64,000 nucleotides of DNA, taken from contig JASXTE010000005.1 of assembly GCA_030280995.1 (NCBI GenBank), forward strand, positions 24,717,001 to 24,781,000, in the 5' to 3' direction. The notes beneath the pieces are model-generated. The model ran no database searches. It was not told the DNA's origin and worked only from the letters and a program-made list of their open reading frames with translations. Shown here one piece after another: positions 1-64,000 of this stretch. The stretch is from Hemileia vastatrix. Its lineage: Eukaryota > Basidiomycota > Pucciniomycetes > Pucciniales > Zaghouaniaceae. The position numbers and the translations under genes are program-made. Numbering within the stretch: the stretch's first letter is position 1; the number at the start of each line of letters is the position of its first letter.

Positions 1-444
1 CAGAAGTATGATAGAGAGAGAAAAATAATTTTCCAGAAGGAGTATTTTCAAATAATAAATTTGTTCTTAAAAGAAGGCGTAAAAAAGATGTATTTACAGA
101 GTATTTCAGAAATACATAAATTAATTTAATATTTACTGTAGAAGTCAATTCTAAATAATAGATTTGAATTTTTTGTATATATTTTATTTTATTTGAATTT
201 TATTTTAATTTAAAATCTATTTTTTAACATAAAATTTTATTTCTTCTAACCTGTCAATGAGCACGGTGTTAGAGAAAAATATAAGGGACATTTTATATTT
301 AATTTTACCATTCTTTAATTAGTTAATTTATTAAAAGTAATTTTAATGCAACTAATTTTATTAAATAATTAAAATAATAAGGTGTGCCTTCATCCAGTAA
401 ATAACAAATTATTTTACTGGGTAAGTCTAGTAGCCTGGCTGACA
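1..444 (-). repeat. Element A 3' LTR, truncated by the window edge
   Basis: It matches the distal part of the right LTR (about 7676-8154) with scattered substitutions. On the minus strand the LTR starts TGTCAGCCAGGCT, the lineage terminus, ending here at 444. Only the U3-side part is inside the window. Confidence 0.9.
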
Positions 445-1749
445 CTCCCTCACTCTAAAAAAACAATTAAAAAAATGCCTGGATTTTTTCTTTTTATATT
501 TCTTTAGTAGAGTCGAAAGATTAGATATTTCCTTCCGAGGTATCCAAGAATCATATTCAGAAGATTGATTCTTGAATCTCAATAAGTATTCTGTACCTTT
601 TTCAGCAGTAACAATTCTGTCATTTAGAATCTTATCAATTTCTGCTGTCTCAGTGACTTCATTAGGGGTCTTTTTTGGTCTTCCCCTCCTTTTAGGAAAT
701 AAATCACTATTGGATTTATAAGGTTTCACAAGAGATATTGGAAAAACAGGATGTTTTCTGTCATATGGAGAATACAAGATAACTTCAACTGCATTATCAC
801 CAACCATTCTTCTTACAACAAATGGACCAACAAATGGGTCTTTAAATTTTTTATTACCTTGTAAATTGAAGTCGACTGTAGAAATCAACACCTCATCACC
901 CTTTTTAAAAGTGTATTATTTATGGGATTTGTCCCATCTCTTTTTCTCATATTCAAATGATTTTTCAATACATTTTTGAGCATGACTTCTGCAAAGTTGT
1001 TGTATTTGAAGAAAAGATTTTACACCAGGATGTAAATCCAATTTAGGTATTTTATTATTGAGAATTCGGGAAGGAGTATTTGGAACATATCCTAGCCTGA
1101 GCTTAAAAGGCCTTCTTTGAGTAACAGAATGAACAGTGCTATTATAAGCAAATTCCAACCCAGGCAGTAAGGTAACCCAATCATGAGTGAATCTTTCATA
1201 GTCTTTTTACTCAAGGCCAAAGGCACAGTACCTTCTTATCATGTCCTCTAGAGACTGAATCATTCTTTCAGCTAATCCATCAGTCTGAGGGTGATTGGCA
1301 GTAGATAGTTTTAGATCACAACCACAAACATCCATCAGAGACATCCAAAATTCAGAAGTAAATTTAAGGTCTCTGTCAGAGATTATGGCTTTAGCAGAAC
1401 CAGAAGTATTAAACATATGAGACCACCATAAGAAAGCTAATCCCTTAGCAGAAACATCCTTGTGAGTAGGGATAAATTTACACATTTTATTGAATCTGTC
1501 CACAATAACCCAACAAGAGTTATAACTGTCTTTCCCAGAAATAGGTAATCCTGTTACAAAATACATGTTTATTATCTTCCATGGTGCATCAGGAGGTTCA
1601 ATATGTTGCATTAATCCAGCTCTCTTACCAGTCAATCTTTTTGATTTTTGGAAAGAATCACAAGATTCAACATATAATTTGGTGTCGTCAGACATATTAA
1701 CCCACCAAGCAGTGTTTTTAATTCTGATCATTGTTTTTTTCAAGATCAA
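427..1749 (-). pseudogene. Element A integrase and chromodomain, broken
   Basis: C-terminal part of the A polyprotein. In 1749-1207 the zinc-binding CDSFQKSK keeps only the first cysteine of the usual CDSCQKSK pair. The catalytic core follows: D in NMYFVTG is replaced by Y, then SDRDLKFTS and HPQTDGLAERMIQ with the final glutamate. 1158-916 carries the post-core region, and 891-427 the GPFVV/HPVFPISL linker and a chromodomain with EYLLRFK and SWIP. Shifts or stops separate the three parts. The loss of the first catalytic Asp suggests the integrase is dead. The chromodomain frame has lost its stop and reads through the polypurine tract into the LTR. Confidence 0.88.
445..456 (-). other. Polypurine tract of element A
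   Basis: Directly internal to the 3' LTR. On the minus strand it reads AGAGTGAGGGAG immediately before TGTCAGCC. This is the expected position and composition of the plus-strand DNA primer site. Element C has the same tract, and E has a related ggggtaagggag. Confidence 0.75.
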
Positions 1750-3418
1750 AATGTCCAGCTAATATGTCATCATGACAAATTTTCAAGATGATTTCTTTCA
1801 TAGAAGGAGGAATAACAATGACATTACTCAACTTTCTTCTATAATATAGATATCCTTCATCAATTGAAAATTTACCTTTCTCCAAAACCTTCTGGTACTT
1901 TTTTGGAAGGGTTTAAATTAATGCTTGTATTGAAGCGTTTTTTGGATCATTTAATATGATGCATAACTTTTTCAAGTCAGTGCCCTTTTCATATGAATCC
2001 AGAATAAGCTGTAATAGCTGTTCCTCCATATCAACCACATATATCCCATGAATATGAATAATTTCATCCTCAGGATCTCAAGCAGGATTAGAGTCATCAT
2101 TTGGTAAAGGTAACCTTGATAACATATCCAAATTTGAGTGAACAATACCAGCCCTATGAATAATTTTCATACTCCCTCTGTATTACTGAACAGCTAACTG
2201 CAATCTGGACATATGTCTGTTAGGTTTTTTTAAGTTTAAAAGGGATTTAACTGCACTGCAGTCAGTAACAAGTTCAAATTTCTGGTCATCTAGGTAATAA
2301 TGTAGCTTTTCTAGAGCCCACACTACAGCTAAACATTCAAGCTGAGTGGAACCATATTTTGGTTCACTATTTCAGAAGGTTCTTGAAATATAACAAATAA
2401 CTACTTCTGATACTTTATCATTCATCACTTGTTTTTGATTTAGGGCAGCACCAAGACTAATAAAACTGGCATCAGTGTACAAAACAAATGGTTGATTAAA
2501 GTCAGGTAAAGCAAGAATCAGTTCTGACATCAAACAGTGTTTCATAGTGTCAAAAGCTCTCTGTCTTTCACTATTCCAGACAAAAGCAACATCCTTCCTA
2601 GTCAGTTGGGTAAGGGGTAATTCTATGACTTGGTAATTTTTAATATACTGTCTATAGTATCCACACATTCCCAAAAAACTCTGGAGCTCTCTAACCGTGG
2701 TAGGAGCCTTCACCTGTTGTATGGCTGCCACTTTATTTTGGTCAACACATATCTGTAACCCTGAAACAACATGAACCAGCACTTTTTAGAAATGAAAACC
2801 AAATTTACATTTCTTCAAAGCAAGTGTCATATTTATTTCATCCATTTTGTGGAAAACTTTACACAGGTGGTTGAGATGGTCCTCAAATGTTTTTGAGAAT
2901 ATAAATATATCATCAATATAAACCATAAGCCATCCTTCAATTATCTCTTGATGGAATGTGTTATCCATAACTTTTTGAAAAAATGAAGGGGCATTTTTAG
3001 GGCCAAATGGCATCCTAACATACTTATAAATACCCATATGAGTAGCAATTATCAGAAAATTCTCAGAAATCTTCTCAAAAGGTACCTGGTGATATCCCTT
3101 GTTACCATCTAAGCAGCTTATATATTTAGAACTCTGGAAGGTAGCATGTATAGAGTTAATTCTAGGTAAAGGATAGATATCATCAACAGTATAAGTATTT
3201 AATGCTTTATAATCATCACATAACCTGGCTTTATCTTTCTAATAAGAAATAAGGAAAGGTGAGATAACACAATAATTAGGTGTCTCAACTACCTTTTCAA
3301 TAATATTTAGTTTCAAAAGGGTAGAGATATTATACTCAATATCTTTTCTCTTTGTGGGAGAAGCAGGTTAAGTCTTCTTCTTCAAACTAGGTGGTATGTC
3401 AGTTAATGGACAGTATAA
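1750..3418 (-). pseudogene. Element A reverse transcriptase and RNase H, broken
   Basis: 3037-2786 holds the RT palm with MPFGPKNAPSFFQK and the catalytic YIDDI. 2782-2372 holds the RT thumb (QSFLGMCGYYRQYI) and the start of RNase H (LYTDASFISLGAAL). Weaker similarity to the RNase H tail and integrase linker of B and E continues to 1750. 3418-3038 encodes the RT fingers in a frame with several stops. At least three interruptions split what is one continuous frame in elements B and E. Confidence 0.87.
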
Positions 3419-5146
3419 TTAAATTTTCATTTCTTCCTTAACTAATCCTAGCTCATGTGACCCATGAGCAAAGGCCATAGGAAAAGATTTTATCAATTTA
3501 ATGATAGAATCTTTATCCTCACCAGAAAGTTGTTCTCCAAAAAAAACATTGTCAATTTCAGACATAAGAGCATTCATTTCCTTTGTAGTCCTTCCTTTAT
3601 ATTGAATGATAGAATTACATGTGTTCAAATCTGGTTTTAACAATTTTTTGGGGGAGGAAATCTTAAATTTTCACTTCCCATTTATCCCCATTTTTAAGCA
3701 TTGGTTTAAAGGATCTAATTTTATGTCATATTTGGTTAAAATGTCATTTCCTATGATAAACAAACTGCTTAAATTATTATTTTTCATGACAACAAAATCA
3801 CAAATAGCTCTTATAAAACTATGGTTATATTTAAAGAACATTGAGGCTTTGTATTTACCAATGGGGGACAAAACAGAGCTATAACCTCTCCAGTTTTCAG
3901 AAATGATAGGCATTAGTTTTGATTTATTGTCTTGATCCACTGAAGCAAGTGCTTTTTGAGATACTACACTTCCTCCAGCTCCAGAATCCAGAATAAATTC
4001 AATTCTGGCTCCATTGATCAAGACTGGTGCTTTGAGAGGGGCAATAACAATTGAGCTATCCTCAATGTTGCTTATGATCTCAGAATCCTCAACTGTAGAT
4101 AAATCATTATTATCAATATTGATAGTATTTAAATAATGAATATCTTCTTCCAGCATCAAGATTACTTGTTGAGATTCATATGAAATATTTCTGGCACAAT
4201 CAATTGAAGTATCATCCAGTGCTATTGTGTCATCAGGCTGCTCCTCAGTTTTTTCAACAAGATTTATCCACTTCTCACAAACATGGCCTTTCTTCCAAGG
4301 CTTTTTGCACTTGAAGCAAGTGTTTTTTGCATACTTTTTTGGTTCAACAGGTGCAGAAGGTTTACCAACCTTTTCCAGAGGTTTCTGTTGGTAAGTGGAG
4401 GATTTCTCCAAAGGGGTCCTAGGAATGAATCTTCTGGAATTATACTTGTTGTTTAGAAGGATCTCATTGCAAGTATTAATGAAAGAAGAGGGTTCTCTGG
4501 AGAACTCAGTCCTAGCCACTATCAAGTCTCTCAGAGACATTGGTAATTTATAAAGGATCCTTTCCTTCCATAACTCAAACTCCATATTTGGGTCCATTTC
4601 CCTAAAAATTTTTACAAGCTTCATAAAGGTCTCAATAGTTTTATCAGTAGAAGAGCTATATTTAGTTTCCTCATACTGCCTTTGTTGAGCCATCATAGAC
4701 TTGGAGCCACCAAATTGTGCTTTAATCAATTTTTTCCAATCTTCCCATGATTATTCATTCCTATCCAGGAGAACAGGTTCATACCACATTAGGGCTACAT
4801 TGGTAAACAAAATAATTAACTTAGACACAATTCCCTCATCTTGGAGTTTGTAGGAATTTTTTAATTTATCAATTCTGCAAAAGAATTCCTGCCAATCAGA
4901 AGAAGAATCACCATCAAATGTTGGGTACTGGTCAAGTTTTGGCCAATTCTTTTGATTTGAAGGAGCCTTCTTAGTATTATCTTATTTCTGAGTAAGAAGC
5001 ATCTTTAACTTCTCTAATTGTGCAGTAATCTCATTGTTTAATACTTCTGTTGAAGATCCTGGTGCATCATCAATTTTTGATGGAAACTCAGTGGTATCAA
5101 CAGGCATTTCTGAATCTAATTATACTTTAGATGAACTAGCAACAGG
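3419..5146 (-). pseudogene. Element A capsid, zinc knuckle and protease, broken
   Basis: 4729-3671 is a 352-codon open stretch. It contains the back half of capsid (LPMSLRDLIVART), a zinc knuckle CFKCKKPWKKGHVC, and a retropepsin with active-site DSGAGG. 3643-3419 continues toward RT (AFAHGSHELGLVK). 5146-4730 encodes the capsid front (NWPKLDQYP, DWQEFF) but has stops, including one near 4752. The order matches B and E exactly. Confidence 0.86.
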
Positions 5147-5811
5147 TTAACTTGGAGCATCCTGTACCATATGTTCCTTCAAAGAAGTTTCAGAATATCT
5201 TTGATCATTAAACAATGAATTCAATTTTTCTTCAATGGTTTTTAGCCTGGTTTTCACTCTTGGAAGACTAGATAAACTCTCATTGATTGATGCAAAAGAT
5301 AACTGGGTTTTTTTAAAAGATGAATAATTATTACTCAATCTTTTCAGGTTCATCTTATCTACCTCTAGCTCCAGGAAACAGGCAGATACAGTATCTTGCA
5401 GTTTAAAAAAATCATTTTTGAAATTTTTCCATAAAGCAACTTTCTTTTCATGGGTTGCTTTGTAATGAAACAAATCATCAGAAACTCTCTTCAACTCACT
5501 CCTCAATGCTTGATAACCCTGTTCAGTTAAAAAACTATCATAATTTTGAGTCATTTGCATGTTGTTCATTATATGATTTTTTTTATCAATTATATCCTCA
5601 AATATTCATCACTAATTTTAGCTACATCTGGAGTGTTTCTCAATAAGGAAACAGAGTAACTTTCCAGATTCTCATAGAACTCAGGCTCAAGTGTTTCATC
5701 AATAATATCCATATCAGGATTTATCATTGAAGTAGAAATTAGAACTAAAGTATTAGATACATTTGAAATTTGAGCAATTTTTCTACTGTTCACAGCCTCT
5801 ACAGGTCTCAC
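5147..5811 (-). pseudogene. Element A gag N-terminal coiled-coil region, broken
   Basis: Two open pieces, 5811-5590 and 5569-5147, lie between ORF1 and capsid. They are rich in charged residues and leucine, with heptad-like spacing (LKTIEEKLNSL). They sit where elements B and E carry a long coiled coil. The sequence is poorly conserved, so assignment rests on position and composition. Confidence 0.6.
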
Positions 5812-5890
5812 AGTCTCATCTCCTCTTCCAGAATTACCTGAAGGAACTGAATCAGTTAAAGGAAATGGTACTTGAGAATCAATAGAGGGC

Positions 5891-6512
5891 TTACCATGGC
5901 TTGGGCAAGACTTGGATGTGGTTTTTCTTTCTCCTTCTTCCTCCTTGATAGGGATGAGGAGGTGTTGAATTAAACTGCTTTGTTCTTGAAGGACCTGCCT
6001 GAAGTGCTTGTTGCTGTTGCTGTTGGGACAGATAATACCACTGGGTGTTCAGCCAATCTCACTGCCACTTTGAGACTTCCACTTTTTCTTGTTTCTGGGG
6101 GGCCAGTTTTGAAAGGGCTTTTGGAGAAGGAGGTTTCTTCTTCTCATGAAGAAAAGACTCTGTGTTTCTTACCTTGTCTTCTAGACAGTCTATTCTTGAA
6201 CTCAGATTGAGGTTTTCTGTCCTCAACTCCTTGATGTGAGTAGAGAGATTTTTTACCTGCTGGTTTAAGGGCATCTTTTTTATCTTGAAGCCTTTGGGAA
6301 GCCCTTCTGGGGGGCTTTTTGAAGGTTTTTGTTCCTGGGCATTTTTCTCTACCAGAATCTCCACTCCCTCCATTTCCACATCCTGATTGGTTCAATGATT
6401 TATTAATTTTAGCTAATTTTGTAGTTAAAGGAGAACTCACAGAGGTAGCCTCATCATAATCAATCAGATCCAATTCATCTTCACATGCAGCAGAAAAACC
6501 TTGGTCAGTCAT
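5891..6512 (-). pseudogene. Element A ORF1: small coiled-coil protein of unknown function, broken
   Basis: The frame starting at ATG 6379 (MEMEGVEIL) runs toward TGG-TAA at 5893-5891, exactly in frame, but a nonsense codon interrupts it near 6059, just after the conserved VSKWQ. Shared features with B, C and E are the IKKMPLNQQV segment, a leucine-rich coil, a KW motif near the end, and a stop overlapping GTAAGC. An upstream ATG at 6512 opens a different frame, +1 offset, with an acidic N-terminus (EDELDLIDYDEA). No match to a known domain is recognised. Confidence 0.7.
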
Positions 6513-7310
6513 TGTTTTGAATCTAACCTGAAGTGAGGGAAAGAAAAAATAAGATGAATCAGTTTTATTTTTGCTCTTTAAAAGAAAAATAAAAAAGAAA
6601 TAAAATTCTTCAGGAAAAAAATCAACTGAAAATAATAATCAATTATTTATTATTTAAAAATAATCTTATAACCAGGATTTACAAGAAATCAAATGAAGAA
6701 ATAAAAACCAATTTTAATTTAACAAATTAATTTATGATAATTATCAGGATTTAAATCAACTGAAGGATATTTAGTTACCAGGACTCAATGTCAACTGAAA
6801 TAATTTAATATAGTTTTATTTTTAATTAATTATTAAAATTATTATTTTCAGGACAATTTTTCAACTGGAACAAAAAAAATATGTTAATTTATCAGGACAA
6901 AGTCAACTGAAAACTACAACTAATTTAAAAAATAAAAATTTATTACTTTTAAGACTAATAACACAATTGACCTATCTTTGTAAACTAGGAAAAGAAATAA
7001 ATAAAAATAAATTTCAATTTACCAGACACCTCCCCCTGTAAAATCAGCAAATTAATTCCACTTACATAGTTCTGAGTAAAAGGAAATAAATAGAGAATGA
7101 GGAGTGTAAGGTGACCCACAAATAGTAATCAATAATTACCACAAAATATATAACTATTAGTTAGTTTATAAGCCTAAATTTTGGAGTTTGGTTCGATTCT
7201 CTTTTGCAGCAAAAAATAAGTCACATGATATATGAGGTTTGTCGTTTTCATCGCCCACTCGTTCTTATAGGTACCTTGATGGCAATGGTCCCACAGTCTC
7301 TGGTCCTCAA
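6513..7310 (-). other. Element A 5' leader with six serial hairpins
   Basis: Untranslated region between the 5' LTR and ORF1. Six short stem-loops lie at 6609-6630, 6673-6695, 6744-6763, 6779-6797, 6846-6870 and 6892-6910. On the plus strand each reads outer-stem, GA(C/TTT), loop, complement, AA bulge, outer-stem complement; the clearest is TCAG-GAC-AAA-GTC-AA-CTGA. In the element RNA the bulge is UU on the 5' arm. The inner stem varies with compensation (GAC/GTC, GATTT/AAATC). No ORF is supported here. Confidence 0.7.
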
Positions 7311-8154
7311 GATAACAATGTGCCATTGATGATTCAGAAAGATTCCCAACTTTAAAGGGGTCTTTTAGGTCTAGAAGGTTTTACAGGGAGGTCCAATGGC
7401 GATAACAACAGATTTTAAGGGATTCAAACTTAGGTACTTATTTTCCTATCCTTAAGATTATTTACTCAATAATAAGAGGTAATGAGTTGAATTATTATTA
7501 TAATTAATGGATTAGAATTAGGTTTAATGTAAAAACTAAAGCAGTAACAGTTAGTAATAAAGGGATTTGTAAATAGTTGTAATAAAGTTAGTAAGTAATG
7601 AATGAATAAAAAACAACCAAAACAGAGGCCTTATATAGGCAAAGGAGGGACAAATCACGGCAATGAAATTCTAAATACAGTAGTATGAGAGAGAGAGAAA
7701 AAGAATATTCCAGAAGGAGTATTTTAAAATAATAAAGTTGTTCTTAGAAGAAGGCGTCAAAAAGATGTATTTACAGAGTATGTCAGAAATACATCAATTT
7801 ATTTTAATATTTACTGTAGATTTCAATTCTAAATAAGAAATTTGACTTTTTTGTATATATTTATTTTATTTGAATATTAAAATTTTATTTTAATTTAAAA
7901 TCTATTTTTTAATATAAATCTTTATTTCTTCCAACCTGTCAAATGAGCACAGTGTTAAAGAATAAAAATATAAGGGATAATTTTATATTGAATTTTAATT
8001 ATTCATTTAATTTTATCATTCTGTAATTAGTAAATTTATTATAAGTAATTTCAATGTAACTAATTTATAATTTAATAATTAAAATAATAAGGCGTGGCTT
8101 CATCCAGTAAATAATTATTTATTTCACTGGCTAAGTCTAGCAGCCTGGCTAACA
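7311..8154 (-). repeat. Element A 5' LTR
   Basis: The right end at 8154 is the lineage terminus (minus strand TGTTAGCCAGGCTG). The left limit near 7311 is an estimate: to its left, on the minus strand, lies TTGAGGACCAGAG, which resembles the bases following the 5' LTR in B, C and E (ATTGGGGACC, ATTGAGGGCC, ATTGGGGGTC). A TATATAAG box on the minus strand at 7637-7630 is the likely core promoter. Confidence 0.75.
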
Positions 8155-8846
8155 TCCTTTATGTCAATCCAGACCCTTAAATGCAGCTAACATCATCAAA
8201 ACTTTGGACTCCTGATTAATGATAAAGATAATGTTAGAGTAATTTCAGTGATTTTTTTTATTGATGTTACAGAGCCACTAAATATTAAATACCGCAGAAC
8301 AACACAAATAACTGAATAAGAAAGCTCTCAAACCATCTAGATTGATGAAGAAGAATCAAGTGAAGAAGATATTTTAAGTATAGAGCCTTGTGAGTTCATA
8401 TATTTCTGATAAAATGTAAGGTCATAGTGATTAAAAAACATAATTTATTAGCTAGGAAAAAATCACTAGTTATATTAGATTCTAGTATGGGAAGAAAAAA
8501 ATCATCAAAAAGAAGATTTAGTCAAATTTCTGAAGCAGTTTCAGTTGAAGAAAGGAAAAAAATAAATAAAAATTATGAAATGAAGAATATGTAGAATCTT
8601 TTTGGGTACAGAGCAAAAAGTATAGGGAATTAAAACAAGAAAAAAACATATAAAGGTATCACACTTTTCAGCTCATAACACAGATCACAATTCCATATGC
8701 ATAGCACAGAAAAAAAATCTACAAATCCACTACATTTCCCTTTGTGTGCTTTGATTTGACCGTTCTAGCAAACATTCTTTCTGAACCTTAAAATCTAAAT
8801 TATTCAATCATATGCTTATACTTTTCAATCTTAAGAAAATGGGTGG
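8155..8846 (+). other. Remnant of the 3' internal end of a D-type element
   Basis: No intact ORF. The last 40 bases (about 8807-8846, ending AAGAAAATGGGTGG) match 15681-15720, which also ends at a D LTR. Weaker similarity extends upstream. So the LTR at 8847 is the 3' LTR of an upstream D-type copy as well as the 5' LTR of D. The rest (8155-8660) is AT-rich and unassigned. Confidence 0.65.
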
Positions 8847-10632
8847 TGTCAGCCAGGATGTCTCAGGAGCCCTGTGAAATGTATAATACTTTATTGAAGA
8901 AAATAAAGTGATGTATTTTATGTAGTTAAAAGAATATCTTATTACATAATAAAATTATATAAACATTTTATTAAAAATAAGTAAAATAAGTATTATATTA
9001 ATTTTATTATTAAATAAATTATTTATACACTTATATCAAAAATAATATATTTTATATTCTATAAATCATGGCACATTTTTATATATTTAATATTGATAAA
9101 TTAATGATTAATTAATCTTAAAATTACAATTGTAAAATTGAATTATAATGTAATTCAAATTTAATTTATTAAATTCATATATTAAGTAAAGTTCCTCATA
9201 TGTTATAATTCATAAATATTGGGCACTTTTTAACCCTTAGTTGTGTCAGAAAATTTATTAAATAAGTTAAAAAACTTACTTAATAAATTAAATTAAGATA
9301 ATTATTTTTAATAAGTAATTCATTAAATTAATTACTTGTTTTCACTTAAATTAGTTATTACTTAAATGAAATAGTGAAAAAAATTCACTATTTTCAGTTT
9401 TGGATTAAATTGATTACATAATGTTTGCCTCAAAATGAAGTAATTGTATTGATTCAATTAAAACTATTTTAAGACTAATTGTAATAATTATTTTGGATAA
9501 ATTAGTCACAGTTTCCATTTTTAAAAATTTATTTAGTTACTCACTATTTTATTTAACTGGGTTGGGAATTTAGTAAGGTAAAATTAGTTCTTATTTGAGG
9601 ATTTAATTCTTTATTTCATATTTTTCTCTCAATATCCAGGCTTCACTATTATTCTTTTATTTTTTTTTTCATTATATTATAATTTTGTATTTACAAATCT
9701 TTAGCCCTTCAGAGGACTCTTTGCCTATAAAAGGGCCTAGGGTAATCCCCTTCAGATCCATCACTTACAATACTAACTTTATTTTTAAATATTATCTATT
9801 TTATTGTTTTGGTGCGTCTGTCCCCTTAAACATTTAATAAATCTTCAAAGGTTTCTTAAGAATGTTTTAATTATTAGTGATTTATATTTACACAGAGAGA
9901 AATAAAAAAAAGACTTACTATTATAATACCCTTACACATCATCATTAGTCCTATTAGTTCATTTATATTATTGTTACCCCACTTTTAAAATCTTTTTAAT
10001 TTCCCCCTCTTTTATCCTTATATCTTTTCCTTCTTCTCCTTCTTCTTCCTCTTCCTCTCTATTCCTTCTCCTTCTAGACAAATTAGCGGATAGGTGGCAT
10101 ATTAGTGCTATGGTTGATGGTTTATTCTAAATGTGGGTTATTGTGTATCTGAGGATAATTAAAGGTATGTGAGTAGGAACAGAATTAAGGTTAAAGGATC
10201 TGTAGGCTACATTGGAGGGTCATTGATAAGGTAATGATGGTTTCTTAGAGAGGTCAACGCAAGCTGGAGTTATCTATATAACTGGTTGGATTGGTTTGAC
10301 ATTCCTTAGAGTTAAATTCTAATATTGTTTTGATAGTAGCTGATATTAAAAAAACTATAATTGTTTCCTATCTTTCTTAACAATACCTTTTACTCAATCA
10401 AAATCTCCTAAAATCTTTCTTTGATTGTTAAGTTCCAACCCTTTGTGAGATCAGCCTAAATAATTAATGTCCCTTTAAATTTACATTAGTATTAATTTCA
10501 AACCTATCTCAAATAAGTATTAATTCTCTTCAAAATATCTTTGAAAAACTTACTTGAAGTAGTCTTCAATTACTTACCAATCTCACTTACTCAGGAACAT
10601 ACTTGACCTTGAGTGTAGTCTGTCTGGTGACA
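8847..10632 (+). repeat. Element D full-length LTR
   Basis: Begins TGTCAGCCAGGATG after a purine-rich tract and ends CTGGTGACA. The distal part from about 10098 to 10632 recurs at 15721-16258 with many substitutions. It contains a TATA box and a pyrimidine-rich stretch at about 10000-10076. Confidence 0.85.
9726..9733 (+). promoter_or_regulatory. TATA box in the element D LTR
   Basis: TATAAAAG followed by GGCC, in the middle of the LTR where the U3/R promoter is expected. The matching part of the 3' LTR is deleted. Confidence 0.55.
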
Positions 10633-10700
10633 ATATAACTTAATTCTCTGTAGCTCTCAATTTTTTTGCACTAATATGTATTATCAGGTGCTAAGTCTAA

Positions 10701-12123
10701 ATGGCACATGTTAAATGCACTACTTCTATGGGCACAACTACTAGAGATTTTTCCAGAGATAGGCCATCTGTATTGCAACCTGTTTCAAGCACTCACTCTC
10801 TTGTAAATCTCCAATTTAGGGAACAGAAATATTCAATCCAATCTATGGATGTGATCCCTCAGTACTTTGAAGACTCTAGGAAAGAAGAAGGAGGCAAGCA
10901 GGCTATGCACAAGGCACCATCAGACCCTGCTACCAAACTTTTGGGCCAAACTTCCAATCCTGACCCAAACACTTCATTGGGAGAATTAATGAAGCTCCTA
11001 ATGAAATAAATTTCAAATCCTGCTTCTTCTGAGGGCTCTAAATTCAAAAATCCTTCAATTAAATCTCCAGATATATTTGATGGAGAGCACCCTGAAAGAT
11101 TTCTAACTTTTTTTTCAATATTTCAAATCATTGTTCCATAATGACCCTCAAACCTTTTATACTGATCACTCCAAGGTAATTTATACCTCATCATTCTTAT
11201 CTGGAAAAGCATAAAAATGGTCTGAACCATATTTGCTCATGATCTCTTTGATGGAAAACCTTTTCTTATCAAAAATTGGGAGAAATTTGAAGATCAACTC
11301 TTTACATTGTTTGGTGATCGCAATGATTCTGATAATGTGTAAATTGAACCTGATCACCTTCACATGAATAATAATGGGAAAGCTTATGAATAAATCACAA
11401 ATCTTAGGGCTCTACAAATTTTATTATGCTGGAATGATGTTGCTTTAAAATATCATTTCAAAAAGGGACTCCCTTCAAACGTTCTTGACCAATTAAATCT
11501 TCATGGACAAAAAATAGGAACTTTAACAGATTTAATAGGGGGTATCAAAGTTAAAAATTTGTAATTATTTAAAAGGCATTTAACAACATAAGAAGAAAGC
11601 CACAAACTTGACATTAATTCTCAGTAGAAAGGTGTTTTGGGGTCACAATATGGCATATTTAAAAAAATAATCATGGTTAATTTGGTGGAAAAAAGAGGTA
11701 TTTTGAAATGGAAGATTTCTAACTTTGATACCCCCTAATAGATAGGACCCTTAAACTTTATGGTTTTCATTTGGGCTGTCTTCAACCAAGATTTAATTCT
11801 CATAAATCTCACAGTTTGAATTTCAAATCAGGACCTTCTTCAAATAATCTTTGACCAACTCATTAATCATTGACTCATGTCAAACCCAGTCTAAAATGTA
11901 AGGACAAGACTCAATCCAAAATCTTGATGACTGGATATATAAGTAAGGTATTGGATCCAAAAGGGGAGTTAAAGGAAGATGAGACAAAAAGAAGAGCAGA
12001 TAATGGGATGTGTATGTATTCTGGGGATAAACACAAAATGGAAGAATGTGAAAAATTAAAGGATAGAGAAGTTAATGTTTCTGAGTCAAATACCTTAAGA
12101 ATATTTTTCTTGTGTGCAAAGTA
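10701..12123 (+). pseudogene. Element D gag, broken
   Basis: An opening frame from 10701 (102 codons) has a stop followed by gag-like sequence near 11010-11130 (DIFDGEHPERFLTF). After further breaks comes KKGLPSNVLDQL near 11460, then a basic tail with YSGDKHKMEEC, a remnant zinc knuckle, at 12020-12055. This is the pattern of a fungal gypsy capsid (FDG...F, LTG, HFRKGLP). A small DNA transposon at 11538-11735 interrupts it. Stops occur in all parts. Confidence 0.75.
11538..11735. mobile_element. Short inverted-repeat element, GGGGGTATC family, copy 1
   Basis: 198 bp with terminal inverted repeats GGGGGTATCAAAGTT and its complement at the right end. It is flanked by perfect TAATA duplications at 11533-11537 and 11736-11740. 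It is inserted in the D gag. Two other copies lie at 16482-16674 and 53696-53889. It has no coding capacity. Confidence 0.85.
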
Positions 12124-12139
12124 AACTAGTTGATCTCTT

Positions 12140-15100
12140 CCACTAAAAAGAGCCTCCATGTTTTAATGACTGGAGTTGCCCTAAACCATTTGAGACTAAT
12201 TCCTTTTATGGAGGATATTCACTTCAGCAGTCTTATTGAAACTAAAGCTTCAATTTAATTTATCAGTGTATCTTTTGCTGAAAAACTTAAGATGAAATTC
12301 TTAGATATCAACCAAATTCCAATCAATCTGTCAAGTCTGAGGAAACCAAATAATGTGTTAGTAAGAAAGTTTTATGGGTTTTTAACTATCCAAATTTTCC
12401 CTTATTTGAGTGAGAAATAACACTCTTGGATGCTTCAAGGATGGAAAATACCATTCTTGGACATGACTTTTTTCAGCATTGGAATCATGAAATTGATTGG
12501 TTGCAGAGATTGATCACCCCTTGTTAAAAGTATATATCTGATTCATCAATAAAGGTCAATCGGGAGTTAAAAAAACTGTCTGAAAAAGTCCTTCTAGAGG
12601 ACTCCTCCCTTCCAGATGTATTGCAAGAGTCTGATCATTCTTTAAGTAAGCACTTGACTAACAGTTCTAGCTTGAATACTTCACTTGAACAGGATATCAA
12701 TGGCCTTGAAGCAACCAATTTTTACTCTCTGAACTCAGGTCTTCCCTTGAAAAAAATATTATAAGATGAAGAGGAAGATTAAAAAATATTGAAGCCAGTA
12801 AATTAACTCTACCAGGAGATTACCATGACTTCATAGATGTTTTTTAATATGTAAGGCCAACAAGTTACCATCTCATTGACACTAAAATGATTAAAAAGAG
12901 TTAATAGGCTCAGTAAAATTGGAAGGTCCAGTCTATTCTTTATCAAAGGACAAATCTCAACTTCTTTAAGGCTAAATTTCAGAGAATTCAGCAAAAGGTT
13001 TCATTTGAGCTATTAAATCTCCAAACTGCCCTCCTGTTATTTTTTGTAAGAAAAAGTATGTAGGTTGTAGGATATGTGTTGATTATAGAATAGTGAACAC
13101 AGTGAATAAGAAGAATTCTTACACAGATCCTCCTATGTCATTACTTATTACTTTGTTTAATGGTGCTAACTTCTTTTCTAAAATTGATCTCAGAGGTACT
13201 TATAATCTTTTACATATTTCACAAAACCATGAACCTTTAACTGAAATCAATACCATGTTTGTTAGTTTTGAATATTTAGTTATTACCTTTTGATTGTGTA
13301 AAGCACCATCAAATTCTTAAAACTTTTTAATGATATCTTCCAAGATATTGTAAAGCAATTTTTTGCTATCTATCAAGATGAAATATTAATCTTCACAAGG
13401 AGCCTCAAAGAACACATCCAACATTTTTAAATGGTTCCCATTTTCCTTCAAGAACAAGGTCCCTATTCCAAGCACACTTAATTAGAATTCCACCTAAGTT
13501 CTATTGACTTCTTTGGTTTTACATAATTTGCAGACGGTAAAGTAATGGATGATAAAAAGTTTTAAAAAGTTTTGGAATGGCCTGAGCCAAAAACTTTAAA
13601 ATACCTACAGTGGTTTTAGGGTTTTGCTAATTTATATAGATGATTTATTAAAGATTACTCTAAAACTATTACAAAATATTACTTCTTTTATTAAAAAAGA
13701 TACACATTTTCTCATCACAGAAATAGCACAAAAAGAATTTTAAGCATTGAAAACTGCGCTCACCACAGCTCAAATACTTTGAAATTTTGTTCCTACAGCC
13801 TTGACAAAAGTCAAGAGTGATACTTGCAATTATGCAATAGCCGGGGTCATATTACAATTAAATCCTGAAATAAATTTGTTTTACCCTTTTGCATTTTAAT
13901 CAAACAAAATTATTGCAGAAGATTTAAATTATGAAATTTATGATAAATAATTACTAGCTATTATTAATTTTTCTTAAAAAATAGTGTTCTTTTCTTCCCA
14001 GTCTTAATAGTTCTTTTCAAATTTTAACTGATCTTAATGCTTTGAAATAATTCATGTCTTCCAAAGTACAAACTAGACATCAGGCTAGGTGGGCTAAGTT
14101 TTTAACTGAATTTTATTTTACTATTACCTCCCTCCCAGGTAAAAATTGTGTATTTCTAGACATTTTATCACATTGGCACAACATTTAGCTGCAGGGGAAG
14201 AGGCATTAGCCAAAAAAAATCCAGCAAATATAAAATCAATTTCTAATGAATCAATGTTAAGGACGCATCAAATTAATTCAATGGAAATACAATCAATCCA
14301 AAAACCACTGTCTAGAATTTGTGAAGCTCAGTAAAAAGATGATTAATGTGTGGGTATGAATGACAAAATACTCTCAAAGCAAGGGGCTGAGAGATTAAGT
14401 ATAGAGTCAGGTCTGCTAGTCTTTGAAGGTAGAGTAGTCATACCTGACAATAAGGATATAAATTTATTAGTTTTTAATAGTAGACTTGATACTCCATTAG
14501 CTAGTTGTTTTGGTGTTAGTTAAACTTACCAGATAATAGAGAGGGATTTCTTTTGTCCAGGAATGACCAGGGAAATCATGGCCTATATTAAATCCTGTTA
14601 TGAGTGTAATAGGAACAAGGAAACTTGACACAGGAAGTATTGGTTGCTTCAACCATATAGATGTACCCCTAAAAAATAGGAATCAATTATTATGGATTTC
14701 ATTTCTTAATATCCTCCAATGGATAGTTTTGATTCTGTATTAGTCATTTTTGATAGATTCTCTGAAATGTCTATTTTTATTAATACTAATACTAGTGGAT
14801 TACAGAATATTTAACTAAAATACTTCTAGTGTTTTTATTTTCTAAACATGGCTTAACTACTGATATTATTTCAGACAGAGATTCTCTGTTTGTCTCTACT
14901 TTATGGAATCAACTTTTTTGAGAAGAAAATATTATGAGGAACCTTTCTACAGCCTATCATCCTGAAAAGGATGGGAAAACCATAAGAATCAACTGAATTC
15001 TCAAAAAATATCTTTGAATATATGTTAATTAGCAACAAGAAAATTGGACCAATTGGCTACCATTGGCAAAATTTACTTACAAAAAATCATTATTGATGTG

Positions 15101-15280
15101 AACTTCACATATGTCTTTGAAAACAGCTTGATCTTTAGAAATCAACCAAAAATTGGTCTAAGTAAAGTGTTTTTCAGTAACTTCATTCTTCTCCAATTCA
15201 AAACAAGCAAACTGCTTCCACCAACTAAACTTTCACTCCTTGAAAGGACCTTGAGAAGCAGTTCTCTTGACACAGAATAA
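12140..15280 (+). pseudogene. Element D pol (RT, RNase H, integrase), heavily broken
   Basis: RT core at about 13020-13290 includes CRICVDYR and FSKIDLRGTYNL. RNase H at about 13800-13980 (CNYAIAGVILQL, EDLNYEIYDK, LLAI) is followed by a tether segment (TRHQARWAKFLTEF) near 14070. Integrase zinc finger is near 14520-14640 (CYECNRNKE), catalytic core near 14690-14960 (IIMDFIS; FQTEILC in place of SDRD; HPEKDGK). Each block is in a different frame and carries stops. The protease was not clearly recognised. Confidence 0.75.
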
Positions 15281-15720
15281 ATAAATGGATACATAAGCCA
15301 TGAAGGATGACTTGAATGGTTGTGTGGGGGTACCGCAGTCAGAGCTGGGATGAGGCAGAATAAGAGTAGGGTCTAGATTTTCAGGCATGAAAATTTTAAA
15401 TTATTATTTTTTTTAAAAAAAAAACTTTTTTCAAAATTAAAGAAGTATAAAAGAGATAAGTTTAATGAAGAGTTCTCAAGCTCAATGGAGATTGCATTTT
15501 ATACCAAGGCATCTGTCATGTGCCATGTGACACTTGAAGTAAAAGTCAATTTTTTAGTCCATAATCCAGTACACAAATCCATATGGGAAGGGGAGAAGCA
15601 ACATCTAAATAGCAACTGTATTTAAATTTTTGAGAATTGATTCAACTGTACTATCTAAAACTCAAAATATAAATTAGTCAATCATATGCTTATACTTTTC
15701 AATCTTAAGAAAATGGGTGG
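15281..15720 (+). other. Element D 3' untranslated end and purine-rich tract
   Basis: No ORF. It ends with AAGAAAATGGGTGG, the same purine-rich sequence that precedes the intact LTR at 8847, so this is the likely polypurine tract. Confidence 0.6.
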
Positions 15721-16258
15721 AATATTAGTGCTATGGTTGAAGGTAGAATATTAATGTGGGTTATTGTGTATCTAAGAACAATTAAGGGTCTGTGAGTAGC
15801 AAAAGAAATAAATCTAAAGGATCTGTGGGTTATATTAGAGGGTCAGTGATATAGTAATTATAATTTATTAAAGAGGTCAATGCAAGGTGGAGTTATCTAT
15901 ATAATTGGTTGTATTGGTTTGACATTCCTTAGAATTTAATCATAATATTGTTGTGATAGTAGTTAAAATTAAAAAAAATATAATTGTCTCCTACCTTCCT
16001 TAATAATCAATTTTACTCAATCTTAAAGCTACTAAAATCTTCCTTTTATTGTTAAGTTCCAACCCATTGTGAGATTAGCCTGAATAATTGGTATCTCTCT
16101 AAATTTACATTAGTATTCACCTTGAAAATATCTCAAAGAAGTATTATTTCTCTTCAAAATATCCTTTAAACACTTCCACAAAGTAGTCTTCATTACCTAT
16201 TTTCAATCTCACTTACTCAGGAGCACCCTTGACTTTGTGTGTAGGCCATCTGGTGACA
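15721..16258 (+). repeat. Element D 3' LTR, lacking its 5' two-thirds
   Basis: It aligns with 10098-10632 of the full LTR and ends TGGTGACA. The first 1251 bases of the LTR are missing. The junction lies at a GGTGG present both at the end of the purine tract and at 10093-10097 of the full LTR, which suggests a deletion between short repeats. Confidence 0.8.
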
Positions 16259-17465
16259 GAAGGTAGTTAGTGAAAACCTAAAGGTATGATATCTGGAGTA
16301 GGAGAGAATTTTATTATTATTAGATAATTAGTGATTGATGAGTATATTGAAACACTCAATCATTTGAAAAAATATATTTGGGTAATTTTAAAGAATTTTA
16401 AAAATGTATCAAAGAAGAGATTCAGAGAGAATGAAGCATACTCATAGTAATAGTAGATAATAACAAAAGAATTTTTGAATAGGGGTATCAATTTAGAATT
16501 CTTCTATTTAAAATAATTCTTTTTTACATAAAATACACCATGATTATTCTTTAAAATATGCCATATTGTGCCTCAAAAAAACCTTTTTACTAACAATTAA
16601 TGTCAAGTTTGTTGATTTCTTTTTGTATGGTGAAATACCTTTTAAAAAAATAAAAATTTCTAACCATTACCCCCTAATAAATAAAGCTTGAATAAAAAAT
16701 AAATCTCTAAATGTTCTAGTGCTATTGGAAAAATAATTTTCTTATTCCAGAATTTTGAGAATAAGAAGTGCTGGAAATGGTGTGAGGTATTTCAACTTCT
16801 TGATCTTCATCAAACTTAAACCATTGATATTTAAATACAGAAGTTGTTGGAACATTAATTTAATTTATTAAATTGAAACATCAGACTTATTTCTTAAAAA
16901 TTTATCAAAGATTAAAAAATATTTGATGAATTTAAAAATACCCATACTTTTTTGATGTACCTAACGTTTTATTATATTAATTACTTTTACCTTTTTTTTT
17001 ACCTTGTTTATCCTTTGGATTAGCTTTTGAATTTTTTTAAGGAGCAGCCAAAATGAGTAAAGTCATGACAAGATTCCAAATCTGGAGGAGATTTTGTTGT
17101 TTGGTGATTATGGTGAGAAGAGTTCCAAACTGATTTAATGTCTCCATTTCTTTTTTAAAATCAAATATACATGTTGTGTAAGCCTAAAGTTTAGTATGGA
17201 TATAAGGTTTATTTAGATAGGGCTTACTAGAGATCTTTATTGAGATTGAAAATACTAATATAAACTTTATAATGGTTTATCTTTGAGAAAATGAGTATTT
17301 AAAAGGGTTAAAACGGTTATTTTACAAGTCAAGATTAAACAATTAATTAATGGCCAGAAAACGCAAGTATAGGTCTAAAGGTGTATGGTAATAAAGGGCA
17401 GGAGTCTCAAAAAGTTTAAGGAATTTTTTAGAAATTTTTATTAGTTTTCTTCTATTTTTGATAAT
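16259..17465. other. AT-rich non-coding stretch
   Basis: No supported gene. It contains one short inverted-repeat element at 16482-16674. Part may belong to an LTR of element F: a TGTTGGAACATTAATT at about 16855 would suit an LTR start, but no partner copy is in the window. Confidence 0.4.
16482..16674. mobile_element. Short inverted-repeat element, GGGGGTATC family, copy 2
   Basis: Ends GGGGTATCAA on the left and ATTACCCCC on the right. The interior aligns in inverse orientation with copy 1, sharing GCCATATTGTG-like and AATTAATGTCAAG-like segments. Flanks are gaata and taata, a decayed version of the 5-bp duplication seen at copy 1. Confidence 0.75.
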
Positions 17466-17715
17466 CACCACACAATATGGGGGGTGGACTTGCTAGCAAG
17501 TCTGAAATCTTGGACCCAAACTCAACACAGATTGAACACACAGTGATCTATTGACAAAAGAACCATACAAGCAGGGATGAACACCACTCAGCAGAACAGT
17601 TTTAGGTGGTTGTTCAAGTAGAGTTGAGTATGGGTTTAATATGAGTTCAGTCTGAGTTCCATCTGAGTTCAGGTTGGGGACTTGCTAGTAAGTCCACCCC
17701 CTATATTTCATAGCG
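17466..17715. mobile_element. CACTA-like MITE, copy 1
   Basis: 250 bp. Left end CACCACACAATATGGGG, right end complementary to CGCTATGAAATATAGGGG. The 18-bp palindrome GGACTTGCTAGCAAGTCC follows each end, slightly mutated here. The interior has subterminal repeats of the CTGAACTCA type. The flanking triplets (aat, aga) no longer match. Non-coding. Confidence 0.85.
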
Positions 17716-18524
17716 AGATTTAAAAAATATTTTTGATTATTCTTGATTATTCACAATTACTTAAATTTGATAATTTTTTTACTAGTTCATTAGGGCTGCA
17801 CAAACTACTAAAACTAGATATAATTATAAAAGAGAAGTAGCTCTATAATCTGTAATATTTCTAAACTTTTTATTAATACTTTAAGGTTCTTATTGAAACC
17901 ATAATTCTCTACAAGATCTGTAGATACTCTGGAGATCTCTGACAAGCTCCGGGATGCTCCAGCTTGGAAAAAGGAAGCATGTGACATACTATGCATATAA
18001 AGCCTGAGGACATAAAATTAGAGGAAGGGAAAAACATCAATCTAACATCTTTTATCTTAACAATAACATCATAAATATTAAAAATCAATAACAAATATTA
18101 ACATCTAAAAATTGTAATACCATATAATATCACACTTTACATAACATATTATAAATTTCACTCAACAACATATTCACATATACTTATATGGTACCATTGT
18201 AAAGCTCTCATAATCAGAGAATTGAATTTAACAAATAAATCAAATAAAAATTAAAGCTTCATAAAGAAATAACATTCTATCATATAAATAAATTTTCTGA
18301 AAACAGCTTTACTGTTGCATTTTGTTCCCTAATTATAAAGAACACTGATTATACATCTCAACACTTTATCAAAAAATAGCTTATTGGTCATTTTATATCA
18401 AACAGAGGATTTAGCTTAGTTAATTGTGAAATATTAATTAACTTTAAGGGACAGGTTTCTCTTTGGTTCATCCAACTTCCTTCAATTCTGCTTACAGCAG
18501 TGTGACTGTAAGAGTCTTTCTACA
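17716..18524 (+). other. Possible 5' LTR end and primer site of element F
   Basis: Non-coding AT-rich DNA ending TCTTTCTACA, followed at 18525 by TTGGTGGCACCCAATTTGG. This looks like an LTR terminus (CA) followed by a TGG-type primer-binding site. Gag of F starts soon after. The 3' LTR is not in the window, so LTR length and identity cannot be confirmed. Confidence 0.45.
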
Positions 18525-18663
18525 TTGGTGGCACCCAATTTGGGGCTTGAATCTTCTGACTTTTAATTGATCTTACTTGATATCTGGACTTTCTTCTCCT
18601 GAAAGAGGCCTATTTAAAAAATACTTCTCTTATTTTAACTGTTTATCTTATATTCTTGGGATG

Positions 18664-19742
18664 TCTTTTGCTGCTGGATCTGGTGTTTCTCTTCCTGTAG
18701 AAGCATTGGTCAGGATTGTATCTTGGTATGGCCCAAGTTTAATGGGGAAGAAGTTAAATGGTTTTTAAAATTTTATGAAGCTGCTGATTCTGTTGATGGG
18801 GCTTCACATTTAGACATAGTGAAGGAAATTAGGTTCTTTATTGTGTACAGAGAGTTAAAAACTGAGGTCAGTTCTATGGATGGATACAAAAGTTGGGACT
18901 GGTTGAAATTTTCAAATGAGATGGTTGATAGATGTGGAGTTAAATATACTATGGTGGACCTAAACAAGATTTTCAGTTACTGGCAATTAAAGGTATTGTT
19001 TAAACTATGGTGGATTTCAAAAAGTTATGTAGGCAGTTTGATGAAGTGTTGAAATATTTGATTCTGGTGGAGGAGATAGGCCATGAAAATCAGGCAAAGG
19101 ATTTTTTTGGTCATATTTTACTAGGGACATCAGAATGGGTGTGTTAAAGGAGCTTTCTAAAAAAAACTTGATGAAGGAATTACCAAATGGGGAACAGAAA
19201 CTGCCTGCTATAGTGGTCACCAAAGAAAAAATTCAGGAATACTTATAAATAATGGCATTGGACAAGTATCTGGAGTCCTGTACTAAATATGTTAGCAAGG
19301 TTAGTGAAGTTTTGGCCAAAAATAATGATATTATGGTCAAGGCTCAGGGGGCAAAGAAGGCTTAGTTGGGTAAGCCTGTTGCTATGGTTGAGGGGGATGT
19401 TTATAATAAAATGTTAAATAATGTAGCTTACTTAAAAAAGCAGCTTAAAATATAGGTTCAATAAACTCAGAAAGAAAACAGAGTGCCTGTGGATTCATAT
19501 TCTACTTCTTCTTCTTATCAATAAAGAGGCTATGAGAGGAGGAATCATGGATTTAATGGAAATCAAAATAAGTTTCATGGGAATGGCAATGGCAATGGTG
19601 GTAGTAATGGTAATGGTAATGGAGAAAATAGTTTTAGAGGAGGTTATGTAGAACCTAGGGTGTCCTCCTATTGTAACAGAGAATGCATAAAGAAGAAGAT
19701 TGTTATTTTTTGACTTAGGACTTTCAGGCTGGTAGAGTCAAA
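18664..19742 (+). pseudogene. Element F gag, N-terminal and knuckle part, broken
   Basis: Shows PKFNGEEVKWFLKFYEAAD, then KYTMVDLNKIFSYW, an RSAYQ-like linker, a Gly/Asn-rich stretch (about 19550-19640) and the zinc knuckle start SSYCNRECIKKK. This resembles basidiomycete gypsy gag of the type with KYTVADLD, as recalled from family knowledge. Several stops and a shift occur. It is interrupted at 19743 by a MITE. Confidence 0.7.
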
Positions 19743-19992
19743 CACTACGCAATATAGGGGGTGGACTTGCTAGCAAGTCCTCAACCTGAACTCAGATGGA
19801 ACTCAGACTGAACTCATACTGAACCCATACTGAACTCTACTTGAACACCCACCTAAAACTGTTCTTCTGAGTGGTGTTCATTCCTGACTGTATGGCTCCT
19901 TTATCAATAGCTCAATGTGTGTTCAATCTATGGTGAGTTTGGGTCCAAGGTTGCGGACTTGCTAGCAAGTCCGCCCCCCATATTGTGTGGTG
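19743..19992. mobile_element. CACTA-like MITE, copy 2
   Basis: 250 bp, left end CACTACGCAATATAGGGGG, right end ATATTGTGTGGTG. Flanked by aaa on both sides. Both 18-bp palindromes GGACTTGCTAGCAAGTCC are intact. It lies in the opposite orientation to copy 1, inside F gag right after the zinc knuckle remnant. Confidence 0.9.
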
Positions 19993-19995
19993 AAA

Positions 19996-21402
19996 TTTGA
20001 TGGAAAGGTTAATAAATTCCCTGATGGATCATTCATCAAACCCAGTGAAGGGGAAGCACCTTTAGATTTAGTTAGAAGGAAGATTATGGCTAAAAAAAGG
20101 GTCATATTTAAAGAATAAACTGGTGATGATAATGAAAGTTTTAAAGTTGGTAAAAAGAATAGTGGTAATGATGGTGGAAAAGTAGATAAGGGGAAAAAAA
20201 AGGAGGTCAGAAAGGCCACTTTAACCACTTCATTTACTAGATTATAGTTGGGAAAAGTTGCTGAGGGTGATTCTAACTGTATGAATGTGGAGTATGATGT
20301 TGATGCTTCCAGAAGAACAGCTTCTACTAAAGAAAAAAGTAGCATCCAAAGCCAACTTAGGGAAAAACCAGGAAAGGCTCAAATTAAGAAGATTGAGAAG
20401 AAAACTTACACCAAGGACGAAATTTACAAAATGCAGAAGGAGATGGCAGATATGGGGCCTCCAATATATGAAAAACTTGATTTAAATGGTGAGCCTATTC
20501 CCAGAGATATCCAACCTGATTCTGAGGAAGAGGCACAAATAGCATCTCTTTCCAGACAAATTTTTTTTTGGTCCTAATCCCTTGGATGGGGTAAGGAGAG
20601 CCAGTGATGGATCTGGATTGGTGAAAGAAGCTTATAATGGAGCTGGGGTTATGGTAGATGAATATTTTATTTTAGGGAGAAAAGATGGCAATTTTGTTTG
20701 TCAAGAGCTGCAAAAGGCCAAGGTTACTTAAAGTTAAGTACAATATAAAAGGGAAGTAGCATCTGGTCAAGAAAATGCTATGGAGAAGCTTTTTTGAAAA
20801 CTTAATCAACTCTAGATTCGTCTATCTCTAGGTGAATTATTTAAAATTAGTCCTGCCCTTTCAGTGAAGCAAAAGAAGTATCTAAAAAGGAAATGGGTAT
20901 CTTTTGGAGAAGTGGATTATATTTGTGAAAATGTGGAGATGTTTAGAGAGGAGGTGGAAACTCATTTTTCTTCTCCATAAGAGTATTTAGTCGTAATGTT
21001 AAATGGTAAAGAGGTAAAGAACCTGGTGGATTCTGGTCTCAAATTAATTTAAATTCTTTAGAGAATGAAAAAATTATAGTTTTTTCCAATTAAATCTGGC
21101 ACAGGAAAAATTTTAAGAGGTATAGGTGAACACGAAACTGAACTTTTGGTATTACAGAACATGTTAAATCAAGTGTTTGCTAATCTGTTGATAGGGTGCC
21201 TTTTATGTGGCCAGAGAAGCTGTGAAAAAAGCTCTTGGTGGACCATTTTTGATGGATTTTGAAGCCCAAATAGGATATCAGAGTGAAATGAAGATTAGTT
21301 TATAAATTACTGGTGATGAAAATATGAGGCTTCATATGTGGTTGGCACCTCCAGGAGATGATGGCTGGAAAACAAGGCCTGGCCTAACCGCTATGTGTCA
21401 TT
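19996..21402 (+). pseudogene. Element F gag C-terminal part and protease, broken
   Basis: 20248-20577 is open for about 109 codons, is basic then acidic, and has no recognised domain. Downstream are AMEKLF, SPALSVKQKKYLKRKW and a retropepsin remnant at about 21000-21180 (GKEVKNLVDSG, IKSGTGKILRGIGEHE). Ribosomal-frame continuity is lost at several points. The region ends at the duplication gtttt (21403-21407), where element C is inserted. Confidence 0.65.
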
Positions 21403-21407
21403 GTTTT

Positions 21408-22573
21408 TATCAGCCGGATGTCTAGAATGAAGAAAATAATAGGAATAATAGAAAGAAGGATGGGAATTATAAAGTAGTAAAGTAAAACGAAATAAATTAC
21501 TTGTAATTTAAGGGAGTAAGACGACAAGATAGTTGAGATTTGACAAAGTTGTAAGTGTTTAATTAAATTGTAAAATATTAAAATTGATTATAAATTTTCA
21601 AAGCGTGTCAGTTCAATAATAGTATTATAAATCTTAAGGCAACCTATAATTATTTATATAGTATTTAAATTAGATGTATTGAACTAATAAAAATATTAAA
21701 TAAAAGAAATATATTTAAAATATGATAAGTGAGTGTATAGTAAGTGATGAGCTACCAGAGAGACTTCTAAAGCCCTTTTATAGGCAAGATGACATTCTGG
21801 AGCGTTCCAATAGTATGTAAAAAAAAGTAAAATAATGTGAAACAATTAATTAAAAGAATCTAATTAAAATCATAAAAAAAATCCGTGAATAAACGAATAT
21901 TTTCCCATCAGTAATTTCTAAAAAAGAATAGAATATAACAATTAACTACGTGAGTATGAAAAAATGAGAACTGTGAGAAAGAAATCTAAAGAAAGAATAC
22001 AAATAGCTGAAAAAAGTATAATTAAAATAAAAAGAATTACTTTTACGCTTTTAAATAATCTTCATTCAGTATAAGCAATAGTAATTTAACTATTTCAAGT
22101 AAATTAACTATTAAATTAATTGAACAACTAATTAAATTAATACAGGAACTTTTTAACATGAGCATTTAAATTTAATCATATTAAATTAATTTAATAATAT
22201 AGGTGAAACAATTAAGGGTCAAGGAAGTTCCAAATATTGATGGATATTATTTTATGATAAGTTGCATTTAGTTTATATAAATGTTATTATTAAAATTGTA
22301 ATAACTGTGTAAGTTAAATTTACACTTATAATATAATTTTGAATAATTTATTTATACATATAAATCACGCCATGATCTTATAGAATATTATATTTGTTTA
22401 TGTAATACAATTTATTTAATAATAAAATTAAGTATAATATTTATTTTATTCATTCACAAAATATTTATAATTTTATTTAAATAATTTTTTGTATTTACAT
22501 AAAGTTATTCCTCTATATGTTTACAGTAATTTATTGTATAAATTACTGGACTCCTGAGATAGCCTGGCTTACA
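21408..22573 (-). repeat. Element C 3' LTR
   Basis: 1166 bp, plus-strand start TATCAGCC and end GGCTTACA, close to the lineage inverted terminus TGTCAGCC/GGCTGACA. It aligns with 39053-40491 except for the MITE in that copy. A minus-strand TATA box (CCTATAAAAG) lies at 21784-21775. Confidence 0.92.
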
Positions 22574-22646
22574 CTCCCTCACTCTAAAAAAAACATTAAA
22601 AAAAATGCTAAGATTTTTTCTTTTTATACTTTTTTAACAGAGTAGA
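22574..22646 (-). pseudogene. Tail of the element C chromodomain and polypurine tract, cut off by element B
   Basis: On the minus strand 22646-22608 encodes STLLKKYKKKKS and a TAG stop. The other half of the same chromodomain ends at 32293, on the far side of element B. The polypurine tract AGAGTGAGGGAG is at 22585-22574, next to the LTR. gtaga at 22642-22646 is one copy of the B target duplication. Confidence 0.88.
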
Positions 22647-24147
22647 TGTCAGCCTGTATATCTCCAGGACTGAGTAAAAAGTAATTATAAGTTATTTTAA
22701 ACACATGAACTATACATGGGAATAATAAATAAGAGTACACAAATAGTATACATAAGTAAAATTATGATAATACACAAAAAATGCCATTATAACACCTTAT
22801 ATACACGCATATATCCACCTTTTATAGGTCTTATGTACTTAATATTAAGTTGGAATATTTTAGGGTAATCTTAAGAACCTTAAGTATAAGGCTACATAAT
22901 TTTTAAGTACACTTAAAGCTGTTATATTCATTGTTTTATGCAAAAAACAAGAAATGCGCTTTATTTCACTTAAAAGTTGACTATATGCGCTATAAAATTG
23001 AGAATATCAAAATTGCGCTTTGACATATCAATTGGGCTCATTTAGAACTATTGATTTGGCTATTTAAATGCATAAAAATAACACTTTTCAAATTTGGTGT
23101 TTTTTATGCCAGAAATGGCTTCTGTGTACTGGCCACATACTGCCTGCTTTTTTCCCGTGTGAATAGCTTCATTTTTAGCAAAGTTAGCTTTTTCACACTA
23201 TAATTACCCCACATTCTACGCCCACTGTGGGGAAACACACTAAAATAGGCGACAGGCGCTTATTTAGTGTCCTAGCTTAATTAATAATGCATTGACCTTG
23301 TTTATATGCACTAATTTCATTAATAACCTCACTCTTGGCATTTTATTTCATCACCACGCTTAAATTCTCCTAATTTTAGTCAAGGATTTACCCGTGCAAG
23401 AGCCTGCCAAGAACTGCATGTAGTTACCCCACATCTCACGCTCTTTTTTACGTTTTTGGGTGGTTTCTCAGTCAATTTTGGTTATTTTTGAATGGGAATT
23501 TCACGTAGTATAATGTCAGGATTAGCCCCATTATTTCTACAGTCAATCCCCCTTATTATTAAGCTATTATTAACCTTAAAAAGTCTCCTTTAGTCTTTAA
23601 TATTATTGTTTTATACGCATATACTCTCTTTTTGTCTTTTCCTTTAATTTTGATGGATTTCCCTTATTATTACAGGATTTTGGCGGTTGTTACTCTTCTA
23701 ATTATGTCATGGGTTACTGGGAATGTTGATGGGAATGTCTATTAGTTGTTTAGAGGCGTTATTAACTGTGTATTGGGTGGTACATCAAGGGAATCATTGG
23801 GGAACTCAGTGTGTATAAAAGGAGGAGGTTTTTGGGTTGTATTTCTGCATTCTTTATCATTACAATTTAACCAATATAACCAAATCAATTACAATACATA
23901 TCAATTAGTACTTTTATAAGACTTTTGAGTAGTATCTGAATTTATATAATCTATATTTCTACCAACTATAAAGATTGTAAGCCATATATAAGAATAGTGA
24001 GAATTATATTACTGAGACCTTTATATTTGATTATATTTTACAACTTAGTGGATTAAAACTACAGTATTCATATAGGACCATTAAAATATTCTAGACAACT
24101 GACTATTCAAGCTAGTTCACGTCCTTGTACTTGACCTTAGCCTGACA
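22647..24147 (+). repeat. Element B 5' LTR
   Basis: Starts TGTCAGCCTGTATATC and ends TTAGCCTGACA. It is almost identical to 30787-32287. It contains a promoter TATA box at 23814-23820. Confidence 0.96.
23814..23820 (+). promoter_or_regulatory. TATA box in the element B LTR
   Basis: TATAAAA followed by GGAGGAGG, about 330 bases before the LTR end. The same box is in the 3' LTR at 31954-31960. Confidence 0.6.
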
Positions 24148-24731
24148 ATTGGGGACCTTTCCTCAAGAATTCTGTTATAATCCTGTAAGTGAAATTATCA
24201 AAAGAAGGTGCACGTAAATAATATCCCTATAGAAATATTTGGATAATTACAACAGGTTGGGGTCACTTATATAGTGATTTCAGAAAAAGAAGCCCTGTTA
24301 TATAATAAAATTGTGATATTGAATCATCAATTTTACCACTAATTTAACATATAATTGTTCTTAGTGGGAGTCTGTCAATAGACCAATTAAATTTGTGATC
24401 TTTGCAGATAATAACCAATTAAACTGATTAATTGTTTTCTTTTTACAGGACTCTTAATCCCTTTTTATTGGTTTGTAAAATTCATTTAATATTTAAAAAG
24501 AATCTTACTAACAAATTTTCTTTTTTAAATATAAATACACGGCTACATATTGTAGACCAGTTAAATCAAGTGACCACATAAAAGCATATTTGACTTTTGT
24601 CACTTAAAAATTCACTTAATACCAATAAGTAAGCAATAAAATTGTCTTCAGTGGTACTAATAAATACTGATTAAACTCCTTTTTGAAGTTTTTCAAATCT
24701 AAACTTTCAATTCTCTAAAATTCCACAAAAA
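24148..24731 (+). other. Element B 5' leader with several hairpins
   Basis: Begins ATTGGGGACCTTTCC, the presumed primer-binding region. Stem-loops visible: 24263-24277 (TCACT/AGTGA), 24307-24334 (AAAATTG/CAATTTT), 24336-24367 (CCACTAA/TTAGTGG), 24370-24383 (GTCT/AGAC), 24416-24433 (CAATTAA/TTAATTG), 24568-24605 (AAGTGAC/GTCACTT). No ORF is supported before the ATG at 24732. Confidence 0.6.
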
Positions 24732-26129
24732 ATGTGTGACAACAATGACATTGTAAGTAATAAGGCAAAACCTTATAACTTAAGAACTAGAGCTGAAAGA
24801 CCTGTTGCAGGATATCCAAATGGAGGGTCAAGAATCACCAGTAACAATAAACAACACCCCACCAATGTCCATGGAGGAAAAGGAAAAGCTCTTAAAACAA
24901 ATGTCAATAAAGAAGTCCAAAAACACCTTACAAGAGCAAATTCACTCCCTCTCAACCCTACTGAATACACTAACAATAAGAGTAAACAATATGTTATACC
25001 AGATCAACAATCTGGAGAAAAGGGTGGCACAGGGCTTTATAGAAGTCAACCAGGCTCTAGTGGATATAAGGTCTCATCAACAACCAGTGGCACCAAATAC
25101 CACAGCAACACCTCCAGTCCCAGAAGAGGACCAAAAGATAACTGTAAGCAAATGGAAGTGGGATTGGTATGCCCAAAACTACAACAGTCCTCCTCAACAA
25201 GGATCCAGCAGTCACCCTTACAGGGGAAAGCCAAGGAGAGGCAGGGGAAATGGAATAAGACGGTGGTAAGTCATCCATCTTCTCAAGATCAATTATATAA
25301 TCCTAACAATGAATTACTTATAGGTAATGAAATTGATAGAGAGTTATTGGATATAATTGATAAGGATTTAAAAAATTATTCATTTGAAAATAACATGTTA
25401 GACTTGTCATTACATGAGGACAATGTACATAGTTTTATTGATCACCAGGAAAATACTATTAATATAAAAATGGAATCAAATGAAGAAAAAATTGGCCCTG
25501 ATGATGAATCTTCTGAATTGGAAACAGACAAAATTGAATATTTTCTGAAAGAAAATCCAATGGAATCAAAAATAATTAGTAAATTATTATTGAGAATTGA
25601 AAAATTGGAAGAATTTTCTAGAGAGTCCAACAATAATACAGAAAGTGTATTATTAAACATCACACAATCATTGAGTAAAACAGCCAATAAGTTAAAAATT
25701 ATTGAGAATTCAAATAATGAATTGATCAATGAAAACAAAAGATTAAATTCTGAGATTAAAAATTTAGAAATTAAATTAGAACATTCTCAGAATATTATGG
25801 CCACCATAGAGGGACGTGTAAAATTGTCTTTTTCAAATGTAAATGATACTTTAACTCATGTACCTGTAATAAAAGATAGGTTACAAAGAGTAGAAATTGA
25901 GGTAGCCAACATTTTGAAAAATACTGAAACAATAAAGGATAATACCTCTTATGTAGAAAGAGTACCAGTTTTTATGAAACACTCTGATGATAAACCAATG
26001 ATGGAACATGAACATAGTGTCATGGGCTCTGAGAGTATAAAATCAGTAAAAGATGAAATTAATGATCATCTTTCTAAATTGAGTGAATTACTCAATATTC
26101 CTCAGGTTAGGGAAGCTAAAACTAGCTAA
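24732..26129 (+). CDS. Element B upstream frame running into the gag coiled coil
   Basis: 465 codons from ATG 24732. The first 20 residues or so (KPYNLRTRAE) have a counterpart in E (PAYNTRSKAN). The middle overlaps ORF1 in another frame and is probably not meaningful. From about 25290 it is the real gag N-terminus: an acidic stretch followed by a long coiled coil (ENSNNELINENKRLNSEIK) near residues 315-370. It ends at TAA 26127-26129 immediately before NWPKLDQYP; elements A, C and E read Gln-Lys-Asn-Trp there, so a CAA-to-TAA nonsense change is likely. Confidence 0.7.
   Translation: MCDNNDIVSNKAKPYNLRTRAERPVAGYPNGGSRITSNNKQHPTNVHGGKGKALKTNVNKEVQKHLTRANSLPLNPTEYTNNKSKQYVIPDQQSGEKGGTGLYRSQPGSSGYKVSSTTSGTKYHSNTSSPRRGPKDNCKQMEVGLVCPKLQQSSSTRIQQSPLQGKAKERQGKWNKTVVSHPSSQDQLYNPNNELLIGNEIDRELLDIIDKDLKNYSFENNMLDLSLHEDNVHSFIDHQENTINIKMESNEEKIGPDDESSELETDKIEYFLKENPMESKIISKLLLRIEKLEEFSRESNNNTESVLLNITQSLSKTANKLKIIENSNNELINENKRLNSEIKNLEIKLEHSQNIMATIEGRVKLSFSNVNDTLTHVPVIKDRLQRVEIEVANILKNTETIKDNTSYVERVPVFMKHSDDKPMMEHEHSVMGSESIKSVKDEINDHLSKLSELLNIPQVREAKTS
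24820..25269 (+). CDS. Element B ORF1: small coiled-coil protein of unknown function
   Basis: 149 codons from ATG 24820 (MEGQESPVT) in an AAATGG context. The start is chosen because MEGQ is also conserved in element E. The order is SMEEKEKLLKQ, a leucine-rich coil (SLSTLLNTLTIRV), a KWKWDW motif, HPYRGK, and a basic tail ending RRW. The stop TAA at 25267 lies inside GTAAGT, a splice-donor consensus. An ATG at 24732 opens another frame (+1 offset) over the same DNA. It may bind nucleic acid or help assemble gag particles, but that is a guess from the basic tail and coil. Confidence 0.7.
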   Translation: MEGQESPVTINNTPPMSMEEKEKLLKQMSIKKSKNTLQEQIHSLSTLLNTLTIRVNNMLYQINNLEKRVAQGFIEVNQALVDIRSHQQPVAPNTTATPPVPEEDQKITVSKWKWDWYAQNYNSPPQQGSSSHPYRGKPRRGRGNGIRRW

Positions 26130-29100
26130 AAGAACTGGCCTAAGTTAGATCAGTACCCTTCTTTTGACGGGGATTCAAAATCTGATTGGCAACAATTCAT
26201 ACAAAGAATTGATAACTTAAAATTTTCATATAAATTACCTGATGAAGAAATTACTTCAAAGTTAATATCTTTATTTACAGATGTGGCCTTATTATGGTTT
26301 GAATCAGTATTGAGTGAGGGAATTAATTACTCCTGGAATGAATGGAAGGCACTAATTGAACGGCAATTTGGTGGCCCAAAATTTAGAATCACTCAACAAA
26401 GACTGTATGAAAGGGCCAGATATAATCCAAATGCTGGAGATAAACCCATGGTCTTCTTAATGAATTTAATAAAAATCATGAAAGCTATGGATCCAAAAAT
26501 GGATTATGAAGAGTGGAAAGAAAAAATAATATACAAATTGCCTATATCAGTTAGAGACATTATTGTAGCTAGAACTGAAACTGTCAGAGACACCTCTGGA
26601 TTCATTAATATATGCAATGAGATATTATTAAACCACAAGTATGAAACCAAGTATAGTAATTACAGACAAAGTGTTGACGTGGTAAAACCTACTACAAGTA
26701 AGTTACCAGTGGAAAAGAAAAAACCTTCAGCTCCCCTTGTCCCTAAGAGACAAGAAAATAACACTTGTTACAAATGTAATGAACCTTGGGTTAAAGGTCA
26801 CACGTGTAAGAAAAGAATAAATGTTATTGAAACCTCACAGAATTCTGAACCTAGTAATCATGAAGATGAGAATGTGGAATCCAGTGAGGATTGCAAGAGT
26901 AACATATCTTACAGTGATGATGAAAATGAGATATTTGTATTAGAACAGGATAAAATGTTCCTGAATGATGCTATACCTAATACAGACACATCTTTAACTT
27001 CCATAGAGGAAGCTGAAATAATTAAAGATGTATCTCATGACACTTACAAAATAACACCTATCAGAGCACCTATTATCATATGTGGAAAAGAAATGAATGC
27101 CATTCTTGACACTGGGGCTGCAGGTAGTGTAGTTTCACTTAATGCATTAATGAAACTTGATAGTAAGTACCAGGAAAAACTAGAACCTGTTCAGACAAAG
27201 AACTGGAGGGGTTTTGGTTCAGTATTAAATCCAATTGGCAAATACAAAACTGCTGTATTCTTTAAATATAATAATGGATATGTTAGAGCAGTTTGTGAAT
27301 TTGTAGTAATGGATAATAATAATTGTAGTGATTGGTTTATTATTGGCAATGATTTATTGACAAAATTTGGCATTAAACTAGATCCTGCAAACAGTTGTTT
27401 CACCATAGGGGTGAATGGTAAAAGGAAATTCAAAATATGTTCTGAAAATTCAGTATATCCCATTTCTCCTAGAGAAGAACAACTGCAAGGTGGAAGAACC
27501 ACCAATGAAGTGGGTGAATTGGAAAATGAAATCCAAAAGGCCTCTTTCAGTCCTCAACTCTCAAAAATGGAACAAGAAGACATTTTAAGATTGATTAAAT
27601 CATATCCTATGGCATTTGCTCATAGATCAAATGAACTAGGATTGGTCAAAGACCATGAGATGAAAATCTCTCTAAGCTGTGATCTGGATAATATTCCTGG
27701 CAGCTTAAAAAAGAAACCTTACCCAGCATCTCCTGCAAAAAGGAAAGATATTGAAGACAATATAAAATTGTTATTGGAAATGGGTATTGTTGAAAAAGTG
27801 GACACAACACCTAAGTATTGTGTCATTTCACCAGTATTAATCTCTTATGAAAAAGATAAGGCAAGATTATGCGGTGATTATAGAGCTCTGAATACATATA
27901 CAGTAGATGATATTTACCCTCTACCAAGGATAGCTTCTATCCATGCTACCTTACAAGGAGCAAAATATATTTCCTGTCTGGATGGGAACAAGGGTTACCA
28001 CCAGATTCCTGTGGAAAGAAATTCTCAAAATTACTTATTAATAACCACACATATGGGTATATATAAGTATGTGAGAATGCCATTTGGCCCAAAGAATTCC
28101 CCTTCAGTCTTCCAAAAATTGATGGATAGTGTTTTTCATCAGGAAATGGTTGAAGGATGGCTATTGGTCTATATTGATGACATCATAGTGTTTTCAAAGA
28201 CATATGATGAACATTTAAATCACCTGAAAAGAGTCTTTCAAAAAATGGATGAAATTAATATGACTATTGCATTAAAGAAATGTAAGTTTGGATTTCAATC
28301 CTTGAAAGTACTTGGACATGTTGTATCTGGATTACAAATTTGTGTTGACCAGAATAAAGTGGCAGCAATTAAAAACATTGGGATACCTAAAAATGTAAAA
28401 GAGGTTCAAAGTTTTTTGGGTATGTGTGGATATTATAGACAATATATTAAAAATTACCAATCCATTGCAGCCCCTTTAACAACATTAATCATGAAGAATG
28501 AAGCTTTCATTTGGAATAATGAAAGACAACACGCCTTTAATAAATTAAAGGAATGTTTAATGTCAGCTCCAATATTAGGACTGCCAGATTTCACCCTACC
28601 TTTTATCTTGTACACTGATGCAAGTTTCATAGGTTTGGGTGCTGCTTTACAGCAGAAACAGATAATAAATGGAAAATTATCTGAAGTAGTTATCTGTTAT
28701 ATATCCAGAACCTTAAGAAAAACAGAATTAAGGTATGGTGCCACACATCTAGAATGTTTAGCCGTGGTGTGGGCTTTGGAGAAACTTCATTACTATCTGG
28801 AAGACCAGAAGTTTGAACTTATAACAGATTGCAGTGCAGTAAAATCATTACTAAACATGAAAACACCTAATAGGCACATGTTTAGATGGCAACTAGCCAT
28901 ACAAGAGTACAGAGGAAGAATGAAAGTCACTCACAGAGCAGGAACATTGCATTCAAATGTGGATTTATTATCCAGAAGTCCTTTGCCAAATGATGCTGAC
29001 AACCCAGCTTATGTACCTGAAAATGAGGTTATACATATATTTGGGATTTATATAGTGGATTTAGAAGAAGAGTTTATGCAAACTATATTGGAAAATTATT

Positions 29101-30242
29101 CATCTGATAAAGATTTGTCTAAACTATCTACCATTCTTAATGATCCAACAAATGCCTCCATGAGTGCATTAATTAAAACCTTGCCTCCAAAGTATAAAAA
29201 TGCGTTGGAAAAAGGTAAACTATCAATTGAAGATGGATATATATATTACAGGAAAAAGTTAAGCAATGTAATAGTAATACCACCTTCTATGAAAGAGTTA
29301 ATGTTGAGTACTTGTCATGATGACATCTTAGCTGTTCATTTTGACTTTAACAAAACATTAACCAGAGTTAAAAATACAGCCTGGTGGATAAACATGAAAG
29401 AGGATTTACAAAAATACATTGAAACATGTGACTCTTGTCAGAAATCTAAAAGATTAAATGGGAAGAGAGCTGGGTTGTTACAACAAATAGAGCAGCCAAA
29501 AGCTCCATGGGAAATTATAAACATGGATTTTGTAACTGGCTTGCCATTAGCAGGAAAAGAAAGTTTCAATTCTTGCTGGGTAATAGTGGATAGATTAACA
29601 AAAATGTGTAAGTTTATCCCTACCCATAAAGAGGTATCTGCTAAAGACTTGTCGTTACTATGGTGGAATCAGATGATGAATACTGCTGGGTTCCCCAAAG
29701 CCATAATCTCTGACAGAGATCCTAAATTTACTTCAGAGTTCTGGACATCTTTGATGGAAGTATCAGGTTGTCAATTAAAATTGTCTATAGCACACCATCC
29801 ACAAACTGATGGGCTGGCTGAGAGGATGATACAAACTCTAGAAGACATGATCAGAAGATATTGTGCCTTTGGATTAGAATACAAAGACAATGAGAAATTC
29901 ACACATGACTGGGTAACATTAATTCCTGGCCTTGAATTTGCTTATAACAGCACAACTCATTCTGTAACAGAGAAGAAACCATTTGAACTCTGGCTGGGAT
30001 ATGTACCAAGTACCCCAGTAAATCATTTAAATAAACTACCAAGGTTGGATATACACCCTGGCACTAAATCCTTTATTCATATGCAACAAATGTGTAGAAA
30101 GCATGCAGAAGAATGCATCCAAAAAGCAATTGAATATGAAAAGAAAAGGTGGGACAAATCTCATAAAGAATTTGAATTGAAAAGGGAGATGAAGTCCTCA
30201 TATCAACACTACATTTTAACTTACAAGGTAATGTTAAATTAA
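26130..30242 (+). pseudogene. Element B gag-pol polyprotein: capsid, protease, RT, RNase H, integrase
   Basis: Open for about 1370 codons. Residue numbers count from 26283. Capsid (front half upstream of residue 1, then FGGPKFRITQQRLYE), zinc knuckle CYKCNEPWVKGHTC at 162, protease DTGAAG at 276, RT YIDDI at 630, RNase H DASFIGLG at 779, integrase zinc finger from about 1012 (H...H with CDSC), catalytic D1082, D1144 and E1180, giving the D,D35E spacing. All catalytic residues are present. It is separated from the capsid start by the stop at 26127. A 1-bp deletion near 30180 shifts the frame, so it ends at 30242 instead of continuing into the chromodomain. Confidence 0.95.
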
Positions 30243-30604
30243 AGGATCCCTTTGTAGGACCTTTTGTAGTAAATAAAATGGTTGGTAATAATGCAGTGGA
30301 AGTCATATTATATGCTCCATATGATAGGAAACATCCAGTTTTCCCTATCTCATTATTGAAACCTTACCATGCAAATGATCCTGACTTATTTCCAAAAAGA
30401 AGGGGAAGGCCTAAAAAGCAACCTGAAGTAATTGTGGAAAAAGCAGAGATTGAAAAAATACTCAAGAAAAGAATCCTTACTAAGGAAAAAGGAACTGAGT
30501 ATTTACTAAGATTTAAAGGGAAATCAAATGAATTTGATAAATGGATACCTGAAAAAGAAATTTCTAATTTATCCACCCTTCTTAAAAAATTTAAACAGAA
30601 ATAA
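30186..30604 (+). pseudogene. Element B integrase tail and chromodomain, out of frame with pol
   Basis: After the 1-bp loss the frame continues here: DPFVGPFVVNKMVG, HPVFPISLLKPY, a basic RRGRPKK hook, then a chromodomain with EYLLRFKGKS and KWIPEKEI, ending TAA 30602-30604. Chromodomains of this type bind histone-tail marks and steer integration into heterochromatin (family knowledge). An insertion inside another element fits that. Confidence 0.88.
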
Positions 30605-30786
30605 ATTTCTGTTCAACCAGCTGAGGGGTTAAAAAACCAGTACTCATAATATTTTATTATGTTTTATTTCTTTAAAGTTGAATCTTTAATGCTACAGATT
30701 TATTCTGAATACCTGAAAATTACAAATTAAATAAAATAAAATGTATAACTTATCATTTTTTTTATTGTTTTTTTTGGGTGGGCGAG
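30605..30786 (+). other. Element B 3' untranslated region and polypurine tract
   Basis: Non-coding. A T-run (TTTTTTTTATTG then eight Ts) precedes GGGTGGGCGAG at 30776-30786, next to the 3' LTR. Element E has the same T-run and a similar purine tract at 63009-63020. T-rich boxes upstream of the tract are common in LTR elements. Confidence 0.7.
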
Positions 30787-32287
30787 TTTCAGCCTGTATA
30801 TCTCCAGGACTGAGTAAAAAGTAATTATAAGTTATGTTAAACACATGAACTATACATGGGAATAATAAATAAGAGTACACAAATAGTATACATAAGTAAA
30901 ATTATGATAGTACACAAAAAATGCCATTATAACACCTTATATACACGCATATATCCACCTTTTATAGATCTTATGTACTTAATATTAAGTTGGAATATGT
31001 TAGGGTAGTCTTAAGAACCTTAAGTATAAGGCTACATAATTTTTAAGTACACTTAAAGCTGTTATATTCATTGTTTTATGCAAAAAACAAGAAATGCGCT
31101 TTATTTCACTTAAAAGTTGACTATATGCGCTATAAAATTGAGAATATCAAAATTGCGCTTTGACAGATCAATTGGGCTCATTTAGAACTATTGATTTGGC
31201 TATTTAAATGCATAAAAATAACACTTTTCAAATTTGGTGTTTTTTATGCCAGAAATGGCTTCTGTGTACTGGCCACATACTGCCTGCTTTTTTCCCGTGT
31301 GAATAGCTTCATTTTTAGCAAAGTTAGCTTTTTCACACTATAATTACCCCACATTCTACGCCCACTGTGGGGAAACACACTAAAATAGGCGACAGGCGCT
31401 TATTTAGTGTCCTAGCTTAATTAATAATGCATTGACCTTGTTTATATGCACTAATTTCATTAATAACCTCACTCTTGGCATTTTATTTCATCACCACGCT
31501 TAAATTCTCCTAATTTTAGTCAAGGATTTACCCGTGCAAGAGCCTGCCAAGAACTGCATGTAGTTACCCCACATCTCACGCTCTTTTTTACGTTTTTGGG
31601 TGGTTTCTCAGTCAATTTTGGTTATTTTTGAATGGGAATTTCACGTAGTATAATGTCAGGATTAGCCCCATTATTTCTACAGTCAATCCCCCTTATTATT
31701 AAGCTATTATTAACCTTAAAAAGTCTCCTTTAGTCTTTAATATTATTGTTTTATACGCATATACTCTCTTTTTGTCTTTTCCTTTAATTTTGATGGATTT
31801 CCCTTATTATTACAGGATTTTGGCGGTTGTTACTCTTCTAATTATGTCATGGGTTACTGGGAATGATGATGGGAATGTCTATTAGTTGTTTAGAGGCGTT
31901 ATTAACTGTGTATTGGGTGGTACATCAAGGGAATCATTGGGGAACTCAGTGTGTATAAAAGGAGGAGGTTTTTGGGTTGTATTTCTGCATTCTTTATCAT
32001 TACAATTTAACCAATATAACCAAATCAATTACAATACATATCAATTAGTACTTTTATAAGACTTTTGAATAGTATCTGAATTTATATAATCTATTTTTCT
32101 ACCAACTATAAAGATTGTGAGCCATATATAAGAATAGTGAGAATTATATTACTGAGACCTTTATATTTGATTATATTTTACAACTTAGTGGATTAAAACT
32201 ACAGTATTCATATAGGACCATTAAAATCTTCTAGACGACTGACTATTCAAGCTAGTACATGTCCTTGTACTTGACCTTAGCCTGACA
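30787..32287 (+). repeat. Element B 3' LTR
   Basis: 1501 bp, ends CCTGACA, matches the 5' LTR. The second base is changed (TTTCAGCC instead of TGTCAGCC). It is followed by the duplication gtaga. Confidence 0.96.
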
Positions 32288-32292
32288 GTAGA

Positions 32293-33505
32293 GAGATTTG
32301 AAATTTCCTTTCCAGGTATCCATGCATCATGTTCAGATGACCTGTTCTTATATCTCAATAAATATTCAATACCTCTTTCATAAGTGATATTTCTATCATT
32401 GAGAATTTTATCAATTTCTGCATTTTCTGTGACTTCCTGAGGGTTTTTCATAGGTCTTCCCCTTCTTTTTGGGAAATATGTCACTGTTGGAAGTATAAGG
32501 TTTAAGCAAAGAAATGGGAAAAACAGGATGTTTTTTATCATATGGAGAATACAATACAACTTCCACTGCATTATCACCAACCATTCTTTTAAAAAAATGG
32601 TCCTACAAAAGGATCTTTTAATTTGTTGTTACCTTGTAAATTGAAATGGACAGTAGATATCAACACTTCATCACCCTTGTTAAATGTGTATTCTTTATAG
32701 GATTTATCCCATCTTTTCTTTTCATATTCAAATGCTTTATCAATACAGCTTTGAGCATGTTTTCTGAATAGCTGTTGCATTTGCATTAAAGATTTTACAC
32801 CAGGATGTAGTTCCAACTTAGGTAATTTATTATTGAGAATCTGAGCAGCAGTATTTGGGACATAACCTAACCAAAGCTCAAAAGGCTTTTTCTCAGTGAC
32901 AGAATAAACAGTACTATTATATGCTAATTCAAGACCAGGCAAAAGAGTGACCCAGTCATGAGTAAATCTGTCATTATCTTTATATTCTTAACCAAAGGCA
33001 CAATACCTTCTAATCATATCTTCCAGAGTTTGAATCTTCCTTTCAGCTAGACCATCCGTCTGAGGATGATGAGCTATAGATAACTTTAACTCACAGCCAC
33101 AAATGTCCATTAAAGAGGCCCAAAACTCAGAAGTAAATTTTGGATCTCTATCAGAGATAATGGCTCTTGGAAAACTATAATATTAAACATGGAAGACCAC
33201 CATAAGAAAGCTAATTCTTTTGTGGATACATCTTTGTGGGTTGGAATAAATTTGCACATTTTTGTGAATCTATCTAATATCACCCAACAAGAGTTATAAC
33301 TGTCTTTACCTGCTACAGGAAGGCTAGTGGCAAAATCCATGTTAATTATTTGCCAAGGAGCATTAGGTGCTTCAATATGTTGTAGTAAACCTGCTCTCTT
33401 ACCTGTCAAACTTTTAGATTTTTGGCAAGAATCACAAGATTCAACATATAATTTTGTATCTTCAGACATATTAGCCCACCAAGCAGTGTTTTTGATTCTA
33501 ATCAA
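32293..33505 (-). pseudogene. Element C integrase and chromodomain, broken
   Basis: 33505-33110 has CDSCQKSK, NMDFATSLP with the first Asp, then a frameshift at the second Asp (the frame reads SLIEIQNLL where SDRDPKFTS is expected). 33109-32943 holds the HPQTDG / AERKIQTLE region out of frame. 32942-32589 is the post-core region. 32580-32293 is the linker and chromodomain (EYLLRYKNRS, AWIPGKEI), cut by element B at the residues after LST. The last residues are at 22646-22608. Confidence 0.88.
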
Positions 33506-33538
33506 TGTTTTTTCTAGATCAAAATGACCAGCTAATAT

Positions 33539-34992
33539 TTAATCATGACAAAGTTTGAGGATAGTTTCTCTCATATAAGGGGAAATTACAATTACATTAG
33601 TCAGCTTTCTTCTATAAAAAATATAACCATATTCCATAGAAAACTTTCCTTTCATCAAAGAACTTTGATATTTTACAGGAAGAGTTTTAATAAATACTTC
33701 AATTGAAGCATTCTTAGGATCATTTAAGATAGTGACTAATTTATTTAAATCAGAATATTTATCATATGAATCCAGTATTAATTGTAATAACTCTTCTTCC
33801 ATATCAACTATAAATATACCATGGATATGAACAGTATAATCTTCAGGCACATAAGCAGGATTGGAGTCATTATTTAGCAGAGGCAGTCTGGACAACATGT
33901 CAACATTGGAGTGAGCATTTCCAGCTCTATGGATAATTGTCATCCGTCCTCTGTATTCTTGAACAGCAAGTTGCCACCTGAGCATATGTCTATTAGGTGT
34001 TTTCAGGTTTAAGAGGGACTTTACAGCACTACAGTCAGTAACCAATTTAAACTTTTGGTCAACTAGATAGAAATGAAGTTTCTCAAGAGCCCAAACAACT
34101 GCTAAGCACTCTAATTGAGTGGCACCATATTTCAATTCACTATTTATTAAGTTTCTTGAAATATAACAAATTACAACTTCTGATGTTTTATCATTGATAA
34201 TTTGTTTCTGGTGTAAGGCAGCACCCAGACCAACAAAACTAGCATCTGTATACTGGAAAAATGGTTTTTCAAAGTCTGGAAGAGCTAAGATAGGGGTTGT
34301 CATTGAGCAACTTTTTAAAGTATCAAAAGCTTTTTGACAGTCACTATTCCAGATGAATGCAACATCTTTCCTAGTGAGTTAGGTAAGATGTAAGGCTATA
34401 ACCTGATAGTTTTTAATATATTGCCTGTAATAGCCACACATACCCAAAAAACTTTGGATTTCTCTTACAGAAGTTGGTGCTTTCACATTTTGAATTTCAG
34501 CAACTTTGTTTTGGTCTACACAAATTTGTTGTCCTGACACAACATGGCCAAGGACTTTCAAAGATAGAAAACCAAATTTACACTTTTCAAGGACAAGGTC
34601 ATATTTATTTCATCCATTTTTTGAAAAACTCTATTCAAGTGAACCATATGTTCCTCAAAAGTTTTAGAAAGAACTATGATATCATCAATATAAACCATGA
34701 GCCATCCTTCAATGATTTCCTGATGGAAAGTGTTATCCATGACTTTTTGGAAAACTGAAGGGGCATTTTTGGGGCCATATGGCATTCTAATATACTTATA
34801 TATTCCCATATGAGTAGCAATAAGCAAAAAATTCTGAGAATTTTTCTCAATTGGAACCTGATGATACCCTTTGTTACCATTAAGACAACTAATAAATTTA
34901 GCACCTTGCAAGGTAGCATGAATTGAAGTAATTCTGGATAACGGATAAATATCATCAACAGTATAAGTGTTTAATGCCCTGTAACTCCACAT
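33539..34992 (-). pseudogene. Element C reverse transcriptase and RNase H, broken
   Basis: 34992-34558 is the RT palm (SYRALNTYTVDDIYPL, MPYGPKNAPSVFQK, YIDDI). 34561-34379 is the thumb (VSGQQICVDQNK). 34303-33539 is RNase H (YTDASFVGLGAAL, AVVWALEKLHFYL) and the linker to the integrase zinc finger (LCHD). At least three breaks; all catalytic motifs are still readable. Confidence 0.9.
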
Positions 34993-35117
34993 AATCTAGC
35001 TTTATCTTTTTCATAAGAAATCAAGACTGGGAAGATGACACAATATTGGGGGGTGACATCCACTTTTTCAATGATGTTCATTTTTAATAATGTAACAATA
35101 TTATCTTCAATATCCTT

Positions 35118-36626
35118 TCATTTTGTTGGAGAAGCAGGATATGGTTTTTTCCTAAGAGTAGGAGTAATATCATTCAAGATACAGGATAAGGTAATTTTCA
35201 TTTCTTCATGAACACTTTTTAAGACATGAGAACCATGAGCAAAAGCCATAGGGAAAGAAGTAATTGAGACAATAATAGAATCCTTTTCTTCACTAGTTAA
35301 ATGATCACCAAAAGAAGCAGTATTTATTTCCTTCAATAAATCATCCATCTCAATTTTTGGTCTGCCTTTACAATGGATTAGTGAGTTACAAGACTTTAAC
35401 AGATGCCCAGAAGGTTTTATAGGGGAGGAAATTTTGAATTTTCTTTTGCCATTCAAACCCAAGGTGAAGCAATTATTTGCTGGGTCTAATTTCACACCAA
35501 ACATTGTCAAAATATCATTTCCCATACTAAACCAATTGCTCAAATTATCATTTTTCATAACCAAAAACTCACAAATAGCTCTGACAAAACCACCATTATA
35601 TTTGAAGAATACAGAGGTTTTGCATTTGCCAATAGGAATTAAGGTAGAACAATACCCTCTCCATTTTTCAGAAGTTATAGGTAATAATTTATTCAGATAA
35701 TCCTTTTCTACTGAAGCTAAAGCTTTTTCACACACAACACTTCCTCCAGCACCAGAATCAAGAACTAAATCAATATTTTTACCATTAATGATTACAGGTG
35801 CCTTCAAAGGGGATATGGCTATAGGATTGTTAGTAATATCTTTAATTATCTCAGAATCTTCTACTGAAGATAAATCCAATAAACATTCTTCAGATATATT
35901 ATCTAAATAATTGACATCCTGTTCCAACATGAAAACATCTTTACTGGATTCATTGTCATAGGAGATATTACTTTCACAGTCACTTGAAGAATCATTGACA
36001 TTCATTTCTACTTCATCAGTGTCCTCATTGTGTTCAAAAAGATTAATTTTCTTGTCACAAACATGACCCTTTTGCCATGGTTTTTTACACTTATAACAAG
36101 TATTTGTTGCATATTTTTTAGGTGCAACTAGTGCAGAGGGCCTACAAGATTTTTCTGAGAGCTTGGTAGATGGTTTATTCTGATCATTATAAGGTTTACT
36201 AAGGTAATTCTTAGGTTCATATCTATGTTTGAGTAGAACCTCATTACAAATGTTAACGAAAGAAGAATGTTCTCTTACATGCTCAGTTCTAGCTACAATT
36301 AAATCTCTAAGAGAGTTTGGCAATTTATACAAAATTTTATCTATTCAAATATCATATTCCATTTTTGGATCAATTGCTCTCAGGATTTTTGTTACTTTCA
36401 TCAGAAAAATAATGGGTTTTTCAACAGAGGAGGATATACATCTTTTATTCTCATACAGTCTTTGCTGAGCCAACCTAAATTTTAAACCACCAAATTAATT
36501 CTCAATCAAGGATTTCAACTCATTCCATGTATAATGGTTATTATCGAATAGAACAGATTCATACCACAACAAGGCTACATTGGAAAATAAAGAAATTAGC
36601 TTAGAAACAATTTCCTCATCAGGTAG
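35118..36626 (-). pseudogene. Element C capsid, zinc knuckle and protease, broken
   Basis: 36332-35118 is open for 404 codons: LPNSLRDLIVART, zinc knuckle CYKCKKPWQKGHVC, protease DSGAGGSVV, then the linker to RT. 36626-36333 is the capsid middle in the same frame, with stops where Gln precedes FGG and where the conserved Trp precedes a lysine-rich stretch. The frame is also stopped at 35118 in SPTK followed by TGA. The stops fit C-to-T or G-to-A changes. Confidence 0.88.
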
Positions 36627-37740
36627 TTAATAAGATCCCTTTAAATTATCAATCCTTTGTATAAAGTGTTGCCAATTAGATGAAGAATCACCATCAAAGG
36701 TAGGATATTGATCCAACTTAGGCCAATTTTTCTGGCAACTGGAATGTTCCATCCTATGGTTTGAAATATTCAAGGTTATCAGTTCCTGAAGTCTTGAAAG
36801 GTGTTCAGATATTTCATAATTCACAGAGGCAGCTGGCTCATGGTGAGAATTAAATTTCTTTCTGTTTGATGCAATAGATTTTTCAGAATGAATATCAGCT
36901 GGTAAAATTTGTACATTACAAGGGAGAGAAGAACTACTCTGTTCAGGATGTTTATTATTAAGACTAACAGCAGTTTTAGCACTATTTTTTAATTCATGAT
37001 AATTAGTAGCCTGGACAGTTTGTAATTCAGAAAATTGTTTCTCTAGTTCAGATAATTTATATCTCAAATCAGGAATGTAAGATAGTTGATCATTAATCCT
37101 AGAAATAGATAAAACATTTCTGTCCTCATCTACAGAGCATTTATTACTCAAATTCTGAGAATTAATTTTTAATTTTCTTAATTCATCGTGCAAAAGCATA
37201 TTGTCATTCTTTAAAGTAGTATTTTCATCTTTTAGATTATTAATAGTTTTGCATAGGTGACTATATTTATCTGAAAGTGATTTGTGGTCAGCTTTAATAG
37301 ACTTTGGTTGAGCCAGGACATTATTTAGTGTGTCTTTTAATTTGAAATAAGCAGTGTCTTGAGCAGAAGAACTCATTTTACAATGTAAATGCAAATTATT
37401 TAATCTATCACTCTCATGTATTAAAAAATCAATTAAATGTTTATCTTTCACAACATTAAAATCAAGAGTATCTTTCAATATTTCTTCAGAAGTTTTCTCA
37501 AGTAAAGTGTAAACTTCAGGGGAAACAGAATCATTCTTGATTGCAAGAGAAGGGTTAATTAAAGAAGTAGAAGTCAAATTTAAAGGTTCATCAAATGATA
37601 ATTTACTAATTACATCACTGGGGCTACTTATTAAAGGAAGTTGTCTCTTCAAAGGTTTAACTGTTCTTTCAGGGTTCACATTATTACCTGAAGAAGGTTT
37701 GTTATTATATATACCAACATGCTTATCAAACATATTACTT
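36627..37740 (-). pseudogene. Element C gag N-terminal coiled-coil region
   Basis: Open from upstream of 37740 to 36627. It includes a long coiled coil (LKDENTTLKNDNMLLHDEL) and then NWPKLDQYPTFDGDSSS, the capsid start. It ends at a stop where elements B and E have Lys-Leu-Pro. The frame also stays open back to 37901 over ORF1, but that part is a shadow of ORF1. Confidence 0.8.
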
Positions 37741-38368
37741 ACCATGGCAAGGGAAGAAAATTCCCCTGTGCCTTCTTTCTTCTGCCCCCCTGATAAGGAT
37801 GGTGCTGAAGAGATGGATTGTAGTTTGGTGTCCTGGATGGGCCAGGGTGTTGAGCTGGTTTTTGTACATTCTGTTGATAGTGGGTCATTAAGTAATCCCA
37901 TTTCGATTGTTCCACTTGCAGAATGCCTTGGTTTTGGTTGAGGGAGCGGGATACCTGACTGGCCTGAGGTTGATGCTGAGGTTGGGAAGCTGGGAAATGA
38001 GGATGTTGAACCTGTTTGGGATTTGAAATCTCCTGCATCTGCTGCCAGAGGGTGTCTACCTTTGCCTTGTACTTCATGCTTTCAGCTCTCAGTTCCTATA
38101 TATGGCTTGACAGTTTGTTTACCTGTTGTGCTAGAGGAATCTTTTTTATTTTTATACCTCTGAGTGGATTGTCCTGATGTACCTGAGATTTTACTTCTTC
38201 AGAGTTGTTAGGTGAGAGGGGTTTGTCACTTCTCCTGAAATTTCTACGTCCTGAAGGTTTTTTGTCAGCTGAATTATTTTTGTAAGCTACTTTGGGAGAA
38301 CCTACAGATTCAGTATCAACATCCACTTCATTCTCATACACATGTAAGTTATCCATGCTTTTAGCCAA
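37739..38368 (-). pseudogene. Element C ORF1: small coiled-coil protein, one nonsense codon
   Basis: ATG 38368 (MAKSMDNLHV) to TGG-TAA at 37739, 209 codons in a single frame except for TAG near 38095, where element A has Lys (THIKELR). It shows IKIKKIPLAQQV, a coil, a proline/glutamine-rich middle, SKWDYL (counterpart of KWKWDW), HHPYQGGRRKK and a C-terminal PW. The TAA lies in GTAAGT (minus strand 37742-37737). Unlike A, B and E the acidic N-terminus is in the same frame as the rest. Confidence 0.78.
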
Positions 38369-39052
38369 GCTACTGGATATTTAAGACTGTGAAAAAGGAG
38401 AATCAAAATTAATTCCAATTTAAATTGTTAATTCAAAATAAAATATAATCAATTGGATTTAAAAAACATTTTTTATTAAAAATAAATTAATTATAAAATA
38501 AAATGTAATACAAATAAATGAAATTACAATTATTAAGAATTAATAACAATTAAAATGGGACCAACAAATAAGGTTTAAGAAGTCAACCAAAATAATTAAT
38601 ACCAAAATTAATTCAATGGTAAAATTGGGACTAAGTACTGAGTACTATTATGGTCAACCAATATCCAATAAATAATAATAAAGTTAATTTATTAATTTAT
38701 TAAATATTTATTGTCTTCTAGGACTAAGAGTTTTACTCTATTATGGTCAACTAGGAAAAAAAAATTTTTAATATAATGAAAACTTACACTCAGTGAATCA
38801 GCAATTAAGCCACAAACACTGTTATTGCAGTAAAAATATAGTACTATGTGTGAGAGGTTTAAAGGTGAACTTACTATAGTTATTGTAAAATCACTTCAAA
38901 ATAATATATAATTTAATGTAATATAAACCTAAACTATTGAACTCAAGTTTGATACACGGTTGCGGCAAAATTTTATTTTTTGGCTTGGGTGGTCCGTGCG
39001 CTTTGTCTTTTGTCGCAAAGTGTCATCGTTGTCTTTCGGATAGGCCCTCAAT
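38369..39052 (-). other. Element C 5' leader with three bulged hairpins
   Basis: Non-coding. Plus-strand hairpins at 38556-38589 (TGG-GAC ... GTC-AA-CCA), 38624-38662 (ATTGG-GAC ... GTC-AA-CCAAT) and 38716-38756 (CTAG-GAC ... GTC-AA-CTAG). The inner GAC/GTC pair and AA bulge are constant while the outer stem changes with compensation. The hairpins share their architecture with those of element A. The segment next to the LTR reads ATTGAGGGCCTATCC on the minus strand, the presumed primer region. Confidence 0.72.
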
Positions 39053-40491
39053 TATCAGCCAGATGTCTAGAAGAATGAAGAAAATAATAGGAATAATAGA
39101 AAGAAGGATGGGAATTATGAAGTAGTAAAGTAAAATGAAATAAATTATTTGTAATTTAAGGGAGTAAGACAACAAGATAGTTGAGATTTGACAAAGTTGT
39201 AAGTGTTTAATTAAATTGTAAAATATTATAATTTATTATAAATTTTCAAAGCGCTTCAGTTCAATAATAGTATTATAAATCTTAAGGCAACCTATAATTA
39301 TTTATATAGTATTTAAATTAGATGTATTGAACTAATAAAAATATTAAATAAAAGAAATATATTTAAAATATGATAAGTGAGTTTATAGTAAGTGATGAGC
39401 TACCAGAGAGACTTAAAAGCCCTTTTATAGGCAAGAGGACATTCTGGAGCGTTCCAATAGTATGTACAAAAAAGTAAAATAATGTGAAACAATTAATTAA
39501 AAGAATCTAATTAAAAACATAAAAAATAAATCCGTGAATAAACAAATATTTTTCCAATCAGTAATTTCTAAAAAAGAATAGAATTTATATAACAATTAAC
39601 TACGTGAGTATGAAAAAATGAAAACTGTGAGAAAGAAATCTAAAGAAGGAATACAAATAGCTGAAAAAAGTATAATTAAAATAAAAGGAATTACTTTTAC
39701 GCTTTTAAATAATCTTCATTCAGTATAAGCAATAGTAATTTAACTATTTCAAGTAAATTAACTATTAAATTAATTGAACAACTAATTAAATTAATACAGG
39801 AACTTTTTAACATGAGCATTTAAATTTAATCATACTAAATTAATTTAATAATATAGGTGACACAATTAAGGGTCAAAGAAGCGCCAAATATTGATGGATA
39901 TTATTATATGATAAGTTGTATTTAGTTTATATAAATGTTATTTTTAAAATTGTATTTAATGTGTAAGTTAAATTTACACTTATAATATAATTTTAAATAG
40001 TTTATTTATACATATAAATCACGCCATGATATTATAGAATATTTTATTTGTTTATCACCACACAATATGGGGGGCGGACTTGCTAGCAAGTCCGCAACCT
40101 TGGACCCAAACTCACCATAGATTGAACACACATTGAGCTATTGATAAAGGAACCATTCAATCAGGGATGAACACCACTCAGCAGAACAGTTTTAGGTGGG
40201 TGTTCAAGTAGAGTTCAGTATGGGTTCAGTATGAGTTCAGTCTGAGTTCCATCTGAGTTCCATCTGAGTTCAGGTTGAGGACTTGCTAGCAAGTCCACCC
40301 CCTATATTGCGTAGTGTATTTAATACAATTTATTTAATAATAAAATTAAGTATAATATTTATTTTATTCATTCACAAAATATTTATAATTTTATTTAAAT
40401 AATTTTTTGTATTTACATAAAGTTATTCCTCTATATGTTTACAGTAATTTATTGTATAAATTACTGGACTCCTGAGATATCCTGGCTGACA
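39053..40491 (-). repeat. Element C 5' LTR with a MITE inside
   Basis: Aligns with 21408-22573 apart from an extra block at 40056-40316. Starts TATCAGCC, ends GGCTGACA. It is followed by the duplication gtttt. Confidence 0.92.
40056..40316. mobile_element. CACTA-like MITE, copy 3, in the element C LTR
   Basis: 261 bp, left CACCACACAATATGGGG, right ATATTGCGTAGTG, flanked by tat on both sides. It is absent from the other LTR of C at the matching place, so it is a clean insertion polymorphism. It happened after C inserted. Confidence 0.95.
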
Positions 40492-40496
40492 GTTTT

Positions 40497-41136
40497 ATAT
40501 AAACCAAGAAGAGACAAATAAAAATTTGAGATTCTGGTGAATTTTTATAAAAGATAAATATGAAGACCCTCATTTTTTAGGGTAGAAAGGGCTGATTAAT
40601 CTAATGTTGCAATCTCTCCTTAAGAAGAGATCCCAGATTCCAATAGGTCAACTCACTTGGAGATAATTCAAGTGAATTATCAATTATTCTCTGTTGATAC
40701 ATCATTGGAATGTCATTATGTGATGGGGTTTTCTATATGTTTATTATCTTTAACAAGTTATTCTATTAAATTTAAAAATGTTTCAAAGGGAAAGATGGGA
40801 TGTATTATGTTGCATAAAAGATGAAAAGGGAATTTGTCTAATTGTCGTAATATTAGTGGTAGATTATTTTATGGCTTCTAGAAAGAGGATAAACTGTGAT
40901 TATCACATCAAAAACAACTAATAAATCTTAGTATAATCAATTCATTAAAAATAATGTTTGGGATAATTCTATTTCCTTCCTCCAGAAAGATGTTAAACTG
41001 TCAACTTTTTTTACTGGGGATTTTATGATGGAAAATAATGGTAGAAAAGGTGTTGGAAAATTGGATGTTAAATTAAACAAACAAAAATGGGGTAGTTATG
41101 AAAATATCAAATATAAACATGAAGGCTGCCTACTGA
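40497..41136 (+). pseudogene. Element F remnant between C and the CACTA transposon
   Basis: Continues F after element C. No intact frame; short plus-strand peptides are broken by many stops. It falls between protease and the EDTDSEEFDEA linker, by order. It ends at tga (41134-41136), the left CACTA duplication. Confidence 0.5.
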
Positions 41137-41420
41137 CACTACGTGCAAACAGCTGACCCTTCCACTGCAGCGTTGCGCCAACCCTGCGGGAGGTTCTTTT
41201 CAAAATTGGCCCGCAGCGTCAGCTGGGTTTCTCATGGTAACTATGTGATTTTTTTTATCTTTTATCCTATGCTGCAAGACTTAATTTCTTCCTGCTATTA
41301 CCTTGTCGCACATTCTACTCCGCGACCAGGGAAAAAACACCGTACATAACTTTTAATTCATATGTAATAAAGAATCTAATTTAAGTCAGAATTTATTTCT
41401 CAATGCACTTTATATACTTT
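41137..41420 (+). repeat. CACTA transposon left terminal inverted repeat
   Basis: Complementary to 48735-49019 with a few differences. GC-richer than its surroundings at the outer 100 bp, with repeated GCAGCGT-like motifs that may be transposase sites (inference). Confidence 0.92.
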
Positions 41421-41605
41421 TGGATCATATGTAAGGATGAAATTTCTCAAGGTGGTTTTATATTATGAAATATAAAATCTATAAGTAAAATTTCAAAGAA
41501 AGTAAATTTTATCTTCCATCCTATGACCTAAGGCTTATCACTTTGCCAATCTCTCACCATACCACTCAATTACAGCCAAAAAATACATACACCTATCATA
41601 CAATC

Positions 41606-44534
41606 ATGGACCCCAGCTCTGATTCAAACGTTTGAGTAATTTGTGATTGCCCCAACTGCTGTAAGTTCACAATACTCAATGCTTCAGGAGAAGAAGTCAA
41701 GGGATGTTATGTTAGTCGTAAAACTTGGACAAAATATCAAGGTAAAAAATACTGTCTTCTGGAATCGATGCAGCAACTCACTTTGTCAACATCCGCATCA
41801 AACAAAAAACATTCCAAGAGTCCATCATCCTGCAGTTCCGGAAGTGCTTCTATCACTGATGAAGATTTTGATATCAATTTTGATTCAACTTCCTTTCTAA
41901 GTAAGCACTTTACCTTTCATTTTAGGTTTCTATGCTGAAACTCGAGTACTTCGTTTTTATTGTAGACTTTATCTTGGGTTTTATAACCTGGCTACATATT
42001 TCCTGTGGCATCAGTTATATTAAAATGAAATATGTAATCCAATGCACAATATACATTGTCAGTAAATGCCGCCAACTACCACCAGAGTTCAACCTTGAAT
42101 CTCGAGTTCCACATGACATCTGTACGGTCACCAAAAGACTCAAACTAAAGATAAAATTAGAAAAGTTTGTCAGCTGTCCAAAATGCTATTCCCTGTATAA
42201 TCTTGATACTTCACCTGATATGTGTGGCTACAAACCTACCAAGCGATCTGCCACTTGCAATGAGGAACTTTTCTTTGCCATCAATTGCCATGCTAGATCC
42301 ATGGACACGTTGCAGAATGATATGATGCTTTCTCTACAAGATGAAGAATCCATTTCTTATAGGCCAAAAAGCTGCTTTGTAGTTCAAGATTTTAATAACT
42401 GGCTTGGTTGGCTCCTTGGATTACCCAATGTTGAGAGGGAAATCAAACAGTGGGCTAATTTTGTTGCTGGATCGTCGAATGGAAAGTTCTATGATTATCT
42501 TCAATCAGAAGCGTACCAAAATATACAAATTCATGGATCGGATGAAAATAAAAAAGATCTCCACCTACAATTTTTGCTTTTTGTTGACTGGTACAACCCA
42601 TTTGGAAATGAAATCTCTGGAAAACAAGTATCGATTGGTGTCATGGCCATGCAGTGTCTAAACTTACCACCAACAATGCGCTATAAGACTCAATATACAT
42701 TTCTCTTTGGCATTATTCCGGCACCTAATCAACCAGACATGGTGACAATCAACAATATTCTAAAACCTTTGGTAGACAAAATGCTTGAAATGGATCAAGG
42801 TGTTAAGATCAAAACTTACCAGTTTCCCAAAGGAAGAACTGTGACAGCTAGATTGGCTGCGCTGATTGGCGATATTGTTGAAACCCACAAAGTTGGAGGG
42901 TTTGCTTCACATTCATTATCTAAGTTTTGCTCCTGGTGTCATATAAGTATATCAGATATCAGCAAAATGACAGTTGGAGAAAAAAGAGAAAGAAAAAATA
43001 CTTTGCTTGTTTCTCATGAGTGGAAAGAAGCACGTACCTTGGCTGGACAGTCAAAACTTGTTAAAGAAACAGGAGTGAGATGGTCAGAACTTAATCGCCT
43101 CCCTTACTGGGACCCTTTCAATATGATTGTTCTTGGTGTCCTCCACAACTGGTATGAAGGAGTTCTTTGTCATCACTTTCGAGATCTTTGGAACTATAAG
43201 CCTAAAAGCACATGATTTGGAAGAGGTACAGTATGTGGGTCAGCTAGTGAAGATGATACGAGTGGAAGTGATACAAGTAGTTCAAGTAGAAAAAATATAG
43301 GAGCTTACAATAAACGGCAACAGGATAAACTACTTCTAGCAATAAGCTAGGTTATAGTCCCTACTTGAATAGCTTCTTTGCCAAAAGGAGTCGGAACTGC
43401 AAAAAACGGGAAATGTAAAGCAAGTGAATGGATGGTTTTATTTTCAATTTATCTACCATTAGCCAGGGTTGATACAACGTTGGACCAAGTTGATATAGAG
43501 GTTTAGATAGCTGAAGAGAAGGTCCACATTCAAAATCTCAGTGCCATTGTTGAATGCACAAAAGTTGCCGCTTCAAGGGAGGTAACACCAGATTCACCTA
43601 GGAATTTTGCAGAAAAGTATGGCGAATACATGAGAACGTCAGCAATTTTGTGGGAGGGATAAAATCTTCGTCCAAATCATCATTATGCATGGCACCTTCC
43701 TGAACAGCTGAGCTGGTGGGGGCCTCTTATTGGAATGTCTGAGTTCTATGGGGAATGACTAGTAGGCACTCTTCAGAAGATAAAGACAAATAAAAAAAAT
43801 GTCAGTATTCTTTCATTTAATTACTAATGATTTTAAACTACTGACCTTTTCTTGTTTTCTTTTTTTTTAAAGCGGAGATGGCAAACACAATAATGAATCA
43901 GTTTTGTCAGTTACAAAGGATCACTGGACAGAAATTGCTGCATGTGAAAAAGAAAGATCATAAAATGGGGTCTATCGGTCAGACATTTATATTTACTGAG
44001 GAGCTTTACAATCAAATTTATAATTTTTTAAAACAAAACGAACCTTATCTGCGCCATTATAGTGACTGGCCACATCCCAATAGATGTCAAATTCTGAGTC
44101 AGTGGGGACAAGAACTTCCGAATCTTAAGTTTAAAAATGGAAGCTACATTTCAAAGAATAAACCAAACCAATATTGTGAAGTAAAAATTGATTTCTATTG
44201 TGAGTTTGGTAAAGTTCTCAGAATCTTAAAGTTGGATGGAAGTGAAGAAAATATTGTGGTTTGCATCAATGTTTTGAATCCGGTGGATGAAAATAGAAAA
44301 GTCAGTGATATTTTCAAAAATTTAGGAGTTTATTGAAGGGATTTGGGACATGATGTAGTAGCCAAAATTGTAAGAGGAAAAGATATTTGTGGTCCTGTGG
44401 CCTATTGCACTCTTCGTCCATATCTATTAGGGGTTAAAAAGCCGACAATTTTGTTGAGTCCAGTTTTAAAATATTTATCAGGAACTTTTGATGTTGTGGA
44501 AAATGATGAAATGGATACGGATTTAGATGATTAA
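41606..44534 (+). pseudogene. Plavaka/tnp2-type CACTA transposase, broken
   Basis: ATG 41606 opens MDPSSDSNV; a TGA follows at 41633, then a cysteine cluster CDCPNCCK, as in the N-terminal zinc finger of this family. A frameshift near 41930 leads to the 427-codon block 41932-43215: FILGFITWLHIS, CGYKPTKRSATC, FNNWLGWLLGLP, FVDWYNPFGNEISGK, NLPPTMRYK, FGIIPAPNQPD, and GVLHNWYEGV near its end. A TGA at 43213 interrupts, then the tail (PNHHYAWHLPEQLSWWGPL) follows with more stops. A probable intron is 43801-43872. 43878-44534 is the C-terminus, with a TGA at 44334. Family recognition is from memory of basidiomycete sequences. Confidence 0.85.
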
Positions 44535-45231
44535 CTTTAATTGTCAAAAAATTTCAATGAATCAAAAAAATTATAATTTATGTGATGGTTATATGAATTC
44601 ATAAAAGAATGTAACATTCATATAATGGGTGAAATTAGTTTATATTAAGAAAATTAGGTTGAAAAGAAATTTATTCAAAAATTGGACAAGGGGTACACAT
44701 TACACATGAGAACAAGAGGTGAATAATAGAAAAATTGACCAAAATTCCAGGCAATATTGCAAATGAGAAAGATATATGCAATAAAAATTAAGTGTAGTTT
44801 TATCACAGTTAAATTTACCATTATAATTAAAGATCTATTAAAGAACTATAATTATATGAAATCTTATATTACAAAATCAATTATCAATTGAAAATTTGGT
44901 AGGGGGTGACAGCTTATATAGGCAAAAAGTTAATGGACGTTCAAAAGCTGAAAAAAAATAGCTAAATTAGTAAGATGCAAGAAGAAAATTGCATCCAAAA
45001 TAAATAACTTTCATTGGTGAACTAGAAAACAGAAAATGGAAAAAGTACCCAGCAAATGAAAAAAAGTGTCTCCTGAACAGAAAATAGTGAGAAATTTAGG
45101 TACGGTAGCATCATGATAGCTAGCACACAAAACCTTCCTTTATCTAATTAAAAAAAATGTTGCGCCAAAAAAATCCTAGTCTATATTTCAGTGAATTCGC
45201 TTGTGCCAACCCCTGATCCATTATAGATGCA
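44535..45231. other. Non-coding spacer in the CACTA transposon
   Basis: AT-rich, no ORF. Follows the transposase stop and leads into the tandem repeat. Nothing further recognised. Confidence 0.4.
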
Positions 45232-45661
45232 ATGATATACAAATGAAAAAAAAAATTTGCGGGGACAGGAGGTTAGGACTGTAACTTAATATGATGCTCC
45301 CGAGAATATCAAGCGAAAATCAAAAGATAATAAAAAAAATGATATACAAATGAAAGCAAAAAAAATTGGTGGGGACAGGAGGTTAGGACTGTAGATTAAT
45401 GTGATGCTCCTGAGAATATCAAGCAAAAATCATAAGATAAAAAAAATGATATACAAATGAAAGCAAAAAAATTGGCGGGGACAGGAGGTTAGGACTGTAG
45501 ATTAATGTGATGCTCCCGAGAATATCAAGCAAAAATCAAAAGATAATAAAAAAAATGATATACAAATGAAAGCAAAAAAAATTGGCGGGGACAGGAGTTT
45601 AGGACTGTAGATTAAGGTGATGCTCCTGAGAATATCAAGCGAAAATGAAAAGATAATAAAA
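45232..45661. repeat. Four-unit tandem repeat, about 107 bp per unit
   Basis: Units start at about 45232, 45339, 45446 and 45555, each beginning ATGATATACAAATGAAA and containing GGGGACAGGAGGTTAGGACT and GATGCTCC(C/T)GAGAATATC. Units differ by a few bases and by A-run length. The array lies between the 3' ends of the two convergent genes. Confidence 0.93.
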
Positions 45662-46576
45662 CAAAAAGAGATCAGGGGTGGTAGGATGTGCTACTGTTGA
45701 CTAAGATAATGCAGCCGAGAAAACACTTCAAAATTAAAAACTTACTACTTACCCAAGAAATATCAAAAAATTTAAAGCTTAGTTATAGATGAAGTTTGTA
45801 AGTAAGTCCTAAAGGTGCCCAATATTGAAAATTGGCGTTTATTTTCATGCTAAAACATTTGTAATTACATGTCTCCTATTTTTTTGGTTGGTATTTACTA
45901 TTTAGCGCAAAGATGGACATTTTTTTTACTAATGGCTTTGATCATTTGACTTTTGCTATAAACAAGAGACACTGGTAGTTCCTTCTTTAGTTATTTTTTC
46001 ATTGTCCTCAATGTTTGAATTTAGAATTACATACTACTTTAGATATTTTCCAGTCATTTTTTTGGATTCCCTCATTTAATTTACCCCTTTCACATCCCAA
46101 GGTGCTATATGCTTTCCACTAGTTTAGCTCATAAATTGAAACCTTTTTTTACTTTTATTTTACGACACTTGTTTTTGTAAATAGCAATATATAGAGCCTC
46201 ATTTCTCTGTTCATCCTGTTATTCTCTTCATTAGATATAATATAATATGACACATGCAATGTATACAATATCTCTCAAAAACACCTTTATCAAGTTTCCT
46301 AATATCATATGTGTGTATATCTTTTTGCTCAATAATATATATGGTCACATCAAATTTTATTATTAGCTTTTTAAATAATTCACAAAAATTATTCGAAATT
46401 ATAAATCAAAATTAATTTTTGTGGTTTCAATATTAAAAGCTCAATTGTAATCTTATAATTCATTTTCTCCTAAGTTTTTACTCACTAATGTTCTCATTAT
46501 ATTCCAAGCTATATACACTATCAATTGGCATGCCACAATTGTCCCTAATTTTTTATACTATTCATTTTCATCAATA
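45662..46576. other. Non-coding spacer before the accessory gene
   Basis: AT-rich, no ORF. It is the 3' side of the minus-strand accessory gene. Nothing recognised beyond T-rich tracts. Confidence 0.4.
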
Positions 46577-47386
46577 TCACCAATTGCCTTTCACTCCAAT
46601 ATATGAAGAGAATCCATAGCTTTCATCATAATCTTCTTTCTTAATATCTATATCTTCCATTTCTGTATCTTCTTCTAATTCATATTTAGCCTTATTCTTC
46701 CCCTTTTTGCTTTTCTGATTTATTTCTTCACTACTTGAAGCTCCTTCAGAGCTTACAGAATCTTCCTCCGAATATGAAGCACTGTCTTCACTCCGCTCAG
46801 AGTTGCTGTTCAGGCTAACACTTTCCTCGTAGTCACTTGGTCCCTCACTTTCAGTCTCACTACCCTCTTCAAACTCTTCATTTTTCTCTTCAAAATCTAG
46901 ATCGTAAAATTTGGTTGCTTGGTTCCAGTATTTTTGAGAAAAATTTTTATTGTTTAGTTTTTCATCTGGATGTTGTTTCCCGCGAATTGATTGATTTGTA
47001 TCAGGTAAAAAAGCTATTTTAGAGGTATCAGTTAAGTTTGCCCTTTGAGCTGGCAGCAATTCATTGAACCAAGTTGGATCATAAAAATAAAGTGGCAAAT
47101 CTTTTGGTGCTTTTGGAAATTCTGTTTCCTTTGGATTTTTTACTCGGATGCGAACACGACGCTGCTGGCGCTTTCCTTCATTTCGGTAAGTCCTTTGAAT
47201 TTCAGCATCTAAGCGTTGAAAAAATATATTGGAAGATTTGGAACGGTATGGCAAGCGTTTGACAAGATATACATTTTTTATTGCATAATACTCATCATCA
47301 CTATGAGCTTGTGTGCAAGAGATGATGTCCATGTAACGTTTGGGAAACTTATGGATGACTGCAAACTGGAATCGTGCATCACGTAA

Positions 47387-47446
47387 CTGGATTATAAAAT
47401 AAAAGTTAAGTATTTTTTATTCTATCAGTTAATAAAAACTACTTAC
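47387..47446 (-). other. Intron 2 of the CACTA accessory gene
   Basis: Minus strand GTAAGTAG ... AATCCAG. 60 nt. Joining gives CQR-LRDARFQF, continuous with the downstream FPKRYMDI block. Confidence 0.75.
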
Positions 47447-48012
47447 TCTTTGACAAGCTCTTTGCATCACCTTCCTTTCTTGATCTTGATTAAATTTTCC
47501 TTCACATTTTTTCTCACTCGCATAACGTTGTGCCATCGTATAATAGACATAGTGGTCATAGGACTGTCGGAAAAGGCCAAGCTTGTTTATATAACCTTAG
47601 TTCACATTCATGAACTTGAAAGCTCCTCCAAGTACTGCTTCATGAAATGTTTGTATAGCACTAATTCGACATGCTTCATTGTATAGGGAGTCAGGTTGCT
47701 CATTGAAGTCTGGTGCCCAGCGACGTATACCAAGTTTGGCTAGAGATGTGCGAATATAGAGTAGAAAAAACTCGGATGTATGGAAAACTCCTGCGCCAAT
47801 CTTATTACGGCCACTTTTCAAGTTTTTTAGTGCTTGACTTCTTCCAAGGCAATTATCTCTGCAGCATTCATATCTTTCATTGTATTTTCAATTTGATCGA
47901 CTGAAGAAAATTGTTTCAGAAACTCTCTTTGCTCATTTGCATCTGGGGCTGGTGGTACAGGACGGGTTTCTAAAAGGTTCCACAAAAGGCGAATATGAAA
48001 ATAAAAGGTATC

Positions 48013-48078
48013 CTTGTGATTATGAAGTACAGTTAGTTAGTAAGTAGGTGAGACAGAACTTTTATAATAATTACTTAC
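48013..48078 (-). other. Intron 1 of the CACTA accessory gene
   Basis: Minus strand GTAAGTAATT ... TAACTAACTG ... CACAAG. 66 nt, with a branch-site-like CTAAC. Joining keeps the frame from KTR into DTFYFHIRLLW. Confidence 0.7.
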
Positions 48079-48734
48079 TCTTGTCTTTTCAAACCCTTCA
48101 GGTATGTCTTCTGTAACCATTTGTAGCGGATGCTTCTTTGAAGCAGAGGCTGGAGATTTGGATTTACTTGACTCCTTGACACAATCTTTAGAGGATTTAG
48201 ATTTCTTTTTTGATTTTGCCTGGGGAGTACCAACTGGTGTGGAGGTAGAGGCTGAATCGCTATTTCTACTCTTTCCACTCCCTTGATTTACCGATTTCAA
48301 TTCAGTATTTTCTTTTCTCTATGATATGTCTTTCACTGACGTACCTTTTGTAACCTATAGATTGCGAACCTTTTCTAAAAGCTTTTCAATAATTTGATCC
48401 CGTTTGGCCAAACTATTTTGAAGTAACTGTAATTGCGGATGAAGACCATGTTCCAAGTTGTTATAGCCTGACATCTAGTCAAAAATATTTTTTTTGTAGA
48501 TTATTTTAGTATTATTTATCCTTAGAAGATGATGTTTTTTGAAGAAGTATAGGAAAAAATAAATTAATTTACTGCTGGTGTCTTAGATTTTTACAGATGA
48601 TATAGTTGGTCAGTCCAATGTGATTGTGCAAGTGACTTGTTTGATACGTAACAATATAAATGCCAAGTAACCAAGTTGATGTTCATATATATATATATAT
48701 ATATAAGAATTTATGTAATAGATATATATACATT

Positions 48735-49019
48735 AAAGTATATAAAATGCATTGCGAAATAAATTCTGACTTAAATTAGATTCTTTATTACATATGAATC
48801 AAAAGTTATGTACGATGTTTTTTCCCTGGTTACGGAGTAGAATGTGCGACAAGGTAATAGCAGGAAGAAATTAAGTCTTGCAGAATAGGATAAAAGATAA
48901 AAAAAAATCACATAGTTACCGTGAGAAACCCAGCTGACGCTGCGGGCCAATTTTGAAAAGAACCTCCCGCAGGGTCGGCGCGACGCTGCGGTGGAAGGGT
49001 CAGCTGTTTGCACGTAGTG
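48735..49019 (-). repeat. CACTA transposon right terminal inverted repeat
   Basis: Complement of 41137-41420. A TA-dinucleotide run at about 48685-48704 lies just inside. It is followed by tga, the duplication. Confidence 0.92.
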
Positions 49020-49022
49020 TGA

Positions 49023-49776
49023 AGAGGATACTGACTCAGAAGAATTTGATGAAGCTTTACCTGCAATCAAGGCCAGTAAAAAAGGTGCTGAATAATTTCC
49101 TTACCTCCCCCATGAGGTAAAACTGGTAGGATTATTAAGTGTAGAAAATGAAGTCCTCGACCATGAGGATAAACTGAAAAATAATAAAAATATTTTTAAT
49201 TATGTGCTTGGGGACTTTGATGAAGGTGTAGATAAATTTGGTAAAAAAGAGGTTGGAGATGTGGTGTTTATGGATGAGAATGGTGATATTGGGTGGGATA
49301 ATTGAAAACTGGTGAATGGTGTGTATTTTTGATTATTAGATAATTTTGTTAAAGAGAGGTAGGGTGTTTTTAAAAATTAAGTAAAAAGGAGGTTGGACAA
49401 AGATGAAGATGTTTAAGTTTAAAAGAGTGAAAAAGAATATAATTTGATTGTTAAAAGATTGGAAGGTTCAAATATGGAAAATTTAAAATCTTTTATGATA
49501 AGTAGGCAAATTCAAGGATTAAAATTATTGGCTCATTCATGCGCAGGTAATTTAGGAGATAGGGAAGTGCCTGTTGAAATTATATTAGTGGATTTTCAAG
49601 ACAATGTCTCTGGACAGACAGATTTTTATTAAAAAATTGTAAAATATTTATTAACTCTAGAAAGGCCAGACAAATGTTATAACTATGAATGGGTAGCTAT
49701 CAAAAGAAGTGATTGGAATTTTATATCTCCAGGAAAGATTAATGAGGAGAAGGTATCCAAATCCTCCAGATTTTTT
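49023..49776 (+). pseudogene. Element F linker regions before RT and before integrase
   Basis: EDTDSEEFDEALPAIKA directly follows the CACTA duplication. At 49441-49632 the frame reads LIVKRLEG, SRQIQGLKLLA, VPVEIILVDFQDNVSGQTDFY, then after a stop KIVKYLLTLERPD and SDWNFISPGK. In the basidiomycete gypsy elements I remember, the second block lies between RNase H and integrase. Only about 350 bp separate the two blocks, so RT and most of RNase H are missing. Confidence 0.65.
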
Positions 49777-49924
49777 CACCACACAATATTTGGGGGTTGA
49801 CTTTCTAGAAAGTCTTCAACTTAAAGTAAGATGGAACCCAGATGGAACTCAGACTAAACTTATAATGAAATGATACTGAACTTTACTTTGAGCTCATTGT
49901 GAACCCTTGACCAAGAATGAATGA

Positions 49925-50757
49925 TTTGGTGCTGAATTAATATTGAAAAATCATTGAAAAATTAATATAAATTCAAACAAGGGGAGATTATGAATCTGAT
50001 CGATTGAATGTATTTTTTTTATAAAACAAAGTTTAATGTTAATTTTGAATTGAACTTTTTAATTAGAAATACTAAAAATCATATCATTTATTTCAAAATT
50101 ACTTTTAAACTGTCTGATTATTTTATTAATTATTTGTGGAAAAAATATCAAATACAATAAGTGGCTCTTTTTATTAAAAAATCCATTTAACCCAAAATTT
50201 GAAGCTTTAATTTTTAATTTTAAGCCATGTGGATTGATTCTTACTTTGATTTAGCTTTCCATTTTTTGATTATGCCATATGATTATTGTAAATACAATTA
50301 ATTTATCTAAAAATCATACTGAGACATTAAAATTTTCAAAAAAATTTCCTCTAGGATACATTAAAACCACACAGAGCTAAATAAAAAAAAGATAGAAATG
50401 TGTTTTCCTATCTCTGACTCAAAAAACTATTCTCACAGATTTTTTATAATAATCAGTATTATTTGAGGAATAATTTGATTATAATTCTGGAAAGAAGTAT
50501 AACTCTTATAATAGTAGATTTTAATCCAGCTTTTGAATTTTTTTATTTCAAGAAGATGATTAAAGTTATAATGAAGTTTATTTTTGCTCTTTTTTTTGTT
50601 TAGATATTCTTCAAGCACCTAGAAGTTTTGTAGTAATCATTTAGTAAAATTAATATATATATGAGATTCTGGAACACTCCATGATGTAGTTCATCACCAT
50701 TCATTCAAAATATTTTAAGTGGGTAGAGTGGTCTCATGAGGTGAAAGAATTCAACAC
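49925..50757. other. AT-rich non-coding interior of the 4.75 kb insertion
   Basis: No gene, RNA or repeat recognised. A mutated copy of the GAACTCAGA-type subterminal repeats is visible at 49825-49900 next to the left end. Confidence 0.4.
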
Positions 50758-50760
50758 TAA

Positions 50761-51021
50761 CACTAAGAAATATAGGGTGTGGACTTTCTAGCAAGTCCTC
50801 AAACTGAACTCAGATGGAACTCAGATGAAAATCAGACTGGACTCATACTGAACCCATACTGAACTCTACTTGACCACCCACCTAAAACTGTTCTTCTGAT
50901 TGGTGTTCATCCCTTTTTTTATGGTTCCTTTATCAATAGCTCAATGTTTTTTCACTCTGTGGTGAGTTTGTGTCCAAGTTTTCAGACTTGCTAGCAAGTC
51001 TGCCCCCCATATTGTGTGTTG
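50761..51021. mobile_element. CACTA-like MITE, copy 4
   Basis: 261 bp, left CACTAAGAAATATAGGG, right ATATTGTGTGTTG, flanked by taa at 50758-50760 and 51022-51024. The palindrome is slightly mutated on the left (TTTCTAGC) and intact on the right. Confidence 0.92.
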
Positions 51022-51024
51022 TAA

Positions 51025-52213
51025 TGGGTGAATTTTTCAAATGAAATATTAAAATTCAAACTAGATAAGTATTTATCAATTATTTATTAGAAATATAATA
51101 TTCACACCAATAGATGAAAATCATATAACTCTGATATTCAATTTCAAATTCTACCACATAGAATCCCATTAATATTTCATTTAAAAATAAGAATTCATAA
51201 ATTTTCTTCTAATTGGACTTATCAAAAAACAATACTAGAATGAGTATATTTTTATAAAAATTATTTTAAGTACAGGATATTTCGACTCTTCAGTACAGAT
51301 ATAAAAGTGAAAAGAATGTTAAAGCTTGTGCTTTTACAAAAATATATATTTATTTGAAATATATTTCTTAAATTTTAAAAAAACAAAGAAAATTTATCCT
51401 ATGAGGGTTCCATTTAAAACATACAAATAAATCAAATAAAAAACAATGTGAGGCTCTAAAGGATCTATATTTTTGCACTTAAAATAAATTATTTTTGAAG
51501 TATTTTGAATTTAAAAAAAATATCTGATACCTTTTTTATATAGAATAGTTTTATAGAATTAATTTCTGGTTAGTTTCTTGATCTTTTTTATAGAGAAAAT
51601 AGTCAATTCATAATATTTGAAAAGTAACATAAAACTATTTTAAATTAAATATTCTCTCAAAATTATTCAGAATTCATATTTATTTACAGAATTTAAAGGT
51701 ATTTAATTTAAACCTTTAAATAGAAAAATATACCTATGTTCACATTTAAAAATATTTAATAAAGATCTTAAAAGTATATTAATTTTCTCACAGTTTAACT
51801 TAGTTTGAGCCACAATTGGAAACAGGATCTTATTGTGAGTTAATCTAAGTTCCACCGAAATCCATATATACAATTTTTAAAAAATGAATATAATCATGGC
51901 AATGAAGAAAATATAGTAAAATAAAGGACTCAAAAATTTTATCCCTTTATTAATATATTATAGGAAATATATTTAGTAAGCTAAAATATCTTTTTATATT
52001 AATTTTTAACTATTATAGGTAATTTCTCTGGTATGTATAGTAATCATAGAACATGATATCAAGCAAAAAGTTTAAATATATCAATGTGTTTCATGGTTAA
52101 CCTTTATTTGAACTCTATAATTTGATTTAAAGTTATTTTTAGTCTTACTTAACACATTCAGAACTAAATTAAAATATAAAATAATTCATTTAATAAAACT
52201 AAAAAAGAGTGTT
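51025..52213. other. AT-rich non-coding DNA
   Basis: No gene or repeat recognised. Very A/T-rich with homopolymer runs. Confidence 0.4.
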
Positions 52214-52216
52214 AGT

Positions 52217-52466
52217 CACTACGCAATATAGGGGGTGGACTTGCTAGCAAGTCCTCAACCTGAACTCAGATGGAACTCAGACTGAACTCAGACTGAACCC
52301 ATACTGAACTCTACTTGAACACCCACCTAAAACTGTTCTGCTGAGTGGTGTTCATCCCTGATTGTATGGTTCCTTTATCAATAGCTCAATGTGTGTTCAA
52401 TCTATGGTGGGTTTGGGTCCAAGGTTGCGGACTTGCTAGCAAGTCCGCCCCCCATATTGTGTGGTG
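52217..52466. mobile_element. CACTA-like MITE, copy 5, best preserved
   Basis: 250 bp, left CACTACGCAATATAGGGGG, right ATATTGTGTGGTG, flanked by agt at 52214-52216 and 52467-52469. Palindromes GGACTTGCTAGCAAGTCC at 52237-52254 and 52429-52446, the right one extended by GC on both sides. Subterminal repeats CTGAACTCAGA-like at 52259-52325. Confidence 0.95.
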
Positions 52467-52469
52467 AGT

Positions 52470-53695
52470 GAAAAAAATTAATATAGGTTTTTTTTCCTTT
52501 TCCCTACTTTTTTCAAAACTTTCCTATTACATTGATTTTCTATATGATTTATAATTTTAAGAAGAATTCTGTGAAAGAATTTGTAAAAAAATAAAATGGC
52601 ATTTAATGGCTAATTTTCACATTCCTTTAAATATTCAGTCTTAATATTCAGTAATTATTCCAAACATCAAATAAACTATTATATTATATGGATTCAGGGG
52701 TAAAAATAAAAATAATCCCTTTTTAGATGTTGTTTTTGATAGTGGATAATGAGCCCTGAAAACAAACAGGGTGGACTTTTTTCTTCTGAAAAAAGATAGA
52801 ATTCACCTTGTGTTTTTTCTACCTCATTTGACACCCCTTGTCTTTTTCCACACACCTGTTTTTCCTTTGAACCTCTCTCAACCATATTTTCCCCCTCCCC
52901 CTTTTATAATAATCATGGTACATTTTCTGTACTCTCTTGCATCATAATCCTAAGGTTTACACCTTGTCACACCTCCTCTTTCCCTTTACACTCCACCTCA
53001 CTCCTTTTGCTTTTCTCATCCCACCTCCCACCTCACCCCTGTCTAAGTCCTCCCTACCCCACCATCCATTCCATTTATCCCTCCACCCCTCCACCCCACC
53101 CCATCCCTTTCTTACACTATCCCAGCCCTATTTCTTCTAACTCACAAATATTTACTTCCCATCCCAACCATTTACCCTCACCACCGCAATCCAACCCTCT
53201 CACTTTTTACTCCCTCCTTTTTTCTTTCCTAATCATCTATTTTGCTCCATATGGAGTAAAAAGGGTGGTAAGGAGAGAAGGAAAAGTGATTCAGAGTGAA
53301 ATGGGGTGGATAAAGATGGATAATTGTTGAAATGGGTGATAATAGGAGAAAAATTAGTAATATGGGGTGATGTAGGATGGAGAGAGGTGAGAAGTGTTAA
53401 AACTAAATTTAGATGTTAGAGCACGAGCCAATGTGAGAGGGGGAGAGTACAGGATGAAGAAATATTTTGAGGAAGATATTTGGAATGAAAATTGTGAAAT
53501 ACATATATATATATAGATATATACTACATTATTAGACATGGAAATAAAAATGGTATGAAGACAGAAAAAAGACTTATAAATATTGTGAACTGTTTATTGG
53601 ACATATTTTTTATTCTCATAAAAGTTTGACAATTATTTTTTAATAGAAGGTATATAATGGTAGGTTAGTTTTTAGAAATTAGTACCCATATAACA
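52470..53695. other. Non-coding DNA with a pyrimidine-to-purine strand switch
   Basis: About 52840-53243 is strongly C/T-rich on the plus strand (repeated CACCTC, CCACCC, CATCCC). After the short palindrome CTCCATATGGAG (53242-53253) it becomes G/A-rich to about 53470. A (TA)n stretch lies near 53502-53523. Open frames here are low-complexity Pro/Ser/His and not credible genes. Confidence 0.6.
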
Positions 53696-53889
53696 GGGGG
53701 TATCAAAGCTAGAAATCTTCAATTTCCAAATATCCTTTTTTTCCACCAAATTGACCATGATTACTTTTTAAAATATGTCATATTTTGCCCCCAAAACACC
53801 TTTTTACAGAGAATTAATGCCAAGTTTTTGGCTTCCTTTTGTATTTTGAAATACCCTTAAAACTTATAAATTTCTAACTTTGATACCCC
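53696..53889. mobile_element. Short inverted-repeat element, GGGGGTATC family, copy 3
   Basis: 194 bp, left GGGGGTATCAAAGCTAG, right CTTTGATACCCC. In the same orientation as copy 2 and inverse to copy 1. Flanks taaca and taatg, a degenerate 5-bp duplication. Confidence 0.82.
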
Positions 53890-54430
53890 TAATGTTTTAA
53901 ATTTTAATAATATAGTATAAATATAAATTTTTTAAATTATATAATTAAATCAATTAATTCTAGAGTCATTTTTAAGAGTGCTTTGTAACTTCCACAAATA
54001 TTCTAAAGCTTGATTATATTCAATAATGCCAGTTGATACAAAAAGAAAATATATATATTTCTACAAATTTCAACAAAACAGATTTTATGAATAATACTAA
54101 TTAAATAACTTTTTTTCATGAATAATTTCTTGTAATAGTGGATTTTTTATCTACATATTCATTGGCATTTTTTTAAAAAATTTCTAGAATATATTAAAGT
54201 TAAACTTATATGAGAAGTCAGATTTATTAAAAGAATTAAAGAATAACATAAGCTTTCAAAATCTTATACTTTTGACAGCCTGACTTGGTTGTGGGATCAA
54301 CTTATAATAATATTCAATCAAAAGTTCCAGTAATTCAAGCCTCAATAATTTTTGACTTTTGATCGCCTATGCCTTAATAAATTTTCAGAATTTCTTCAAT
54401 ATGTGGTCAAGGAAACTTCATTTTCTATTC
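53890..54430. other. AT-rich non-coding DNA
   Basis: No feature recognised. It leads into the right end of the 4.75 kb insertion (54431-54530), which resembles the right 100 bp of the MITEs. Confidence 0.4.
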
Positions 54431-54530
54431 ATAGTTGTTTTGTCACTCAATTAATGTGTTCTCAATTAAATATGAGTTTGGTTTCAAGGTTGTGGACTTG
54501 CTAGAAAGTTCTTCCCTCATATTTCAGGTG

Positions 54531-55367
54531 TATTCCTCAAATAAAAGGGCAAGAGTTGGTTATGAAATAACTGCTTGAAGATCTTGGGCATTGAGGAGTT
54601 GGTGAAACTCATAGATGAATTGTTGAAAGATTTTGGTGGATGTTATGAAGCTGGCTGTTAAAAAATGGGTTCAGTCATGCAAAGAATTTCAAAGGAGAAG
54701 TTATTTCATGCAACTGGTGAAAACACTCTTTTTGGTGAGTTATTTTGGATGCTGTTTATATTAGAGAGGAGAGATATAAATATTTAATTGTAGCCAGAGA
54801 TGATTTATCTGGATGGGTAGAGGAAGCACCTTGTTTTAATTTGAATTTCAGGAATGTGGCAGATTTTTTGATGAAAAATTTGGTATATATGTATGGTATG
54901 ATAAATTTGGTAATGGAAAATAGTGGTCCTGAATTGGGGACAGAGTTTAGAGAAGCTATATCAAAATTTGGATCAAAGGTTAGGGTAGCAGCCCCATATT
55001 ATCCCAAAGCTGAAGGAATAGTAGAAAGAGTGCAACAATTTATAAGGAATGCTTTAGTTAAAATGTGTGGAGCAAGTTCTTAAATGTGGAGGAAATATTT
55101 ACCATTAGTTTTATTTGCTGACAGAGCCACTGCAAAAAGTACAACTGGATGTTCAAAATACAAACAAGTTTTTGGTCATTAAGCAGGTTTACTAGTTGAT
55201 TGAGGCTGAATTATATCTTGGAGTAGACTGGGACATGGTTGAAACTACTGAAGAATTACTATGTGCAATAATGGTTCAGTTGGAGAGGAAAGAAGAGAAT
55301 ATAGAAAAGGATATTGGGATAAGAGGCTGGCTCATAGTTTAAGGAAAACTTTGAAAGCTAGAGATTA
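54531..55367 (+). pseudogene. Element F integrase, broken and cut by element E
   Basis: Zinc-finger region: GVGETHR, RFWW, KKWVQSCKEFQRRS. The open frame 54745-55083 is the catalytic core: MDAVYIREERYKYLIVARDD with the first Asp, LSGWVE, MENSGPELG (Asp of the usual DGGPE replaced by Asn), YYPKAEGIVERVQ with the catalytic Glu. Downstream: KYLPLVLFADRATAKSTTG, VFGH, WDKRLAHSLRKTLKARDY, where E is inserted. Frameshift and stops precede and follow the core. The DDLSGW motif is typical of a basidiomycete gypsy group (from memory). Confidence 0.82.
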
Positions 55368-56543
55368 TGTCAGCCTAAATATCCTTAGGACTGAGTATCT
55401 CTTATGCTTAAAATAAGATAACCTTAACTAGATTAAGCTTATATCTTAAAAATAAGGTTAAAATAATAATATATATTATTTTATTATATATATATATAAT
55501 TATTATTCTATTATATAATTTATAATAGTTTAAATAGCTTATCCATGGCCTAATAATACTTATTAAGGTGTTAATGGAGTCATTATATACTTATCTTAAG
55601 TGATATGAAGTAATTATTGACATACATAAGCTTATATGTATACATAAATCTCATATTCAGTGAAATATGCAGTATATTATGTATATTTAGGTATATAAGT
55701 GGGTTTTAGCCCCTTAATAGCCTATAACCTTTGTTTTTCTGCTTATTTTAGGTCATATGGACAAAATCAGTGGACTCACAACGCCTACAGAAGCATAGAC
55801 ACCTATATCAGGCGCATACACCCAGTTTGGACAACTAAAATTACTTCCTTGGATGGTTATTCACGGATTTATGGGTTGGAAAGATGTTTTTGGGTTAATA
55901 TGGATGCTTGGGGATGTTATTGGGGGCTTGGACATTTTATTTGTTTCTTTATATGCTTTTAGTTTCATTAAATCTCTTTTTGATCATTTATTTTACCTGT
56001 TTCTTTATGGTATCCGCTTTTATCTGGGTTTTCTATTTATGGTATGACTCTGTGTTATTATTAATAGTGATGGAGGGTCCTTATTGGAGGTCTGGGTGTT
56101 GAAACTGCTTGAAGTGGACGCCATGGGGAGGTGATGGGCCCTCACAGTGCTGTAATTGCCGGGGATAGCAGTGACATCATCTGGATTGAAGGTCTGTGCA
56201 CTCCAGTGGATTTGGGTATAAGTAAGAAGGGATTTTGACGGTTTATTATCATCATTCAATTACTACACTTCAAACAAACACTACAATACAATTATTAGTA
56301 TTCAGAAATATATTATAAAGCCCTTATAAATTGATATTATCTTTATAATAGCTATAACTATATTTTATTCTTCTATTTTCCACCACTAGCACGCATTTAA
56401 ATCCAAGTATTGTGAGTTTTATTTGAGTATAACTATTCTATTAGTCTTCCCCTGAGGTTTAATCACTAAATCATTTACTAATAAGTAGTAGGACCATAAA
56501 ATAACACTATTATATCATACTTATATACTAGACTGTACTGACA
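55368..56543 (+). repeat. Element E 5' LTR
   Basis: 1176 bp, starts TGTCAGCCTAAATATCC, ends GTACTGACA. A TATATAAG box at 55692-55699 is the likely promoter. Open frames inside it recur in the 3' LTR and lack ATG starts or family matches, so they are not annotated as genes. Confidence 0.95.
55692..55699 (+). promoter_or_regulatory. TATA box in the element E LTR
   Basis: TATATAAG followed by TGGGTTTTAGCC. The same box recurs in the 3' LTR near 63345. Confidence 0.5.
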
Positions 56544-57054
56544 ATTGGGGGTCTTTCCTTATATTTTACTTATTATTTAGTATAAGCCTTGGGACGTGAT
56601 TTTTACCTTAGTACAGCTCAAAATTAACCAAATATTTGGGTCTGCTGCATATTAGTGGGTCATCATAACTCATTGATTGCGGAAAAGAACCCTTATAATA
56701 ATTGTACTAATTTTTTATCATAAAAATTAGATATTTACAGTAGTAACTGTACCCAATATAAACCCAATTTCACTTGGTATTTGGACACCAATGTAACACC
56801 CAATAAAATTGGTATTTGGCTAAAGCTTGGTAAGCTAATTATTCACCCTTATAGAGGTCTAGTTAAACTTATTATTATATTTTTAACAGATTTTTTCGAA
56901 TTTTTCTTATATTTTATTTAAATAAATAAAGATATAAAATCAGGGTAAGCTCCATTGCTTTTTTATTAGTAATATAATTGCTAATATTATTTGTCTACTA
57001 ATTCCACAGAGTTTTTTCCTTTTGTAGAGGTAAAATATAGTTATTCTGAACAAT
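56544..57054 (+). other. Element E 5' leader with several hairpins
   Basis: Begins ATTGGGGGTCTTTCC, the presumed primer region. Hairpins: 56628-56639 (CCAAAT/ATTTGG), 56707-56730 (CTAATTTTT/AAAAATTAG, perfect 9 bp), 56737-56750 (ACAGT/ACTGT), 56774-56791 (TTGGT/ACCAA), 56800-56812 (CCAAT/ATTGG). No ORF before ATG 57055. Confidence 0.62.
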
Positions 57055-57417
57055 ATGAGTGCTCCCCAGGATAGTGTAAGTGAACAGCCTGCTTATAATA
57101 CCAGGTCTAAAGCTAACAAAAACTTTCCAGGACATCACCATGGAGGGACAACAGTACCCCCAGCCAGAAAGCATGAGTATAGAGGAAAAGGACGCCCTCT
57201 TAAAAAAGATAACTATAAAAAAGACATCTCCTCCTCTTCAGGATCAACTGTCCCACCTGGCCAAACAGGTTCTGAAGTTGGAGGAATCAAAATCTCTCAT
57301 GTTCAAAGAAGTAGAGCAGTTGCAAAACAATTGCAAGGTAGGGTTTCAGCAGATGAATCAGGCAATGGCAGAATTAAAGGGAGGCCAGCCCAGTCAATCA
57401 AATCAGCAACCCCCTAA
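57055..57417 (+). CDS. Element E upstream frame overlapping ORF1
   Basis: 120 codons from the first ATG after the leader. Only the first 25 or so residues resemble B; the rest is ORF1 DNA read in another frame. It may be a short upstream ORF, or the start of a protein that moves into ORF1 by frameshift or splicing. Low confidence that it is a protein by itself. Confidence 0.35.
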   Translation: MSAPQDSVSEQPAYNTRSKANKNFPGHHHGGTTVPPARKHEYRGKGRPLKKDNYKKDISSSSGSTVPPGQTGSEVGGIKISHVQRSRAVAKQLQGRVSADESGNGRIKGRPAQSIKSATP

Positions 57418-57601
57418 CCAAGGAGGGTCCACTCACTCCCAGGAGAAAATCCTGGTAGACAAATGGAAATGGGACTGGTTTCACCAACAGTGGACAAGCC
57501 ACAGTTGCAACAGGGATCCGCCCCCTCATCTGACTTCCTCAGCTCACCCTTACAAGGGAAAAAAGCGCCAAAAATCAGGACTGGCAACCATCCCTTGGTA
57601 A
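57140..57601 (+). CDS. Element E ORF1: small coiled-coil protein of unknown function
   Basis: 153 codons from ATG 57140 (MEGQQYPQPE) in a strong ACCATGG context; start chosen by the shared MEGQ with B. The order is SMSIEEKDALLKK, a coil (LAKQVLKLEESKSLMFKEVE), a Gln/Pro-rich middle, KWKWDWFHQQ, HPYKGKKRQK and terminal PW. The TAA at 57599 lies within GTAAGT. Intact in this element. ATG 57055 opens another frame (+1 offset) whose first residues (PAYNTRSKAN) match the counterpart in B. No known domain recognised. Confidence 0.75.
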   Translation: MEGQQYPQPESMSIEEKDALLKKITIKKTSPPLQDQLSHLAKQVLKLEESKSLMFKEVEQLQNNCKVGFQQMNQAMAELKGGQPSQSNQQPPNQGGSTHSQEKILVDKWKWDWFHQQWTSHSCNRDPPPHLTSSAHPYKGKKRQKSGLATIPW

Positions 57602-57638
57602 GTAACTTACCCTCTCAGATTAGACATAATACTGATAA

Positions 57639-60600
57639 ATTGATGTTAAATCTGTACAACAAATAGAGGAGGATTTAAGAAATTTAGGTTTTAGAGTAGA
57701 TACACCTGACTTGTCTTTTGTCCATAATAACAGTACTATATACAATGATAATACAGTTAATCCTCAGTTGCAACCACCTACTAGTGAGATGAGAAGTTCA
57801 CAGGAGAGTGAGAGAATTGAAAAGGAGGACATGGAATATTTTAACAATAATCCAACTGTCCATAGAATTGTTTCAGCATTGTGGAATAGAATGACTGATT
57901 GTGAGGAACAGACAGTTAAGCTCACTAGTGATACAATTTCATCCTTGACATTGAACATTTCTTATTTAGCAACACGTAATAAAGAATTAGAGAAAGAACA
58001 TTTGTCTCTAACTCTTAAATATGATTCATTGAGTAATAAATATAATGACCTTTCAAACAAATTTTGTGAGTTAGAAAAATTATATGAAACACACTTATTA
58101 AAGACTGAATCAAGAACAAAGTTATCTTTTTCACAGACAAATCAAAGTGTCTCTGAGCTGCTACAAAGATTAACTAAAGTTGAGATTGAAACTGCCAATC
58201 TACTGATGAACCAGGATAATCATAAGTATAATCAATATAATAATAATCCTTTCATTGGCAAAAGTGAATCTCATTCCTTCCCTGTACCACCACAATTAAA
58301 ACCATCTGGTGGTAGGGTCAAATCTGAAAATGTAAGTCACAAATCCGTGCAGGAAGAAATACAAGACCATTTATCAAAAGTGAATGAGTTGTTGAATTTA
58401 CCTAAGATTAGTGAGATAAAATCCAATCAGAAGAACTGGCCTAAAATAGATCAGTACCCAACTTATGATGGGGAAGCCAGCTCTGATTGGCAACATTTTA
58501 TTCAAAGAATTGACAACTTGAAATTCTCATATAAGTTACCAGATGAAGAGATTACATCAAAATTAATTTCTTTATTTAAGTATGTTGCTTTATTATGGTT
58601 TGAAGCTGTCTTAAGTGAGGGTAGAGACTACTCTTGGGCTGAATGGAAACAACTTATTGAAAAACAGTTTGGAGGTTCTAAATTCAGGCTTACTCAGCAG
58701 AGACTGTATGAGAAGACTAGGTATAATCCGTTGAATGGTGACAAACCTATGGTATTTTTAATGAATGTAAACAAAAAATTAAAAGCCATTGAGCCTCATA
58801 TGGATTTTAACTTATGGAAAGATAAGATAATATACAAATTACCTATATCTGTCAGAGACATTGTTGTAGCTAGAACATTAAATGTTACTGAATATTCTGA
58901 CTTTATTAATATTTGCAATGAAATATTATTGAACCATAAGTATGAATCAAGGTATTCCACTTATAAGCAAAATGTTGAACCTGTAAAAACTCAGAATTCA
59001 AAAACACTTCAGGAGAAGCAGAAAAAACCTACTGCACCTGTAGTACCTAAAAAGTATGAAACAAATACTTGTTATAAGTGTAACAAACCTTGGGTCAAAG
59101 GTCACAAATGTGAGAAAAACATAAATATTGTTGAAAATCAATGTGAATCTGAAACTGAAACTGAAAAAAGTCAAGAATCAAGTGATTATGACAGCAATAT
59201 CTCATATAGTGATGAAAATGAAGTCTGTATGTTGGAAGATGATTTGTCCATCTTTGAAAATCCAATATTAAATATGGACTCAAATGAATCTTTAATGAAT
59301 TTTGAAGATGCTGAAATCATTAAGGATATACAAGCTGATAACTTTAGAATGACACCTATCACGGTTCCAGCTATCATTTCTGGTGAAAATGTTAATATAG
59401 TATTGGACACAGGAGCTGCTGGTTCTGTTGTTTCCACTAATACATTACAGAAAAATGATAGTGAATATAAGTTTAAGCTTGAACCACTTCAGAATAAAAA
59501 TTGGAGAGGTTTTGGATCAGTACTACACCCCATTGGTAAATACAAAGCTGCTATTTTCTTTAAACACCAACATGGTTATGTAAGGGTAACTTGTGACTTT
59601 GTAGTAATGGATAATACAAATTGTAGTAACTGTTTTATCATTGGAAATGATATTCTGGCTAAATTTGGTGTAAAATTAGACCCTGCTAATAACAATTTTA
59701 CAATTGGCATGAATGGTAAAAGGAAAGTTAAAATAAATTCTTTTAACACAGTCTTACACATTGAGTCAGTAACAAATTCCCCGTCTAAAGGAAGAGAATC
59801 CAATGAGTTGGAACTTCTGGAAACAGAAATTTCAAAAGCATCATTTGGCACTCAGATAAGTAAAACTGAGAAAGATAATATTTTGGAATTAATTAAAGCT
59901 TTTCCAATGGCTTTTGCACATGGTACAAATGAACTTGGCCTTGTAAAAGATCATGAAATGAAAATTAGTTTAACCTGTGATATGGATAATATTCCTGCTA
60001 GTCTTAAAAAGAAACCATACCCTGCTTCACCAATGAAGAGGAAAGACATAGAGGATAATATTAAGATGTTATTAAAAATAAACATTCTTGAGAAGGTTGA
60101 AACTACACCAAAATATTGTGTAATATCACCAGTGCTGATTTCTTATGAACAAGATAAAGCAAGACTGTGCGGTGATTATAGAGCATTAAATACATTTACA
60201 GTAGATGATATTTATCCCTTGCCAAGGATTGCCTCTATACATGCTACCCTTAAAGGTGCTAAATATATAAGTTGCCTAGATGGAAATAAAGGGTACCATC
60301 AAATTCCTGTTGAAAAGAATTCACAGAACTTTTTGTTGATAACAACACACATGGGAATTTATAAGTATGTCAGAATGCCATTTGGACCAAAAAATGCTCC
60401 ATCAGTATTTCAGAAGTTAATGGATATAACATTCCATAATGAAATGATTGAGGGATGGTTAATGGTATACATTGATGACATCATAGTGTTCTCTAAAACT
60501 TTTGATGAACACTTAATCCATTTAAGGAAAGTATTTCAGAAAATGGATGAAATAAAAATGACCCTTGCATTGAAAAATTGTAAATTTGGGTTTGAATCTT

Positions 60601-61118
60601 TAAAAGTGCTTGGTCATATTGTATCTGGCTTACAAATATGTGTAGACCAAAATAAAGTGGCTGCAATAAAGAATATTGGCATTCCTCAAAATGTGAAGGA
60701 TGTACAATCTTTTCTTGGAATGTGTGGTTATTATAGACAATATATAAAAAACTACCAATCAATTGCTGCACCACTGACCACACTGATAAAGAAATCAAAA
60801 GCTTTCATTTGGAATAATGAAAGACAACAAGCTTTTAATAAGTTGAAAGAATGTTTAATGACAGCTCCTATCTTGGGATTACCAGATTTCCAATTACCTT
60901 TTGTATTATATACAGATGCAAGTTTTATTGGACTGGGTGCTGCTTTGCATCAAAAACAACTTATTGAAGGTAAAATGTCAGAAGTAGTAATCTGCTATAT
61001 TTCACGTACTCTGAGAAGTGGTGAATTGAAATATGGTGCTACTCAACTTGAATGTTTGGCAGTAGTATGGGCTCTTGAAAAGCTACATTATTACCTTGAA
61101 GACAAAAATTTGAGTTAA
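57639..61118 (+). pseudogene. Element E gag-pol: coiled coil, capsid, protease, RT, RNase H start
   Basis: Open from 57639 with no ATG before about 57789, so translation probably relies on ORF1 or splicing. Counting from 57711: coiled coil about 85-165, capsid from about 245 (NWPKIDQYPTYDGE), zinc knuckle CYKCNKPWVKGHKC, protease DTGAAG at 566, RT YIDDI at 920, RNase H DASFIGLG. All motifs are intact. It ends at TAA 61116-61118 because one base is missing in the A-run near 61105, compared with element B. Confidence 0.93.
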
Positions 61119-62902
61119 TAACTGACTGTAGTGCAGTTAAGTCACTCTTAAACATGAAAACTCCTAATAGACACATGTTTAGATGGCAATTAGCTGTACA
61201 AGAATACAGAGGACGGATGACTATTACACATAGAGCAGGAACCTTGCACTCTAATGTAGATCTGTTATCTAGAGTACCACTGCCTAATAATGATGATAAT
61301 CCTGCTTATGTTCCTGAATCAGAGATTATTAACATTTATGGCATTTATATTGCAGATCTTGAGGATGAATTTATGCAATCAATTCTTGATAATTATAATT
61401 CAGATCCTGACTTAAGTAAATTAACTACAATATTAAATGATCCATCTAATGCTTCAATGAATGTTTTAATAAAAACATTAACAATTAAGTATAAAGAGGC
61501 ATTAGAGAAAGGAAAATTTTCCATTGAGGATGGTTTTATATATTACAGGAAAAAATTAAGTAATTTAATTGTAATTCCCCCTTCAATGAAGGAGTTAATG
61601 TTAAGTATATGTCATGATGATATATTAGCAGGTCATTTTGACTACCATAAAACATTAACCAGAGAAAAAAACACAGCTTGGTGGATCAACATGTCTGAGG
61701 ATGTTCAGAAATATGTTGAAACATGTGATTCTTGTCAAAAATCTAAAAGATTAACAGGAAAAAGAGCTGGTTTATTACAACAAATTGAGCAACAAAAAGC
61801 TCCATGGGAAATCATTAACATGGACTTTGTAACAGGTTTGCCAATAGCAGGGCATAAGAGTTATAACTCCTGCTGGGTAATTGTAGATAGATTTACAAAG
61901 ATGTGTAAATTTATTCCTACCCACAAAGAGGTTTCTGCAAAGGACTTAGCTTTTTTATGGTGGACACAAATGTTAAATACAGCAGGTTTCCCCAAAGCAA
62001 TAGTTTCTGACAGAGATCCTAAATTTACTTCTGAGTTCTGGACGTCACTTATGGATGTTTCAGGGTGTCAATTAAAACTTTCTACAGCACACCATCCACA
62101 AACTGATGGGCTAGCAGAAAGAATGATACAAACCTTAGAAGATATGATAAGAAGATACTGTGCTTTTGGTCTTAATTTTAAAGACAATGACAAATTCACG
62201 CATGATTGGGTAACCCTTATCCCAGGTTTAGAATTTGCATATAATAGTACAGTACATTCTGTCACTGGCAAAAAGCCATTTGAGTTATGTTTGGGTTATG
62301 TACCTAATACCCCTGCTAAAACTCTTAATAAGTTACCTAGATTGGATATTCATCCAGGTACTAAATCTTTTCTTCAGATGCAGGAATTATGCAGAAAACA
62401 TGCTCAAGAATGTATAAATAAGGCTTTTGAGTATGAAAAGAAAAGATGGGATAAAGCCCATAAAGAACAAATGTTCAAAGAGGGTGATGAAGTCCTTATT
62501 TCAACGCTACATTTCAATTTAAATGGTAATGTTAAATTGAAGGATCCATTCATTGGACCATTTGTAGTTAAAAAGATGGTTGGTAATAATGCTGTTGAGG
62601 TTATTCTATATGCACCTTATGATAGAAAACATCCAGTATTTCCTATTTCTCTTATAAAACCATACCATTCTAATGATACTGCTCTCTTTCCAAGAAGATC
62701 AGGAAAGCATAAACAGCAACCTGAAGAAATAGTGGAAAAAGCAGAAATTGAAAAGATACTTAAAAAGAGACACCTTACTAAAGAAAAGGGAGTTGAGTAT
62801 CTATTAAGATTTAAAAATAAATCAAGTGAATATGACCAGTGGATTCCAGAAAATGAAATCTCTGATCTTAAAAATCTCTTGAAAAAATTTAAATCTAAAT
62901 AA
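61119..62902 (+). CDS. Element E RNase H tail, integrase and chromodomain
   Basis: Continuation of gag-pol after the 1-bp deletion. First ATG is 61154, but it is not a natural start. It shows RNase H tail and tether (HMFRWQLAVQEYRGRM), integrase zinc finger (HDDILAGHFD, CDSCQKSK), core with NMDFVTG, SDRDPKFTS and HPQTDGLAERMIQ (all three acidic residues present), linker HPVFPISLIKPY, and a chromodomain with EYLLRFKNKS and QWIPENEI. Stop TAA 62900-62902. The integrase looks functional. Confidence 0.93.
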
Positions 62903-63020
62903 TACTGTTCATTCAGTATATGTATTATAAAAATTATTTTTTTTATTTTATTATTTCATTCCTTAAGATTAATTAAAATGTCTTAACATTTTTTTTATTG
63001 TTTTTTTTGGGGTAAGGGAG
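62903..63020 (+). other. Element E 3' untranslated region and polypurine tract
   Basis: T-run (TTTTTTTTATTG then eight Ts) followed by GGGGTAAGGGAG at 63009-63020, directly before the 3' LTR. Same layout as element B. Confidence 0.75.
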
Positions 63021-64000
63021 TGTCAGCCTAAATATCCTTAGGACTGAGTATCTCTTATGCTTAAAATAAGATAACCTTAACTAGATTAAGCTTATATCTT
63101 AAAAATAAGGTTAAAATAATAATATATATTATTTTATTATATATATATATAATTATTATTCTATTATATAATTTATAATAGTTTAAATAGCTTATCCATG
63201 GCCTAATAATACTTATTAAGGTGTTAATGGAGTCATTATATACTTATCTTAAGTGATATGAAGTAATTATTGACATACATAAGCTTATATGTATACATAA
63301 ATCTCATATTCAGTGAAATATGCAGTATATTATGTATATTTAGGTATATAAGTGGGTTTTAGCCCCTTAATAGCCTATAACCTTTGTTTTTCTGCTTATT
63401 TTAGGTCATATGGACGAAATCAGTGGACTCACAACGCCTACAGAAGCATAGACACCTATATCAGGGGCATACACCCAGTTTGGACAACTAAAATTACTTC
63501 CTTGGATGGTTATTCACGGATTTATGGGTTGGAAAGATGTTTTTGGGTTAATATGGATGCTTGGGGATGTTATTGGGGGCTTGGACATTTTATTTGTTTC
63601 TTTATATGCTTTTAGTTTCATTAAATCTCTTTTTGATCATTTATTTTACCTGTTTCTTTATGGTATCCGCTTTTATCTGGGTTTTCTATTTATGGTATGA
63701 CTCTGTGTTATTATTAATAGTGATGGAGGGTCCTTATTGGAGGTCTGGGTGTTGAAACTTCTTGAAGTGGACGCCATGGGGAGGTGATGGGCCCTCACAG
63801 TGCTGTAATTGCCGGGGATATCAGTGACATCATCTGGATTGAAGGTCTGTGCACTCCAGTGGATTTAGGTATAAGTAAGAAGGGATTTTGACGGTTTATT
63901 ATCATCATTCAATTACTACACTTCAAACAAACACTACAATACAATTATTAGTATTCAGAAATATATTATAAAGCCCTTATAAATTGATATTATCTTTATA
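63021..64000 (+). repeat. Element E 3' LTR, truncated by the window edge
   Basis: Matches 55368-56347 almost perfectly. The last 196 bases or so are outside the window. Confidence 0.95.

What the first reader, a model, noticed from the sequence alone, without database searches (positions are those of the whole stretch)
6609..6910. Array of six covarying hairpins with a constant 2-nt bulge in the element A leader
Seen directly: six stem-loops in 300 bp share one plan: outer stem, inner stem starting GA, loop, complement ending TC, unpaired AA, outer stem complement. Inner stems change with compensation (GAC/GTC, GATTT/AAATC, GA/TC). In element RNA the bulge would be UU on the 5' arm. Compensated changes point to selection on RNA structure rather than a decayed minisatellite. 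Possible roles are packaging, dimerisation, translation control or priming; these are guesses.
Basis: partly seen in the sequence, partly recalled or inferred. Interest (0 to 1): 0.82.

Follow-up and report, generated by a model that had tools for sequence, protein, structure and literature searches.

The report
Repeated bulged RNA hairpins, retrotransposon leader
Several related jumping elements in a rust fungus carry, just ahead of their first gene, a row of small RNA hairpins that share one bulged shape although many of their letters differ, which suggests repeated docking sites for a protein that handles the element's full-length RNA.

Summary
On the sense strand of element A (minus strand of the window) six hairpins share one plan: outer stem, UU bulge on the 5' arm, G-C and A-U, loop. 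Element C has three more with other stem letters. No dinucleotide shuffle of leader A or C reaches the observed number under the rules each meets (0 of 5000). The host is very probably the coffee rust Hemileia vastatrix. Thirty copies each of A and C show that plan positions vary less than spacers, that most window faults are absent from most copies, and that a seventh hairpin is decayed in the window. A plan-based pattern search found a third family, E. Over three families four of seven pairs change on both sides and 97% of cells pair (0 of 500 shuffles). In A, C and E the hairpins lie between a GTAAGT and a CAG acceptor-like site before gag. I infer protein-binding hairpins in a leader intron that mark unspliced genomic RNA for packaging or export. 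Selection on RNA structure is strongly supported; the role is inference, energy folding does not predict most of the hairpins, and a TAR/7SK-like arginine-sandwich reading is untested.

The parts
6949..6988 (-). A0: seventh hairpin, decayed in the window copy (CTAG TT TAC .. GTC TTAA); counterpart of C1
   Evidence: meets the descriptor in 15 of 30 genome copies
6892..6910 (-). A1: TCAG.TT.GACTTTGTC.CTGA
   Evidence: meets the descriptor in 25 of 30 copies
6848..6868 (-). A2: CCAG.TT.GAAAAATTGTC.CTGA; third inner pair missing in the window copy and not formed in 11 of 30 copies
   Evidence: 15 of 30 copies meet the descriptor
6778..6798 (-). A3: TCAG.TT.GACATTGAGTC.CTGG
   Evidence: 17 of 30 copies
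6744..6763 (-). A4: TCAG.TT.GATTTAAATC.CTGA
   Evidence: 18 of 30 copies
6672..6696 (-). A5: TCAT.TT.GATTTCTTGTAAATC.CTGG; pair next to the bulge broken in the window copy, formed in 27 of 29 copies with letters
   Evidence: 16 of 30 copies meet the descriptor
6610..6629 (-). A6: TCAG.TT.GATTTTTTTC.CTGA; third inner pair missing in the window copy
   Evidence: third pair (T-A or T.G) in 21 of 27 copies with letters; 7 of 30 copies meet the strict descriptor
38718..38754 (-). C1: CTAG.TT.GAC[..AGAGT AAA ACTCT..]GTC.CTAG
   Evidence: 26 of 30 copies
38624..38662 (-). C2: ATTGG.TT.GAC[..AGTAC TCA GTACT..]GTC.CCAAT; five pairs compensated relative to C1
   Evidence: 28 of 30 copies
38556..38589 (-). 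C3: TGG.TT.GAC..GTC.CCA; the commonest form (17 of 30 copies) has, read by eye, an apical AACC/GGTT stem that is broken in the window copy
   Evidence: 26 of 30 copies meet the descriptor
7060..7065 (-). GTAAGT donor-like site upstream of the A array
   Evidence: GTAAGT kept in 26 of 30 copies
6528..6530 (-). CAG acceptor-like site after a pyrimidine tract, 15 nt before the gag ATG of A
   Evidence: YAG kept in 26 of 30 copies
38782..38787 (-). GTAAGT donor-like site upstream of the C array
   Evidence: kept in 27 of 30 copies
38387..38389 (-). CAG acceptor-like site, 30 nt before the gag ATG of C
   Evidence: YAG kept in 28 of 30 copies
6510..6512 (-). gag start codon of element A (proposed)
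   Evidence: read
38354..38356 (-). gag start codon of element C (proposed)
   Evidence: read

Best explanation
The array is a set of repeated, individually weak RNA hairpins in the leader of one lineage of Ty3/gypsy LTR retrotransposons of a rust fungus. Selection keeps the shape (outer stem, UU bulge on the 5' arm, then G-C, A-U and usually a third pair) while stem letters, loops and hairpin number turn over between families. This much is supported by sequence. Inferred: each hairpin is a docking site for a protein that reads the bulge and its neighbouring pairs, several sites giving avidity. Inferred: the sites lie in a leader intron, so that only unspliced, full-length RNA carries them, and they mark that RNA for Gag packaging or for export past splicing, as a retroviral packaging signal downstream of the major splice donor does (general knowledge, recalled).
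For: Chance excluded in A, C and E. Covariation in the nine window hairpins and over three families; C1/C2 compensation. Plan sites less variable than spacers among copies: A 54/2435 against 177/5025, C 8/1218 against 35/2610. Shape kept although 5 to 26 nt lie between GA and TC. G+C sits in the hairpins: A 46/126 against 13/175 in the rest of the array, C 40/110 against 10/90. Hairpins lie between a GTAAGT and a pyrimidine-rich CAG near the gag ATG in A, C and E, and gag itself shows intron-like sites at matching places, so splicing is plausible.
Against: No RNA data: splicing, folding and binding were not observed. Energy folding does not predict the A hairpins, C2 or C3 in the full leaders; of the nine, C1 alone is favoured. 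Sister elements B and D lack the plan, so it is not a general need of such elements. Donor and acceptor motifs are short, and their retention in 26-28 of 30 copies is about what the divergence of the leaders gives. The window copy of A is old (LTR pieces 84.5% identical) and its frames are broken.
Confidence: 0.5

Rival explanations
1. Splicing control: the hairpins bind a factor or sequester sites so that part of the RNA stays unspliced. The benefit is the intron retention itself, not packaging.
For: Hairpins lie between a donor-like and an acceptor-like site in A, C and E. In A the 5' arm is itself a pyrimidine-rich CAG, and three of the arms (6864, 6759, 6625) are called as acceptor-like in the window copy.
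Against: In C2, C3, E2, E3 and E5 the 5' arm ends in GG or TG, not AG, so masking of a 3' splice site is not the conserved feature.
Confidence: 0.2
2. Reverse transcription or dimerisation: the hairpins pair between two genomes or help primer placement and strand transfer.
For: They lie in the first part of the RNA, where such signals lie in Ty1 (PMC4974528, sections headed 3 and 7 read).
Against: Loops differ in length and letters between hairpins and families, which a shared kissing loop would not; number and position of hairpins vary between families.
Confidence: 0.08
3. Translation control of gag by a bound or structured leader.
For: The array ends about 100 nt before the gag ATG in A.
Against: If the leader intron is real the array is absent from the spliced mRNA; the hairpins are weak.
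Confidence: 0.07
4. Host-facing or neutral: small-RNA precursor hairpins, a DNA-level protein site, or a decayed minisatellite.
For: In E a unit of about 140 bp that holds one hairpin is tandemly repeated (read by eye).
Against: A duplex-DNA site does not need compensated arms. The stems are very short for a small-RNA precursor. The spacers of A show no shared unit by eye, and plan sites are conserved among copies.
Confidence: 0.07

Closest known systems
Multiple dispersed packaging signals of RNA viruses (PMC6281560, search listing only)
   Same: Several degenerate hairpins sharing a short recognition core, each weak (this description partly recalled).
   Different: There the sites are spread over the genome of an RNA virus; here they are clustered in the leader of an LTR retrotransposon, and no binding is known.
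HIV TAR and 7SK stem-loop 1 arginine sandwich motifs (PMC6189040, abstract and passages)
   Same: Pyrimidine bulge, a base pair, then an A-U pair that can take the bulge U in a triple; in 7SK a two-U bulge (U40U41) lies below A43-U66, the same spacing as UU-G-A here. In 7SK the nucleotides before three of the caps are G74, G70 and C62, so a G there is not unusual.
   Different: No binding protein known, no loop homology, many copies; the pair below the bulge is G-C where TAR has A22 and the UU site of 7SK has A39-U68.
Cer1/CERV of C. elegans (PMC10309623, abstract and section 15 read)
   Same: A Ty3/gypsy-type element that uses splice sites and must export unspliced genomic RNA.
   Different: The RNA site for CERV is not described in what I read; no CERV relative was looked for here.
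Ty1 and Ty3 packaging determinants (PMC4974528, abstract and sections headed 3 and 7 read)
   Same: Cis signals in the first few hundred bases of the genomic RNA.
   Different: [quoted passage not shown] no such hairpin array appears in the sections read.

Membership tests
Ty3/gypsy chromodomain LTR retrotransposon (element A) | Reverse transcriptase, integrase and chromodomain in the element, between LTRs | tested here: met
   RVT_1 6.9e-24, Integrase_H2C2 2e-06, Chromo 5.1e-09 in separate ORFs of A; LTR pieces 1-444 and 7678-8154. C is assigned by 75% DNA identity to A
Selected RNA structure | Compensated changes beyond shuffled and slid controls | tested here: met
   the measures that count pairs or types are not unusual (42 and 466 of 500; 78 and 338 of 500)
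Selected RNA structure | Fold predicted from energy alone | tested here: not met
   leader A z -0.97, C z -1.78; hairpin pair probabilities 0-0.4 in A, about 0.7 for C1, under 0.1 for C2 and C3
Known Rfam family | Match at the curated score | tested here: not met
   only hits at E up to 1: sR14 16.6 bits (cut-off 38) and mir-4703 24.5 bits (cut-off 88), neither on the hairpins
Decayed minisatellite | Residual similarity of whole units including spacers | tested here: not met
   A spacers of 23, 49, 14, 47 and 42 nt, unrelated by eye; Tandem Repeats Finder reports nothing at 6609-6910. In family E a repeated unit is present
Arginine sandwich motif (TAR/7SK) | Bulge pyrimidine, one pair, then a pair able to take it in a triple | tested here: met
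   UU, G-C, A-U in the 14 hairpins, but these letters are part of the rule by which the hairpins were found; among 30 copies each the GA/TC pairs stand in 27-30. Secondary structure only
Arginine sandwich motif (TAR/7SK) | Arginine bound in the bulge | not testable with these tools
   needs binding or structure data
Retroviral-type packaging signal | Present in unspliced RNA only, downstream of the donor | tested here: inconclusive
   position between donor-like and acceptor-like sites in A, C, E; no RNA reads
Retroviral-type packaging signal | Needed for encapsidation, bound by Gag | not tested
   experiment needed

The most novel reading that the evidence does not exclude
A fungal retrotransposon lineage has evolved its own TAR/RRE-like circuit: an array of arginine-sandwich hairpins, present only in intron-retaining genomic RNA, read cooperatively by an element-encoded basic protein made from spliced RNA (the exon that ends HPY-x-G and a K/R-rich stretch), so that the element tells genome from message.
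Probability: 0.12. Interest if true: 0.9.

Novelty: new variant of a known kind. Interest (0 to 1): 0.62.

Why it matters
How LTR retrotransposons pick their own full-length RNA is poorly defined even in yeast Ty1 and Ty3 (PMC4974528, section headed 7). Here evolution has done the mutagenesis: a shape kept through many letter changes, in families with 3317 and 2235 first-look candidates in one genome, names the nucleotides to test. If the hairpins bind Gag or another element protein, this would be a compact, multi-site RNA recognition system in a fungus, comparable with viral packaging signals and with bulge recognition in TAR and 7SK.

Tried and rejected
Patterns for other outer stems: GGTTGACN{3,15}GTCCC gave 103 matches, fewer than its reversed control (309). 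Its largest group, GGTTGACTTGCTAGCAAGTCCC (20 listed rows exact, counted by eye, and some 15 close variants), is a single palindrome beside a run of G or C in the 3 places read (L061-L063) and was rejected. TGTTGACN{3,15}GTCCA gave 1637 against 626; it led to family E (L064, L065), but many of its listed rows belong to another repeat with no plan in the one place read (L066). The same core occurs once in the C element at 33905 minus, context not studied. The CGTTGAC and CTAG patterns did not complete.

An overlapping accessory gene inside gag was my first reading of the conserved second frame; matching intron-like sites and, by eye, an in-frame phase make a spliced gag exon as likely, so I do not claim a separate gene. 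Its product has no relative at E <= 0.001 among 137 candidates, and its model is a long helix of modest confidence (mean pLDDT 67).

Viral contigs gave no relative in 2 scans. The only covariance model (R1) was built from the nine window hairpins.

Choice of rows: the three-family count uses one real variant per hairpin, 14 hairpins collapsed to 11 distinct arm sets. For A0, A2, A5, A6 and C3 a variant other than the window's was used. For A6 I took the second commonest form (5 of 30); the commonest (7 of 30) has a T.G third pair. UU, GA and TC are part of the search rule, so their constancy in that set is by construction. The E2/E3 core and pairs -1 and -2 are fixed by the search pattern; pairs -3 to -7 are not. 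One search, on window letters alone, is free of the variant choice.

Full report
What is there. The window is 31.6% G+C and holds four LTR elements of Ty3/gypsy type, A and C on the minus strand, B and D on the plus strand; A and B carry reverse transcriptase and integrase matches, C and D are assigned by about 75% DNA identity to A and B. B lies inside C (inferred from the LTR positions). Of 852 protein relatives of B pol, 120 are listed; the named ones are rust fungi, other Pucciniomycotina and a pseudoscorpion (Cordylochernes), many have no name. The window's assembly has 747,610,610 bases in 791 contigs and one contig of 71,415,227 bases. The Hemileia vastatrix Race I assembly is reported with 747,980,314 bp, 794 scaffolds and a largest scaffold of 71,415,227 (PMC10652848, passages), so the host is very probably that fungus.

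The hairpins. On the minus strand, upstream of the gag ATG of A, six hairpins follow the plan outer stem - UU - GA.. loop ..UC - outer stem. In the leader of C three follow it with other outer stems: CTAG/CTAG, ATTGG/CCAAT, TGG/CCA, all with GAC/GTC. With outer >=3 WC pairs, TTGA..TC and loop 3-10, A has 5 (shuffle mean 0.09, 0 of 5000) and C has 0. With GAC/GTC and loop up to 30, C has 3 (mean 0.001) and A has 2 (mean 0.0016), 0 of 5000 each. Leaders B and D are at 1 and 0. With any third pair A has 4, one of which (6991-7020) is an A/T-only match outside the array. In the whole window, both strands, that rule gives 28 hits, of which 6 are array members. A model built from the nine hairpins finds the same nine best in the window, E 1e-4 to 0.014, the next match at 0.2; members match by construction.

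Covariation. On the nine window hairpins 84.5% of cells pair against 78.4% shuffled (4 of 500 as high) and the covariation score is 0.354 against 0.219 (0 of 500); five of eight pairs change on both sides (42 of 500 as high) and the number of pair types is not unusual (466 of 500); sliding the partner by 1-3 columns lowers pairing and score. Swapping whole 3' arms at random keeps as many outer pairs in 150 of 20000 trials. C1 and C2 share their flanking loop letters, so they are probably duplicates; of their 12 differences ten make five compensated pairs and two lie in the terminal loop. Random placement of 12 changes keeps all 12 pairs in 474 of 1,000,000.

Copies in the genome. The A leader query gave 3317 first-look candidates, of which the best 40 were scored (89-100% identity) and 30 fetched, the window copy included; the C query 2235, 40 scored, 30 fetched. 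These are the copies nearest the window's, so the sample is not random. The strict descriptor is met in A0 15, A1 25, A2 15, A3 17, A4 18, A5 16, A6 7 of 30, and C1 26, C2 28, C3 26 of 30. The faults of the window copy are absent from most copies: at A5 the pair next to the bulge stands in 27 of 29, at A6 the third pair in 21 of 27 (T.G included); the fault at A2 is shared, the third pair standing in 19 of 30; A2 has a C-A mismatch at pair -4 in nearly all copies (1 of 30 paired), as C3 has T-T (0 of 30). Non-majority letters among the other 29 copies: A plan 54/2435, loops 62/1215, spacers 177/5025; at A/T sites plan 11/1305 against spacer 156/4706; at G/C sites plan 43/1130 against spacer 21/319; sites with a second letter in at least 4 of 29 copies, 0 of 84 plan against 10 of 175 spacer. 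C plan 8/1218, loops 30/1971, spacers 35/2610. I made no formal test of these ratios. They suggest that the plan was held while the families multiplied.

A third family. A plan-based genome pattern with a TG/CA start of the outer stem led to two places with arrays (L064, L065): CTAG.TT.GAC..GTC.CTAG (counterpart of C1 and A0), AATATTG.TT.GAC..GTC.CAATATT twice, and, in L065, ATTGG.TT.GAC..GTC.CCAAT. L064 has one further hit upstream of the leader (219-238). Shuffle control for these leaders: 3 with GAC/GTC against means of 0.001 and 0.004, 0 of 3000 each; with any third pair 1 and 9 of 3000. Over A, C and E, one real variant per hairpin (14 hairpins, 11 distinct arm rows), 97.4% of cells pair against 84.0% shuffled and covariation is 0.530 against 0.228 (sd 0.044), 0 of 500 each; four pairs change on both sides (78 of 500 as high) and the number of types is not unusual (338 of 500). 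Three pairs never change there: G-C below the bulge, and the G-C and A-U above it, of which the last two are demanded by the search rule.

Against. The A hairpins are weak; in full-leader folds the A hairpins have pair probabilities of 0 to 0.4, C1 about 0.7, C2 and C3 under 0.1; leader A (z -0.97) is not unusually stable, C is at z -1.8, and leaders B (z -3.3) and D (z -2.2), which lack the plan, score better, 60 shuffles each. If the hairpins form, a protein probably holds them, or the RNA folds as it is made; that is inference.

Setting. In A a GTAAGT lies at 7065 and a pyrimidine-rich CAG ends 15 nt before the gag ATG; in C at 38787 and 30 nt before it; in E (L065) GTAAGT lies at about 192 and TTTTCAG ends 5 nt before an ATG at about 1270 (read). 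The array lies between them in all three. GTAAGT occurs 0.36-0.41 times per kb and strand in the window and 1, 2, 1, 0 times in leaders A, C, B, D of 510-620 nt; the lower end of the A and C LTRs is inferred, so leader lengths are approximate. GTAAGT is kept in 26 of 30 A and 27 of 30 C copies; with 3.6% and 1.8% changed letters per site near it about 24 and 27 would be kept without selection. Gag has further intron-like sites at matching places: donor-like sites soon after the ATG in A (6440), B (24753) and D (57076), and a second at 5894 (GTAAGC), 25266, 37742 and 57598. The frame between them is the best conserved of the frames compared in all six pairs. No RNA data were available, so splicing is inferred.

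Mechanism. The common part is G-UU-GA ... UC-C. In TAR and 7SK a bulge pyrimidine caps an arginine by a triple with the second pair above the bulge, and the nucleotide before the bulge forms the base (PMC6189040, passages). The hairpins here have the secondary structure for that. The gag exon before the second donor ends in a basic stretch after HPY-x-G in all four elements. I therefore hold as most likely (0.5) that the array is a multi-site docking platform that marks unspliced genomic RNA, probably for packaging, and as a bold reading (0.12) a TAR/RRE-like circuit. Splicing control is the main rival (0.2).

Literature. Eight searches of the open library were answered. The one aimed at conserved RNA structure in retrotransposon leaders listed one paper, on plant lincRNAs (listing only). 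This does not show that nothing is in print elsewhere.

Noticed in passing
window 24753-25266 (+), 57076-57598 (+), 6440-5894 (-), 38305-37742 (-): gag of all four elements carries two intron-like donor sites (in C the first is GTAGGT, read by eye); the second has the form TG|GTAAG, so the exon frame reads W-stop there, and a YAG|GTAAT acceptor-like site follows in A, B and C. The exon between encodes a long helix and a basic HPY-x-G end, without relatives found.
   Followed up: partly
window 22649-32287 within C: Element B, with LTRs 99.1% identical over 1499 bp, is inserted in element C, whose 3' LTR lies at 21407-22573 and is cut short at its lower end.
   Followed up: partly
L064 and L065: In family E a unit of about 140 bp that holds one hairpin is tandemly repeated three to four times, and further decayed hairpins of the plan can be read by eye.
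   Followed up: partly
L061-L063; 20 exact rows in the list: A repeat with the 16-nt palindrome GACTTGCTAGCAAGTC between runs of G and C, of unknown kind.
   Followed up: no
window 45231-45666: Four tandem copies of a 110-bp unit, 91% matches.
   Followed up: no
window 17457-17740, 19734-19993, 40047-40341, 50760-51025, 52208-52478: Repeat of 200-290 bp in both orientations that contains an 11-bp tandem (GTTCAGTATGA-like).
   Followed up: no
window 24148-24735 and 56547-57056: Leaders of B and D lack the plan but fold better than shuffles (z -3.3 and -2.2); they may hold other structures.
   Followed up: no
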